This document shows, piece after piece, positions 1 through 64,000 of a stretch of 64,000 nucleotides of DNA. The notes under the pieces were generated by a model, which was not told the DNA's origin, did not search any database, and was given only the letters and a program-made list of their open reading frames with translations. The stretch is from Buxus sempervirens (lineage: Eukaryota; Streptophyta; Magnoliopsida; Buxales; Buxaceae): positions 21,829,866-21,893,865 of the forward strand of contig OX387185.1 of NCBI GenBank assembly GCA_947561395.2, in the 5' to 3' direction. Position numbers and translations under genes: made by a program. Within the stretch, counting starts at the first letter, position 1. Each line of letters begins with the position of its first letter.

Positions 1-1144
1 GCATACAACTGGTGGCTGCATAAAGTATGCAACACTACCTTAAGATGACCTTCATGCTCTTCCCTTGTCCTTGAATAGACCAAGATAGCATCTATAAAGA
101 CAACCACAAAGTGGTCCAGGTACTCGTGGAAGATCCGGTTCATCAAGTCCATAAAGACTGCCGGGGCATTCGTCAACCCAAACGGCATCACCAAAAACTC
201 GAAGTGGCCGTACCTCGTACGAAATGCTGTCTTCTCCACATCATCTGGAGCTACTCTCAACTGGTGATAACCTGATCTTAGGTTTATCTTATAAAACTAG
301 GAGGCTCCCTTCAACTGATCAAAAAGATCGTCTATCATTGGCAACAGATACTTGTTCTTGACAGTCACTTGATTCAACTGTCTATAATCAATGCATAATT
401 TGATACTACCATCCTTCTTCTGCACAAATAAAACCGGTGCACCCAAGGCAATGCACTGTGTCTAATAAATCCCTTTGCCAACAAGTCATCAATTTGTATC
501 TTCAACTCATCATATTTGGGTCTAGACATTCTATATGATTGTTTGGAAACAGGATATTCGGGTCTAGACATTCTATATGATTGTTTGGAAACAAGATGCG
601 TACTAGGCACAAGTTGGATCTTGAATTCCAACTCCCTCGGGGGTGGCAACTCAGGTAAATCATCCAGAAATACTTTTGTGAACTCACAAACTACTGGAAC
701 TTCTTCAATACTCAACTCCTTGACCTTCATTGGTTCTACTTCAACCGAAGCAACCAAACTGATGCGGGTATTCAACCCTTGACTCATGAAGCAATGGATT
801 GGAATATCTGGTTTATGAACTGTGATTGACTTGTTATGACAGTCAATAATCATAGGGTGTCTTGCCAACCAGTCCATACCCAAGTTCACGTCATATCCAC
901 TAAAATTTAGACTGATCAAGTCTCCAGGCAACTCCATCTTGCCTAATCTAATCATACAGTCCTTATAAACTGTCTCTACCTCATTGGTCTCACCCAAAGG
1001 TGTATAAATAGACAACACAGACTCCAGGCGAGAAGGGACTAACCCAATATGGCATGCACAATCAGGCGTAATAAATGAATGGGTAGCTCTTGAATCAAGT
1101 AAACTCATGGCAGAATGACCAGAAATAAATAGAGTACCTCCCAC
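1..1144 (-). pseudogene. Ty3/gypsy pol remnant (protease and reverse transcriptase), element A
   Basis: Decayed protease and N-terminal RT of a minus-strand chromovirus; the rest of pol lies left of the window. The protease active site near 1090 reads LLDSRATHSF where the family has DSGATHSF, so the catalytic triad is broken. The linker typical of Ty3/gypsy follows (VFLDDLPELPPPRE), then RT blocks in shifting frames: [28 protein letters not shown], and near 90-100 FIDAILVYS where active RTs have [10 protein letters not shown] 42-bp in-frame tandem duplication sits at 518-601. Frameshifts near 300-480 break the frame. This copy cannot encode an active enzyme. Family assignment is secure from motif order; the Tekay clade is inferred from similarity to element C. 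Confidence 0.85.
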
Positions 1145-2547
1145 AACTGTCGATACATCTGGCCTGGGCTGAATGGATGGAGCAACTGCAAAGGTTCGGG
1201 CCTGTAGAGGCTGTGGCTACAGTGGTGCGAGCTGTGACCTCTGCTCTACCTGTCGTGGTCCACCTTTATCCATATGCCTACCCTACTGCCTTGGGCCTCC
1301 ACGACCTCCCCGGTATGGATGTGGCCCCTCTGGTGTCTAGGTGGGGCTGTAGTGGGTGGTGCCTCTGTCGCCTAATATGGTTTACTTTGAAGCAACTTAT
1401 AGGTGGAAGGATGCAGGCACTCGTGTATCCGGTGGCCATGCTGCCCACAACGGTAACATGCTCCTACTGGTGCAAAACATGGTCCAGGCATGTAAAATTT
1501 GCCGCATCTCTGGCAACTAGCACTGAAAACCCTCTGGCTCGACTCTCCTCCAGCCTGGACCCCTTCACTGGGTCTCCTCTGATCACCAGGAATATATCTC
1601 TGCCTGCCATCTCTGTCGAGATACCTCCTCTGTCCCTGTGCTGGCCTAGGCAGCACCCTCTGTGCTCTCACCTCCTCGGTTCCCCTAGACTGCGTCCTCT
1701 CAACTACCATAGCTCTCCTCATAGACTTGGAGAAACTACTGCTCAGGAACACCTCCACTTTGTCCCTGATGTCCCGTCGAAGGCCTCTCTCAAAGTGTCG
1801 AGTCTTCTTGCCCTCAGTATCGACGATGTGCAAGGCAAATCTCGATAACTCCATGAAACTTGCCACATAATGAGCCACAGACTAGCTCCCCTGAGATATA
1901 TGGAGGAACTCCGCCTCCTTATATATCCTCACCTCCTCAGGAAAATATCGGTCAAAGAACCGATCCTTAAACTCCTCCCAAGTATGTGGGACTCCCTCAA
2001 CAGCTATCTTTGTCACCACTGACCTCCACTAGAAGTCAGCCTCGCCTTCTAGAACATAGGTAGCCAAGCCTACCTTGTCCTCCTCTTGGCATCCTATAGC
2101 TGTGAAGATCTTCTCGATCCTCAACAACCATCTCTCCGCCTCCATGGGATCAGGATGCCCATGAAAGGGAGGAGGAGACATCCTCCTAAACTGCCTCATA
2201 GCGTCAGCTATCTGATCACCTCTCTCATGACCGAGCAGATTCTACCCATGCTGATGGTTCACAACAGCCTGTTGCTGGAACAACGTGGACACCTCGCCCA
2301 AGACTCTCCAAACCTGATCTATATGTTCCCTAGTAACTGGGACATCGAGTGGGGAACCAAGTGGAATTTCTGCAGTAGCTGGAACACCAGCTGGAGCTGC
2401 AATAGGTTCCTTAGTTGGGACATCAGCTAGATCTACAACCTGGTCAATAATTGGATCCTCCGCCGGGATATCCGTGGGATCATAAACAGGAACATAGGCA
2501 GCTGCTGCTGCCGCTCTACAGGCTCTACCTCTCAATCTAGGAGCCAT
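1145..2547 (-). pseudogene. Ty3/gypsy gag remnant, element A
   Basis: Gag of the same minus-strand element. An ATG at 2547 opens a frame of about 100 codons with an Ala-rich start (MAPRLRGRACRAAAAAAYV) and the helix VWRVLGEVSTLF, matching element C gag ([12 protein letters not shown]). The capsid-like middle is spread over several frames. A frame from about 1878 to 1372 carries MELSRFALHIV (compare LSRFAPHIV in C) and a CCHC zinc knuckle, CYRCGQHGHRIHEC, which binds packaged RNA in working elements. Several frameshifts separate the start from the knuckle, so this is a pseudogene. The 5' LTR and primer site follow immediately to the right. Confidence 0.8.
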
Positions 2548-2954
2548 ATCAACTGAAATTTAAAACACATTCAATTAACATAAGAGAATCTACATGCATT
2601 AGCAATGACAAAAGAAAAGAAATCCAAATGAATACTTATGACTTCATCACTACCACTCCCTTCAGTATATCTGCAGCTATATGAAGGTCGGGGCGATTGT
2701 CACGAAAATTCCTTCACTAATTTCTTCATCATAATATACATGTAGGTATATAGTTATTTCATGCAAAATTTAGCTAATTAGCTATCCCACTTGTATAAGG
2801 TTAATCACTTCGGTATATATTCAGCACTGGCCAATGCTTCACATTAGCTCAATATAACCAAATACAATTGGCTCATTACACACAATCACATACGATAATC
2901 ATAATAATTACTCAACCAAAAATAAGGAAACGAATCCCTAAAACAACCTAGGGG

Positions 2955-2965
2955 TTCTGATACCA
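2955..2965 (-). other. Primer-binding site of element A (initiator tRNA-Met type)
   Basis: On the minus strand this reads TGGTATCAGAA, the usual sequence complementary to the 3' end of plant initiator tRNA-Met. It lies a few bases inside the LTR end (TG of the inner LTR end at 2971), which fixes the element's orientation and the inner edge of its 5' LTR. Confidence 0.85.
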
Positions 2966-3294
2966 AAAATTGTAACAACCTAGAACCTAGTATGCCTTTC
3001 CAAGGCACTCACCTATCCCCGGTCGTCATGGGTTGGTCTTTCAACCTAGTTGAAGTGCGGATAATTTAAAATTTTTCCCTAATGAAGTGATAGTGGAAGA
3101 ACAGTTCATGCTTATGCATATCACAAGTGTGTAGATATATAAAAGAAGAGATACAACAAGTCCCGTGGATGGACTTACAAGACAAATATATGCTAATTTG
3201 CCTATTACACAAGATAGGTTCTAATCACTCCTCTCAGTTATAAGGTTTACAAGTCCAAAAATATACAACTATAATGTACAAGAAAAGTAAGGTC

Positions 3295-3389
3295 CTATGT
3301 AGGTTGGTAAAAATCCTCCTCTCTATACCCTGGTGCCTTATCCTTTCCTTTGTCCCCAATCCAGTCCTTCACACCGGATGTCGACAGCT
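3295..3389 (-). other. Putative conserved 3' exon/short frame in LTR A
   Basis: Begins right after a pyrimidine tract plus CAG and, read with two bases completing a split codon, is open for 30 codons to TAG. It contains STSGVKDWIGDKGKDK and ends REEDFYQPT. The same frame in LTR 11587-14138 reads STSGVKDRAGDQGKEK and REEDYYRP. Many of the codon differences between the two are silent. The donor-side frame at 7213 is open in the phase that would join it, but an upstream frameshift separates it from the rest of the purine-rich frame. Coding status is inferred. Confidence 0.45.
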
Positions 3390-4944
3390 CTGAAAGCAAA
3401 ACAATAAAACAACTTATGAAACGAATGTCTGAGTAAGCAACACATGCATGCTCGACCATTGACGTTAGGCATCCTTACATCGATTACCCTTGACGTATAG
3501 GCATCCATGCTGATTCCCCGTAGCAATGGGCATCGACCATTGATGTTGCTTGGTGCCGGGATGATATAACAATATACGATAACACAAGAACAATAATACT
3601 TGGTTATGGCATTATATACAAACACACCTACTTAAATTTATGGATCTATAACTTAAGATTGTTCATTATATAAGTGTTCATTCAATCAATTTCATGTGTC
3701 AAACCATTCCATCATGCAAGTATAATCTCAAGGGTAGCTCATGGCCTTACCCAAGTCAATCTTGGGCCAAGCCCCTTTTTCATTACCTTATGGAACTCGG
3801 GCCACTGCCCTCCATATAAATAACATCAATAGCGGGCCATTGCCCTTTTCATATCATGCCAAACAAATGGGCCAATGCCCTAAAATAGATCACATGCTTA
3901 CAAGAATAATCAATAACAAAAAGATACATTTACGGCGTTAAATCTTGCATTTCACACCTTACTTGGGCAACCTAGGCCCCTACTCTTTGGAAATAGGTGC
4001 AACTTTAATTGGGCTTTGGTTTTCTACTTCCAATGATCATTTGGAAGGTGTTCTAAGTTGTAAGACCCTGAATTTTGTGAGTATTTATTTATTTATTTAG
4101 TTATTTATTCTGATGTATAAACTGTGTTTATCAGGTTATTTTGTGGTTTGAGGGCTTAGCCCATACTCATATGTACAGGCGTTATATAGCCATTTTTCCG
4201 AAAAATAGTAGTATTATCATTGGTATTCTTAAGGTGTAGTTATGTGATTTTAAACGCGAATAGATGCTGAACAGGTAGTGTCTTCCGTAGGCGAGCATGC
4301 ATAGGATCAAGAAATGGGAGAGTATTCGAGCGAGCATGTAACAAGTAAGTAGACGAAAATGGAAAGTAGGGTTCGGGTTTATGAGAATGCGCTTAGCATA
4401 ATTTCGGCAATATTTTCGTTAACTCTGGACATAAGGAGAATTGGCGATTTCGGCTGGAGGGCGACTAGGGCTTTCGTTCGTGAAGGACCATCTATCGCAA
4501 GTGCTGGAAGAAGGAGTTCGGAGCTGAATTTACTTGGGTTATTTTCCCTCTGCTCGAGAAGTTTAGTTCGATAGGTTTTTCATTCGCGCGCGTGGCCGAG
4601 AAGTGATCGGCCGGGGGTTTTCTCGTTCGGGAATAAGCACAGGTGAGTAGCACTGTTTTATAACTGGGTTTGTGTTTTGGGTTTTCTCGAGCTTATTCGG
4701 ATGCATGTTTTGAATATTTAGTGATAGTATGAGGTTTTCTGTTTTTTCTGGTTTTCGGAAAGTTGCATGAACAGAGTCTCCGGATTGAAGTTTTAATTGA
4801 AAATGAAAGTGTTTAGATTAATTTCAAATATGGTTGGGAAGTGTTCTGGGAGTATTAGGAGTGTATTGGAGCAATTACAGACCTAAACCAACCGGCCAGA
4901 CTTGTAGATCTTGGAATAACAGAGAAACAAAAATCACAGGGGGT

Positions 4945-5215
4945 ATCCGCCCACCTCGCGCTCACCGGCGTTCACCTCGGAGGTAGGCGCCCTGTTAAAA
5001 ATGACCTACCGCCGATCTCGCGCCCACCTCGCGCTCATCTCGCGCGAAGTAGAAAACAAGGCGCCGATCTCACGCCCACCTCACGCCCACCTCACGCCCA
5101 TCTCACGCCCATCTCGCGCTCACCTAGCGTCGGGTGAGCGGCAGGTCGTTTTTGCCCATTTTCTTCACCGCCGACCGGCGCTCACCTCGCGCCCACCTCG
5201 ATAGGTGAGCGGCAG
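4945..5215 (+). repeat. GC-rich CTCGCGCCCAC block of family 1
   Basis: About 270 bp of irregular CTCGCGCCCAC, CTCACGCCCAT and GCTCACC words and their complements in otherwise AT-rich sequence. Repeated at 46565-46825, 53205-53475 and, inverted, 43480-43740. Confidence 0.85.
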
Positions 5216-6169
5216 ACCTATTTTGCTTACCGAAATGGAATTTCTGACTTGACCAAGAGTATTTGCACTTCTTAGGGGTTAAACCACTTCACTATTCACT
5301 TGGTTAGGAACCTGGGAAACCATTTTGCCTATGAAATTAATAGAGGAAAATTTTGTGAACATCTTATGAGTTTCAAGTTGGGTTTAGGTTACTTATGAGT
5401 ATTGTGCCGGACACCGAACTAGTAAGAGTTACCAGTTACTTTTCCTTATTCTATACACTGCTTTGATTGAGAAGTTCTTGTATTTCTGGTTTCACTTGTT
5501 GGAAACTTTATACGTATTGAATGGTTTTCTTGGGTATGAATGGATTGAGTTTTACTTTCATATGACTTGTGTTATGGAAATGAGAAAGTACTGAATGTAC
5601 TTGGGGTACTGCGTGGTCCAGAGGGACAGGTGATGAATTGTGATGAGAAATTACATGATGTGGAAATGAATGGTTTGTTTTGATATTGAAATCGAGATTA
5701 TACGATGTTTACTGTTTTGGTCTAGCTTGTCCTGGATCCAGATGTTTAAGCTTAGTAATGTGATGTTATTGTTGGTTGTTGGAATTGCATGGCCTTGTGT
5801 GTTGCCACGACCGGTGTAGAGCAGCCAGAAACCCTGAGTAGGCCTGGTTGTCAATGCAGAAACCCGGGGAGTAGGCCTGCATTGGATGACGAAACCCTGA
5901 GTAGGCCGTCATTTCAGAGTATCCGAAACCCTGAGTAGGCCGGAACTGTGTACATGGAGGTGTGGAGTGTCTACTTGGCATGTTTAATTTATCAACCAAA
6001 CGATAGTCATGACATTGACCAATCGATGCGTTATTGTATTTAACTGAGATGTGATTTGTTTGAATTGAACTTGGGAAATTGATGTTGGCTGGTTAAACGT
6101 ATTGTAGTGTTGTCGATGCATAGTTTTAAAATGTGATTCAACTATTTCTGCATGCATGTGCTACTCGCT

Positions 6170-6288
6170 GAGATATTCGTATCTCACTATGTTGTTGTTC
6201 TATTTTTTCAGATACTCGTGGTGAGGCGATTACTGGGGTAGATCCTGCTGAGGCATATAGGGAGGAAGACTACTATTACCTTCCTTAG
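6170..6288 (+). other. Hairpin, acceptor-like site and short frame in family 1 LTR
   Basis: GAGATA-TTCG-TATCTC (6170-6185) is a perfect 6-bp stem with a TTCG loop. A T-rich tract ends in CAG at 6211; from 6212 (two bases, then codons) a frame of 24 codons to TAG at 6286-6288 reads TRGEAITGVDPAEAY and then REEDYYYLP. It is identical in 54473-54549 and, at 42498-42422 on the minus strand, differs at three positions, two of them silent. In this family the upstream frame before the donor at 4642 has a stop, so a full protein is not seen. Confidence 0.5.
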
Positions 6289-7877
6289 ACTTGTAGGTTA
6301 TCTGTTCCGAATTTGAGAACTTGAATTAATTGAGATGTATTAAAGTAATTGGGAATGAACCATATGATTTCAGTTCAGTTTAAATGTTGAAATTTTGCAT
6401 AAATGGGAATGTGCACTCTGTTAGGTTATAGATGTATGATTATCCAGCGATCATAAATTGATTAACGATCTTTGCCTAACCTCCGTGAGACGTGTTATAT
6501 CTTTAATGAACAACACGGATCCGGGGCGTTACATAAGTGGTGGAATGACATTATCCCATTCCTATAACAATCTGGGTCATAAACTCTCTATAAAACCTAT
6601 TTCAGTAGAACGTACCCAAAATTTGGGTTATTTGGAATTTTGAGATAATTCCTGTGGGTACACTTCTTAGACACCTAAGCCCTATTTTTACATAGGTTGG
6701 ATTCAAATAAAAACAATCCGTAGTTGGATTTGTACCAAAATCCCAAAACACTTAAAATCTGCCTAGGGCGCTTGAATGCGCACTCGAGCGTTGGTTTGGG
6801 CACCCGGCTTAGCCTGAAAATCATCTCTCGGGTTCTGAGTTTTAAAAAAAAAACACAGGTGGGGTGCTCGATAGGGCACTTGAGCTCTAATGAGCAGCCT
6901 CGCCTTAACTAGAATCTAGAATGGGCGCTCGACATCGCACTTGAGCACTTTGTCAGGCGCCCTGGCGATTTTCCCAGGTCACGATTTTTTTGAATTTCGC
7001 ACCTTTCTAGGTTTTCTTCAATCTTACTTATTTCTATGGTTTTGAGTCTCTAAATTATCTCTAGAATGTGTGGATACCTATTATTTATCAAACCCCAAAC
7101 AAATCTCTCTCCTATTTGCAAAGAAACTCATGTTTACACAAAACCCCCAAATTCCCACATTTCATATGAAAATGAGAAAACCGAAAATCTAGGTTAGGAG
7201 GGTGTTGCTTACCTCTAGTAATCAACCAAGCAAGTCTTCTTATTTCAACAGCAAGCCACGAGTAGCACCTATTTAGCTCTTTGGTTGCTTTCTTCACAAA
7301 CCCCGAAGAAAACCCCCAAACGAAAATTTGAGTTCTCTTTGTCCTTCTCTTGCAAGAGTCTCTTTAAGTGACTTAATAGAGGAAGAGAGTGTGATGAGGA
7401 GAAGAACAGAGTGTAGAAGAGAAGAGAGAGAGAAAGAGAAAGAGAGAGAGAGAGTGTGGAAGAAGAGGATGAAGAGAAGGGGTTGTTTCAATCGTATGGG
7501 GCAAAAACCTCCTTCTTTGGCACTTAAGACAATTTTTCCCTCACTTGCTCTAAGGAAAAATGCCAAGTTTGCCCTTCTCCTTATGAAACACCAAAATTTA
7601 CCCTCTTGCCATTCTCCTCCTACTGCACACAGCAATTACAACTAAGCCATTCTTCATTTCACATGGAATAATGTATTTAATAACTTAGGAATTGCTCAAA
7701 CAGAAGGAAGGCCTACCTTTACACATTTCTAATAAACCTGGACTTAGCCACTTGACTAGCTTCAAGTCTGGGCTTCTCCCATTTCACCTTCACAATATAA
7801 AATACAATTTTTAGAATTTACCCAAAAGTTTATTGCTTAATCACTTAAACAAATAATCAGAAATCTGGGGTCTCACA

Positions 7878-8475
7878 CCTACAATGGTATATGATGGTTT
7901 GGTTTTGGTTTTTCTTATTACACCTTTGTGTTGAAAATCTTGTTGATGGGAAAGATTATATCTGCTGAAATGCTTTTATTTGATTACTATTTTATTTGTC
8001 GAGATTGTATCTTGTTTTCTTGTTTACTTTATCGAGCAAGAAAAAATGATTATCTTTATGTGTAAGCTGTTTATTCATGTATAGTGTTACCTACTGGGAT
8101 ATTCGTATCACATCCGTGTTTTGTTTTGATTTGTTTTTCAGCTAATCCGTGAGAGGGAGACTTGGGGTTTGGTTCTCAGGGCAAGTTTGCTGATTTTTTC
8201 CAAGAGGATTATTACTATCCTGAGTAATTATTGTTTTGAGGTTGATACAGATGATAGATACCTTCGATTTCTTATTTGTTTATTTTATGGATTGGATGAT
8301 TATGGGAGTGAAAGTGATAGAACCTATTTACCAGACTTTGATTTATTTTGATACGATGGTCTGGATTACACTTTTATCCACGCTTGTTGGTTTTTATTGA
8401 TGATAAATTTCCGCACTCTGGTATTAATTGTTGAATGAATTATATTTGATTGTCTGATAATTAGATGCTTTGGGT
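7878..8475 (+). mobile_element. Truncated 5' LTR of element B
   Basis: From CCTACAATGGTATATGATGG this matches the 3' third of the element B 3' LTR (16311 to about 16910), including the CAG acceptor at 8141 and short frame 8142-8227 ending EDYYYPE-stop. The upstream part has been displaced by element A. The match ends around 8475 (GATGCTTTGGG); the last 60 or so LTR bases and the primer-binding site are missing, so a deletion has removed the LTR end. Confidence 0.8.
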
Positions 8476-8849
8476 CTAGTATTAAGTATTAAGCTTTATA
8501 CAATTGGGGTAATGTAATACTTATATATGTATATGTGAGTAGATAGGTGTATATGTTATCTTAGTTTAAATTTAAGCCAGAATTGAATCTGCATGATTTC
8601 TTCCCATATTTTATATAGGTGCACATATATTGAAAGGATTGGTCATAGCAAGTCATGCCATTCTATTTTGAGTTATTTTTGTAATTTATTTGTGGGAATG
8701 GATATTGACGACAAGGAATTATAAGTGATTAAAGTTCTGAGTTATTTGAGTATGGATTGTTAATTTAGAAAAGTAATGAAAACGCAATGTAAACGTAATG
8801 GTTTTGGAAGTTAAAGGATGAAAGCCCAGTCTGATCAGCTTGAGTTTCT
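8476..8849. other. Gag-deleted junction in element B, no gene seen
   Basis: AT-rich sequence between the truncated LTR and the first protease codons. Element B has no recognisable gag, zinc knuckle or primer site here, so roughly 1.3-1.5 kb expected by comparison with element C has been lost or decayed beyond recognition. Confidence 0.5.
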
Positions 8850-11586
8850 TAAGGACTTGACAGCTTTGAGCTTTGGGGATTTTGATGTTATATTGGGGGT
8901 AGATTAGAGTTGCCACAGGATTTGATAGCACTGGAGATGGGGGAGTTTAATGTCATCTTGTGTATTGATTGGTTATTCCGACATCATGTTACTTTGGATT
9001 GTTATAGAGGGACTGTGACAGTTAATGGGCCAGATCAGAGTACGCATTGTTTCCAATGTGAGGGGTTGAGGTCTCATATAGGACTTGTGGCGTCCATTGT
9101 GGCAGAGGAGCTGAGGGGCGACTCACCTATCATTTCAGATGTGCCAGTAGTTTGGGATTTTGCTAATGTCTTTCTGGATGATCTACCTAGATTACCACCT
9201 ATTAGGGAGGTTGAATTCAGAATTCAGCTGTTACTTAGTACAACTCCTGTTTCAAAGCCACCATATAGGCTTTCAAAACCAGAATAAGATGAGTTGAAGA
9301 AGCAGATAAATGAGCTTCTAAAGAAGGGATACATTAGGCCGAGGGTGTCACCATGGGGTGCACCAGTTCTTTTTGTTCAGAATAAGGATGGTAGTATGCG
9401 TATGTGCATCGATTATAGGCAGCTTAATCATATCACAGTTAAGAATAAGTACCCACTGCCTAGGATTGATGACTTATTTGATCAGTTGGGAGGCGCGTCT
9501 TGGTTTTCCAAGATCGATTTGAGATCGGGCTATCATCAGTTGATGGTATTAGAGGAGGATGTAGAGAAGACGGCATTTCATATGAGATATGGGCATTATG
9601 AGTTTTTTGTTATGCCATTTGGGCTGACTAATGCCCCAGCTGTCTTCATGGATCTTATGAACAGGGTTTTTCATCCCTATCTTGACAGTTTTATAGTGGT
9701 GTTCATAGATGATATTTTGGTTTACTCCAACACCAGTAAGGAGCATAGTGGGCACTTGAAGGTGGTATTGCAGATTTTGAGGGACCATCAATTGTATGGA
9801 AAATTTAGCAAGTGTCAGTTTTGGTTGAGACCGATATCCTTCTTGGGGCACATTATTTCAGGTGATGGTATATCTTTAGACCCTGATAAAGTCAAGGTAG
9901 TAGTAGAGTGGTCTAGACTCACTACAGTTATAGAGGTCCGTATTTTTCTTGGTATGGCAGGGTATTATAGACTCTTTATAGAGGGTTTTTCCCGTATTGC
10001 TGCATTGTTGTCTAACCTAACCAAGAAAGCGGTAAAATTTTGTGGGATGATAGATGTGAGCAGAGCTTCCAGGAGTTGAAGCAAAGATTTATCACTGCCC
10101 CAGTGTTGATTGTGCCATCTATGGATGAGGCATTTGCCGTGTATTGCGATGCTTCTAGGATTGGTTAGGGTGTGTATTGATGCAGTAGGGCAGAGTGATT
10201 GCCTATGCATCTAGACTTTTGAAACCCCATGAGAAGAACTACCTTACGCACGACTTGGAGTTGGCAACCATAGTTTTTGCACTAAAGTTATGGAAGCGTT
10301 ACCTATATGGGGTAGAGTTTGAGATTTTCTCCAATCACAAAAGCTTAAAGTATTTGTTTTCATAGAGAGATCTTAACATGAGGCAGTGGAGGTGGATGGA
10401 TTTACTTAAGGATTACAGGTTTACATTACAGTACCATCTCGGTAAGGCGAATGTCGTAGCAGACGCCTTGAGCCGCAAGAGTTCAGCTGAGGACCTGATT
10501 GCCACTCTAGCAGCATTTATGACTAGTCAGTGCAGATTGGTAGACTCAGTTAGAGATTGGCAAGGAGAGTTTATTTTGCCTCAGGATAGTGTGATCAGGG
10601 TAGCACATGTACAGTTAGAACCTGATTTGATTCAGAGTATTCGGAGAGACAATTGACAGATCCATAGTTGATTCGGACTAGAGAGTTGATGGTAGAGGAT
10701 CTGAGACTGCTACAAATTTTTAGAGAGAGATGGCTTACTGCTATTCCGAGGTCGTATTTGCGTACCAGATGATGAGGAGATTAAGAATAAGATTCTGACA
10801 GAAGGACAAAGATCTAGGTATGCAGTACACCCTGGGAGTACAAAGATGTACAAGAATCTTAAGGCTATTTATTGGTGGTTAGGAATGAAGAGAGAAATTG
10901 CAGAGTTTGTGGCCAAGTGTTTGACATGTCAGTAAGTAAAGGTCGATCATCGTAATCCACATAGATTATTTCAGTCACTTCCCATTCCTGAGTGGAAGTG
11001 GGAACATATTACCATGGACTTTGTGTCTGGGTTGCCATTGTCAGCAAAGAAGGAGGATGCCATTTGGGTGATAGTAGACAGACTGACGAAGTCGGCATAC
11101 TTCTTACCTATTAGCAGTTCACAGTAGTTGAAGTCTCTCGCAGAATTATATGTTAAGGAGATTGTGAGACTACATGGAGTGCCAGTTTCTATAGTTTTAG
11201 ACAGGGATGAAAGGTTCACCTTTCATTTTTGGACAACATTCCAGGGAGCCATGGGTACGAAGCTCAGTTTCAGCACGAGCTATCATCCTTAGACAGATGG
11301 TTAGTCTGAACATACCATACAGACTTTGGAGGATATGCTTAGGTGCTATGTATTGGATTGGGGTGGCAGCTGGAGCCAGCATTTGCAATTAGTTGAGTTT
11401 GCCTACAATAACAGCTACCAAGCAAGTATTCATATGGCACCTTATGAAGCACTTTATGGTAGGGTTTGTAGATCCCCAATATGTTGGGCGGAAGTTGGAG
11501 AGAAACAGTATATTGGACCTTAGATTGTCTAAGATAGTGTGGAGAAAGTTAACTTGATCAAGCAAAGATTTTTTACAGCCCAGAGT
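8850..11586 (+). pseudogene. Ty3/gypsy chromovirus pol remnant, element B (protease to integrase core)
   Basis: Plus-strand pol in pieces. 8850-9286: C-terminal protease (EFNVILCIDWL) and linker (VFLDDLPRLPP), ending in a TAA. 9294-10079: RT with [31 protein letters not shown] and an intact FIDDILVYS, then a frameshift near 10045. 10080-10660: RNase H with [20 protein letters not shown] and ADALSRK, with several stops. 10690-11586: integrase with HPGSTKMY, CLTCQ, the DDE core (MDFVSGLP, LDRDERF) and the LEDMLR segment, with numerous TAG/TAA stops in place of Gln/Glu/Trp codons. An inserted solo LTR cuts it at 11586; pol resumes at 14139. Non-functional, but the RT catalytic Asp pair is present. 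Confidence 0.9.
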
Positions 11587-11857
11587 TGTCACGCCCTGGA
11601 ACCAAGTCTGCCCCTCCAAGGCACGACCTGTCCCAGACCGTGGCAAGTGGGCCCTTATACACTTAACAAAACACGGAGGATTTTAAAATTTTTCTGTACA
11701 AGTGCTAGTGCAACAGTTTATACATGTGCATATCAAAAGTGTGATCATATATACATTTCTAAGACGAAATAAAACATGAGAGTTTAGTTACAAAAGACGG
11801 GTGACTAATCACTCCTCTCAAAGGTAATGGTTTTACAACTCAAAATTATACATATAT

Positions 11858-11964
11858 TTACAAAAGAAAAACATAAGGCCTATAGTAATCTTCTTCTCTA
11901 TACCCGATGGCCTTTTCCTTTCCTTGATCCCCAGCCCGGTCCTTCACACCGGACGTTGATGGAT
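11858..11964 (-). other. Putative conserved 3' exon/short frame in LTR 11587-14138
   Basis: Follows TTATCTTTCAG on the minus strand. Read with two bases completing a split codon it is open for 34 codons to TAA and contains STSGVKDRAGDQGKEK and GYREEDYYRP. It is the homologue of 3389-3295. The upstream open frame 13870-13564 ends one base into a codon at the donor AGAG/GTAAGC, so splicing would join the two frames without shift. No RNA evidence is available here. Confidence 0.5.
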
Positions 11965-12119
11965 CTGAAAGATAAGATAGAAAGCAACTGCTTCAAAATC
12001 CACGGCATCTCATGTGTCATATAATAAGTGCATGCATGTGCGCATGTGTACAGTTCAACAATTTATATCAATTGTAATCAATAAACATTGTAATAAGTGT
12101 AACGGATCCCAAGCTTGTG

Positions 12120-12485
12120 TGGAGGATACAAGTTCCCTATCTCCAGGCCAAGGTGAACACAAGTCCACTACCTCCAACCGAGATGAACCGATCCATCTAC
12201 CCACCAAGACTTACTGCTGTGGAAGGCTTGTTCACTACCCCCAAATTGAGGTGAACAATGGTTCACTACCCCCAATTGAGGTGAATAGCACACATTGCCA
12301 ATCAATATTCTCTGTCATGATGAAGCCAGTTCATTGCCCCCAAATTGAGGTGAACACTCATTCACTACCCCCAATTGAGGTGAACGACATATATTGCTTA
12401 CCAATATTCACTGTTGCGATGGGGCCAATTCACTACCCCCAAATTGAGGTGAACGACGGTTCACTACCCCAATTGAGGTGAACTG
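12120..12485 (-). repeat. Tandem hairpin array in LTR 11587-14138
   Basis: At least six units of the type GTTCACTACCCCCA followed by TTGAGGTGAAC; each unit's GTTCAC and GTGAAC ends can pair. Flanked by GGGCCAATGCCC-type hairpin units at 12500-12700. Confidence 0.9.
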
Positions 12486-13563
12486 CCCAAGTAGAATGCC
12501 AAACACATGGGCCAATGCCCTAATTAAATCTCATGAACTTCTAGGCTACTGCCTTCTATACAATTTATGTCATGTGTGTAGGGCCGAAGCCCTCTATTCA
12601 ATAATTCTCAATGTACTTGGGGCCACTGCCCTTTGTGTCTCATGTTTCAAATAATGGGCCAAAGCCCTTGAGGTGATACAAATGTTATACGGGTCCAATA
12701 CCCTTCATACTATGTGTATAATACCATGCCAAAGCCCATCTGGTCATAGGTGGTGTACTCTTGTTGATGGTCAATGGTATAGGTTAGGTTTTCTACAAAT
12801 CCTACATCTCATGGCTCTTTGGGGCAACCTATGCCTCAACTCTTTGATACTTGTATATCTCGGTCTTGCTTCTTGATTCTTACTTCTAAGGGTTATTTGA
12901 GACGTGTTTGAGGTGGTGGATTCAAGTTATCTTACTTCTATCATTATCTAGGACAGAAACTCATTCTAGGTCCTTGGGCAAAACATACCCAAAATCTTGG
13001 TTATTTGAAATTTTGAGCTACTTCCTATTGGAACACCTTCTAGACACCTAACTCTCACTTATACATAAGTTGGATTTGAAAAAAAACAAAGGGTGGTTTA
13101 ATCTCGGCTAAAAGTGTAAATTTTAGAAATTCTGGTAAGGGCGCTCGATGGGTTGCTCGAACCGACTTTGAGCGGCTAGAAATTTCACTCTCGGGTTCTC
13201 TGTTTTGACCTCTCGCTAGAACAGTCACTCAAGTATTGCTCGAGCGGCCATGACTTAAAACTCTATCTAAGGCTACTCAAACTACCGCCTGATGACCGCT
13301 TGAGCAACTGCTCGAGCGGCTAGGTTTTCTCAGCAGCTCGCAAAATCTGACTTTTGGGGATTTTCTCAAATCTCGATTATTCTGGGTGTTTTTGGGCTCG
13401 AAATCTCTCCTAACATGTGTAGAAACCTACTACCTACAAAACTCCTCAAAGAAAACTCTCCTATTGGCCCTAGAACTCGTTTTCACATCTCAAACCTAAC
13501 ATTCATCTAAACATACGAAAATGGCCGAAATCTTGAAATAAGGGTTGGGGTGGTGTTGCTTAC

Positions 13564-13870
13564 CTCTTGCAAACACTTGAGCAAGTTCCTTAGCTCCTAA
13601 ATCAACCCACGAACAGCTCTTTAATTCCTTGGTTACTCGTTCCACCAATATCCACCAAGCAAATCCCCAACGAAAATCTCTTCCTTTGGCTCCTTCTTTT
13701 CTTTTGCTTGCCAACAACACTTCTAATGAGTTGGGATTAGATGGGGGACGAAAATGAGAAGGAAAGTGATGAGAAGGAGATGAAGAAATAAGAGTGTGGG
13801 AGAGAGAAGAGAGGAAAAAGGGTTTAGGCAAAGGGTTTAGTCGTATGGGGCTCTTTTGAGGTGTTTTCTT
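13564..13870 (-). other. Putative 5' exon frame of LTR-encoded small protein
   Basis: Open frame of about 102 codons on the minus strand that ends at a donor-like AGAG/GTAAGC. It contains PIRLNPLPKPFF, a Ser/Pro/His-rich middle, and TKELKSCSW with LAQVFAR before the donor. LTR A has similar stretches (PIRLKQPLLFILFF, TKELNRCYSW, LAWLITR) at 7540-7213, but with a frameshift between them. No ATG is seen in frame; the first possible start is GTG directly after a stop. That weakens a simple protein model and leaves open non-AUG initiation, an upstream exon, or a leader role. Confidence 0.35.
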
Positions 13871-14138
13871 CACTTAAGCAAAAGACTCCTCCACCAAACA
13901 CACTAATTTATGAGTTTGCCATTCTTCACCTATCCTACATTGCACAAGTCCAACACTTAGCTATTTTCTCACTTAGGGGATTTCATTTAACCAAATAAAA
14001 GTTTCTCACCTTCATAGGTTGCTGACAGCCCGCAGCTTAGCCACTTTGGTTGGCTTTAGGCTTGAGCTGCTCCAGCTTCACCTACACATCAAGCTCAATG
14101 GTTATGGTATGCTAGGGATATTGGAACAGGGTTTCACA

Positions 14139-14652
14139 AGAGTCGTCAGAAGAGTTATGCCAATACAAGAAGACATGATTTGGGTTTTGAAGTTGGTGAT
14201 CAAGTATTCTTGAAATTATCTCCATCTCGAGGGATCAAACGATTTGGCAAAAAGGGCAAATTGGCCCCAAGTTTTATAGTTCTTTTTGAGATAGTTGGCA
14301 CAGTGGGACCAGTAGCTTATCGGTTAGCATTACCTGCACAGTTGGAGGGCATTCATGATGAATTTCATGTGTCAAAGTTGAGGTGGTACGTGCATGATCC
14401 CATCCACATCATTCAGCATAAGCCACTAGTGGTGCATGAGGACTTGTCATATGAGGAGCATCTAGTTCAGATTTTGGATAGACAAGAGCAAGTCCTTCAT
14501 ACGAAGGTAATCCCAATAGTAAAGGTGTTCTAGCAGAATCATACAGTAGAAGATGTCAATTGGGAGCTGGAGTCGGAAATGAAGAAGAAGTATCCACATT
14601 TGTTTCCTGAATTGCAAGGTAAATTTCAAGGACGAAAATTTTCTTTTATGAG
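14139..14652 (+). pseudogene. Integrase C-terminus and chromodomain-like tail, element B
   Basis: Continuation of element B pol after the inserted LTR. Shows the GPY/F-like module (VGDQVFLKLSPSRGI, then KGKLAPSFIVLFEIV and EFHVSKLRWY) and a chromodomain-like end (ILDRQEQVLHTK, then IPIVKV, an in-frame TAG at 14531, and NWELESEMKKKYPHLF). This tail is the mark of the chromovirus branch and in working elements guides integration to marked chromatin. It ends just before a purine-rich tract and the 3' LTR. Confidence 0.9.
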
Positions 14653-14659
14653 GGGAGGA
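14648..14659 (+). other. Polypurine tract of element B
   Basis: TGAGGGGAGGA sits directly before the TG of the 3' LTR (14660), where plus-strand DNA synthesis is primed in LTR retrotransposons. Confidence 0.7.
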
Positions 14660-16972
14660 TGTCATACCCTGAAAATTTTTAGAAACTTTAATTAAATAAA
14701 ATTCAGTATTTTAATGAGGATTTTACTGAAAATTGGTAATGGAATATATAGGTGATCACATTGATGAAAGGGATCAGGAGTATGATGCAAACCCAACAGT
14801 TGGATCATGAAATAATGAGGTAAGAATTAACTTAAGAGTTATTTTTAAATCTGATTGGTTAGTGGTATGGAAGTTGGTAGAAGGGAGATGCATGGGATAA
14901 CAGGGATTAAAATAGGGTTTTATACGACTAATCGTATACCTATACCATACATAGTCCTTGGTGGCTGAAAGAAAAAGAAGAGAAACTGAGAGAGGAGAAG
15001 GAGAAAAACCATGGAGTTTTGCTGATCTTGAAGAGATCTACATTCCAGAAGGAATTGGGTTGCTGAAAAGGAAGAGATTAGAGCCTACAATAAGAAGAAA
15101 GACGAGGAAGAAGGAGACTTTGAACGATCAGAGGTAGGTAGCACACCTTTTTAGACGTTAAAGAGTTTTATGGATGTTTTGATCGTCTAGCATATTTTGA
15201 TGGTTTATATCTGAATAGTGTTGATTTTGATGTATATAATGTAATATATTGCATAGAAAACCAGTTTCGGATTAGGAATTAGCCACTGTATGTCGAGCGC
15301 TTGACATGATCGCTTGAGCGGTCCTGTCTAGTGACTCGCCTGTAAATCTTAGTTAAATAGTCGCCCAACTGATTGCCTAAGTGCCCACATTGAGCACCGG
15401 TCACTATTTTCTAATTAATTTAATGTGTGGACGTCCAACCAAATCGCCTAAGCACCTGGGTTGAGCGACCAACACAGATTCAGATTTTTTTTCTTCTGAA
15501 TTTTAAGAAAAATTTCAATATAGAATTATTTTTAATGATGTTAAGTATTTGAACCAACAAATATTAAGTGTTTACAACTGTTTCCATTGATATTTTGCTT
15601 TAAAAACAATTTAATGAGTAATTTAGGTTTGTTTGTTAAAAAGTTGTCTTATTTTGGATATACAATGATTTTTGGGCTATTTCACAATTTGATTTGAATT
15701 GATTGAAGAATTCTTACTCCGTATAATATATTTCAAAGTATCTTGACTACCGAAACTTTATTAGAAGAACTTCACACCATATTTATTATGTTGAGTTATT
15801 TTGGATAGAGTATTAGCTTTGGAAAACCCTATATGCCACTAGGCACTATTATTAAAATACATTTATTTGTGAGTGAGTTGTTATTAATGGTGGGCATAGC
15901 TGCATATGGATCCATAGGGTTAAGCTAGAGAGTGAAGCCGTTTTTCTTTGGTCGGATACTCCGAGTTTGTGTTCGCGTTTTCTTTGCAAGTTAGTTTGCA
16001 TTGGGGGGTTTTCATGTCAATAGAGTCTCATTTCAGATACTGGCTGCTGGTGAGTACCCTGTATGTCTGGATTAGCGGCCATCCCCGTGTTCAGATTTCA
16101 GGAGCTGCATGCTTGGTTGGTACATGCCAAATTCCGTATTTCAGATATCGTTGCTGGTACGTGAGTTTTGTGCACAATAAGCTAATGTCTAGGCCTCATA
16201 TCTCAGATTTCATTCGGGTTTGAGGATTATTACGTGCTTCACTCATAAGTTGCATGGTGGCGTAATGGATGGAGAGTTTCTTGTTAAAGTTATGTTTGTC
16301 TTCATGAGTCCTACAATGATATATGATGGTTTAGTTTTGGTTTTGCTTATTATACCTTTGTGTTGAAAATCATGTTGATGAGAAAGATTATATCTGCTGA
16401 GATGCTTTTATTTGATTACTGTTTTATTTGTCGAGATTGTATCCTGTTTTCTTCTTTACTTTATCGAGCATGAAAGAATGATTATTTTTTATGTATAAAC
16501 TGTTTATTCATGAATAGTGTTACCTACTGGGATATTCGTATCTCATTCGTGTTTTGTTTTGATTTGTTTTTCAGCTGATCCGCGTGAAGGAGACTTGGGG
16601 TTTGGTTCTTAGGGCGAGTTTGCTGATTTTCTCCCAGAGGATTATTACCATCCTGAGTAGTTATTGTTTTGAAGTTGATACAGATGATAAATACCTTTGA
16701 TTTCTTGTTTGTTTATTTTATGGATTGGATGATTATGAGAGTGAGAGTGATAGAACCTATTTACCAGACTTTGATTTATTTTGATGTGATGGTTTGGAGG
16801 ACACTTTTATCCACGCTTGTTGGTTTTTATTGATGATAAACTTTCGCACTCTGATATTAATTGTTGAATGAATTATATTTGATTGTCTGGTAATTAGATG
16901 CTTTGGGCCCAATAGCACTTCGGATTCAAGTTGGGTGCCTGTTTTGCATTGACCCGATTTCGGGGTGTTACA
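14660..16972 (+). mobile_element. 3' LTR of element B
   Basis: A 2313-bp LTR from TGTCATACCCTG to CGGGGTGTTACA. Contains a purine-rich stretch (14965-15125), donor-like AGAG/GTAGGTAGCA at 15133, TCGAGCGCTTGA-type block (15290-15475), GGGATATTCGTATCTC hairpin (16530-16545) and acceptor TTTTTCAG at 16574 with a short frame to 16660. That frame reads REGDLGFGS, then a TAG where the 5' LTR copy has CAG, then GEFADFLPEDYYHPE-stop. Comparison with 7878-8475 shows many C-to-T/G-to-A type differences, so the insertion is old. Confidence 0.9.
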
Positions 16973-18588
16973 AAAGGAATTAACGTGGTCACTCAATCCA
17001 CTTTTCATGATGTACAGACATCAAAACCTTAATTTATGATTTACAATATCGGACGAGAAACCCAAAGCTACTATCTAAGTAGATTGTTTATGCAACAAAC
17101 AATGAAATAGAAATAGAAAGCCTTATGAACAAAACAATGAAATCCATCTGTAGAAACGATTGAACAAGGCTATAATGCCGAATCCAATTTGTGCAAAGAT
17201 AAATAGAAACGAATCATTCTAGAAGTGATAATATTTTCCTATAACCACAGAAATAGAAAGCCCTTCTAAACAAAATAATGAATTACAAACATCTTGGTAA
17301 ATGCAGGCAAAGGCACCTATAACAAAAAAACAAACAAATCAAATCAAAGTATAAAGAGATGGATGCAAAGGAAGAACACATACAACGGGCAAATACATTG
17401 CAACTAAAACAGATAAGTTAACAGATAAGAAGAGATGGCGATGGAAACATTGGTGATTAGGGCTTTTTGTTCATAGAATAAATTTATTAAATTAAAATCT
17501 ACACACCTCTTAATGGTGACAAAATTGGCAGCAATCGACGATGGCTGATGAAAATGAGAATCCTGATGACTCAAGTGGACGGCAACAAAATCCCCGACGG
17601 CGATGGCTAGTGGACGGCGAGATCAACGGCATGACAGTGAACGAATAAAAAGAACAGGAACGGGTGTGCACAGAAGGAAGGGTTCTGAACGACAGTGAAT
17701 GATGAAGACGAAAGGTTGTGGTCGTGGCGAGCTTATGTGCCTTTCCTTGTCATTCCGATTCGCAATGAGATTTGTGCACCTACGGACCATTCTTGTTGCT
17801 TGGGACTATGCTCGACTAGTCTAAGGGTTGGAGACAACAACCCATCTCTCTTTAGATGAGCAAACAGGGGAACATCTCACGTGTTTCCCTCTCTTATAAA
17901 CAGGGGCAATTTTGCCATTTGCAAAAGGCCAACAGTCCACTAACCCTACGGAGCAATTAAATTTGAATAGTGGACTGTTTCTTCAATTCTAGATCTTAGT
18001 GGCATGTTTTTATAAATATTCTTGAAAAGTGAACCTTTTCCATAATTTTCCCTAAATTTTTCCTTAAAATATGCGAAGAAAAAAGAAAAGTAAACCTTTA
18101 ATATAGACGGATTCTTAAACTTAAATTTTATTTAGGAGACTAGGGTAAACCATTTTCCAAAATTTTCTTTGCTATTTACAGTCCAATATAAATCAATATA
18201 ACGTTTAAGCCCATTAAATATCACATGATTTATGAAAAATAATTCGAAAATAAAATATACCTTAAATACAATAACAACTAATTTTTATAAGGACAAACAC
18301 CTGTACACGACGTTTCCTTTCCCGATAGAAGCCCTCAAAATGTTCTTACAACTTCAATTTCTAGTACGGTAGTGCCTAAACAAACGGTCAGCCTACACTC
18401 CAAGCAAATCCTCTAAAAATAGTATATGAACGAAATCATGGTTATGAACGCAGAAATGCCAGCCAAAAACGCATGGCACGGCTACACACTGTATCTTCGG
18501 ATAAAAGTTGTTAGGATATCCCCGTTATCGGTGAAAGTCAAATTCCTTTTAGAGCTTCATCCAATTTGGGATCGGAGTAAAGAAGGAT
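16973..18588. other. Upstream region of the sugar transporter gene, no gene confirmed
   Basis: About 1.6 kb without a recognisable reading frame. It is one of the few stretches not assigned to a transposon. On the minus strand there is a TTTATAAGAG box at about 17897-17888 followed by sequence with a 5'-leader look (GC-richer, CGCCGTCG runs at 17640-17560), so a divergent transcript is possible but unproven. An inverted repeat at 17931-17979 lies next to it. Promoter elements of the transporter should be within the last few hundred bases. Confidence 0.4.
17931..17979. repeat. Perfect 12-bp inverted repeat with 25-nt loop
   Basis: AACAGTCCACTA at 17931-17942 and its exact reverse complement TAGTGGACTGTT at 17968-17979. 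It could form a hairpin or bind a dimeric factor. It lies about 650 bp upstream of the transporter TATA box, and next to the possible minus-strand box near 17890. Confidence 0.7.
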
Positions 18589-18596
18589 TATAAAAG
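18589..18596 (+). promoter_or_regulatory. TATA box of the sugar transporter gene
   Basis: TATAAAAG lies 94 bp before the ATG at 18683. With the usual 25-35 bp spacing, transcription would start near 18620, giving a 5' leader of about 60 bases with no upstream ATG. Confidence 0.65.
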
Positions 18597-18682
18597 GATT
18601 GGTCTTAAACAACAAATCCAAATTCTTCAGGTCCCTTTGTAGCTTAGGTCAAGGGCGGAAGACTTTACTGGTTTGTTGCACC

Positions 18683-20952
18683 ATGGCAGGAGGAGGCTTT
18701 GTTTCGCAGGGAAATGGAAAAAACCATGGTGGGAAGGTGACTGCATTCGTGATAATGACTTGTTTAGTGGCTGCCACAGGTGGCCTTATCTTCGGTTATG
18801 ATCTAGGGATTTCAGGTAACAAACAGTTTGTGAAAACACTTTGTGCTCACAAAATTGAATCTGGGTTATTTTATGTAGGCTAATGGCGTTTTTTTGTTGT
18901 TTATTTTGTAGGAGGGGTGACTTCCATGGATGTGTTCTTGAAGAAGTTCTTCCCATCTGTGTACCATAAAATGACTGATGAAACCAGTCATGAGAACCAG
19001 TATTGCAAGTTTGATAGCCAGTTGCTAACAAGCTTCACGTCTTCCCTCTACATTGCCGCACTTGTAGCTTCCTTCTTTGCTTCTGCCACAACTAGGGTCT
19101 TTGGCCGAAAGATCTCCATGTGCTTTGGGGGTCTAGTGTTTCTCGTTGGCTCCATCGTTAATGGTGCTGCAATCAACGTTGAACTGCTCATCATAGGTAG
19201 ATTACTGCTGGGTATAGGAGTTGGATTCGCTAATCAGGTATAGAAAGTTTTATTAGATTAATCAATACTGCGAAGCTTCAGCTACAATTCAATCTAATTA
19301 CAGTGTTTGCTGTGTAACTCTAACTATATATGCAGTCTGTTCCTGTTTATTTATCTGAAATGGCACCTGCAAAACTAAGAGGAGCACTCAACATGGGCTT
19401 CCAAATGGCCATTACAATTGGCATTCTAGTGGCAAACCTTGTGAACTACGGCACAAACAAGATCAAGGGAGGATATGGGTGGAGAATTTCCTTAGCTCTT
19501 GCTGCTGTCCCAGCCATTATAATGACAGTAGGTTCCATTTTCCTACCAGAAACCCCCAACTCCCTCATTCAGAGAGGGAAGGGGGATAATGCCAAGGCCA
19601 TGTTGCAAAAGATAAGGGGCACCAAAGAAGTTGAAGATGAGTTCCAAGACCTTATTGAGGCTAGTGATGCATCAAAGGAAGTGCAACATCCATGGAAGAA
19701 CATCATGCAGCCAAGATATAGGCCTCAGCTTATCATGTCTATCTTTATCCCATTCTTCCAGCAGCTTACTGGCATCAATGTGATCATGTTTTATGCCCCG
19801 GTCCTCTTTAAGACCTTGGGATTTGAGGATGATGCGTCGCTTATGTCTGCTGTGATCACTGGCCTTGTAAATGTCTTCGCCACGCTAGTGTCAATCTTCA
19901 CGGTCGATAAGTACGGGAGAAGATTCTTGTTCCTTGAAGGTGGCATTCAGATGCTCATCTGCCAGGTATATTCTATATCCCATTGCTTGTGAGTTGTCTT
20001 AGTTCTATCTAGTGATCGTTTTTTCCCTCTTTTTTCTAAAGACTCAATAAGCTATTAGAAAGCTTGGTCAATTTTTTTTTGTTTTTTAAGTTTATTAGAT
20101 CAAATACTTTATGGTCAGCATTATTTGAATTAAGTGTTAGTCAAGATTATCAGTTTTTAGTAGTTTTAGCTAGTGTTTTCTTTAGTCCAACATTAGGCAG
20201 AAATGAGAACAATCCCTAGTTAAGTTACTTATAACTAGACCATCCTATTCAAGTTTATTATAAATTAAACAAATGACAAATTATTTTAAATCAAATTTGG
20301 ATTCTTAATTTTTCAAATTCGGATTCTTAATTTTTCATATTATTTTAAAATTAATTTTTCAAATCTGGATACTTGTTTATCTGGCTTGTCCAAGCTTTAA
20401 AACCTCTAGTGTTACGATACTAGAATATTAGATCGGTTTAGTCATATAAAAAATGAATTTCTTATACTCAATCTTCTGTTGTAGATTGCCATTGGCGTCA
20501 TCCTTGGCATAAAGTTTGGTATTGCTGGTGAGGGTCACATGTCAAAGGGCTATTCTGATGTCGTTTTGATCTTAATTTGCTTGTACGTTGCTGCATTTGC
20601 ATGGTCATGGGGTCCACTAGGGTGGTTGGTCCCTAGTGAGATCTTTCCTTTGGAGATAAGATCAGCTGGACAAGCCATCACTGTCTCTGTAAACATGTTT
20701 TTCACTTTCATCATTGCTCAAGCCTTTCTCGCAATGCTTTGCCACATGAAGTTTGGTCTCTTTTTCGTTTTTGCTGGGTTTGTTTTCCTAATGACCCTTT
20801 TCATTTTCTTCCTTTTACCCGAGACAAAGAATGTACCTATTGAAGAGATGAATAGAGTGTGGAAGCGACATTGGTTTTGGGGAAAATACGTGCCAGATGA
20901 AGTTATAATTGGTGATAGTGTACAGTTGTCAAAGAGCAATCTTGTTGCCTAA
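18683..20952 (+). CDS. Sugar transport protein (STP family monosaccharide/H+ symporter)
   Basis: Plasma-membrane hexose/proton symporter of the major facilitator superfamily. Four exons, all GT-AG: 18683-18815, 18912-19237, 19336-19965, 20485-20952; 1557 nt, 518 residues, the usual STP length. Landmarks: [12 protein letters not shown] in TM1 with Asp40 (the proton-coupling Asp of STPs), GRK after TM3 (109-111), Arg141 in [14 protein letters not shown] closing the first half, QQLTGIN in TM7 (sugar binding), [18 protein letters not shown] in TM10, [11 protein letters not shown] at the end of TM12. Cys76 and Cys449 match the disulfide that clamps the STP lid domain. Start chosen from CACCATGG context and N-terminal match (MAGGGF). 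Introns are short and the frame is clean, so this is an active-looking gene, the only host gene here. Exact member (HEX6-like or STP10/13-like) is not settled. Confidence 0.96.
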
Positions 20953-21147
20953 AGGATACATATACAATGATGTTAGATGGAACAGTAGTTTTGGAAGTTG
21001 GAATTTCTTTGAGTACAAATTGGAAAATGATAGCAAAAAGCAGGAAAACAAATTGTACCATTTTGTTATACCTCATTTTTTTGTATTTTAGAGCTCACAA
21101 TGAATCCACTCTGTACATAACTTCACATTCCATAAAATTTTCTTTTC
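20953..21147 (+). other. 3' flank / probable 3' UTR of the transporter gene
   Basis: AT-rich sequence after the stop codon. No canonical AATAAA is seen; T-rich stretches at 21060-21090 could hold the cleavage site. Nothing else is recognisable. Confidence 0.4.
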
Positions 21148-21284
21148 TCTTGTTTGGTTTAGATGAAGGAAAAAGAGATTTTCTCTTCAAAATTTCTCTC
21201 TAGCTTTCTCTCCAATGTAAAAAATTTTCTCTCCAAAAATGTAAGAATTTTGACAGAAAAGAAAATTCACCATCACTTATCACT

Positions 21285-21354
21285 ATTCACACCACCCACC
21301 CACCCCACCACTAGCACTATCCACCATCACTACAACCTACCACCCATCACCACC
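21285..21354 (+). repeat. CCACC/CCATCA microsatellite, left part
   Basis: Degenerate ACC/ATC trinucleotide tract cut by the LTR at 21355 and continued at 23681. Confidence 0.85.
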
Positions 21355-23680
21355 TGTGAGACACGGGAAAAATCACCGGGATGATTTCCCCTCCATTAGC
21401 ACACGGGCTCAACGCAAAATTGGGAGAGTCGCCACCATTCAGAATTTTGTGGTGTGAATGGACACCAAAAAGTTCAAAAATAGCTAAAAGGCAAATTCTA
21501 GAGTAAAAATAACTCTACTTGAAAATCAAATCTAGATATGGGTAAGGGGATTAGATTATGAACGGGGGAAGGTGTTAGGCACCCCCATTCACCCACACAA
21601 GGTAGTTGCCAAGTGTTTGTTCATGCAAAAAAGATAAGAAAGCTTGCTAAAAATCATTTAAAACATTGGAAAAGAATTAAGCCAATGTGTGATATTTTCA
21701 CATGAGGAATCCAAATGGATTCTAGATCCTCTTTTATGTCAATATCATTTCTGGAATATCAACAAAAATGGAAATCCAAAGCAAAAGTTGCACAAAACCA
21801 AGTTGAGTTAAATCCGGAAAATTCGGTGAAAAGTAATGCCATTGGTCTTGAAATCATTCAAAATCAATTTTAAATTGAATCAAACCAAATCCATTTGAAA
21901 GATCATGGTAAATAAGAGACTCATGCAAAATTTCAAGTAAATCCGGTTGAAATCCTAAGAGTTATGCTCCTTTAAAGTTGCTGCTGGGGAAAATCAAAAG
22001 TGATAAGCATGCAAGTTTGGAAAATCACCTAGAAAAATCCACTCCATAAAAATCCAGGAAATTTGATGTGATTGAAGTTTGTATAGCCATCTTTCAAATG
22101 AAACTAGCCTCATACAAAAATTCATTCGGATGTGCCTTGGGTGGTCTCCCGAACAGGCCCCAAAGATCACAAATTTACCCAGAAAAGTACTGATGAGCAG
22201 TTCTGAGTAAATCTATTACCAATAGTACAAATGGAGTCAAAAAATTATGAAACCAACTAAATTTGAAAATAGACTCATAAAGGAGTGCCTAGAAACAAAA
22301 ATCACTCGGATCGGATTTAAAACGAACACATGGCGCTCCGTCGAAGTGACAAGTTCCGTATTTAAACCTGAACTGTCCAATCAACTTCGACAGAGAGGTG
22401 TCAAAAATCCGCTTGATTAAAATTAATAAAATTTGGTAGGCATAAACTAGACAGCCTCACCTTTCCCATGGTTCTAAAATCACTCCAAAATTCATCAAGA
22501 CGATGAAGTTATGAGTGTCCAAAGTAGGGGTACAGTTGCTATCAAGTTAAGCCTTTTTTGAACAAAACCAACTCAAAACTGTGATAAAGTGTGTGTGATT
22601 CGTGCAAGATGAATCCAAATCTTTTAAAAACCTTTTAAAAACATTCCAGAATTGATTGAGGCCATTTATTTCAAATTTATCACAATAAATGTAATAAACC
22701 CAAAATATGAGCCTATCCCGCCAAAACGGGTGCAATGTATGTGTAAGTGAAAATCATTCAAGAACAATATAATAACATAGCATGCATTCTCATTCATTTA
22801 AAATAGGGTTCTAAAAGCAACCTATGGTTCCGTTCCATTATCGTTTCCCTTAGTTCTCTCTCCCCGTTAAACACGGTTCTTCAAGATAATCTTGGGGTAC
22901 TTTGAATATGAAACGGGCTTCAAAGATTCAAAAGGCTTTATTCTAAACAGGTTCTAGTACTAGGGTCAATCCCCAGTCTCGTTTCTCCTAGATCCCGCCT
23001 TCACGTTTTACGGCTAGGGGGAGTCTTGAGATACTTTGAGTGGGGGAAGGATTTTCATACACACAAAAAGGCCTTATTCTACAGAAAGGTAGAAGAAGAG
23101 ATCTAGATCTAGAAATGTAAAATAGAAAATAAAAGATAAGTTTGAGGCTTACCTAAGTTCTGGAAGCAATTCTGCAGCGGTTTCCCTCTTCACTCGGAGC
23201 TCTTCTTGGCAAGAATTATTGGCAAGAGAATTAATGGCCATTTGCTTAAGGAGGAGCCTCCTATTTATAGGCAAAGGTTAGGGTTAGGGTTGGTGAGAAT
23301 GGTAGACACAACATAATGTCTATAGTCCATCAACCTTAACCCTAAGGCTATTTCCGAGATTTCCCCTCATTTAATGAAGGACGTGATGGTAAAAGTGAAA
23401 AGCTCTCGGAAAACCCTAATTTTGAGCAAAACTAATGTATCCGACATATCAGGCCGGATACACAAGTGCCTTAATGTATCCGGCCTATGATATCGGATAC
23501 ACTGAGGTCTGCCTGTATCCGGTATGTTCCATCGGATACAAAGAAAAACACTTGTATCCGGCCTGAGTTGCCAGATACAAGGAAAAAACTCATTTTCTTA
23601 AATTATGTGCTGGCCTTCAAGAAGATAAGGATTTTTTATGATTATCGATCATTTTGACAGTGCAATTTGGGGTGTCTACA
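21355..23680 (-). mobile_element. Solo LTR in the microsatellite, TSD CCACC
   Basis: A 2326-bp LTR; on the minus strand TGTAGACACCCC to CCGTGTCTCACA. Flanked by CCACC at 21350-21354 and 23681-23685, although in a CCACC-rich tract this match is less telling than elsewhere. Minus-strand TATAAATAG at 23269-23261. It carries GGGGAAGGTGTTAGGCACCC (21565-21585), a stretch I recall from Tat/Ogre-type plant LTRs, and repeated TGTATCCGG units at 23425-23580. It lacks the hairpin/short-frame module of the chromovirus LTRs. Confidence 0.85.
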
Positions 23681-23895
23681 CCACCACCCATCACCACCAC
23701 TACCCACCACCACCCACCATTGCCAACCACCAACCACCACCCACCCACCACCACCACTAGCCGCCACCACCACCCACCACCAACTAGCCGCCACCATCTC
23801 CCACTACCACCACTAGCCGCCACCACCATCACCCGCCAACACCACCACCCACTATCGCCCGCCACCACCACCCACCGCTCACTATCTCAACCCAT
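23681..23895 (+). repeat. CCACCA microsatellite, right part
   Basis: About 215 bp of CCACCA/CCGCCACCA units, the continuation of 21285-21354. Frames through it are artefacts of the triplet repeat. Confidence 0.95.
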
Positions 23896-24307
23896 CATTT
23901 TACTAAAATATATATATTTTTTCTTTTCATTTTTCATCTCATCCAAACATAAGAAAAGAAAAGAAAGTCAATGTTTTTCTTTTCTATTCTTTTCTTTTCC
24001 TTTTTAGCTTTCTTTTCTTTTCTCCCCAAATCCAAGGCTCCAAACACAGCCTAAGAGATTGCTACAGAAGAATGAGCCATTTAACTTAAAAGAGTTTTGT
24101 AGAGGGCAAGAAAGTACATTATTGAGGCATTATTGCTTCATCTTAATGGTGTTAAAAGTGCATTCCATGTCTCCGCAAATTGTAAATGTAACACAAGATG
24201 CATTATAGCACCCACCCCACCACAGTAGAAAGGACGCAAGATTCATTCTTATACTGATTTTCTTACGTGTTATGGCTTTTGGATAATATAATTTTATTGT
24301 TAACTTA

Positions 24308-24921
24308 GAGGTTGTTTGGTAACGCTTTTGAGAATATTTTTTCTGTTTTTAAAACAAAAAGCCCAAAATTTCATTTAGTAAGCACAGTTTTTAAATTGTT
24401 TATTTTAAAAAAAAATCCAAAAACAACCTTATTTTTGGAATTTAAAATTTTCAGTTTTTAAAAACAAAGAATAATTCAAAAAAAAGAAAAATTAATGCCA
24501 TTTCTTTAATTTCTTGTACATTAATCAAATCATTCATGACTTGAATTACCACTGCTAGAACCATGCCTCCACCACCATCACCACAACTACTACCTCCAAC
24601 ACCACCAATTACCACTACCACCACTATGACCACAATTACAACCTCACCACCACCATTACACCCACCATATATCAACGTCATCACTACCATTATCATTGAT
24701 GGCAACTATAACCATAACCATAGCTAATACAACTACTATAGTAACAAATTAATTTTAAAAATTTTACCAAATGCATTTTTACTAATTTTTAAAATCACCA
24801 TTGTTTTCATTAAATATTACCAAACAGGCTTTTTCTTCACTAGTTTCTAAAAATACAAAAAACAATTTAAAAAGTTTTTGTTTTCAAATTATTTTTTATA
24901 AAAAAATTACCAAACTTCCTC
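24308..24921. mobile_element. MITE-like element with TTA duplication
   Basis: Terminal inverted repeats GAGGTTGTTTGGTAA (24308) and, reverse-complemented, GAGGAAGTTTGGTAA (24921), 13 of 15 identical, flanked by TTA on both sides as in PIF/Harbinger-type MITEs. The 614-bp body has A/T-rich arms and a core of ACC/ATC triplets (24550-24725). No transposase. Confidence 0.5.
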
Positions 24922-25955
24922 TTAATAGTAAGAGTGACAGGTTTCACTACATTTTATAATACACTACAAATATTCGAACTTTTATTGGTGGTCTTAAAAT
25001 GACCTGTTAATAAGACGACAACACTATCTCTCTGGTGACCTGGAAATTTATCTAGGATAGTTTGGTCTTTTCCTAATCATCCTATGTAATTAAAATATTA
25101 ATAAAATATTTATTGGATGTGGAAATTTTAATTCAATTTAGTTTGGGTTCGATTTGAATTTAAATAGCATTTTTTATAGTCCACTAAGTGGAAAAGTAGG
25201 TGTTCTACTAATTATACTTAATTAAGGGGGTCTAATTCATACAATACATTAAGAAAAAGAGCAATAGGTGTAATTTAAAAATAATAGAACCAAAATTAGA
25301 AACTTGGCATTGCTTGGAGGTTAAGCTAAGGGCATGTTTGTAAATCCATGTGGAGTTAGCAAAAACCCTAAATCTAAAATAAGAAAAATATGTGCTCGTG
25401 AGTTTAGATGGATGCCTAACCCTAGAAAGAGTGGGAGCGTGTTGGATGGCTGATCATGGGAGGTTGTTGTACAAGAAAGAGGATTGGAGAATAAGAGAAA
25501 AGAAGACAAGTTGCAAAAACAAAATCAGAAACCAGTTGCATGAAGAGGAAGGAAGACACATTGCAAAAAAAATCAAAAACTAGACATGAAGAAGAAGGAT
25601 TTTATTGATTCAGGTAGGTGGATCATCTACAGTCTTATTCCTAATAAGAATATCAAAATGTAGAATAATATGTGTAAATCGTGTTAGGATAGTTATTAAT
25701 GAATTTTAATCAGGAAAATTAATGAATATGGCATGATCAAGTTATTATATTTGGATAAACATGTTTTAGGTAATCATCATAAGGATCATTTATGTGGATT
25801 ATATGTGTGGATGGATAGAAAATGATTGATTTTGATGTTGGAAGATGTCAAGTACAAAATACTAGAATAAATATTTGCTTTAATGTTATGCATGTCATAA
25901 GTAAGTATTATCGTGTTGTGAGCGTGTATTTAATGCGTATATACCATGGGAATGG
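24922..25955. other. AT-rich intergenic stretch, nothing certain
   Basis: No recognisable gene. Around 25440-25620 a purine-rich segment ends in GATTCAG/GTAGGTGG, which resembles the donor end of the LTR plan described here, so this may be an old LTR fragment; not provable by eye. Confidence 0.3.
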
Positions 25956-28944
25956 TGTAACGCCCCGAACCCAGGTCAGTGCAAACCCGCACCCAACCCG
26001 AACCCGGTTCGCTACTGTAACAACCCAAGTCCGGTTCAACAACCAAACCCGAGGTGTTACCACGAAGCTGGGGTCAGATACAAACTAAGATTCACAATAA
26101 TTTACAAATTAATTACATCAGAGTTATGGCGGCCAATAAAAACAATTCTTTATTCAATAATATCAATTCTGTTTACAATAAAGTTTATCTAATCAACATG
26201 TGGCATTAATACAATTTATAATTCTACCCATCAAATTAACACCCCATCTTCGCGATCTCTCCAAGCAACCTGAAAAATATAGAGGAAAACGGAGTGAGAT
26301 TTACATCTCAGCAAGTAGCAGGTGCATGCAATTTGAAACAGTCCAATATAAGCAAATAGTCATGTGGTATTCGACTAATCAACGATAAGACGAGAAATCC
26401 AAGTTATTCATGGCAATTACAAATAAGGCGATGAAACATATGATCATGTATAAATACCAGTCTCTTGATGTTAACGAGGTAAAACCGACAAAAGCGATAA
26501 AACACGTGCCATTGTAGGACTCACAAAGATGATAAGTATTTAAGATGACACTCGAGTAAATGCTGTTCCACGTGAGGCTTAGGGGCAGTGCTACTTAATG
26601 ATACTCAAGCCCCATGCAGCGCAGCTGAGGCAAGAGCCGTAGTCACCGACTTATTGCGCACGAACCCTGCAGAGTTGGACGTACCACCAGCATGCAGCAC
26701 CAGAATCAATACATGGAGTGTGGTCGCTTATCCACATGTACAGGGAATCACCAGCGGCTCACCGGGGTGTCCCTCCAGACATAGGACCTTCCCAGAGCAA
26801 ACTAACTCGCAAAGGGAAGTGCGCTCGCATATAGGAGTAACTCAACCCAAACTAAATACCACTTAGCTAACCAGCCAAAACTATGGATCCATATACAGCT
26901 AAGCCCACTGACACAAACCACGATAAAACCACATACGGGAGGACACGCTAATGTAGGAGGAATACACACTTTTACCCGTAAAGGATTACACATCTCTACA
27001 CAGAGGATTACCCATCTCTGCCGTAAAAGATAGTATCAACCCTACCACAGAAGCCGTATCACCCAACCGTAAAATTAAAGAGAACAATATCATACCACAT
27101 ACCAATCCATACCAAAGTAGTCAATTCCATGTGAAATCCATGATTCAATCATAACAAATCCAATTATAGGCATTTTCAGAATAACCTATGCAATTCTTCC
27201 AATTATATTCAAAATAAAACTCAAGTATCATAAATCCGGTAAAATCTGAGTTTATGCAATTCCAGTAGCCAATATTCCTATATAAAGCTCAAAATAAAGT
27301 AAATCCATTCTTACTTAGAGTTTTCTATATTACTCCCTTTTATTAGAATCCAATTTCCTACCTTCGCACCTAAGCTAGTTTCTATTTGAATTTTCTGTAT
27401 TTTATTTTTCCAGCATGTTCTACAGACTTAGAATGAAGTTTAAAAGATGTTTATAATCTATAAATTTCAGTAGTATTATTTCTAGCAATATCCATACACT
27501 TTGACTCTTTTATAAACAATCCTTTCATTATAACCTTCTATTTATTTCTTAATCTTTCCCAATTAATTTTATAATTTTTATAGCTTAATTAGGTCCTTAT
27601 AAAGATGCTAACATGCTTAACTAATCATAAGAATTATTAGGTATTTCTTCGAATTACAAAATCCCCACAATCTACAAATTTTACTTAGAGCGCCTACCTC
27701 TACAGGGCTGGGCTATCCTAGGCGCTCGTGCAAAATAAAACAGAATTTTCCAGATTTTTAAGGTTCGAATTTTTAGGCCTTTGCTATATGTTTTCTTGGT
27801 CTAAATTAATCTACAAACCTTCTAAAACATACCTATAGCCTTCTAGAGTAATTTTCATAAATTAAATACCCTCCTACCTTTATTTACATAATCCAACTAA
27901 ACTTTCTTCATTAATTTGATAAATCCACCAAGAATACAAATCATGAAAATATAAGCAACTTGATTCCATGTAAATACAGTTCCGTCTAATCCATTCTAAC
28001 CATATGAAATCACAGAAATAAAAATCATGCAGTTCCTCACGTTTTCTAAGGGTTACTACTTGCCTTATACGCTAAATCCTTCTTCCATTGCACCTTCTAA
28101 TTCTGGACCAGACTTTTGCTCCCAACCGCACCAACCTAGACTTCCCCAATTCAAATCTCCACCGTTCACAATGTAGTTTTATCAGTCATGAACAAAACCT
28201 CCAAATTTGAAGGCGATCCACCGTACGGATTTTCGCCGATTGCGTTTTGATGGTGGCTGGTCAGACACCTCCATTAGAATCCTCCTTCCATTCTCTCCCT
28301 CTTTTCTCTCCATAAGAAACCCACGAAAATTCCCTCTTGTCTAACCTTAGTCTCCTATTTATACTAGACTTTAGAAATCCTAAACCAACCCTAATTGGCT
28401 AATTTAATTTGGGCTAACCCAACCATGGTCTAGTTAAAGTCTAATCCTTCTAATTTAATTCCTACTTTTTCTCCACCTTCTATTTTTTCTGCTTAAACAA
28501 TACTAATTAAGTTTCTTATTATCTAAACTCCTATTTACCACCTATTTTCGTGCAAAATATTTAATTAAACATTATTATCACCTAAAACCTTATTTTCTCC
28601 AAATTAAGACGTGAAATATCCTAATTACCCTTTTTCCCACTTTTAGGCTTTTATTAATTTCTTTTAATTTCTAAATTGTCAAAATAAATTATTTTCTTCT
28701 ATTTTCTAATTCTAGTTATTATTTAATGATCTAATTATTAATTACCCTTTTCTAAAAATTACCAAAATACCCTTTTCAATCTTTTAGGCTAATTTCATTA
28801 AAATTCTTTCTTTATTTACAACTTATGACTTATTCGAATTAATTATCCTCTAAATCCTCACTTTTTATTTTAACTAGGACTTAACTCATATTTTATTTTA
28901 TTTATTATTTATTTATTTATTAGGTGAAAATTCGGGGTTTTACA
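25956..28944 (-). mobile_element. Solo LTR, family 2-like, TSD AATGG
   Basis: A 2989-bp minus-strand LTR (plus-strand ends TGTAACGCCCCGAACCC and CGGGGTTTTACA), flanked by AATGG at 25951-25955 and 28945-28949. In element orientation: TATAAATAG at 28362-28354, GC-type donor-like AAGG/CAAGTAG near 28055, a GCGCCTAGG block (27725-27685), a diverged hairpin GAGAT-GTAA-ATCTC near 26300 and acceptor TTTTTCAG at 26272-26270. Its 26590-26860 segment is shared with 35627-40943 and 49720-52077, marking them as one superfamily. Confidence 0.93.
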
Positions 28945-29110
28945 AATGGTGTTTTTTTGTAGATCTCTTGAAAGAATTTGTTCGATGATTAGACGAATTT
29001 AGGATGGTTTTTAATTCAAAAATTGAGGTTTTGATCATTGGCTTTGATAAAAATTGATATAAAATTGTTTTGAGATTAATGGAACATGTTTTCATTTTGG
29101 AAAGGGTTTT
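28945..29110. other. Short spacer between two LTRs
   Basis: Sequence that was continuous with 25950 before the LTR inserted; nothing recognisable in it. Confidence 0.4.
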
Positions 29111-29933
29111 TGTAACGCCCCAGTTCTGGGTCCAATTCCCAAAACCCGAGGTGTTATGGTAAGTAACAAAAGCAACTAAAATATGGAATAATTTAAAACT
29201 TTTTCTAATTTTATATTCAGAGTAAATGCGGAAACTTGAATTCAAATTCTCTTTATTAATCAACAATTATGATATACAAGGATTTCAATTACATGAGCAA
29301 TCCTACATCTATATAGACTACCCAACTACAACTAGCCCACAACTTGACGTCCTCGCCAAGAGTACCTGAAAAATGGGAGAAACCGGAGTGAGAATAAATC
29401 TCAACAAGTAGCAAGGTGCATGCATGCATGAAATCAGTCTATAATTTTCATAAACATAAGTCATGAGGTATGCGATTAAACCAAAACAACAACTAGAAAA
29501 ACGATAATATAAAAATCACGGCAAACGGCATACCACCCTGTAACATCACATAATGAAAATAATCACAACACCAGGAAGTATCCCGCCGAGTACACAGACA
29601 GAGGATAAAAGGCACCAGCCATAAAACAACAACCTTCTCGCCGAGTACAAGGACTGAGGAAGTAAACCAAATACAAAGTAACCAGCTTCCCAACGAATAC
29701 ACTGATTGAGGAAGTATCCCGCTGAGTACACGGATTGAGGAAGTATCCCACCGAGTACACGGGTTGAGGATAAATAAAAGCAACCAGCTTCCCACCAAGT
29801 ACACGGATTGAGGAAATATCCCACCGAGTACACGGACTGAGGATAAATAAAAGTAACCAGCTTCCCACCGAGTACACGGATTGAGGAAGTATCCCGCCGA
29901 ATACATGGACTGAGGATAAATAAATACCAATAA
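29111..29933 (-). mobile_element. LTR fragment (outermost layer of the nest)
   Basis: Starts TGTAACGCCCCAGTTCTGGG on the plus strand, so it is the 3' end of a minus-strand LTR. It has the common plan: acceptor TTTTTCAG at 29368-29366 with TLGEDV after it, a hairpin-like GAGA...TCTC near 29390, and a tandem array at 29575-29915. It breaks at 29933 where a CACTA element begins; the rest must lie beyond the right edge. Confidence 0.75.
29575..29915 (-). repeat. Nine-unit tandem array CGAGTACACGGATTGAGG
   Basis: Nine imperfect copies of an 18-base unit, spaced by GAAGTATCCC or by a longer ATAAATAAAAGCAACCAG spacer, giving a higher-order repeat of about 65 bp. CCG...CGG within the unit allows small hairpins. 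It occupies the LTR position held by unrelated arrays in the other families. Confidence 0.9.
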
Positions 29934-31850
29934 CACTACAAAAATGCAAAGAATTAGCGTCGGGGTTTTAGCGGCGGTAAGAAAATACCGCCGCTAATAC
30001 CACATTAACGGCGGTAATTACTTTTGTGCCGCTAAAACACTACCTTTAGCGGCGGTATATACTTACCGTTGCTAAATTAAAGCATAGCGGCGGAATATTA
30101 CCACCGCTAATAAATCATGTTAATTTCTGGCGGTATATTGCCGCCATTGAATCAGTAGCGGCGGTAACATGTTACCGCCGCTAAAGAATTACGCATGTTA
30201 TTTACCGCCGTTAAAATATAAGATTTTGCGGCGGTAAGGGCTTACTGCCGCTAAAGCTTTTATGGATACTTCCCTCCCGAGATACCTTTCCCTTTCTAAA
30301 GTGCTTTCCTTCAGATATCACGCGATCCCCACTTTCCCTTTCCTTCAGATTTCCTTCAGATATCACTCGATCCCTTTCCTTTTCCTTCAGATTTCGCTCG
30401 AATCACAACAACCCGTGATCCATACCTTATCCTCGCGTGATTGATATAAATTTGCCTCAAACACAAACAGAACCCTAGCCTCGTTCTTCCCTTTCTTCGT
30501 GTGTTTGCCGCTGTTTTCCTTCTGTCACCGTTGACCCTTACCGCCGTCGACCGTTTCTTTGCTTTTGTTCATGTGTTTGCCGTCGACCCTTGCTGCCATC
30601 GATCGTTTCTTTGCTTTTGTTCGTGTGTTTGCCGTCGACCCTTGCCGCCGTTTTTTGATCTATTTCCGTTATAGAAAGTGAGTAACACAAACATTTGCGA
30701 CAGCCCTAGATCCTGCTTTTCGATTCCGTCTGAATGATGAAGAACTCATAGGTAATTCTCTCGTCTTAATAGTCTGATTTATTTCCTTTTTTCCCAGCTA
30801 TTTTGTACTTATAGTTGGACTAGAAATTTTAATGATTTTTGTGTGTTTTGTTGGAGCACTGTAAGTCTGTGAGTGTGCATTGTATTCTTGAATATTGATG
30901 ATAGGACTTAAGTACTGTATTTTTTGCTACCAATGGTGAACTTCAATGATGGTTGTTGGATATATGCCTTTTAGCACTCTCTGTTGGTTTAAGATTTGAT
31001 GAGGTAGCATATGCATAGAAAAGTGGGCCTTTCCTTTAGGTGTTACTTTCCATGGTTGTGACTTCTAATGGTCTCTTACTTAATTTGTGCTTCTGATGCT
31101 TTTAGATTTCACTTGTTTCCAATCACGCATTTACTTGGAAACAATTTTGTTTTGATCAAAATTGATCTTAACCAGGATTGGACCCAAGGTTGGGTCAAAG
31201 ATCTGGTGAGATTCCTCCATATTGAATCCCTAAAACACACACATGCATATGTATTCAATGCAATTTATGATATTTTTTTTATCGGAATCCATGCAGCTTT
31301 AGATTTAGAAAATTATCTGAAAGTCAAAGATAACAGGTGAATACAATAATCATATTGTGAAGAGAAAGGAATGCAGTATTTATGACTGAAATATTAAAGT
31401 ATGTATTTGAAACACTTGAAGGATAGGTTTTACTTTTATCACCTGTGGTTCACACATGTCTAATTTGATGCTTATAGATCTACAAGCACTAGTTTATCCT
31501 TTCTTAGAAATCTCATCAGGTATTGTTGCAGTGGTGATAGATCCAAGACAATGATTTCCATAGTTTTATAAATGTGGGAATGTGATTTTCACTGATTTGA
31601 TGCCTGCGCTTAATATGATATTATCCTCTGTATCTTGCACTCGTGGAATTTTGTATGAGATGTGATCTTTGAAGCAATGACGTTGCCCTTCAATAGCAGA
31701 ATGGAAGACATTAAAATTTTCAGTTTTTATGCATTGAATAGACTTAAAATCCATGTAACCTTATTACAGATGATGGGTTTGTACTTTTTTTCCTTTGTGA
31801 TAATTGATTTGTTAGTAATTTTTTTTTCTTCAAGGCTATAACTGGACACA
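29934..31850 (+). mobile_element. CACTA (En/Spm) element, 5' part
   Basis: Begins CACTACAAAAATGC after a TAA trinucleotide (29931-29933), the CACTA terminus and 3-bp target site type. 29960-30258 is a subterminal array of alternating TTAGCGGCGGTA and its reverse complement, the transposase-binding type of region. 30260-31850 has a TC-rich leader-like segment (30260-30500), a 52-bp GTCGACCCTTGCCGCC-type tandem repeat (30530-30655) and a donor-like CATAG/GTAATT at 30750, so it may be the 5' end of the transposase gene or a captured gene. No transposase motif is seen. The 3' terminus is absent up to the copia LTR and presumably lies beyond the window. Confidence 0.75.
29960..30258. repeat. CACTA subterminal inverted-unit array
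   Basis: About a dozen GCGGCGGTA / TACCGCCGC units in alternating orientation, each pair separated by 5-20 AT-rich bases, so nearly every unit has a partner for a hairpin. Confidence 0.9.
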
Positions 31851-33106
31851 TGTAACACCCCAAACCCATAACCAGCAAGATATTGTCCGCTCTGGGCCCA
31901 AAGGGCCCTCACGGATTTGTTCTTAAGGGACATCACGAGAAAACTTGTAAGTGTGAAAACTCACACTCCTTTTATGGCAAATGTTTGACAAATTATGTCT
32001 TCTAATAAATCTTCAAGATGTGCAGAATAAATAATGAAAATTCAGTGAATTTAGTAAAGAAGAAGAAGACGATGCTGCCACACAGCTACCACGCCGCTGG
32101 TAGCTCAAGGAAATGAAAGATTGTCTAAATAAAGCATCTCTTGTAAAGGCACTTGCGAGGAACAACGCCGCTGCCACTTCACTGGCAGCGCATAAGTGAA
32201 ACAGTGCTTTGAAAGTAAGGCACGTGCACGCCGCTGGTAGCGCAGAGCAAGATTGAAGATTCAAATGATCAGCTGTGCACATGCCACATTCCCTCCCGCT
32301 AGTAGCGCTCTGGCAGCGCGCCCATACCTGAGTCTATTTGGATTTGAGCGGGATTGAGTTCGCTTCCAGCCGTCTACCCCGATCGCACCACGACGCCACC
32401 AGCGCTCGACGCGATCTGAGTTTTCTTCTTTAAATAGACGTGCTGTAATTTTTACAAATGACTTTTTTCTTTGGATCAATTTGATTTTGGATCTTGAGGT
32501 GTTCGAGATTCGATCAATTCTTCTTTAGAGAGTCGGTGATCGAGTGAGGGGGAGATCTGAGATAGATCGCCTGGAATTGAAGTTTGAGGATTCTTCTTCA
32601 ATTCGGAACTTCACCTGATCGTGTGATCGCCTAGATTGGTGATCGACTTTGTTGGATGCATAGGTGGATTCCTACTGCATTGGATCGTCTCAGTGGACTC
32701 TAAGGTGATTGTTGTGATCTGGATTGATCGTGTTTTGCAGCTTGTGGATTCAAGCTGTGTTGCAGTTCGTGGATTCGAACTGTGGATCACTATTAAGTGA
32801 TTGTTTGCGATCTGGATTGATCGTGTTTTGCAGCTTTTGGATTCAAGCTGTGTTGCAGTTCGTGGATTCGAGCTGTGGATTGCTGTTGAGTGAGTTCAAT
32901 TGTAAAGGTTAAGTGTGTCTTACTTTGTAATTGACTTTCATTCAATAGTGGAAATTCGAAGGGTTAGTCGCCTCATATAGACTCAAGGTTTTTCCTGGAT
33001 CTGGATTCAGGTTTCCTCGTATAATTCTCTGTGTGTATGTTTCCGCACTGCTAAGTTCTTAATTGTTGTAGATCGTGGACCTATAGAGTAGTCCTCTACT
33101 CTTTCA
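31851..33106 (+). mobile_element. 5' LTR of the copia (Sirevirus-like) element, start uncertain
   Basis: The end is fixed: CTACTCTTTCA (33106) followed by AT and the primer site. The start is placed at TGTAACACCCCAAACC because it gives TG...CA ends and 1256 bp, near the usual Sirevirus size, but the 3' LTR is outside the window, so it cannot be confirmed; a later start near 31945 is possible. Inside are repeated CGCTGGTAGCGC-like elements (32085-32320), a TTTAAATAG box near 32430 and a 93-bp direct duplication at 32706-32891. Confidence 0.6.
32706..32891 (+). repeat. 93-bp direct duplication in the copia LTR
   Basis: Two adjacent copies starting near GATCTGGATTGATCGTG (32716 and 32809), differing at a few positions. 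Each contains TGGATTCAAGCTGTGTTGC and its partly inverted echo. Confidence 0.85.
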
Positions 33107-33108
33107 AT

Positions 33109-33120
33109 TGGTATCAGAGC
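33109..33120 (+). other. Primer-binding site of the copia element
   Basis: TGGTATCAGAGC, complementary to the 3' end of initiator tRNA-Met, two bases after the LTR. Confidence 0.95.
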
Positions 33121-33166
33121 CTATTCACTTTGAATTGCTATACAAAGTGTGATCTAGATCTATAGC

Positions 33167-34747
33167 ATGGACTTTGGAAAAGAAGGAGGATCTGCCTCTA
33201 GACCTCCATTATTCGAAGGTAACAATTATTCTTACTGGAAAGCAAGAATGAGAGCTTACCTGAAATCTATTGATGAGTGTGTCTAGCTTTCGGTATGTAA
33301 TGGTTATCATCCACCTGAGATCACAACAGAAGGAGGTGTTGTGATGCCTAAACCTCATGATCAGTGGAGTAAAGCTGAATCTGATCTATGTGGATGGAAC
33401 AAGGCAATGAATGCCTTATTTTGTGCTGTAAGTGTTGAGGAATTCAGGAGAATTTCCTCATGTGAAGTCTGTAAGGAAGCTTGGGACATTCTTGAGGTCA
33501 TTCATGAAGGAACCTCAGCTGTCAAGCTGTCTAGACTTCAAAGACTTACTACATCTTTCGAAACTCTATATATGAAAGATGATGAGTCTTTTGATGAATT
33601 TTATGCTAGACTCTCAGATATTGTTAATTCGAGTTTTAACCTTGGAGAAAAGATCTCTACATCTAAGGTTGTTAGAAAAATATTGAGATCTTTGCCTGAA
33701 AAATTCAGACCAAAAGTTACTGCCATTCAAGAGGCAAAAGATGTGGATACCATGAGAATTGAAGATCTGGTAGGATCTTTACAGACTTATGAGCTAGATC
33801 TGAATATTCCTAAAAGGAGTAAAGGAATAGCTCTAAAATCTGTAAATACTGAAGAATCAGATAATTCTGAAGTAGATATGGATGAATTAGTTCTCTTAGC
33901 TAAAAAGTTTAAGAGAATGTTTAAAAAGAGACAATCTAATCCTTTATCATCCATGGACAGATCTAATAGGAGATCTGATAAGAAAATTTCTGATCTAAGA
34001 AAGGAGAAGAAATTTTCTCAGAATGATGAAGTTCAATATTACAAATGTAGAGGATTTGGACATGTTGCTTCTGATTGTCCCTCAAAGGATAAAAAGAAAA
34101 AGACAAATTATCAGGTTACTTGGGATGACAGTAATACTGATAATTCTTCACAATCAGATGAGGATATTTCTGCTAATTTTACTGCTTTCAATTCCTTTTA
34201 CTCATCTTCTTCTGGTAGTTCAATCTCTGGCATTGCAGGAGATAATAAAAAGACTTTATCAGATGATGAAGAAGAATTACAAGAAGCCTACAATCAGCTC
34301 TATAATGAATTCAATAGAGCTCAGAAGAAAGTCAAGAAACTGAGTAAAAAATTGAAGGAATCAGAAACAGAGAAAAAAAAAGCTCTTGCAGAAATAGATT
34401 CAATAAACAAGAAGTTACTTGAAAGACATGCCAAAGAAAATTTTCTGGTAACCTCTTTGACTGAAAAAACTGAAAAATTAAAAGAAAAGGAAGCTCAGAT
34501 TTCTGCACTTCAAGGTAAAGTTATTGAACTTGAGAAAGTTTCAAATTCAATTAAATCTAATGCTTCAAATTTTTCTGCAGAAAATCATCAAATTGATGAG
34601 GAATCAACTTCAAAGGAAGTTCCTGAAAGCTCAAATTCTGCTGAAAATAGAATGAGTGTAAGTAATCAAAATAAAGAATTTTCACAGAAAATTTCTACTG
34701 GAGAAGTAAGCTCAACAGGTAAATCTTCAAAATCTAAATCTGTATAG
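33167..34747 (+). pseudogene. Copia gag, Sirevirus-like, with nonsense mutations
   Basis: Gag starts at ATG 33167 and keeps one frame into pol. Codon 40 is TAG (33284) where related gags have Trp; the frame stops again at 34745-34747. Recognisable: FEGNNYSYWKARMRAYL, the helical RLQRLTTSFETLYMKDDES and IEDLVGSLQTYEL core typical of the Sire/Maximus branch, a zinc knuckle near 34035-34080 whose first Cys is replaced by Tyr (YYKCRGFGHVASDC), an acidic Ser-rich stretch (34130-34260) and a long Lys/Glu coiled coil (34270-34560). The capsid packages element RNA in working copies. The stops and the broken knuckle mean this copy is dead. Confidence 0.88.
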
Positions 34748-35626
34748 TTTAGAAATACTGTCAAATCTGGAAATGTTGATTCTTCTGAATATAGGTTCAT
34801 ACCTGTGTGCCATCATTGCAATAAAAAAGGTCGCATAAGACCAAAGTGTCATATTTTGCATGGTTTTCCCAAGGGATATTTTGACAATAAGAGGAAAGTA
34901 AATCAAAGTCAGTCCTTAGATTTATATAACAGATTTGATTCCCTGTTAAAATTGACTGAATCATTAAATAAGGAAGTTACAAATCTGTCAAAGAAACTTC
35001 CTTCAAAATCCCGAGTAGTTGATGAAGGTACTTCTCAGAAAACTCATGAAAAACAGATTTGGGTTAGAAAAGATTCCTTAGTTGCAAATGTGGTTCATAT
35101 AGCTTTGAAAGTTCATGATGTCAACATGTGGTACTTGGATAGTGGTTGTTCAAGACATATGTGTGGACATAAGTCTATGTTTAGTACATTTGAAGAATAT
35201 TTTGGTGGAAGTGTAACATTTGGTGATGGAAGCACTTCTCAAGTCAAAGGTAAAGGAACAGTAACTGGTCCTAATGGAGTTTGTCTAAAAAATGTTTTAT
35301 TTGTATCTGGTTTGAAGGCAAACTTAATCAGTATTAGCCAGTTATGTGATTCAAGATTGTTTGTCAATTTTACCAGAAAAGAATGTAAAATTTTGGATAA
35401 TTCTGGTAGAACTGTTCTTATAAGAGTAAGAACAAGTGACAATTGTTATGGAATCATTGGAAACAATGAAAATTCTTTAAAATCTTCTGTATGCAATGAA
35501 ATTGATTTGTGGCATAGAAGACTTGGTCACATTAACTATAGAGATTTGTCAAAAATCTCTAAGTTTGAATTGGTTAGAGGAATTCCCAAGTTTGGGAACA
35601 ATAAAAAGAAAGGAATGTGTGGTTCA
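34748..35626 (+). pseudogene. Copia pol, protease and start of integrase
   Basis: Continues the gag frame after the TAG at 34745. A second knuckle-like CHHCNKKGRIRPKC at 34808 has Arg in place of the zinc-binding His. The aspartic protease shows MWYLDSGCSRHMCG with an intact DSG. The GAG-pre-integrase zinc motif starts (LWHRRLGHINYRDL) and is cut within its CxxC by an inserted LTR after 35626. Pol resumes at 40949. Confidence 0.88.
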
Positions 35627-35995
35627 TGTAACGCCCCGAACCCGGGTCAGTGCAAACCGGCACCCGACCCGAACCCGGATCGCTATTGTAACAACCCCAA
35701 TTTAGTTCAACAACCAAATCCAAGGTGTTACTGGCCCATATCATATACAACATCAAAACATACCAGACCAAAGAATTCAAAATCCATTATCTTATTATAC
35801 TATCAGAGTTGCGGAAACAAGTATGTGCGGAAGTGTAGTTCAAAATCCTCCACTGAACATAAAGTTTGACCATCAATTAGTAATATCAAAGTCTGGTAAA
35901 ATAACTGGGTACTATCTCTCTCATCTCTCAATACATCAACCCAATGAATAATGATAATCCAATCAAGTGTACTAAGTCTATAGCAACAATCCACC

Positions 35996-36084
35996 TCAGA
36001 CAAGATCTGGATAATAGTAATCCTCCGGAGAATACTCAGCTATCTCTCCCTGGAAGTCTAAGAGATCCCCCTCTCGCGTATCAG
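35996..36084 (-). other. Putative conserved 3' exon in family 2 LTR (best copy)
   Basis: After CAG at 36087-36085, two bases complete a codon and 28 codons follow to TGA: DTREGDLLDFQGEIAEYS then PEDYYYPDLV. The sister LTR (50181-50093) differs at four bases, all third-position and silent. The element B LTR (16575-16660) encodes REGDL and PEDYYHPE with different codons: for R-E-G-D-L all five codons differ, and every change is silent. This is what selection on a protein leaves behind. The upstream segment 40796-40517 is open in the phase that would join it at the donor. Confidence 0.6.
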
Positions 36085-36909
36085 CTGAAAAAAATGGAAT
36101 AACAGTAGGGTGAGATATGAATATCTCAGTAGGTAACACATGCATGATTAAACAGTTAATATAAGTAAAGTAACAGTTCATGCACGATTAAGCAACATCG
36201 ACTAATCAGGCTCGCATAATCATTTATACTATTCATGAACACAAAACAGTTTGATAAACAGTTCTAGAAATGAACTTCAGCAAGTTTAATATGAGAATAC
36301 AATAGTCAAATCAGTAACATAGTTCACACATTGTCAGGATGTACTAAGCAGTCACATCCGACCCATATCTCAATCACACGCCTCCCGCATGTATACAATA
36401 ATAATACCAAGTGTTGTGATTTCAGTGTCATTATAGGACTCACAAAGATAGATAAACCTTTTGAGATGATTCTCAACCAATTGCTATACCACCGTGCGAC
36501 TTAGGAGCGATGCTACTAATGATACTCAAGCCCCATGCAGCGCAGCTTAGACAAGAGCCGTAGTCACCGACTTATTGCACACGTACCCATCAGAGTTGGC
36601 ATGTACCACCAGCATGCAGCACCAGAATCAATACATGGAGATGGTCGCTTATCCACATGTACAGGGAATCACCAGCGGCTCACCGGGGTGTCCCTCCAGA
36701 CATAAGACCTTCCCAGACAAACTAACTTGCAAAGGAAGCGCGTCGCATATAGGAGTAACTCAACCCAAATGACATATCCCTCAGCTATCTAGCTACGACT
36801 ATGGATCCATAACCAGCTATGCCCACTAGACTCCAAAATTCCCTAAAGTATCATATTTCTATAAGGGTTGGTGCCTAGCGGCATATAATGGTTATATCTG
36901 TACATTTAC

Positions 36910-39895
36910 TGTAACGCCCCCCGGAACCGGGTTACGTAGTAAAAACCGTAACTCGTTCCCCAAGGGTTACTTTTATACACAGGATCGCTATATCAGAGTA
37001 AGGAAAACATGAAATGGCAATAACATAATCAGAGTCAACTAAAATTTTCCCCAACTCACCTAAACCAAGCATAAACCCGCCTGTATCGTCCTCTCTGAGA
37101 TCTGAAAACAAAACAAAACAGAAGGAATGAGATACGACTATCTCAGCAAGTAGCAATGCATGCTCAAACATATTTAATTTAATTTCTAAAACATGCACGA
37201 TTAAAATATACTCAACGACTAACCACAAATAAATCGATTAATCCGACTAATCCGGAAAAACAATATCAAATCACATAATAAGGTGGGACTCGTGAAATTT
37301 GACCACTTTGTAAAGTTAAGTTCTAGCTCCAAACAGTTCCAGTCCGAGAACCTCTGCCAAATCTGATACCTCTGAAAACTGATTCCAATATATCGTCTCT
37401 TGGTGGAAATCACAAGACCTCACCCTCCTCAAGGGTGGAAACAGATATCAATCCAGTCTGAGAACCACTGTCGTAACTGCTACCAATAATAGACCTCACC
37501 CCCTCATGGGGTGGAAACGAAGCTGCTGCAGCACATCCCTCATGGAAGGCCTCTTTATATGGAGGAAACGCGTAAAATAAATCCCTCTTAGTTCGCAGCA
37601 CTTCCCTCATGGAAGGCCTCTCCGCATAAAGGAAACGCATGAAGGAAGCTAGACTTTAACCAAACAAAATAGACCGACTTCACTTACTAGCTAGATTATG
37701 GATCCATAACATGCTATGCCCTAAATAGCATACATAAAGACCAACAAGTACGACAAAAGCTTCGTTTCAAACCAAGAAGTATTTCGATGTGCAACACAAC
37801 ATATAACCGGGTGCGAATAAACATAATATGGTCACTCAGGACCAAAGCCTACTCCCTCATGGAGTTTTCGAAAGTACTTTCTCAAGCAACAATTTTTAAA
37901 GAATAAAATACATGCAGTTCTGATACCAACTTTCAATTAAGAATGCAGTAATTAAATAAATCAATCGGAAAACACTAAGAGTCTTCAAATCTGTCTCAGC
38001 AACATAAGTCTGATAAAATTCCATAAAATAGATATCATTTCATTTCAGGAATTTCAGAGGTTATACACATTACTAAGAAAAAATTAAACCAGCATTGGGA
38101 TTCCGATTAAACACAAAACAGTTCCTAGCTGAATATCTCATCATTTTTACTTTCATTGACAACCCAAGACCATAACCAGTGATTTATTAAAACAGCATAG
38201 ACAATTTAATATTCAAGTCATGACAGAAATTCAGCTAAGACAATGAGATTAGGATCAGCTCCAGGATTTTCCGAATAACCAATTCTTTTAGTGCATAAAT
38301 TCAGATTTGCTAAGTTGCTAGTAATTGATTCCCAACATAAATTAAACCTTACTTTTTATTATCATATTGATCCCCATAGTTTCCCAACAGCTCTTGAAAA
38401 TTTCAAATGAAATGATAAAATGAGTTTAACACCAGAAATAGACTCAAAGAATCTCAACTATATGCTGCAGAAAATTTAGAACCTGCTTTTAGTATTTTTC
38501 CTCTCAACAATTCTCTTAGTTCATGGTGTTAATTGAGCTTCCACAAGATTCTAATAGTCTTAGATCCTAAATAGAACTTAAATGAACCTATTTGAACAGG
38601 TTTTAGAGGCTAAAGTTTTATTTATAAACAAATAATAAATCAGCCACACATAGTATTAGAATTTGGATCTGGTGCTGACCCGGAGAGGTTGGCCCCAAGT
38701 CAAAATCTCTTAGCACCAGGTATAAATGGGAGTCTGGTGCTAACCTGGAGAGGTTGGCCCCAGATTAGTTTCCCTAGCGCCAAATAACTTTTGAGTCTGG
38801 TGCTAACCTCTTTGAGGCTAGCGCCAGATACTAAAGGTTGGCACCAGGTTAGCTCTCTTACAAAATAATCGCACTTCCTTCCTTAACTCAAGCACTTTAA
38901 CACTACAACCAATCTCCACCTCTCCAAACCCTTTTAACCTCTTAACAATTGTCCGAAAACACAATTAAACCACCTCTAAAATACTATAACTAAGCTCAAA
39001 CTGAATCATAAAATATACGTACTTTTCATGAACAGAAAACATCATTCGTTCAAATCAATTCTACCTTGTTCAAATAATAGAAGAACAATACAAAAACATG
39101 CTATTTTAAAGATGCTACTTGCCTTAGGTTTGCTGAAAACCAACTCCACAGAGAACACTGCTTATCAGAATTTTTCAACATCTAATGAACCACCGATGAA
39201 CAGAAATTTCTGCAGAAAATTTCTAAATCTTAGATCCTAATTCCTCCTTCTTATTTCTACTAACAAACAGATAGAAATGAACCCAAAATAACCTATTTCG
39301 AACATGGATTAGACTTACCCGATTAAAAGCTGGACTTTGAACGACTTGTGCTCCAACTGAACACAACTCTTCTGACGAACAAGAATCTCTCTTCACTCCC
39401 AATCCTCTAGATCAAAACTTAGTTTCAATGAATGGTTTAACCCTCCTCAGATCTAACCCCTGCCGTTTCTGTTTTCTCCCAACAGTGAACCGAAATCTGA
39501 TCTAAACGCTCGAAGACAAAACGGTTTTATGTTACAAAACTCTTGATTTCCTTTTTGATCCTGTGTAGTGCTCCACCACCATAACACCTACACCAACAGC
39601 CCATCGATCCTTGGTAAATTACTCTATTCATCATCATATATAATTTATTATTATTCATTCATTTCCATCTCCTTAAACTTTTCTCCTAATATAATATTAT
39701 TTCATATTGAAGTTAATATATATAACACCACTTACTATTAGCTTCTATAATTAATAATTTCAGAAATCCCCAAAATGCCTTTGCATGGCTTCCACCCTAA
39801 CACGAGATCGCCCCCACTTTATTTTATTTTTAATAATATTAGCAAATTCCTTATATTAGGCTAACCAACAATCCGGGGTCTTACATTTACTTCAA
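36910..39895 (-). mobile_element. Solo LTR, family 3, TSD TTTAC
   Basis: A 2986-bp minus-strand LTR (plus-strand ends TGTAACGCCCCCC and CGGGGTCTTACA), flanked by TTTAC at 36905-36909 and 39896-39900, inside LTR 35627-40943. Carries hairpin GAGATA-GTCG-TATCTC near 37140, acceptor TTTTCAG at 37104-37102 followed by LREDDTGGF, a CCTCACCCCCTCATGGGGTGG-type hairpin array cut into units (37415-37635), a GGTTGGC/CTGGTGCTAACC repeat block (38670-38850) and a GC-type donor-like AAG/GCAAGTAGCA at 39123. Confidence 0.95.
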
Positions 39896-40948
39896 TATTT
39901 GTTCATCTGAATTCTGAATTCTCTTTAGAATGTATTCTGATTTAGAATGTCATTTAGAGGTGTTTTGATAATCAAAGTGTAGTTAGGCTTTTCCCAAAAT
40001 CACATTTCTCAATTACCTTTGAAACTTGGCAACTAATGTCCTAAATATCTCCCTAATTTATTTTTTTGTAAAACAGGGATTTAGGTAGTTTATTTTGGTC
40101 TTAAAGTACCTTAATTAATCATTAAAATTGTCTAAAAATAATTTAGAATTGAATTAGGTTCGAAATTATGAAAATCTGAATTTTCTGCTTAGAGCGCCTA
40201 GGATCGCTCAGGATCGCCCTGGCGGTCACAGGTCGGCGGTAGTGCAAATTCGAGCGCCCGCGGTCCGTCTTCTCGCGGTCTGCGGCGTCCTAATTTTTTT
40301 AACCAGCGCCGATGATCGCCGAGAACAGTCGAGGTCGGCGGTCATACAAAATCGAGCAGAAACAGTTCTAAATCATGATTTTTCTCGTCTAAACTCATTC
40401 TAATGTATTTAAAACATGCTTATCTAGCTAAATACACCAATACATATAATAGAAACATGCGTTTGCGAGTAAACGAAAGAAAATCCGATTTCTGAAAGCA
40501 AAACAGTGTCACCTACCTCGTATACGCGCGTTCCTCTTCTTCTCTTCTGAACAGCAACCCTCAAATCTCCCTACGGTTGCAATGCAACACTCCGAGCAAG
40601 GTAATCTGGTCTTCCTCCCTCCTTCTCCTTCTTCTCTTCTCGGTCGTTCAACGCTCGTCGTTTGCGGCTGAGTAATACGAGCGACAATACGATTTAGGTT
40701 ATTTAATACATATATATACCCCCTGATCCCATGCATCTCCCATGCAAACTCTCCTATACACCTCGCCCAATTAGAATACATACCTCGATATCTCAAGATC
40801 GGACGGTCAGATCTGCATCTAATTCTGGATCTCCGCTAAACTGATCACCCCCTACAATAATAAAATATTCCCATCAATCATAACCCTCAGTAATATTATT
40901 TACTAATTTAATTTATTATTTAAGGAAAATTCGCAGTTTTACAGTTCT

Positions 40949-42172
40949 TGCAATCAAGGAAAGCAAATCAAAGCCACACACAAGAAAACCAACATTGTAG
41001 GAACCTCTAGACCATTAGAACTGATTCATATGGACTTGATGGGACCTACTAAGACTGAAAGTCTTGGAGGAAAGAGGTATATCTTTGTTGCTGTAGATGA
41101 CTACAGTAGATACACCTGGGTAAATTTTCTAAGAGAAAAATCTGAATGTTTTGATTGCTTTAAACAATTGTGCTGTCAAATTCAAGTTGAAAAGAACTTG
41201 CAAATAGAGAGGATTGTTAGAATAAGATCTGATCATGGGACAGAATTTGAAAATCAGATGTTTTCCAAATTCTGTGAAGAACAAGGAATTAAACATTAAT
41301 TTTCTACTCCTAAGACTCCACAACAAAATGGAGTTGTGGAAAGGAAAAACAGAGTTTTGCAAGAAATGGCTAGAACCATGATGATAGCCAAGAAAGTGTC
41401 AACAAAATTCTGGGCTGAAGCTATAAATACTGACTGTTATATAAGTAACAGAGTATATGTCAGATCTGGGTGGAAACAAACTCCTTATGAAATTTCGAAA
41501 GGAAAACAGCCAAACTTGAAATATTTTAGAGTTTTTGGAAGTAAATGCTATATCTTAAGGGACAGAGAAAATCTAGGAAAATTTGATTCTAGAAGTGATG
41601 AAGGAATCTTTCTAGGATATTCTTCTTCTAGTAGAGCATACAGAGTTTTTAACTTGCAAAAATCTGTTGTAATGGAGTCTATTAATGTGTTAATAGATGA
41701 TGAAGGAATTGACTGTGAATTTTTGCAGGTTGTAGATGAAGAAGATGAAATCAGAGATGCTTCCTCAAGCAATGAAGTTGTTCCTCTGACAAAAACTCTC
41801 AAAGATCACCCAACTGAGCAAATTGTTGGAAATATTTCAGATGGTGTAAGAACAAGACATCAATTACATAATGAGGTAAGATTTTCTTCTTATCTATCTC
41901 AATTTGAGCCAAAATCTTATAAAGATGCCTTGTTGGTGAATCTTGGTTAAATGCTATGCATGAAGAACTAAACCAATTTACTAGAAATAATGTATGGGAA
42001 TTGGTTGAAAGACCCTCAGATCTGAATGTGATAGGAACCAAATGGATTTTTAAGAAGAAATCTGATGAGAATGGGATTGTAACCAGAAATAAAGCTAGGC
42101 TTGTTGCTCAGGGATACACCAAAGTAGAAGGAATAGATTTTGATGAAACCTTTGCTCCTGTAGCTAGGTTAG
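40949..42172 (+). pseudogene. Copia pol, integrase core to N-terminal RT
   Basis: Picks up within the integrase zinc motif. The DDE core is complete by residue: Asp in HMDLMG (41030), Asp in RSDHGTEFEN, Glu in NGVVERKNR (41331), but a TAA at 41297 breaks the frame just before it. 41336-41950 holds the C-terminal integrase region (FGSKCYILRD, GIFLGYSSSS). A frameshift near 41930 separates it from RT, which begins MHEELNQF and runs through [19 protein letters not shown] and [10 protein letters not shown]. Cut after 42172 by an LTR; it resumes at 55097. Confidence 0.9.
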
Positions 42173-44228
42173 TGTAACGCCCCGGATCCGTGTTGTTCAA
42201 TAAAGATATAACACGTCTCACAGAGGTTAGGCAAGGATCGATAATTAAATATGATCACTGGATAATCATCTAACAATAACCTGTCAGAGTGCACAATTTG
42301 ATTCATCCAAGAAATGTAACGTTTTGACTTAACTAGAAACATATGGTTCAACCCCCAAGTAGACTTTAATACACCTCAAATATTCAAAGTACTCAAATTC
42401 GAAACAAGGTAACCTACAAGTCTAAGGAAGGTAATAGTAATCTTCCTCCCTATAAGCCTCAGCAGGATCTACCCCAGTAGTCGCCTCACCACGAGTATCT
42501 GAAAATCACAACAAAACAACATAGTGAGATACGAATATCTCAGCGAGTAGCACATGCATGCAGAAATAGTTAATCCCAGTTCAAAGCTATGCATCGATAA
42601 ACGTTCCGTACGATTAAACAACTCATATCAGAATCAAGTTCAAACCAAAACCCATCTCATCGGTCAAATCACATCTCAGTTAAGTACAATAACACATCGA
42701 TCGGTCAATGTCATGACTATCGTTTAGTTGATAAATTAAACATGCCAAGTAGACACTCCACACCTCCATGTACACAGTTCCGGCCTACTCAGGGTTTCGT
42801 CATCCAATGCAGGCCTACTCCGCGGGTTTCTGCATTGACAACCAGGCCTACTCAGGGTTTCTGGCTGCTCTACACCGGTTGTGGCAACACACAAGGCCAT
42901 GCAATTCCAACAACCAACAAATAACATTACATTACTAAGCTTAGACTCTGGATTTAGGACAAGCTAGACCAAAACAGTAAAACATCGTATAATCTCAATT
43001 TCACATTTAAAGTAAAAACCATTCATTCCACATCATGTGTATCTCATCATAGTTCATCACCTGTCCCTCTGGACCAAACAGTATCTCAATACTTTCAGTA
43101 TTTCTCATTTCCACAAACCATGCCATTTGAATACAAAACACAGTTATTTATAACAAGACAATACATTTCAGCATTTCCCAAAACAAATGAAAACCAGAAG
43201 TCAATAATTTCTCAATTAGAACAGTGTATAACTTCGAGGAGAAAACTACTAAGAACTCCTAGGGTTTTGGTATCCAGCGCAATCATATATAAAATAACCT
43301 AACTCATCCTTAGAAGCCTTTAAGAAGTTGCCACTAGAATTCTCCTAGTAAGTAAATAAGAAATGTAGGTTCCAAGGTTACCAACAAATGATTTGTGAAG
43401 TGATATAAACCCCAAGACATCAAAATCCCCCCTTGGTTCAGTCGAAAATCAAGTTCGGCAAGTATAATTGGGTATGCACTCACTTCCTGAAGTGAGCGCC
43501 AGGTGAGCGCCAGTCGGTGGATAGAAAAATAGGTGGAAAAGGACCTTGCGCTCACTCGACGCTAAGTGAGCGCGAGCTGAGCGGGAGAAAGGCGCGGGCT
43601 AGGCGCGAGAAAAGTGCACCGATTTCAAGTAGGCGCGAGCTGAGCGCCAGGTAGGCGCGAGCTCGGCGCCAGATCGAATTTCCTAGGCGCCTACTTCCCG
43701 AAGTGGGCGCAAGTGGGCGCCAAGTGGGCGGATACCCACTGCGAATTTCGAGATCTCCAACTCTGGCTGGTTTCTTTAGGTCTGTTATTGCTCCATTTCA
43801 CTCGTAATGCTCCCAGAAGACTTCCCAACCCATTTTGGATTTAATCTAAACAACTTTAATTTCACATTAATTTTTCAATCTTCGTTCGTAACTCGCGGTA
43901 TTCCAAAAAAACACAGAACTCACAATACGATCACAATACGACCATGAATTTCAAAATACATTTCGAATAAACTAAAACCTCGGTTCTAAATCAGTGCTAC
44001 TCACATGTATGCGCTTAATCCCAGAACAACAGTTTCTTCCCCAATCGGCCGATCGCGAATTTCCTGCTGCCCGCGCGAATGAAAATATAGCCGAACGAAT
44101 CCTCTCGACCAGAGAGAAATAACCCACTGAACTTCAACTCCAAAATCCTTCTGTAAGCACCTCATTTTTGTGCTCCCAGAAAAACCAAAAATACAAACCC
44201 TGGACAGAAAGTCAAACCCTAAGGGGTG

Positions 44229-44640
44229 AAAAGTTGACTTTTTGATCAAGTGAAAATTGGCCATCTAGCTTTATGCCATTGGGTAGAGAATCTCGACACG
44301 GTTCCAACGCAACTCAGTTTGCAGGAATCAGGGTCCGGATGAAGGTTCTGCGGGCGGTCAAACCTTAGCAGAGCCAAAGTTGACTTTCTGCTAAAATCCG
44401 ATCCAGAGGCCTACCTCTAGGTCATTGGATAGAGAATCTTGACACGGTTCCAACGCAACTGAGTTTGCAGGAATCGGGGTCCGGATGAAGGTTTTGCGGG
44501 CGGTCAAACCTGAGCAGAGCCAAAGTTGACTTTCTGCTAAAATCCGATCCGGAGGCCTACCCCTAGGTCATGGGATAGAGGGCGCCGATGCGATTCTAAC
44601 GCAACAAAGTTTGCCTAGATCGGAGCTCGGATGACGGAAA
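44229..44640 (+). repeat. Three tandem repeats of about 147 bp
   Basis: Repeat landmarks GACACGGTTCCAACGCAAC at 44295 and 44443 and a diverged third near 44586; each unit also has AGTTGACTTTCTGCT and GGGTCCGGATGAAGG. Located upstream of the TATA box at 44969, so an enhancer role is possible. Confidence 0.85.
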
Positions 44641-45695
44641 TAAGAGCTAAGGAAATTCCCGAGCAGCAAAACCGGCAATCTGCGCACGTGGCAAAAAGCT
44701 ACACACGTGGCGAGTTGCGCAGGAAAATATCTAAGGGATCAAATCCGTAAATATCCAAACATTCAAAATATCCCAGGGACTAAATCTGTAAAAATCCGAG
44801 AATATCGGATTGAATTGAAAATTGCCAGGGACTAAATCTTAATTTCCGGATTTTTAGACAAAACCGCGGCCGCATTAAATGTTTGGCAATGATTTTGTCG
44901 CTCGCGCCGAGCGACAGCAGGTAGGCGCGAGCTGGGCGCCAAAGTCGGCGGATACCCCTTTCTCCTTCTATAAAAGCCGCATCAGCCTTCATTTGCGGGG
45001 GTTCGACCTTCTTGTGGTTGGAGATTTTTCGGCCGGGCATTTTTCAGGGTTGCCTTTTTTTTTTTCGGCATTCTTTGTTCGGCTTTTGAAAACCCCGTTC
45101 CTCTCTTCCTCTTCTTCCTCATCAAACCCGAAGGAGACCTCGCTATGGGTGTGGAGAGTAACTGCTCCGACAACCATTTGTGCTTCAAGGAGGCGCTTCC
45201 CCCCCCCCCCCCCTCTAGGGTCTCGAAACATTCAAGGTAATGTTCTCTCTTGTATTATTTACACAGCATATCTAAGATTAGATTCATTTGGCCATGTTTA
45301 GAAAGATAAGTCTCTCCCGGGTCTGGTCTTTTGCCTGCTTCAGATTCATTTTGCCTGTTTGCTTTTGTTATTGGTTTTATTTTAAAGGAGTGTGTTCTTG
45401 CGAAGATCTAATGTATCCCGATAAAGCCCCCCTGTTCCCTTCTTCCTTATTCGGTTTCTGTTAATTCATGGTGTTGTTAGTGTTTGTTTCCGGATTTTAT
45501 TATGTTCTGTTAGTGTTTTGTTCCGGATTTGGGGTTCCGAAGAGATTTGAGTCCGGATGTTGAAGTCAAGTTGTGTCCAAAGGCCTCTTGGGAGTCTGGG
45601 GAACGCCAGGGAGGGAGTACAGAGCTTAAAAATCAGCTAAAAATGGAGTTCGAAAAAAAAACCGAGAGCATCGAGTGTCCGCCGAGTTCGCGCGA

Positions 45696-48426
45696 TGTAA
45701 GACCCCAGTTTTGAGTAGAAAAAAAAATAATAATAATAAAATAATAAAAAATATATATATATATATAATAGTAGATAAAATAAAATATATGCGAAAGTAT
45801 GAACACATGGATTTATGGGCAGGCTTAATCAAAATTTATTTATTGTTGGAGATTTGTGATCATTAGTTGTCAAAGAGAATAAGCTTAAGTGGATGCGGGA
45901 AAATGTAGGGTTTTCAGTGGGCGAGCATGCACAGGATCAAGGCTTTTAAAAAGTTGTCGTGCGGCCATACGTATGCGAGCGTGTGGAAGGTATATATATA
46001 TACTAAAGGGGAAATTAGGGTTTTGGGTTTTCGAATGCTCGCATCGTATTTTTGTAACTGAGCGATTTCGGCTCGAGTGGCGACTAGGGTTTCTGCTCGT
46101 GAAGAACAAGAATCGCAAGGGCTAAAAGAAGGGTTTTGGAGCTGAAGTTCAGTGGGTTATTTCTCTCTGCTCGAGAAGATTTGTTTCGGTAGATTTTTCA
46201 TTCGCGTGCGTGGCCGGAGAAGTGATCGGCCGAGGTTTTACCATTCGGGAATAAGCGCATTCATGTGAGTAGCACTGATTTACAACTGGGTTTTGTATTT
46301 GAAGTTTTCGTGAGCTTATTCTGATGCATGGTTTATATATTAAGTGATAGTATGAGTTTTCTGGTTTTTCTGGTTTTCGGGAAATGACATGAACAGAGTC
46401 TCCGACTGAATTTTATCTTTAAAAATAAAAGTGTTTAGATTAATTCCAAATATGGTTGGGAAGTCTTCTGGGAGTATTAGGAGTGTATTGGAGCAATTAC
46501 AGACCTAAACCAACCGGCCAGACTTGTAGATCTTGGAATAACAGAGAAACAAAATCACAGGGGGTATCCGCCCACCTCGCGCTCACCGGCGCTCACCTCA
46601 GAGGTAGGCGCCCCGTTAAACACGACCCACCGCCGAGCTCGCGCCCGGCTGGCGCTCAGCTCGCGCTCAGCAGAAAACTATGCGCTCATCTCGCGAGAAT
46701 CTCGCGCCCACCTCACGCCCATCTCGCGCTCGGCTCACGCTCACCTAGCGTCGAGTGAGCGGTAAGTCGTTTTTACCCCATTTCTTCACCGCCGACCGGC
46801 GCTCACCTCGCGCCCACCTCAGGAAGTGAGCGGCAGACCTATTTTGCTTACTGAATTGGAGATTTGATTTAACTAAGGGTATTTGGGTTACTTGAGGAGT
46901 AAACCACTTCACTATTCACTTGTTTGGGAATCCTGGGAATCTATTTTGCCTAGGAAACTATTAGAGGAAAATTTAGTGAACTTCTTAAAAGCTTTCAAGT
47001 TGAGTTTAGGTTATTTATGAATGTTATGCCAGATACCAAACCACCAAGAGTTACTAGTTACATTTCCTCTGTTTTATACACTGTTTTGATTGAGGAGTTA
47101 TTCTATTCTGGTTTCACTGGTTTGGAAACTTTAAATGTATTGTAAAGATTTCCTTGGTATGAATGAATTGAGTTTTGCTTTCATATGACTTGTGTTACGG
47201 AAATGAGAAAAAACTGAATGTACTTGAGGTACTGCTTGGTCCAGAGGGACAGGTGATGAATTGTGATGAGTTTTACATGATGTGGAATGAATGGTTTTTC
47301 TTTGATATTGGTATTGAGATTATACGATGTTTTACTGTTTTGGTCTAGCTTGTCCTGGATCCAGATGTTTAAGCTTAGTAATGTGATGTTATTGTTGGTT
47401 GTTGGAATTGCATGGCCTTGTGTGTTGCCACGACCGGTGTAGAGCAGCCAGAAACCCTGAGTAGGCCTGGTTGTCAAATGCAGAAACCCAGGGAGTAGGC
47501 CTGCATTGGATGACGAAACCCTGAGTAGGCCGTACCCTGAGTAGGCCGGAACTGTGTACATGGAGGTGTGGAGTGTCTACTTGGCATGTTTAATTTATCA
47601 ACTGAACAATAGTCATGACATTGACCAATGTTGGTATTTGATTTTGCTTGACGTGATATGTTTTATTCGCTGGTTTGTTGGTATTTATGGTTCATGGAAT
47701 ATTGTTTACCGATTATTGTGTATTGTACCTCCCGCCGGTGTAGAGCAGCCAGGAACCCTGAGTAGGCCTGGTTGTCAATGCAGAAACCTGGGGAGTAGGC
47801 CTGCATTGGATGACGCAGTCATTTCAATATCCAAAACCCTGAGTAGGCCGGATATACATTTGGAGGCGTGGGCATGGTTATGTGAAGACTTTGTGTTATA
47901 TGATATTGGTATATCTGGAATTATATCTTGAGATACGAAATTATGGTTAATTGCTATGTTGTTGTCAGTTAATCTTTATTTTATTGAATTCTTCGGGATT
48001 GGAAACGGATTGTTATTGTTTGACTTACCTGATGGTTTTCCGCACTGATATGAATTGGATTATTGAAGTTTAGTCGGATTATTCGGAATATGCGTATTAT
48101 CATCATTGTACATGGTTATAATCGTGGCATGTTTTAGAACCGAAATAAATGTATTTGTGCATGCATGTGCTGCTCACTGGGATATTCATATCTCATTCCG
48201 TATTGTTTTGTTTTGTTTTCAGCTGCTCCTGGAGAGGACGATACTTGCGGGTAGTTACTTGGTCATGTGAGTTTATTTTCGTTTGGGATTATTTTAGCGC
48301 ACTCTGTTATATAGTTATTGTTGTATTCATGTTTTCCTTCACTCTGATATTGCGATCCTGTGTTTTATAATAACCTCTGGAGGCAAGTTACGGGTTTTTC
48401 ATGTGACTCGGATCCGGGGCGTTACA
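45696..48426 (+). mobile_element. Solo LTR, family 1 variant, TSD CGCGA
   Basis: A 2731-bp plus-strand LTR, TGTAAGACCCCAG to GATCCGGGGCGTTACA, flanked by CGCGA at 45691-45695 and 48427-48431. Longer than other family 1 copies because the GAAACCCTGAGTAGGCC segment occurs twice (47450-47550 and 47740-47860). Hairpin GGGATA-TTCA-TATCTC near 48179 and acceptor TTTTCAG at 48222, followed by a short, probably truncated frame (PGEDDTCG-stop). Confidence 0.95.
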
Positions 48427-49719
48427 CGCGAAGCTCGCGCCCAGTTCGCGCGAACACCTCCGTGAACCTCGCGTGAAGCTCGCGCTCAATTCGCGCGAAC
48501 CTCGCGCCCACTTCATTTTTTTTTGTGTTTTTTCGCTGTTTTCGGTCCGCCCATTTCTCGCCGACCTCGCGCCTACTACCTGAGGTCGGCGCCTACCCCT
48601 AAAACATGCCGAATTGATATATTTTTAAAAAATTCCAAAAATGCCCTTTACTGTACCGCGGGGGGCGACCCCCTTTGTTCGCTGCTCATCCAACTAATTC
48701 CTTGGTGCGGGGAGGTACCCGGACCCAGCACAGTGAGCCATTTTTTTCTGATAGAGTGTCAGTCTTGTGTATTTTCTTGTTGTGATTATTACTGAATGTG
48801 AGTGCCATTTCCGAACCAAACCGGATAAACCAACAGGGTTTCCGGGTCACCCGGAAACCCGACATGGGACTTGGACTCTCGGTCCAACTTGACTTCCAGT
48901 GGGCCTTGCAACGGGGCCCCACCAAGCCCAATAAACACCAAAGCATGCCATTAAATAACTTAAGTAAAAGTGAACAATTTGAACCGGGTGGGCCAAACCC
49001 AATGCGGCCCACCCGAGCCTTGTTATGTGAAATTGATGCATGAATTGCGTGGTTTGGCCGAGACCAAGGGCAAGGGCCTACCGGGCCCGCCAAAGCCCAC
49101 CAACCGAACCCAGGAAGGGTGCTAACCCTAACTTCTGGTAATTTGGGCTTACAAGCCCAGATTTGGACTACGGGCCCCAAGCCCAGTGTCCAACTCACTT
49201 TACCAGATCAAAAAGATAAATCCAATAAAAATACTTGGCCACCATGTAGGCCCACCTTAGGGGCCCATGAACCTATTCGTCCCACCTTTTCATGAAAAAC
49301 ACTTAAATTTTAAATCTGAACCTAAAGTAAAATCAATTGAACTAACCAAAGCCCAAATGACCTCCTAGGATAGGCCGAGCCCACAAAGGCACACGGGCTT
49401 GACTAAGCCCACCAAGGATACCGTGGGCCTTCCAACGGGGCCCACCCAACCAGACTCAGATAACCTAAGTAATCAAGATAAAAACAATTAACGGGACCCA
49501 CGCCACTCAGGTGGTCCCGCCAGACTTAACCAAACTGCATATCGGATTAGGAATCGGGTGAGACCAATGTAAGCTGACTCAAACCAGGGAACCCAAGGGA
49601 CCCGTCACCCGACGGGGTGGACCGAGGTGTCTACGGACTTCCCCGGACCGCAACCGAGACCCTACTTAGAATCTCAAAGCCGCAGACCAAAAGCCCTAAT
49701 AGACAAGGTTAGGCACCCA

Positions 49720-52077
49720 TGTAACGCCCCGAACCCGGGTCAGTGCAAACCGGCACCCGACCCGAACCCGGTTCGCTACTGTAACAACCCGAATTTAGTT
49801 CAACAACCAAATCCGAGGTGTTACTGGCCCATATCAATTACAACATCAATAACATACCAGACCAAAGAAAGTAAATCCAATCCATATATTAAACTATCAG
49901 AGTGCGGAAACAAGTATGTGCGGAAGTGTAGATCAAAATCCTCAAACAAGCATAAAGCTTGACCATCAGTCAGTAATATCAAAGTCTGGTAGAATGAACT
50001 GGTTACTAACTCTCTCTCTTGTCTCTCTAATACATCAAATCCAATAAATGATAATAACCAATAAAATGCTAAGTCTATCACATAAATCCACCTCAGACAA
50101 GGTCTGGATAATAATAATCCTCCGGCGAATACTCGGCTATCTCTCCCTGGAAGTCTAAGAGATCCCCCTCTCGCGTATCAGCTGAAAAATGAAATAGAAG
50201 TAGGGTGAGATACGAATATCCCAGTAGGTAACACATGCATGATTAAACAGTTAATATAAGCAAAGTAGCATTTCATGCACGATTAAGCAATATCGACAAA
50301 TCAGGCTCGCATAATCATTTATACCATTCGTGAACACAAAACAGTTTGATAACAATTCTAGAAATGATTTTCAGCAAGTTTTAATATAAGAACTCAATAG
50401 CCAAATCAATAGCATAATCCAAGTATTGCCAGGATGTACTAAGCAGTCACATCCAACCAATATCCCAATCACATGCATCCCGCACGTGCACAATAGTAAT
50501 CATATCAAGTGTTATGTTTTCAGTGTCATTGTAGGACTCAAAAAGTTAGATAAACCTTTTGAGATGATTCTCAACCAATTGCTATACCACCGTGCGACTT
50601 AGGAGCGATGCTACTAATGATACTCAAGCCCCATGCAGCGCAGCTTAGACAAGAGCCGTAGTCACCGACTTATTGCACACGTACCCATCAGAGTTGGCAT
50701 GTACCACCAGCATGCAGCACCAGAATCAATACATGGAGATGGTCGCTTATCCACATGTACAGGGAATCACCAGCGGCTCACCGGGGTGTCCCTCCAGACA
50801 TAGGACCTTCCCAGACAAACTAACTTGCAAAGGAAGCGCGTCGCATATAAGAGTAACTCAACCCAAATGACATATCCCTCAGCTATCTAGCTACGACTAT
50901 GGATCCATAACCAGCTATGCCCACTAGACTCCAAAATTCCCTAAAGTATCATATTTCTATAAGGGTTGGTGCCTAGCGGCATATAATGGTTATATCTGTA
51001 CATTCACTTCATTATTCAGTCATGCGGATTATGAACTCTCTTTATAATGTCTTATAATTTATAATGCCATTTAAAAATGTTTAGATAGTCAAATGGTAGT
51101 TAGGCTTTTCCAAAATCACATTTCTCGTTTACCTTCAAAACTAGGCAACTAATGTCCTAAATATCTCCCTAATTTGTTTTTCTGTAAAACAGGGATTTAG
51201 GTAGTTTATTTTGGTCTTAAAACACCTTAATTAATCATTAAAATTGTCTAAAAATAGTTTAGAATTGAATTAGGTTCGAAATTATGAAAAATTGGAAATT
51301 CTGCTGAGAGCGCCTGGGATCGCTCAGGATCGCTCCGGGCGGTCATCAGTCGGCGGTAGTGCAATTTCGAGCGCCCACGGTCCGTCGTCCCGCGGTCCAC
51401 GGCGTCCTCGAATCCTTAACCAGCGCCTAAGATCGCCGATGAGCGCCTCGCACAGTCGAGGTCGGCGGTCTCACCAAATCGAGCAGAAACAGTTCTAAAT
51501 CGTGATTTTTCTCGTCTAAACTCATTCTAATGTATTTCTAACATGCTTAGCTAACTAAATACAACATTACATATCATAGAAACATGCGTTTGCGATTAAA
51601 CAGAGATAAATCCAAATTTAAACAAAAACGGTGTCACCTACCTCTATACGCGCGTTCCTCTTCTTCTCCTCTGATCAACAACCCTCAAATCTCTCTTCAG
51701 TTGCAAAGCAATGCTCTGAGCAAGATTACTTGGTCTTCCTCCCTCCTTCTCTTTCTTCTCTTCTCGGTCGTTCAACTCTCGTCGCTTGCGGCTCTTCAAT
51801 ACAAGCGAGAATACACGTATAAGAATCAGGTTAATTCTTTATACATATTTATAGCCCCTGATCCTATGCATCTCCCATGCAACTCTTCTATACACCTTGC
51901 CCAATCAAAATACATACCTCGATATCTCACGATCGGACGGTCAGATCTGCGTCTAATTCTGGATCTCCGCTAAGTTGATCATCCCCTACAATATTAAAAT
52001 GTTTCTATCAATCATAACTCTGGGTAATATTATTTACTAATTTAATTTATTATTTAAGGAAAATTCGGGGTTTTACA
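49720..52077 (-). mobile_element. Solo LTR, family 2, TSD ACCCA
   Basis: A 2358-bp minus-strand LTR (plus-strand ends TGTAACGCCCCGAACCC and CGGGGTTTTACA), flanked by ACCCA at 49715-49719 and 52078-52082. Sister of 35627-40943. TATAAATA at 51853-51846, donor-like AGAG/GTAGGTGAC at 51642, GCG block 51480-51305, hairpin near 50215, acceptor TTTTTCAG at 50184-50182. Its donor-side frame is broken by small indels, while the short 3' frame is intact. Confidence 0.95.
50093..50181 (-). other. Putative conserved 3' exon in family 2 LTR (second copy)
   Basis: Same 89-nt segment as 36084-35996. Four differences, in Ala, Ser, Tyr and Asp codons, all silent. Encodes DTREGDLLDFQGEIAEYS and PEDYYYPDLV. 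Confidence 0.55.
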
Positions 52078-52318
52078 ACCCAGGTGTCCGCCTGCACCCC
52101 ATCAGGCGGTGGCAACTCCGAATTTCCCCGTGCCGCGTTTCCCACGGGCGCACACCTTCCCTTAGCCCTTGCGATTCTTGTTCTTCACGAGCAGAACCCT
52201 AATCGCCACTCCAGCCAAAATCGCTCAGTTCTCCTGATATCCAGACTAACGAAAATATTTCCGTAAGTATGATACGCGTATTCCCATAAACCCCAAAACC
52301 CTACTTTCCCTTTTTAGT

Positions 52319-54794
52319 TGTAAGACCCTGAATTTTGTGAGTATTTATTTATTTATTTAGTTATTTATTCTGAGGTATAAACTGTGTTTATCAGGTTATT
52401 TTGTGGTTTGAGGGCTTAGCCCATACTCATATGTACAGGCGTTATATAGCCATTTTTCCGAAAAATCGTAGTATTATCATTGGTATTATTAAGGTGTAGT
52501 TATGTAATTTTAACGCGAATAGATGCTGAACAGGTAGTGTCTTCCGTAGGCGAGCATGCATAGGATCAAGAAATGGGAGAGTATTCGAGCGAGCATGTAA
52601 CAAGTAAGTGGACGAAAATGGAAAGTAGGGTTCGGGTTTATGAGAATGTGCTTAGCATAATTTCGGCAATATTTTCGTTAACTCTGGACATAAGGAGAAT
52701 TGGCGATTTCGGCTGGAGGGCGACTAGGGCTTCCATTCGTGAAGAACCATCTATCGCAAGTGCTGGAAGAAGGAGTTCGGAGCTGAATTTACTTGGGTTA
52801 TTTTCCCTCTGCTCGAGAAGTTTAGTTCGATAGGTTTTTCATTCGCACGCGTGGCCGAGAAGTGATCGGCCGGGGGTTTTCTCGTTCGGGAATAAGCACA
52901 GGTGAGTAGCACTGTTTTATAACTGGGCTTTGTGTTTTGGGTTTTCTCGAGCTTATTTTGATGCATGGTTTGAATATTTAGTGATAGTATGATGTTTTCT
53001 GTTTTTCTGGTTTTTCGGAAAGTTGCATGAACAGAGTCTCCGGATTGAAGTTTTAATTGAAAAATGAAAGTGTTTAGATTAATTTCAAATATGGTTGGGA
53101 AGTCTTCTGGGAGTATTAGGAGTGTACTGGAGTAGTTACAGACCTTCACAAACCGGCCAGTCATGTAGATCTCAAAATAACAGAGAAATGAAAACTACAG
53201 GGGGTATCCGCTCACCTCGCGCTCACCGGCGTTCACCTCGGAGGTAGGCGCCCTGTTAAAAATGACCTACCGCCGATCTCGCGCCCACCTCGCGCTCATC
53301 TCGCGCGAAGTAGAAAACAAGGCGCCCATCTCGCGCGAATCTCGCGCCCACCTCACGCCCATCTCACGCCCATCTCGCGCTCACCTAGTGTCGGGTGAGC
53401 GGCAGGTCGATTTTGCCCGTTTTCTTCACCGCCGACCGGCGCTCACCTCGCGCCCACCTCGATAGGTGAGCAGCAGACCTATTTTGCTTACCGAAATGGA
53501 ATTTCTGATTTGACCAAGAGTATTTGCACTTCTTAGGGGTTAAACCACTTCACTATTCACTTGGTTAGGAACCTGGGAAACCATTTTGCCTATGAAATTA
53601 ATAGAGGAAAATTTTGTGAACATCTTATGAGTTTCAAGTTGGGTTTAGGTTACTTATGAGTATTGTGCCGGACACCGAACTAGTAAGAGTTACCAGTCAC
53701 TTTTCCTTATTCTATACACTGCTTTGATTGAGAAGTTCTTGTATTTCTGGTTTCACTTGTTGGAAACTTTATACGTATTGAATGGTTTTCTTTGGTATGA
53801 ATGGATTGAGTTTTACTTTCATATGACTTATGTTATGGAAATGAGAAAGTACCGAATGTACTTGAGGCACTGCTTGGTCCAGAGGGACAGGTGATGAATT
53901 GTGATGAGTAATTACATGATGTAGAAATGAATCGTTTGTTTTGATATTGAAATCGAGATTATACGATGTTTACTGTTTTGGTCTAGCTTGTCCTGGATCC
54001 AGATGTTTAAGCTTAGTAATGTGATGTTATTGTTGGTTGTTGGAATTGCATGGCCTTGTGTGTTGCCACGACCGGTGTAGAGCAGCCAGAAACCCTGAGT
54101 AGGCCTGGTTGTCAATGCAGAAACCCGGGGAGTAGGCCTGCATTGGATGACGAAACCCTGAGTAGGCCGTCATTTCAGAGTATCTGAAACCCTGAGTAGG
54201 CCGGAACTGTGTACATGGAGGTGTGGAGTGTCTACTTGGCATGTTTAATTTATCAACCAAACGATAGTCATGACATTGACCAATCGATGTGTTATTGTAC
54301 TTAACTGAGATGTGATTTGTTTGATTTGAACTTGGTAAATTGATGTTGGCTGTTTAAACGTATTGTAGTGTTGTCGATGCATAGTTTTAAAATGTGATTC
54401 AACTATTTCTGCATGCATGTGCTACTCGCTGAGATATTCGTATCTCACTATGTTGTTGTTCTATTTTTTCAGATACTCGTGGTGAGGCGATTACTGGGGT
54501 AGATCCTGCTGAGGCATATAGGGAGGAAGACTACTATTACCTTCCTTAGACTTGTAGGTTATCTGTTCCGAATTTGAGAACTTGAATTAATTGAGATGTA
54601 TTAAAGTAATTGGGGATGAACCATATGATTTCAGTTCAGTTTAAATGTTACAATTTTGCATAAATGGAAATGTGCACTCTGTTAGGTTATAGATGTCTGA
54701 TTATCCAGCGATCATAAATTGATTAACGATCCTTGCCTAACCTCCGTGAGACGTGTTATATCTTTAATGAACAACACGGATCCGGGGCGTTACA
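52319..54794 (+). mobile_element. Solo LTR, family 1, TSD TTAGT
   Basis: A 2476-bp LTR from TGTAAGACCC to CCGGGGCGTTACA, flanked by TTAGT at 52314-52318 and 54795-54799. Near-identical to 4059-6533 with only scattered changes, so both inserted relatively recently or from the same source. Donor-like ACAG/GTGAGTAGC at 52901, GC block 53205-53475, four tandem units 54090-54200, hairpin near 54430, acceptor at 54472, short frame to 54549. Confidence 0.96.
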
Positions 54795-55096
54795 TTAGTA
54801 TACTTACCTAGATACATACGCCGCTCGATCACTCTCCCATTTCCTTGATCCCATGCACGCTGGCCCACTGAAAAACCCTACATGTTCCGCATCCACTTAC
54901 GTTATTAATCACACAACTATACTTTAATAATAATAATAATATAATTTTTCAGAAAAACGGCTATATAACGCCTGTACATACGAGTATGGGCTAAGGCCTC
55001 AAACCACAAAAATCACCTGATAAACACAGTTTATATATCAAAATAAATAACTAAATAAATAAATAAACTCACCAAAAATCAGGGTCTTACAGTTAG

Positions 55097-56188
55097 AATC
55101 AATCAGATTACTTTTGTCTATTGCATGCTATTTGAAGTTTAAACTGTTTCAAATGGATGTTAAGAGTGCATTCTTGAATGGATATCTGAATGAAGAGATT
55201 TATGTAGAGCAACCTAAAGGATTTGAGGATACAAATCATCCTAAACATGTTTATAAACTGAACAAGGCCTTGTATGGACTCAAACAAGCTCCTAGAGCTT
55301 GGTATGAGAGACTCACCTCTTTCTTACTTGAATCTGGTTTTATGAGAGGAAATGTGGATAAAACTCTCTTTATTCAAAGAGAGTCCAAACATATTTTGAT
55401 TGCTCAAATCTATGTTGATGACATAGTGTTTGGATCTACTTCTGAAAATCATGCTCACTCCTTTTGAGACTTAATGAAGAGTGAATTTGAGATGAGTATG
55501 ATGGGTGAACTGAATTTTTTCCTAGGACTTCAGATTTATCAATCTCAACAGGGGATTTTTTTCTCTCAAGCAAAATATGCTAGAAATCTAGTCAAGAGAT
55601 TCAGTTTAATTCATGCAAAACATGCTAGGACTCCTATGAGTACTAGCTTAAAGCTTGGAAAAGATGAATCTGGGAAGGATATAGACCCTACCTTGTACAG
55701 AGGGATGATTGGAAGTCTTCTGTACTTAACAGCAAGTAGACCTGATATAAGTTTTAGTGTTGGAGTTTGTGCAAGATATCAGGCTAATCCTAAAGAATCT
55801 CATCTAAATGCTGTGAAAAGGATAATAAAGTATGTTAATGGAACTGTTGATCTGGGAATTTGGTTCTCCAAAGAAACAAACCCATATCTTACTGGATACA
55901 CTGATGCTGATTGGGCTGGGTGTATGGATGATAGAAAAAGCACCTCTGGTGGTTGCTTTTATATGGGTAATAACCTCATTGCTTGGTTGAGCAAAAAGCA
56001 AAACTCAGTTTCACTGAGTACAGCTGAAGCAGAGTACATTGCTGCAGGAAGCAGTTGTACTCAACTAATTTGGATGAAACAAATGCTATCTGATTATGGT
56101 TTAGATCAGGACCAAATGATTCTCTTCTGTGACAATCAGAGTGCCATAAATATTTCCAAAAATCCTGTTCAACACTCAAGGACTAAAC
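55097..56188 (+). pseudogene. Copia pol, RT and RNase H
   Basis: The RT continues with QMDVKSAFLNG, NKALYGLKQAPRAWYERL and an intact YVDDIVFGS catalytic box. A TGA at 55465 breaks the frame, then EFEMSMMGELNFFLGLQI follows. RNase H shows GYTDADWAG, SLSTAEAEYIA and FCDNQSAI. The sequence stops at HSRTK at 56188, where chromovirus C has inserted; the last RNase H residues and the 3' LTR lie beyond the window. Core RT and RNase H residues are present, but the element as a whole is dead. Confidence 0.92.
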
Positions 56189-58737
56189 TGTCACGCCCTG
56201 AACTTTGGTCATATAAAATAGTATGATCGCAAAGCACTGGAACGTGACTCAGAGATGCCAATAACACTAATTTATAAATAACATAACACAATCCCCAAGA
56301 GGACAGTAATAATACCTAATAGAATCCAAGAAAATAGCTTCTCGAACCCATCAAAACATAAAATCTCAATTATACAAACCCAATTGAAATAGATGAATCC
56401 TTAATAGTACGACATCTAAATCCGAAGATACTAATAATATTAAACTATTAGCCAAAAAACTTCAAGAACTTTCACTTTGGCTTCTTCCAACTCTGGTCCT
56501 GCAACTGACCTGAAATTGTTTATTTCCACAAAGGGTGAGCTCACAGCCCAGTAAGAAGATTTACTTTAATTTATATGAGCTAATAATGTAAACTCTCTAG
56601 TCAATTAAGTTTAAACATAACAAATTTCATTCTATGCATAAAACTGATATAATTAGATTTTGCGTGATACTTCATGATGTTCCACATTATATTCGTTCAA
56701 CCTAACATCACAATAATTCATTTACATGCACAAGCATCAGTGTCAATTAATTAATTATTATTATGAAATACAATTTATGGGGGTCTTTATTCTAATGATT
56801 CTCATGTCAAACCTAACCAGAATTTTGATCAAGTTCTTGGATCCCACTTTAATACAGCAGGGATTAGACTCTCATAAACTCCACGTGTACATCGTGGTTT
56901 TAGGGGCTTCCAACCCATGGGACACAAGCGCCCAACCTTATTTTCCTTAAAATTTAGGGACTCACACCCCCAAGAACACCAACTCATCACTAAGATGGTC
57001 ATCCTTCATGAGTAATCACTAGAATAAAGATATACGGTTACGTTATTTATCAATATGTCAATTCCTTATATACTATTGACCACACAGTATCATGATTAAA
57101 AATTTTGTCGCAATTCTTATGATCTACTATAATCACCCAAGCTTAAAAGAATACCTTTCTTGAACCAAATAAATTGTAACCAGAGATAACAAATAATTAT
57201 TGGTTCGTATAAATGATAACACAACAATTATAGTATAAGCAATTATAGTATAATCTTTACAAGGACAAAATAACTACACTTATAATATGGCCCTGATATG
57301 TAAAATAGTATTGCACTACATAGTCTAATTGACATTAGCATGATTTGGTGAAAAGCAACCACAACCATCCGATTCTCAAGACAACCCTGCAACACTTTTT
57401 CACCCTTTTTGTTTTAATATATATAAAAGGTGTCATTTGCCATTAAAGCAATCTGGCAGCACAAGCAATGTGCACAAGCAAACAAATCACCTAAACAGTA
57501 AAAGGTGAATAGTACTAAAAGTGATTCATGACTTTTGCCATTTAAAAGAAATAAAAAGGTGATTCATCCATGTATTCTGCGATTCTGTCAAAGCCATAAA
57601 AAGGGGTTCATGACCATTGTCATTCAACGAACACGTGAAAATAATAAAATATTGTGGCATGACTTTTGCCATTTAAAAGAAATAAAAAAAGAAGTGATTC
57701 ATCCATGTATTCAACGATTCTGTCAAAGCAATGAAAAGGAGTTAGCATGACCATGAGGCCATGTCATGTTATGAGAGAAAAGTCCAGCCATGTGATGTTA
57801 AAGAAAAGTGAGTAAACCATGGCATGGATGGTCAAGAGAAAAAAAAAACATGGTCAAGAGAAAAGCATGCGTACAGGTCACATGGGTACCTTTTTGTTTG
57901 TTTGTTTAATTGTTTGTTTGTTTGTTTGTTGTTGACTACAACCCAATTCTTCACATATCATCATGGGAAACGAACCAGCTTTATAAAAAAACAATCACAT
58001 GGGTTTCTCTACACTCAACCATCCCTTAAACACATGACACGCTGATATCTAACCCAGAATACAATGTCAGCCATTAAAATAACCCAACAGCATATAAACT
58101 TGTCAACAGTACAATATTAAATAGCAAAAAAATATATAAAGTATCACATACGAAATTAGCTTTATAATAGCAACCCATCATTCATAAAATCCTAAAGAAT
58201 TTCTTCAAACCCTAATAATTTCTTTATCTAAAGAAAATCTTACATGATTAATCATATAAAATAAAGTAAAACCCTTACCTTAAACCAGCCCCAAATCTCT
58301 TAGGGTTTCTCTTAATCCCTCTTTTCTTCTTCTAATCCTCCTACAATAAGCATTGAAGAAATAGATAAATAAAAATAAGAATAAGAAATTTGGGAAGGAG
58401 GTGTAGAGGACTTGAGGAAAGGGACAAGACTTACCACCTACGGATTGTGTGTTTCCTTGAGGAAGAGTAAAAGAAGAAAAAGGAAAAGGTAAGAAGAAGG
58501 TACGGTTTGGTGCTTTAGGGCAAAGGGACAAAAGGTGGGAGAGAGTACGATTTGGATCTTCTCCCCCTTTTGGTTTTCCTCTCTTTTAAAGTAAGGCTTG
58601 ATAATGTGTATGTGCCACTAGGGAGGATCCTACACCAACACCAATTAAAATCCCCAAATCAAATGACCCTTGACCAGTCCAAAGTTGACTAAGGTCAAAG
58701 TCATGTTTATTTTCCTTCTTTTGACCAAGTTGTTACA
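56189..58737 (-). mobile_element. 3' LTR of chromovirus C
   Basis: A 2549-bp LTR; plus-strand ends TGTCACGCCCTGAAC and CAAGTTGTTACA. The first 656 bases match the other LTR (63345-64000) with one difference and no gap. In element orientation: TTTAAAAGAG near 58588, an open frame 58531-58435 up to donor GGTG/GTAAGTC at 58435, hairpin GGGCT-GTG-AGCTC near 56545, acceptor AATTTCAG at 56512-56510 and short frame 56509-56472 (QLQDQSWKKPK-stop). The preceding 5 bases, TAAAC, should recur at the far end. Confidence 0.95.
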
Positions 58738-58752
58738 TTCTACCCACCTTAC
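58738..58752 (-). other. Polypurine tract of chromovirus C
   Basis: On the minus strand TAAGGTGGGTAGAA runs up to the TGTAACA of the 3' LTR, the position of the plus-strand primer. Confidence 0.8.
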
Positions 58753-58772
58753 AGAAATTTCGTCCTCGAAAT

Positions 58773-61700
58773 TTAGAAACATACTTGATCCCAAAATAGA
58801 TGAGGGTATTTCTCCCTAATTTCTGATTCCTGCTCCCATGAAGCTTCTGCCTCAGAATGATTACTCCATTGGACTTTTACCAAGGAAAGAGTTTTCCTTC
58901 TCATTACGTGTTCCTTCCGGTCTAAGATACGAATTGGATATTCTTCATAAGAAACATCATCCCTCAATGGTATAGCTTGCCAATCAATGACTTGTGTGGG
59001 TTCAGGCTCGTACTTCCGAAGCATAGACACGTGGAACACATTATGCACCGAAGACAACTGCGGGGGTAAATCAACTCTATAAGCCACTTTCCCAACTGTT
59101 CCTAAAATTTGAAACGGTCCAATATACCTTGGTGCCAACTTCCCTTTCTTGCCGAATCTGAAGATGCCTCGCATAGGGGAGACTTTTAGAAAAACCAAAT
59201 CCCCAACATTAAATTCCAGCTTCCTTCTACGCCTATCTGCATAGCTTTTCTGTCGGCTTTGAGCAGTTTTCAACCTCTCCTTAATAATTTTAATCTTTTC
59301 TGTAGTCTCTTCTACAAATTGTGGACCCAACAGCAACTTCTCTCCTACATCGGTCCAACAAATAGGAGATCTGCACGGTCTCCCATAGAGTGCCTCAAAT
59401 GGAGCCATTCCGATACTTGCTTGGTAACTATTATTATATGCAAACTCAATTAATGCAAGATGACTTTCCCAACTACCCTTAAAATCAAGTACACATGCCC
59501 TAAGCATATCCTCAAGAATCTGATTGACCCTTTCGGTTTGCCCATCGGTCTGAGGGTGGAATGCGGTGCTGAAATCAAGTCTTGTACCAAATGCTTTTTG
59601 AAAACCTTTCCAAAACCGAGATGTAAATCGAGAATCCCGATCAGAAACTATTGAGACAGGTACTCCATGCAACCTCACAATTTGCTCAATATATAGCCGA
59701 ACCAAATCATCCATCGAAATAGAATATTGGATAGCAATAAAATGAGCTGATTTGGTTAGCCTATCCACAATAACCCAAATTGTATCATGGTTATTGCGGG
59801 TCCTTGGCAATCCTGCAACAAAATCCATAGAGATGCTTTCCCACTTCCATTCACCAATGGGGAGAGGCTGCAATGGTCCTGCAGGTTTCTGGTGCTCTGC
59901 CTTTACTTGCTTACATGTAGAACACCGAGAAACATACTTAGCAATCTCATTCTTCATATTTTTCCACCAATACAGCTTACGGAGATCCCTATACATCTTT
60001 GTCCCACCTGGGTGTACAGAGTATCGAGTCTTATGAGCTTCATTCATGATCTCTTCTTTCAATCCACTTTCCTCGGGAATACACAATCTGTCCCTGAATC
60101 TAATACTACCATCCAAATGGTATCTGAAATCTTCCTTTCCGTTTGCTACTAGATACTGGAGTGACTTGTCATGCTTCTGCTCTTCCACAATCCTTTCGAT
60201 AAGATTTGGCTTCACGACCAAATTAGAGAAATACACCCCTGCTAATCGTGAGATTTGTTTGGTTCCCAAATCTGAAAATCCTTCTACCAAATTCCTCTCT
60301 TGAGCAATCAAAAAGAATAGTGTGCTTCTAGGCTTTCTGCTCAAAGCATCGGCTACTACATTCGCCTTCCCCGGATGGTATTGCAATGTGAAATCATAGT
60401 CTTTAACTAGCTCCATCCACCGCCTTTGACGCATATTAAGTTCTTTCTGTGAGAAAATATATTTTAAGCTCTTGTGATCGGAAAATAGCTCAAATCTCTC
60501 ACCATATAAGTAGTGCCTCCATAACTTAAGGGCAAACACTACTGCAGCCAATTCCAAATCATGCGTCGGATAATTTACCTCATGTGGCTTCAGTTGCCGA
60601 GAAGCGTATGCCACAACCTTCCCTTCTTGCATTAAGACACACCCTAGTCCTTGCAAAGAAGCATCTGTGAAAATCTGAAACTGCTTCCCACTGATTGGCA
60701 AAGTTAGAACAGGTGCTGATGTCAATCTGTTCTTTAACTCTGCGAAGGCCTCCTCGCACTCCTTAGTCCACAAGAACTTAACATTCTTTCTAGTTAGTTT
60801 GGTTAAAGGAGCTGCTACACGAGAAAATCCTTCGATGAATCGTCTATAGTAACTTGCTAAGCCCAAAAAGCTTCTCACTTCTGTAGCATTCTTTGGTTGT
60901 TCCCAATTCAAGACTGCTTCCACTTTAGATGGATCTACAGAGATTCCATCTTTTGACACCACGTGCCCCAAAAATTTGACTTCATTCTTCCAAAAGTCAC
61001 ATTTCTCAAGTTTAGCATACAATTGATGTTCCTTTAATGTTTGAAGCACTATCCCCAAATGTTTTTCATGCTGCTCTCTAGATCTTGAGTACACCAGAAT
61101 ATCATCTACAAAAATTACCACAAACTGATCGATGTAGGGCCGAAACACTCGATGCATTAAGTCCATAAATGCCGCCGGGGCATTTGTCAAACCAAAAGGC
61201 ATTACAACAAATTCAAAAAGCCCATATCTGGTCCTAAATGCAGTCTTGGGTATATCTTCCTCCCTGATTCTTAATTGGTGGTATCCTGACCTCAAATCGA
61301 TCTTAGAAAAATATACTGCCCCTTTCAGCTGGTCAAACAAATCATCGATTCTAGGCAATGGGTACTTGTTCTTCACTGTAACCCGATTTAATTGCCTATA
61401 GTCCACACACAGTCTAAGGGAACCATCCCTTTTCTTGACGAATAACACTGGTGCTCCCCAAGGAGAAAAACTAGGTCTGACAAACCCAAGCTTCTTCAAA
61501 TCCTCCAACTGCTTATTCAATTCTCTAAGTTCTGCTGGTGCCATTCGATATGTTGCCAAGGATATGGGGGATGTCCCTGGCATCAAATCAATGCAGAAAT
61601 CTACTTCCCTTCTTGGAGGTAGACCGGGTATCTCTTGAAATACCACTGGAAAATCACAAACCACCAGTATCTTCTCTACACTAGCACCCTCCTTAGCTTC

Positions 61701-63149
61701 TAAGGAACTCAGCATAACATAAGACTCAAGGTCTTGAAGCGACCCATCAAAAGTCAAGGTTGGTCCATTTGGTAGGCGGAATGTCACTTTCTTACTGTAA
61801 CAGTCCACACTGGCATGGAATGTTGCTAACCAGTCCATGCCAAGAATGACATCGAACTCTAACAGATTCAATACCAACAAATCTACCAACAATACCAATT
61901 CCCCTAGCCTGATCTCACATGATCTACACACCTGACTAAGAGTTGTCCTTCCCAGAGGGCTATCTACTATCCATGGTTTGTCAAGGTTTACACATTCCAA
62001 CTCTAATGATGCAACACACATAGATGATATAAAAGAATGGGATGCCCCTGTGTCAAATAACATTCTAACTGGTGTATGAAATAAAAGTAAGGTACCTTCC
62101 ACCACAGCATTTGATGCACTAGAGTCTCGAGCTACTGCTGTGTAAACCCTAGCTTGAGGTGGTGGCAAAAGTGCTGGAGCACTTCCTCCTTGTCTGTGCT
62201 GCTGGGGTGCTCTAGGAGGAAATCTGCAATATCTCATTATATGCCCAAACCTTCCACAGTTATGACACTTTATCTCAGACAAGTTCCTTCTGGTATTACC
62301 CTGACCATGTGCTTGCATAGGTCTAGTTGAGATAGGTGCAGCTGGAGTAATTCCAATTCTTTCTTGGCTTGAATCTTGAGTCCTTTGCCTCTTTTGGAAT
62401 GATGAAGATGGCCGAACTCTATTCTTACCCTTCTGTTCCTCTCTCTGCTGGTCTCTTGCCTTGTGATACTCTTGAATATCTTTTTCCACCCTACGAGCTC
62501 TCTCAACCACATCAATATAAGAAGTCAAACAGAGTGCTACCAATCTAGATCGAATTGCTGGCTTGAGGCCTTCCTCAAACTTTTGTGCTTTGTCTTCTTC
62601 TTCAGCCACAATATGAGGAGCAAACCTTGACAACTCAGTGAATTTCAGCTCATACTCTGACACGGTCATAGATCCTTGTTCTAACTTCATAAATTCACTT
62701 GCTTTTTGTTTCCTGTAGCTAGCTGGAAAATACCGCTCATGAAATATCTTCTTAAAGTCTTCCCACTTCATTGTAGTGACATCTCTCATCCTCATGACAG
62801 ACTCCCACCATGCATATGCATCATCTTTAAGCATGAAAATTGCTAACTCCAACTTATCCTCATCTGTACACTTCATGGCCCTAAAAATCTTTTCTAACTG
62901 CACCATCCACCTTTGAGCTTCTAGTGGATCAACTGCACCCTGAAATGATGGTGGAGAAAACTTCTGAAATTTCTCCAACAAATCACCAGGCTGAGCCCCT
63001 GCATTGACTTGCATGCCCCTTTGTTGCTCAGTATTCCTCTCCAACAAGGTGGTTACATTTCCCAAAACTCGGTACATTTCCTCGATACGTGGGTCCGTAC
63101 CCTCACTAGAAGAATCAGCCCTAGTTGTCTGTCTCTGTCCTCCTGCCAT
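58773..63149 (-). CDS. Intact gag-pol polyprotein of a Tekay-type chromovirus
   Basis: One open frame of 1458 codons with no stop or frameshift. Order: gag capsid (about 85-235); zinc knuckle C295-C298-H303-C308; aspartic protease LFDTGAS (D366); RT 560-770 with Asp618 in [10 protein letters not shown] and VDD at 681-683; RNase H with D829, E866, D891, D934; integrase zinc H1039-H1046-C1076-C1079 and D1109-D1170-E1206 with 35 residues between the last two; GPY/F-type module ([19 protein letters not shown]); chromodomain-like tail 1398-1452 ([28 protein letters not shown]). In working elements this makes the particle, copies the RNA and integrates it, the tail steering it to heterochromatin. 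ATG at 63149 suits the family (MAGGQRQ). All catalytic residues are present, so this copy may be competent or very recently so. Confidence 0.97.
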
Positions 63150-63331
63150 CTACATAGGAGGAATCAAGAAACAAACAAACATGAGACTTAAACATTATAT
63201 CGTATTTTATACACATTCAACCTTGTAATATGTAATACATACATAGGTACACAACAACAAACATATATATATAACACATCATCCTTCTCCTTATATCTAT
63301 ACATTATTACCCTAGAATCCTAACCCTTAGC
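63150..63331 (-). other. Leader between primer site and gag of chromovirus C
   Basis: About 180 bp of AT-rich leader. No gene. Confidence 0.7.
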
Positions 63332-63343
63332 TTTGATACCAAT
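63332..63343 (-). other. Primer-binding site of chromovirus C
   Basis: Minus strand TTGGTATCAAAGC, one base off the common TGGTATCAGAGC, directly inside the LTR at 63345. Initiator tRNA-Met is the likely primer. Confidence 0.85.
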
Positions 63344-63344
63344 C

Positions 63345-64000
63345 TGTCACGCCCTGAACTTTGGTCATATAAAATAGTATGATCGCAAAGCACTGGAACG
63401 TGACTCAGAGATGCCAATAACACTAATTTATAAATAACATAACACAATCCCCAAGAGGACAGTAATAATACCTAATAGAATCCAAGAAAATAGCTTCTCG
63501 AACCCATCAAAACATAAAATCTCAATTATACAAACCCAATTGAAATAGATGAATCCTTAATAGTACGACATCTAAATCCGAAGATACTAATAATATTAAA
63601 CTATTAGCCAAAAAACTTCAAGAACTTTCACTTTGGCTTCTTCCAACTCTGGTCCTGCAACTGACCTGAAATTGTTTATTTCCACAAAGGGTGAGCTCAC
63701 AGCCCAGTAAGAAGATTTACTTTAATTTATATGAGCTAATAATGTAAACTCTCTAGTCAATTAAGTTTAAACATAACAAATTTCATTCTATGCATAAAAC
63801 TGATATAATTAGATTTTGCGTGATACTTCATGATGTTTCACATTATATTCGTTCAACCTAACATCACAATAATTCATTTACATGCACAAGCATCAGTGTC
63901 AATTAATTAATTATTATTATGAAATACAATTTATGGGGGTCTTTATTCTAATGATTCTCATGTCAAACCTAACCAGAATTTTGATCAAGTTCTTGGATCC
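63345..64000 (-). mobile_element. 5' LTR of chromovirus C, cut by the window edge
   Basis: First 656 bases of the second LTR, collinear with 56189-56844 and differing by one base (TTCC versus TTTC, near 63838). By the other LTR's length the element should end close to 65.9 kb of this coordinate system. Confidence 0.95.

What the first reader, a model, noticed from the sequence alone, without database searches (positions are those of the whole stretch)
35996..36084. A short peptide frame conserved by silent changes across otherwise diverged LTRs
Each chromovirus-type LTR ends, about 85-95% along, with CAG followed by a short open frame in the same phase. Families 2 and B share REGDL and PEDYY; for R-E-G-D-L all five codons differ between 36071-36057 (CGA GAG GGG GAT CTC) and 16583-16597 (CGT GAA GGA GAC TTG), every change silent. 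The two family 2 copies (35996-36084, 50093-50181) differ at four sites, all silent. Family 1 (6212-6288) ends REEDYYYLP, LTR A (3295-3389) REEDFYQPT and LTR 11587 (11858-11964) REEDYYRP. LTRs are taken to be non-coding, so a protein-level constraint inside them is unexpected. The numbers are small and the start codon is unknown.
Basis: partly seen in the sequence, partly recalled or inferred. Interest (0 to 1): 0.93.

Follow-up and report, generated by a model that had tools for sequence, protein, structure and literature searches.

The report
Spliced protein tail inside retrotransposon LTRs
The long terminal repeats of several related plant jumping genes, usually taken to be non-coding, contain a strong splice site followed by a short stretch that evolves like protein code, most likely the hidden last exon of the element's integrase, though no RNA evidence was available.

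Summary
In six LTR families a short frame (9-34 codons; 55 in one F3 copy) starts two bases after a CAG and ends inside the LTR. The CAG is a strong 3' splice site (12 of 12 copies of these families and of relative F2c in the top 0.8% of AGs). Protein-level constraint is supported: in five pairs of copies 36 of 60 differences fall at codon position 3; in 40 genomic copies of family A, variants shared by three or more copies are 14 silent/15 replacing, singletons 10/36, the latter as expected without selection. The LTR's own first exon is not coding. The likely partner is the 3' end of pol, after the chromodomain: families B, F2 and A have a G|GTAAA donor there in the tail's phase. Against this, family F1 has an in-frame TGA just before the same donor (20 of 20 fetched copies, frame read in one). 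No RNA data were available; splicing is inferred. Known relatives: CRM polyproteins that run into the 3' LTR, Ogre/EVADE introns, Revolver. I call it a new variant of a known kind.

The parts
35996..36084 (-). F2a terminal coding exon (tail ...PEDYYYPDLV*), phase 1
   Evidence: 2036 first-look candidates of this exon in the own genome, 40 scored
36085..36130 (-). F2a splice module: hairpin TGAGATA-TTCA-TATCTCA, pyrimidine tract, CAG acceptor
   Evidence: (acceptor in top 0.40% of AGs)
50093..50181 (-). F2b terminal coding exon
51642..51800 (-). F2b first exon (5' end approximate, not mapped), non-coding leader ending GAG|GTAGGTGACAC
   Evidence: 1-nt indel against F2a just before the donor
16575..16660 (+). 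B2 terminal exon (3' LTR of the B element), one internal stop
14619..14619 (+). pol-end donor CAAG|GTAAATTTC of the B element, phase 1, after ...KKKYPHLFPELQ
   Evidence: score 9.4, best of 38 GTs in 14060-14660, top 0.51% of window GTs
14660..16972 (+). B2 LTR (2313 bp) directly after pol
15134..15134 (+). B2 LTR exon-1 donor GAG|GTAGGTAGCACACC
   Evidence: top 0.33% of GTs
8142..8227 (+). B1 terminal exon (truncated LTR), one internal stop
6212..6288 (+). F1a terminal coding exon (...REEDYYYLP*)
4643..4643 (+). F1a LTR exon-1 donor CAG|GTGAGTAGCACTG
   Evidence: top 0.09% of GTs; F1c and F1d have CAT|GTGAGT, top 4.7%
54473..54549 (+). F1b terminal exon
42422..42498 (-). F1c terminal exon; LTR about 75% identical to F1a, 3 differences in this exon
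3295..3389 (-). LTR A terminal exon (5' LTR of the element whose gag starts at 2547-)
7212..7212 (-). LTR A exon-1 donor GAG|GTAAGCAACACC (LTR A is split by the F1a insertion)
11858..11964 (-). L11 terminal exon (solo LTR)
13563..13563 (-). L11 exon-1 donor GAG|GTAAGCAACACC
37075..37101 (-). F3a exon after CAG (start only marked; frame reads on for 55 codons; no EDYY)
48223..48254 (+). F3b terminal exon APGEDDTCG*
56187..64000 (-). intact chromovirus TK (gag-pol 58773-63149; 5' LTR cut by the window end): same LTR layout with a weak acceptor, no EDYY tail; pol-end donor CAA|GTATGT at 58784, phase 0

Best explanation
The short frame is the coding part of a 3'-terminal exon that these chromoviruses carry in their LTR: (usually) a hairpin, a pyrimidine tract, a CAG acceptor, a short, in most families acidic tail, a stop. 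It has no start codon because it is joined by splicing, in phase 1, to a coding exon upstream. The most likely partner is the end of pol: a donor G|GTAAA just after the integrase chromodomain and about 40 bases before the 3' LTR. Splicing would remove the pol stop, the polypurine tract and about 80% of the 3' LTR and give the integrase a C-terminal tail (in F2 ...YPNLFPEPQ-ADTREGDLLDFQGEIAEYSPEDYYYPDLV). Unspliced RNA would keep the polypurine tract and complete repeat needed as genomic RNA. Shown: frame, constraint, acceptor-like site, donor-like site and matching phase in families B, F2 and A. Inferred: that splicing happens, the tailed protein, its function (target choice or host-factor binding, like other chromovirus integrase C-termini).
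For: Constraint: with controls. Acceptor: 12 of 12 copies of the six families and F2c in the top 0.04-0.79% of AGs; rank 1 of 149, 2 of 114, 1 of 63, 1 of 147, 1 of 64 AGs of F1a, F1c, F2b, B2, A. Pol-end donor in the tail's phase: B (CAAG|GTAAAT); F2 in the 4 pol-adjacent copies found among 39 fetched (CAAG twice, score 9.4; CGAG, 9.2; CAAT, 5.6); A in the 1 pol-adjacent copy found among 28 upstream stretches (CAAG|GTAAAA, 7.7, frame read). Over 8 distinct elements of the window and of plant contaminants, donors near the pol end are stronger than chance (combined P=9e-5; 4 of 8 in the top 2.2% of GTs, 1 at 5.8%, 3 without a usable GT). Tail and acceptor sit 1.9 kb downstream in the same F2 3' LTR.
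Against: No RNA or peptide evidence. Family F1 keeps the tail frame, yet an in-frame TGA stands directly before its pol-end donor: 20 of 20 junctions fetched out of 43 found, frame read in one copy (...KKKYPELFVPS*GKFRGRN). TK's pol-end donor is in phase 0, its LTR acceptor is weak (top 9.9% of AGs) and its LTR exon has no EDYY. L004 and L006 pol-end donors are in phase 0 too. No annotated protein with such a tail was found (0 of 120 polyproteins). No intron-less pol|tail copy among the 40 scored of 2019 candidates. Pol ends of F3 and L11 not seen.
Confidence: 0.5

Rival explanations
1. The exon is a spliced coding terminal exon, but its partner is not pol: it is joined to gag (for instance at the gag/protease boundary, G|GTAC, also phase 1), making a Gag-only isoform with a tail, as copia elements make short Gag by splicing.
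For: Both gag/protease boundaries looked at in the window have a phase-1 G|GTAC (TK aa 351; A 1137-, frame from the ORF). Would be indifferent to the F1 stop. Short-Gag splicing is described for EVADE, BARE-1 and sunflower elements (PMC7730604, PMC12786077, passages).
Against: These donors are weak (A 6.4, top 5%; TK 7.2); the residues there are conserved in the protein anyway. TK has the donor but no EDYY tail.
Confidence: 0.15
2. The LTR itself is a small two-exon gene (Revolver-like): the tail is the second exon of a protein begun in LTR exon 1.
For: A donor recurs near the LTR start in F1, F2, B, A, L11 (GT) and F3 (GC); Revolver is a proven spliced 3-exon gene with partial homology to LARD LTRs (PMC2851119, PMC3203089, passages).
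Against: Exon 1 of A and L11 has no ATG in 270 nt; exon-1 similarity is no more protein-like than chance (P=0.52); F2a and F2b differ by a 1-nt indel right before the donor; F1c and F1d have a stop three full codons before the junction.
Confidence: 0.08
3. Not protein: the purine-rich stretch is an exonic splicing enhancer or other RNA/DNA signal beside a conserved 3' splice site; the peptide is a by-product.
For: GAGGAGGAT/GAAGAAGAT runs near an acceptor; module and exon are nearly identical in F1a and F1c at DNA level; F1a-F1c and F3a-F3b show no codon bias; the F1 stop; even the shared family-A variants include 15 replacing ones.
Against: Third-position excess in A-L11, F2-B and F2a-F2b; silent excess among shared but not singleton variants in family A; same phase in six families; TAY TAY and GAR GAY vary at silent places.
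Confidence: 0.2
4. The frame is translated from unspliced RNA from the nearby ATGs (GCATGCATG) or from a non-AUG start.
For: F2a reads open from such an ATG across the CAG.
Against: F2a and F2b need different ATGs because the tract between differs in length; in F1a the frame is closed by TGA in the hairpin.
Confidence: 0.03
5. Chance: short open frames picked out by eye.
For: Only 60 differences in the discovery pairs; no single 84-nt window of the control scan survives correction (best P=0.012 of 129).
Against: the two best windows of 129 lie on the F2 exon.
Confidence: 0.04

Closest known systems
CRM group A centromeric chromoviruses (PMC3059260, passages read)
   Different: There the polyprotein is described as one reading frame; here the coding part lies 80-87% along the LTR and could be reached only by splicing
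Ogre and EVADE/BARE-1 introns (PMC6317226, PMC12786077, PMC7730604, passages)
   Same: Plant LTR retrotransposons that use splicing to make distinct mRNAs
   Different: Ogre: intron between gag-prot and RT; EVADE and BARE-1: short Gag. None places a coding exon in the LTR in the passages seen
Revolver, Triticeae (PMC2851119, PMC3203089, passages)
   Same: 2.9-3.0 kb unit, TATA near the start, first exon variable, last exon of about 293 bp conserved, spliced cDNAs, partial (about 60%) homology to LARD LTRs
   Different: Described as a class II-like gene of 139 aa; [quoted passage not shown] no link to pol in the passages seen
Cer1 of C. elegans (PMC12786077 passage; PMC10309623 search listing only)
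   Same: LTR retrotransposon in which a protein is made from spliced mRNA
   Different: Different protein (needed for RNA export) and nematode host

Membership tests
plant chromovirus (Ty3/gypsy with chromodomain) | gag, protease, RT, RNase H, integrase in one frame | tested here: met
   TK 1458-aa ORF: Pfam gag, RVP_2, RVT_1, RNase H, Integrase_H2C2 above cut-off, rve below it (25.2 against 32.6); of B, F2 and A only parts were seen
plant chromovirus (Ty3/gypsy with chromodomain) | chromodomain at integrase C-terminus | tested here: inconclusive
   PF00385 at 1407-1451, E=1.2e-4, 22.4 bits, under the cut-off 25.1
plant chromovirus (Ty3/gypsy with chromodomain) | primer site complementary to tRNA-Met | tested here: met
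   TGGTATCAAAGC after the TK 5' LTR, TGGTATCAGAACC after LTR A; that this is the tRNA-Met site is from a PMC3605345 passage and recall
Tekay/Del clade | RT phylogeny places the element in Tekay | not tested
   No tree was built; the name Tekay rests on LTR ends, PBS and recall
[quoted passage not shown]
   The tail is not in the frame that leaves pol; it starts 1.9 kb further on. The CR motif itself was not searched for
Revolver-type LTR gene | coding first exon with ATG | tested here: not met
   A and L11: no ATG, no protein signal; F2: indel before the donor
spliced intron (U2 type) | donor-like and acceptor-like sites in matching phase | tested here: met
   for B, F2, A; score matrices recalled, not trained; F1 blocked by a stop
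spliced intron (U2 type) | spliced RNA observed | not testable with these tools
   no RNA data held

The most novel reading that the evidence does not exclude
A lineage of plant chromoviruses hides the last exon of its integrase in the LTR. The tail exists only in spliced mRNA, while the unspliced RNA keeps the polypurine tract and full repeat. Splicing would thus separate the message for a tailed integrase from the packageable genome, and every solo LTR would carry a ready-made coding terminal exon that host genes could capture.
Probability: 0.4. Interest if true: 0.85.

Novelty: new variant of a known kind. Interest (0 to 1): 0.7.

Why it matters
LTRs are annotated as non-coding and masked. 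A selected coding exon there would mean that integrase C-termini of some chromoviruses are misannotated, that these elements have introns in a group said to lack them generally, and that about two thousand candidate copies of one such exon (first look) spread strong splice acceptors with a short frame and stop through this genome. It gives a directly testable prediction: one RT-PCR or one long-read cDNA set decides.

Tried and rejected
Exon 1 as coding exon: rejected. Unspliced translation from local ATGs: rejected. Rfam: 0 matches at gathering threshold. Viral-contig scans: 0 matches to the module, 17 stretches without a relative, one chimeric contig L009, not used. Tail searches of 5.8 billion proteins: none at E<=10 from 99 and 308 candidates; the method needs exact 5-residue words, so this is weak. 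Search for an intron-less pol|tail copy of F2: none among 40 scored of 2019 candidates. Exon1|exon2 junction search: not completed. F3 pol-end pattern: not completed. A 47.5-kb stretch beside the window gave 2 further LTR modules, both open in phase 1 (TYGEPIIAGSENLVM*, TLGELVTCG*), and no pol end by the pattern used. A hairpin length test against shuffles is not significant for any of 15 copies (P 0.12-0.90); what speaks for the hairpin is its place (the longest stem ends 25-27 nt before the AG in 9 of 15) and that stems differ between families yet stay paired (F1 TGAGATA/TATCTCA, F2c TGAGAT/ATCTCA, TK TGGGCT/AGCTCA, L007 TAAGCTAT/ATAGCTTA). By eye also GAGCAA/TTGCTC in L001, GAGT/ACTC in L003, GGGATA/TATCTC in B2; A, L11 and B1 show no good stem. 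The dead pair B1/B2 shows its excess at codon position 1, not 3, as expected for decay. In one search variants present in exactly two copies were left out of both classes, the neutral expectation weights transitions twofold (my assumption), and the low gap count in the exon (1 run, against 61 upstream and 80 downstream) is partly due to how the hits were chosen. The script translated the F1 ends in a wrong frame; the right frame was read for one copy. One search failed to find the TK gag/protease site; its score is.

Full report
What is there. The window is plant DNA (39% G+C; plant from its retrotransposon relatives), and the own assembly it lies in has 676 Mb. It is full of LTR retrotransposons of a chromovirus kind, among them one intact gag-pol of 1458 aa (58773-63149, minus) with gag, protease, RT, RNase H and integrase domains and a chromodomain match under the Pfam cut-off at its C-end. 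I call the lineage Tekay from its LTR ends and primer site; that name is recalled, no tree was built.

The frame. In F1, F2, B, F3, A and L11 LTRs the same arrangement recurs: usually a GCATGCATG-like stretch and a hairpin such as TGAGATA-TTCG-TATCTCA, about 25 nt rich in pyrimidines, TTTCAG, then a frame that starts two bases after the CAG and ends in a stop 9-34 codons on (55 in F3a). In A and L11 the hairpin is not recognisable. The first codon needs one base from upstream; with G, as at most donors, it is Ala, Asp or Glu. F3 tails lack EDYY.

A splice acceptor. With a simple plant score (recalled frequencies), the CAG lies in the top 0.04-0.79% of all AGs of the window in 12 of 12 copies of these families and F2c; in the intact element TK it is only in the top 9.9%, with a better AG 11 nt on. 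In five LTRs it ranks 1 of 149, 2 of 114, 1 of 63, 1 of 147 and 1 of 64 AGs; in TK 15 of 124. Tracts before the CAG differ in length by numbers not divisible by three, so the frame does not run across it in all copies.

Protein constraint. Five pairs of copies have 60 differences, 13/11/36 by codon position; moving the same substitutions to random places gave as many identical residues in 0 of 20000 trials. A-L11, F2b-B2 and F2a-F2b carry this; F1a-F1c (3 differences) and F3a-F3b (3) do not. Scanning 129 windows of the same LTR alignments, the two best windows for a position bias lie on the F2 exon, but no window would survive correction. The dead pair B1/B2 shows an excess at position 1 instead. 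An independent test used 40 copies of the family-A exon, the window's own included (search; stretches fetched; analysis): 34 of 40 read open to the normal stop; variants shared by at least three copies are 14 silent and 15 replacing (48% silent, 24% expected, P=0.004), singletons 10 and 36 (22%, P=0.86); Fisher P=0.023. Shared variants stand for changes in active lineages, singletons for decay of dead copies, so the contrast is what purifying selection on a protein predicts; the 15 shared replacing variants show that the constraint is moderate. By position the shared variants are 6/10/13 in the exon, 10/11/11 upstream and 29/35/30 downstream.

The LTR's own first exon. Near the LTR start a donor recurs: F1 CAG|GTGAGTAGCACTG (F1a, F1b; CAT|GTGAGT in F1c, F1d), B GAG|GTAGGTAGCACACC, F2 GAG|GTAGGTGACAC, A and L11 GAG|GTAAGCAACACC, and a GC donor AAG|GCAAGTAGCATC in F3a. 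So the LTR has an exon-intron-exon layout like Revolver. But exon 1 is not coding into the tail: A and L11 have no ATG in 270 nt, their similarity is not protein-like (P=0.52), F2a and F2b differ by one base right before the donor, and F1c and F1d have a stop just upstream. It looks like a leader.

The partner. The only other coding sequence that ends close by is pol. In the B element pol ends ...NWELESEMKKKYPHLFPELQ and continues G|GT AAA TTT; this donor is the best of 38 GTs in the last 600 bases before the LTR, in phase 1, 41 bases before the LTR. Of 39 F2 copies fetched from the genome, four were found to have pol next to the LTR and all four have the donor at the same place and phase (CAAG in L033 and L039, 9.4; CGAG in L056, 9.2; CAAT in L043, 5.6), with the tail 1.9 kb on (L039 has CAA in place of CAG). 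Of 28 upstream stretches of family A, one has pol next to the LTR...MRKKYPILFGESQ G|GT AAA, score 7.7, phase 1. Plant-like contigs in bacterial assemblies (L001-L008) show donors at the pol end in some elements (L004 GAG|GTAAGT 11.4 phase 0, L005 TAG|GTAAAT 7.6 phase 1, L006 6.2 phase 0) and none in L001 (L002 is nearly the same), L003 and L007. Part of the polyproteins in public collections have a Gly at this place, and two Fagus gene models leave the frame right after it where six JGI proteins read on; these are machine predictions.

Against. Family F1 keeps the tail frame but its pol ends ...KKKYPELFVPS*G|GT AAA: a TGA directly before the donor in 20 of 20 fetched copies out of 43 junctions (frame read in one). 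Either F1 no longer uses the tail, or the partner is another exon, such as gag at its weak phase-1 donors. TK has a phase-0 pol-end donor and no EDYY tail. No public protein with such a tail was found (0 of the 120 polyproteins listed of 7932). No genomic copy of the spliced product was found among the 40 scored.

Known kinds. [quoted passage not shown] CRM group A polyproteins extend into the 3' LTR (PMC3059260, passage). [quoted passage not shown] My literature searches (listings, and passages of the papers named) showed no report of a spliced coding exon inside a chromovirus LTR; the library lacks most subscription papers.

Verdict. A spliced, protein-coding terminal exon in the LTR is the best reading (0.73 by adding this and the two spliced rivals); that its partner is pol is about 0.5. 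Everything about RNA and function is inferred.

Noticed in passing
2547-2600 (minus) and 63149-63175 (minus): Both gag start codons looked at are preceded by a possible 3' splice site (TTTCAG|TTGATATGG, top 2.8% of AGs; TATGTAG|ATGG, top 12%), which would fit a spliced leader from LTR exon 1 to gag.
   Followed up: partly
F1a LTR about 5690-6040, and the matching parts of the F1c and F1d LTRs: A block of roughly 350 bp with repeats of AAACCCTGAGTAGGCC is much more alike between F1a and F1c than the rest of the LTR (seen in the alignment, not counted).
   Followed up: no
LTRs of F1, F2, F3, TK; L007; by eye L001, L003: A hairpin ending 25-27 nt before the acceptor whose stem letters differ between families but stay paired; it may hold the branch point and tune splicing.
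   Followed up: partly
39122 (minus): F3a has a GC donor (AAG|GCAAGTAGCATC) at the place where other families have GT.
   Followed up: no
L001-L008: Plant-like chromovirus DNA sits in assemblies titled as bacteria (Geminicoccus, Solirubrobacter, Streptomyces, Mycobacterium and others), evidently contamination.
   Followed up: no
33341-35869 and 41336-41950: A copia-like element appears interrupted by the F2a LTR, which itself holds a solo F3a LTR (36911-39885).
   Followed up: partly
L009: An IMG/VR viral contig begins with about 270 bases of plant chromovirus integrase fused to phage-like genes, probably chimeric.
   Followed up: no
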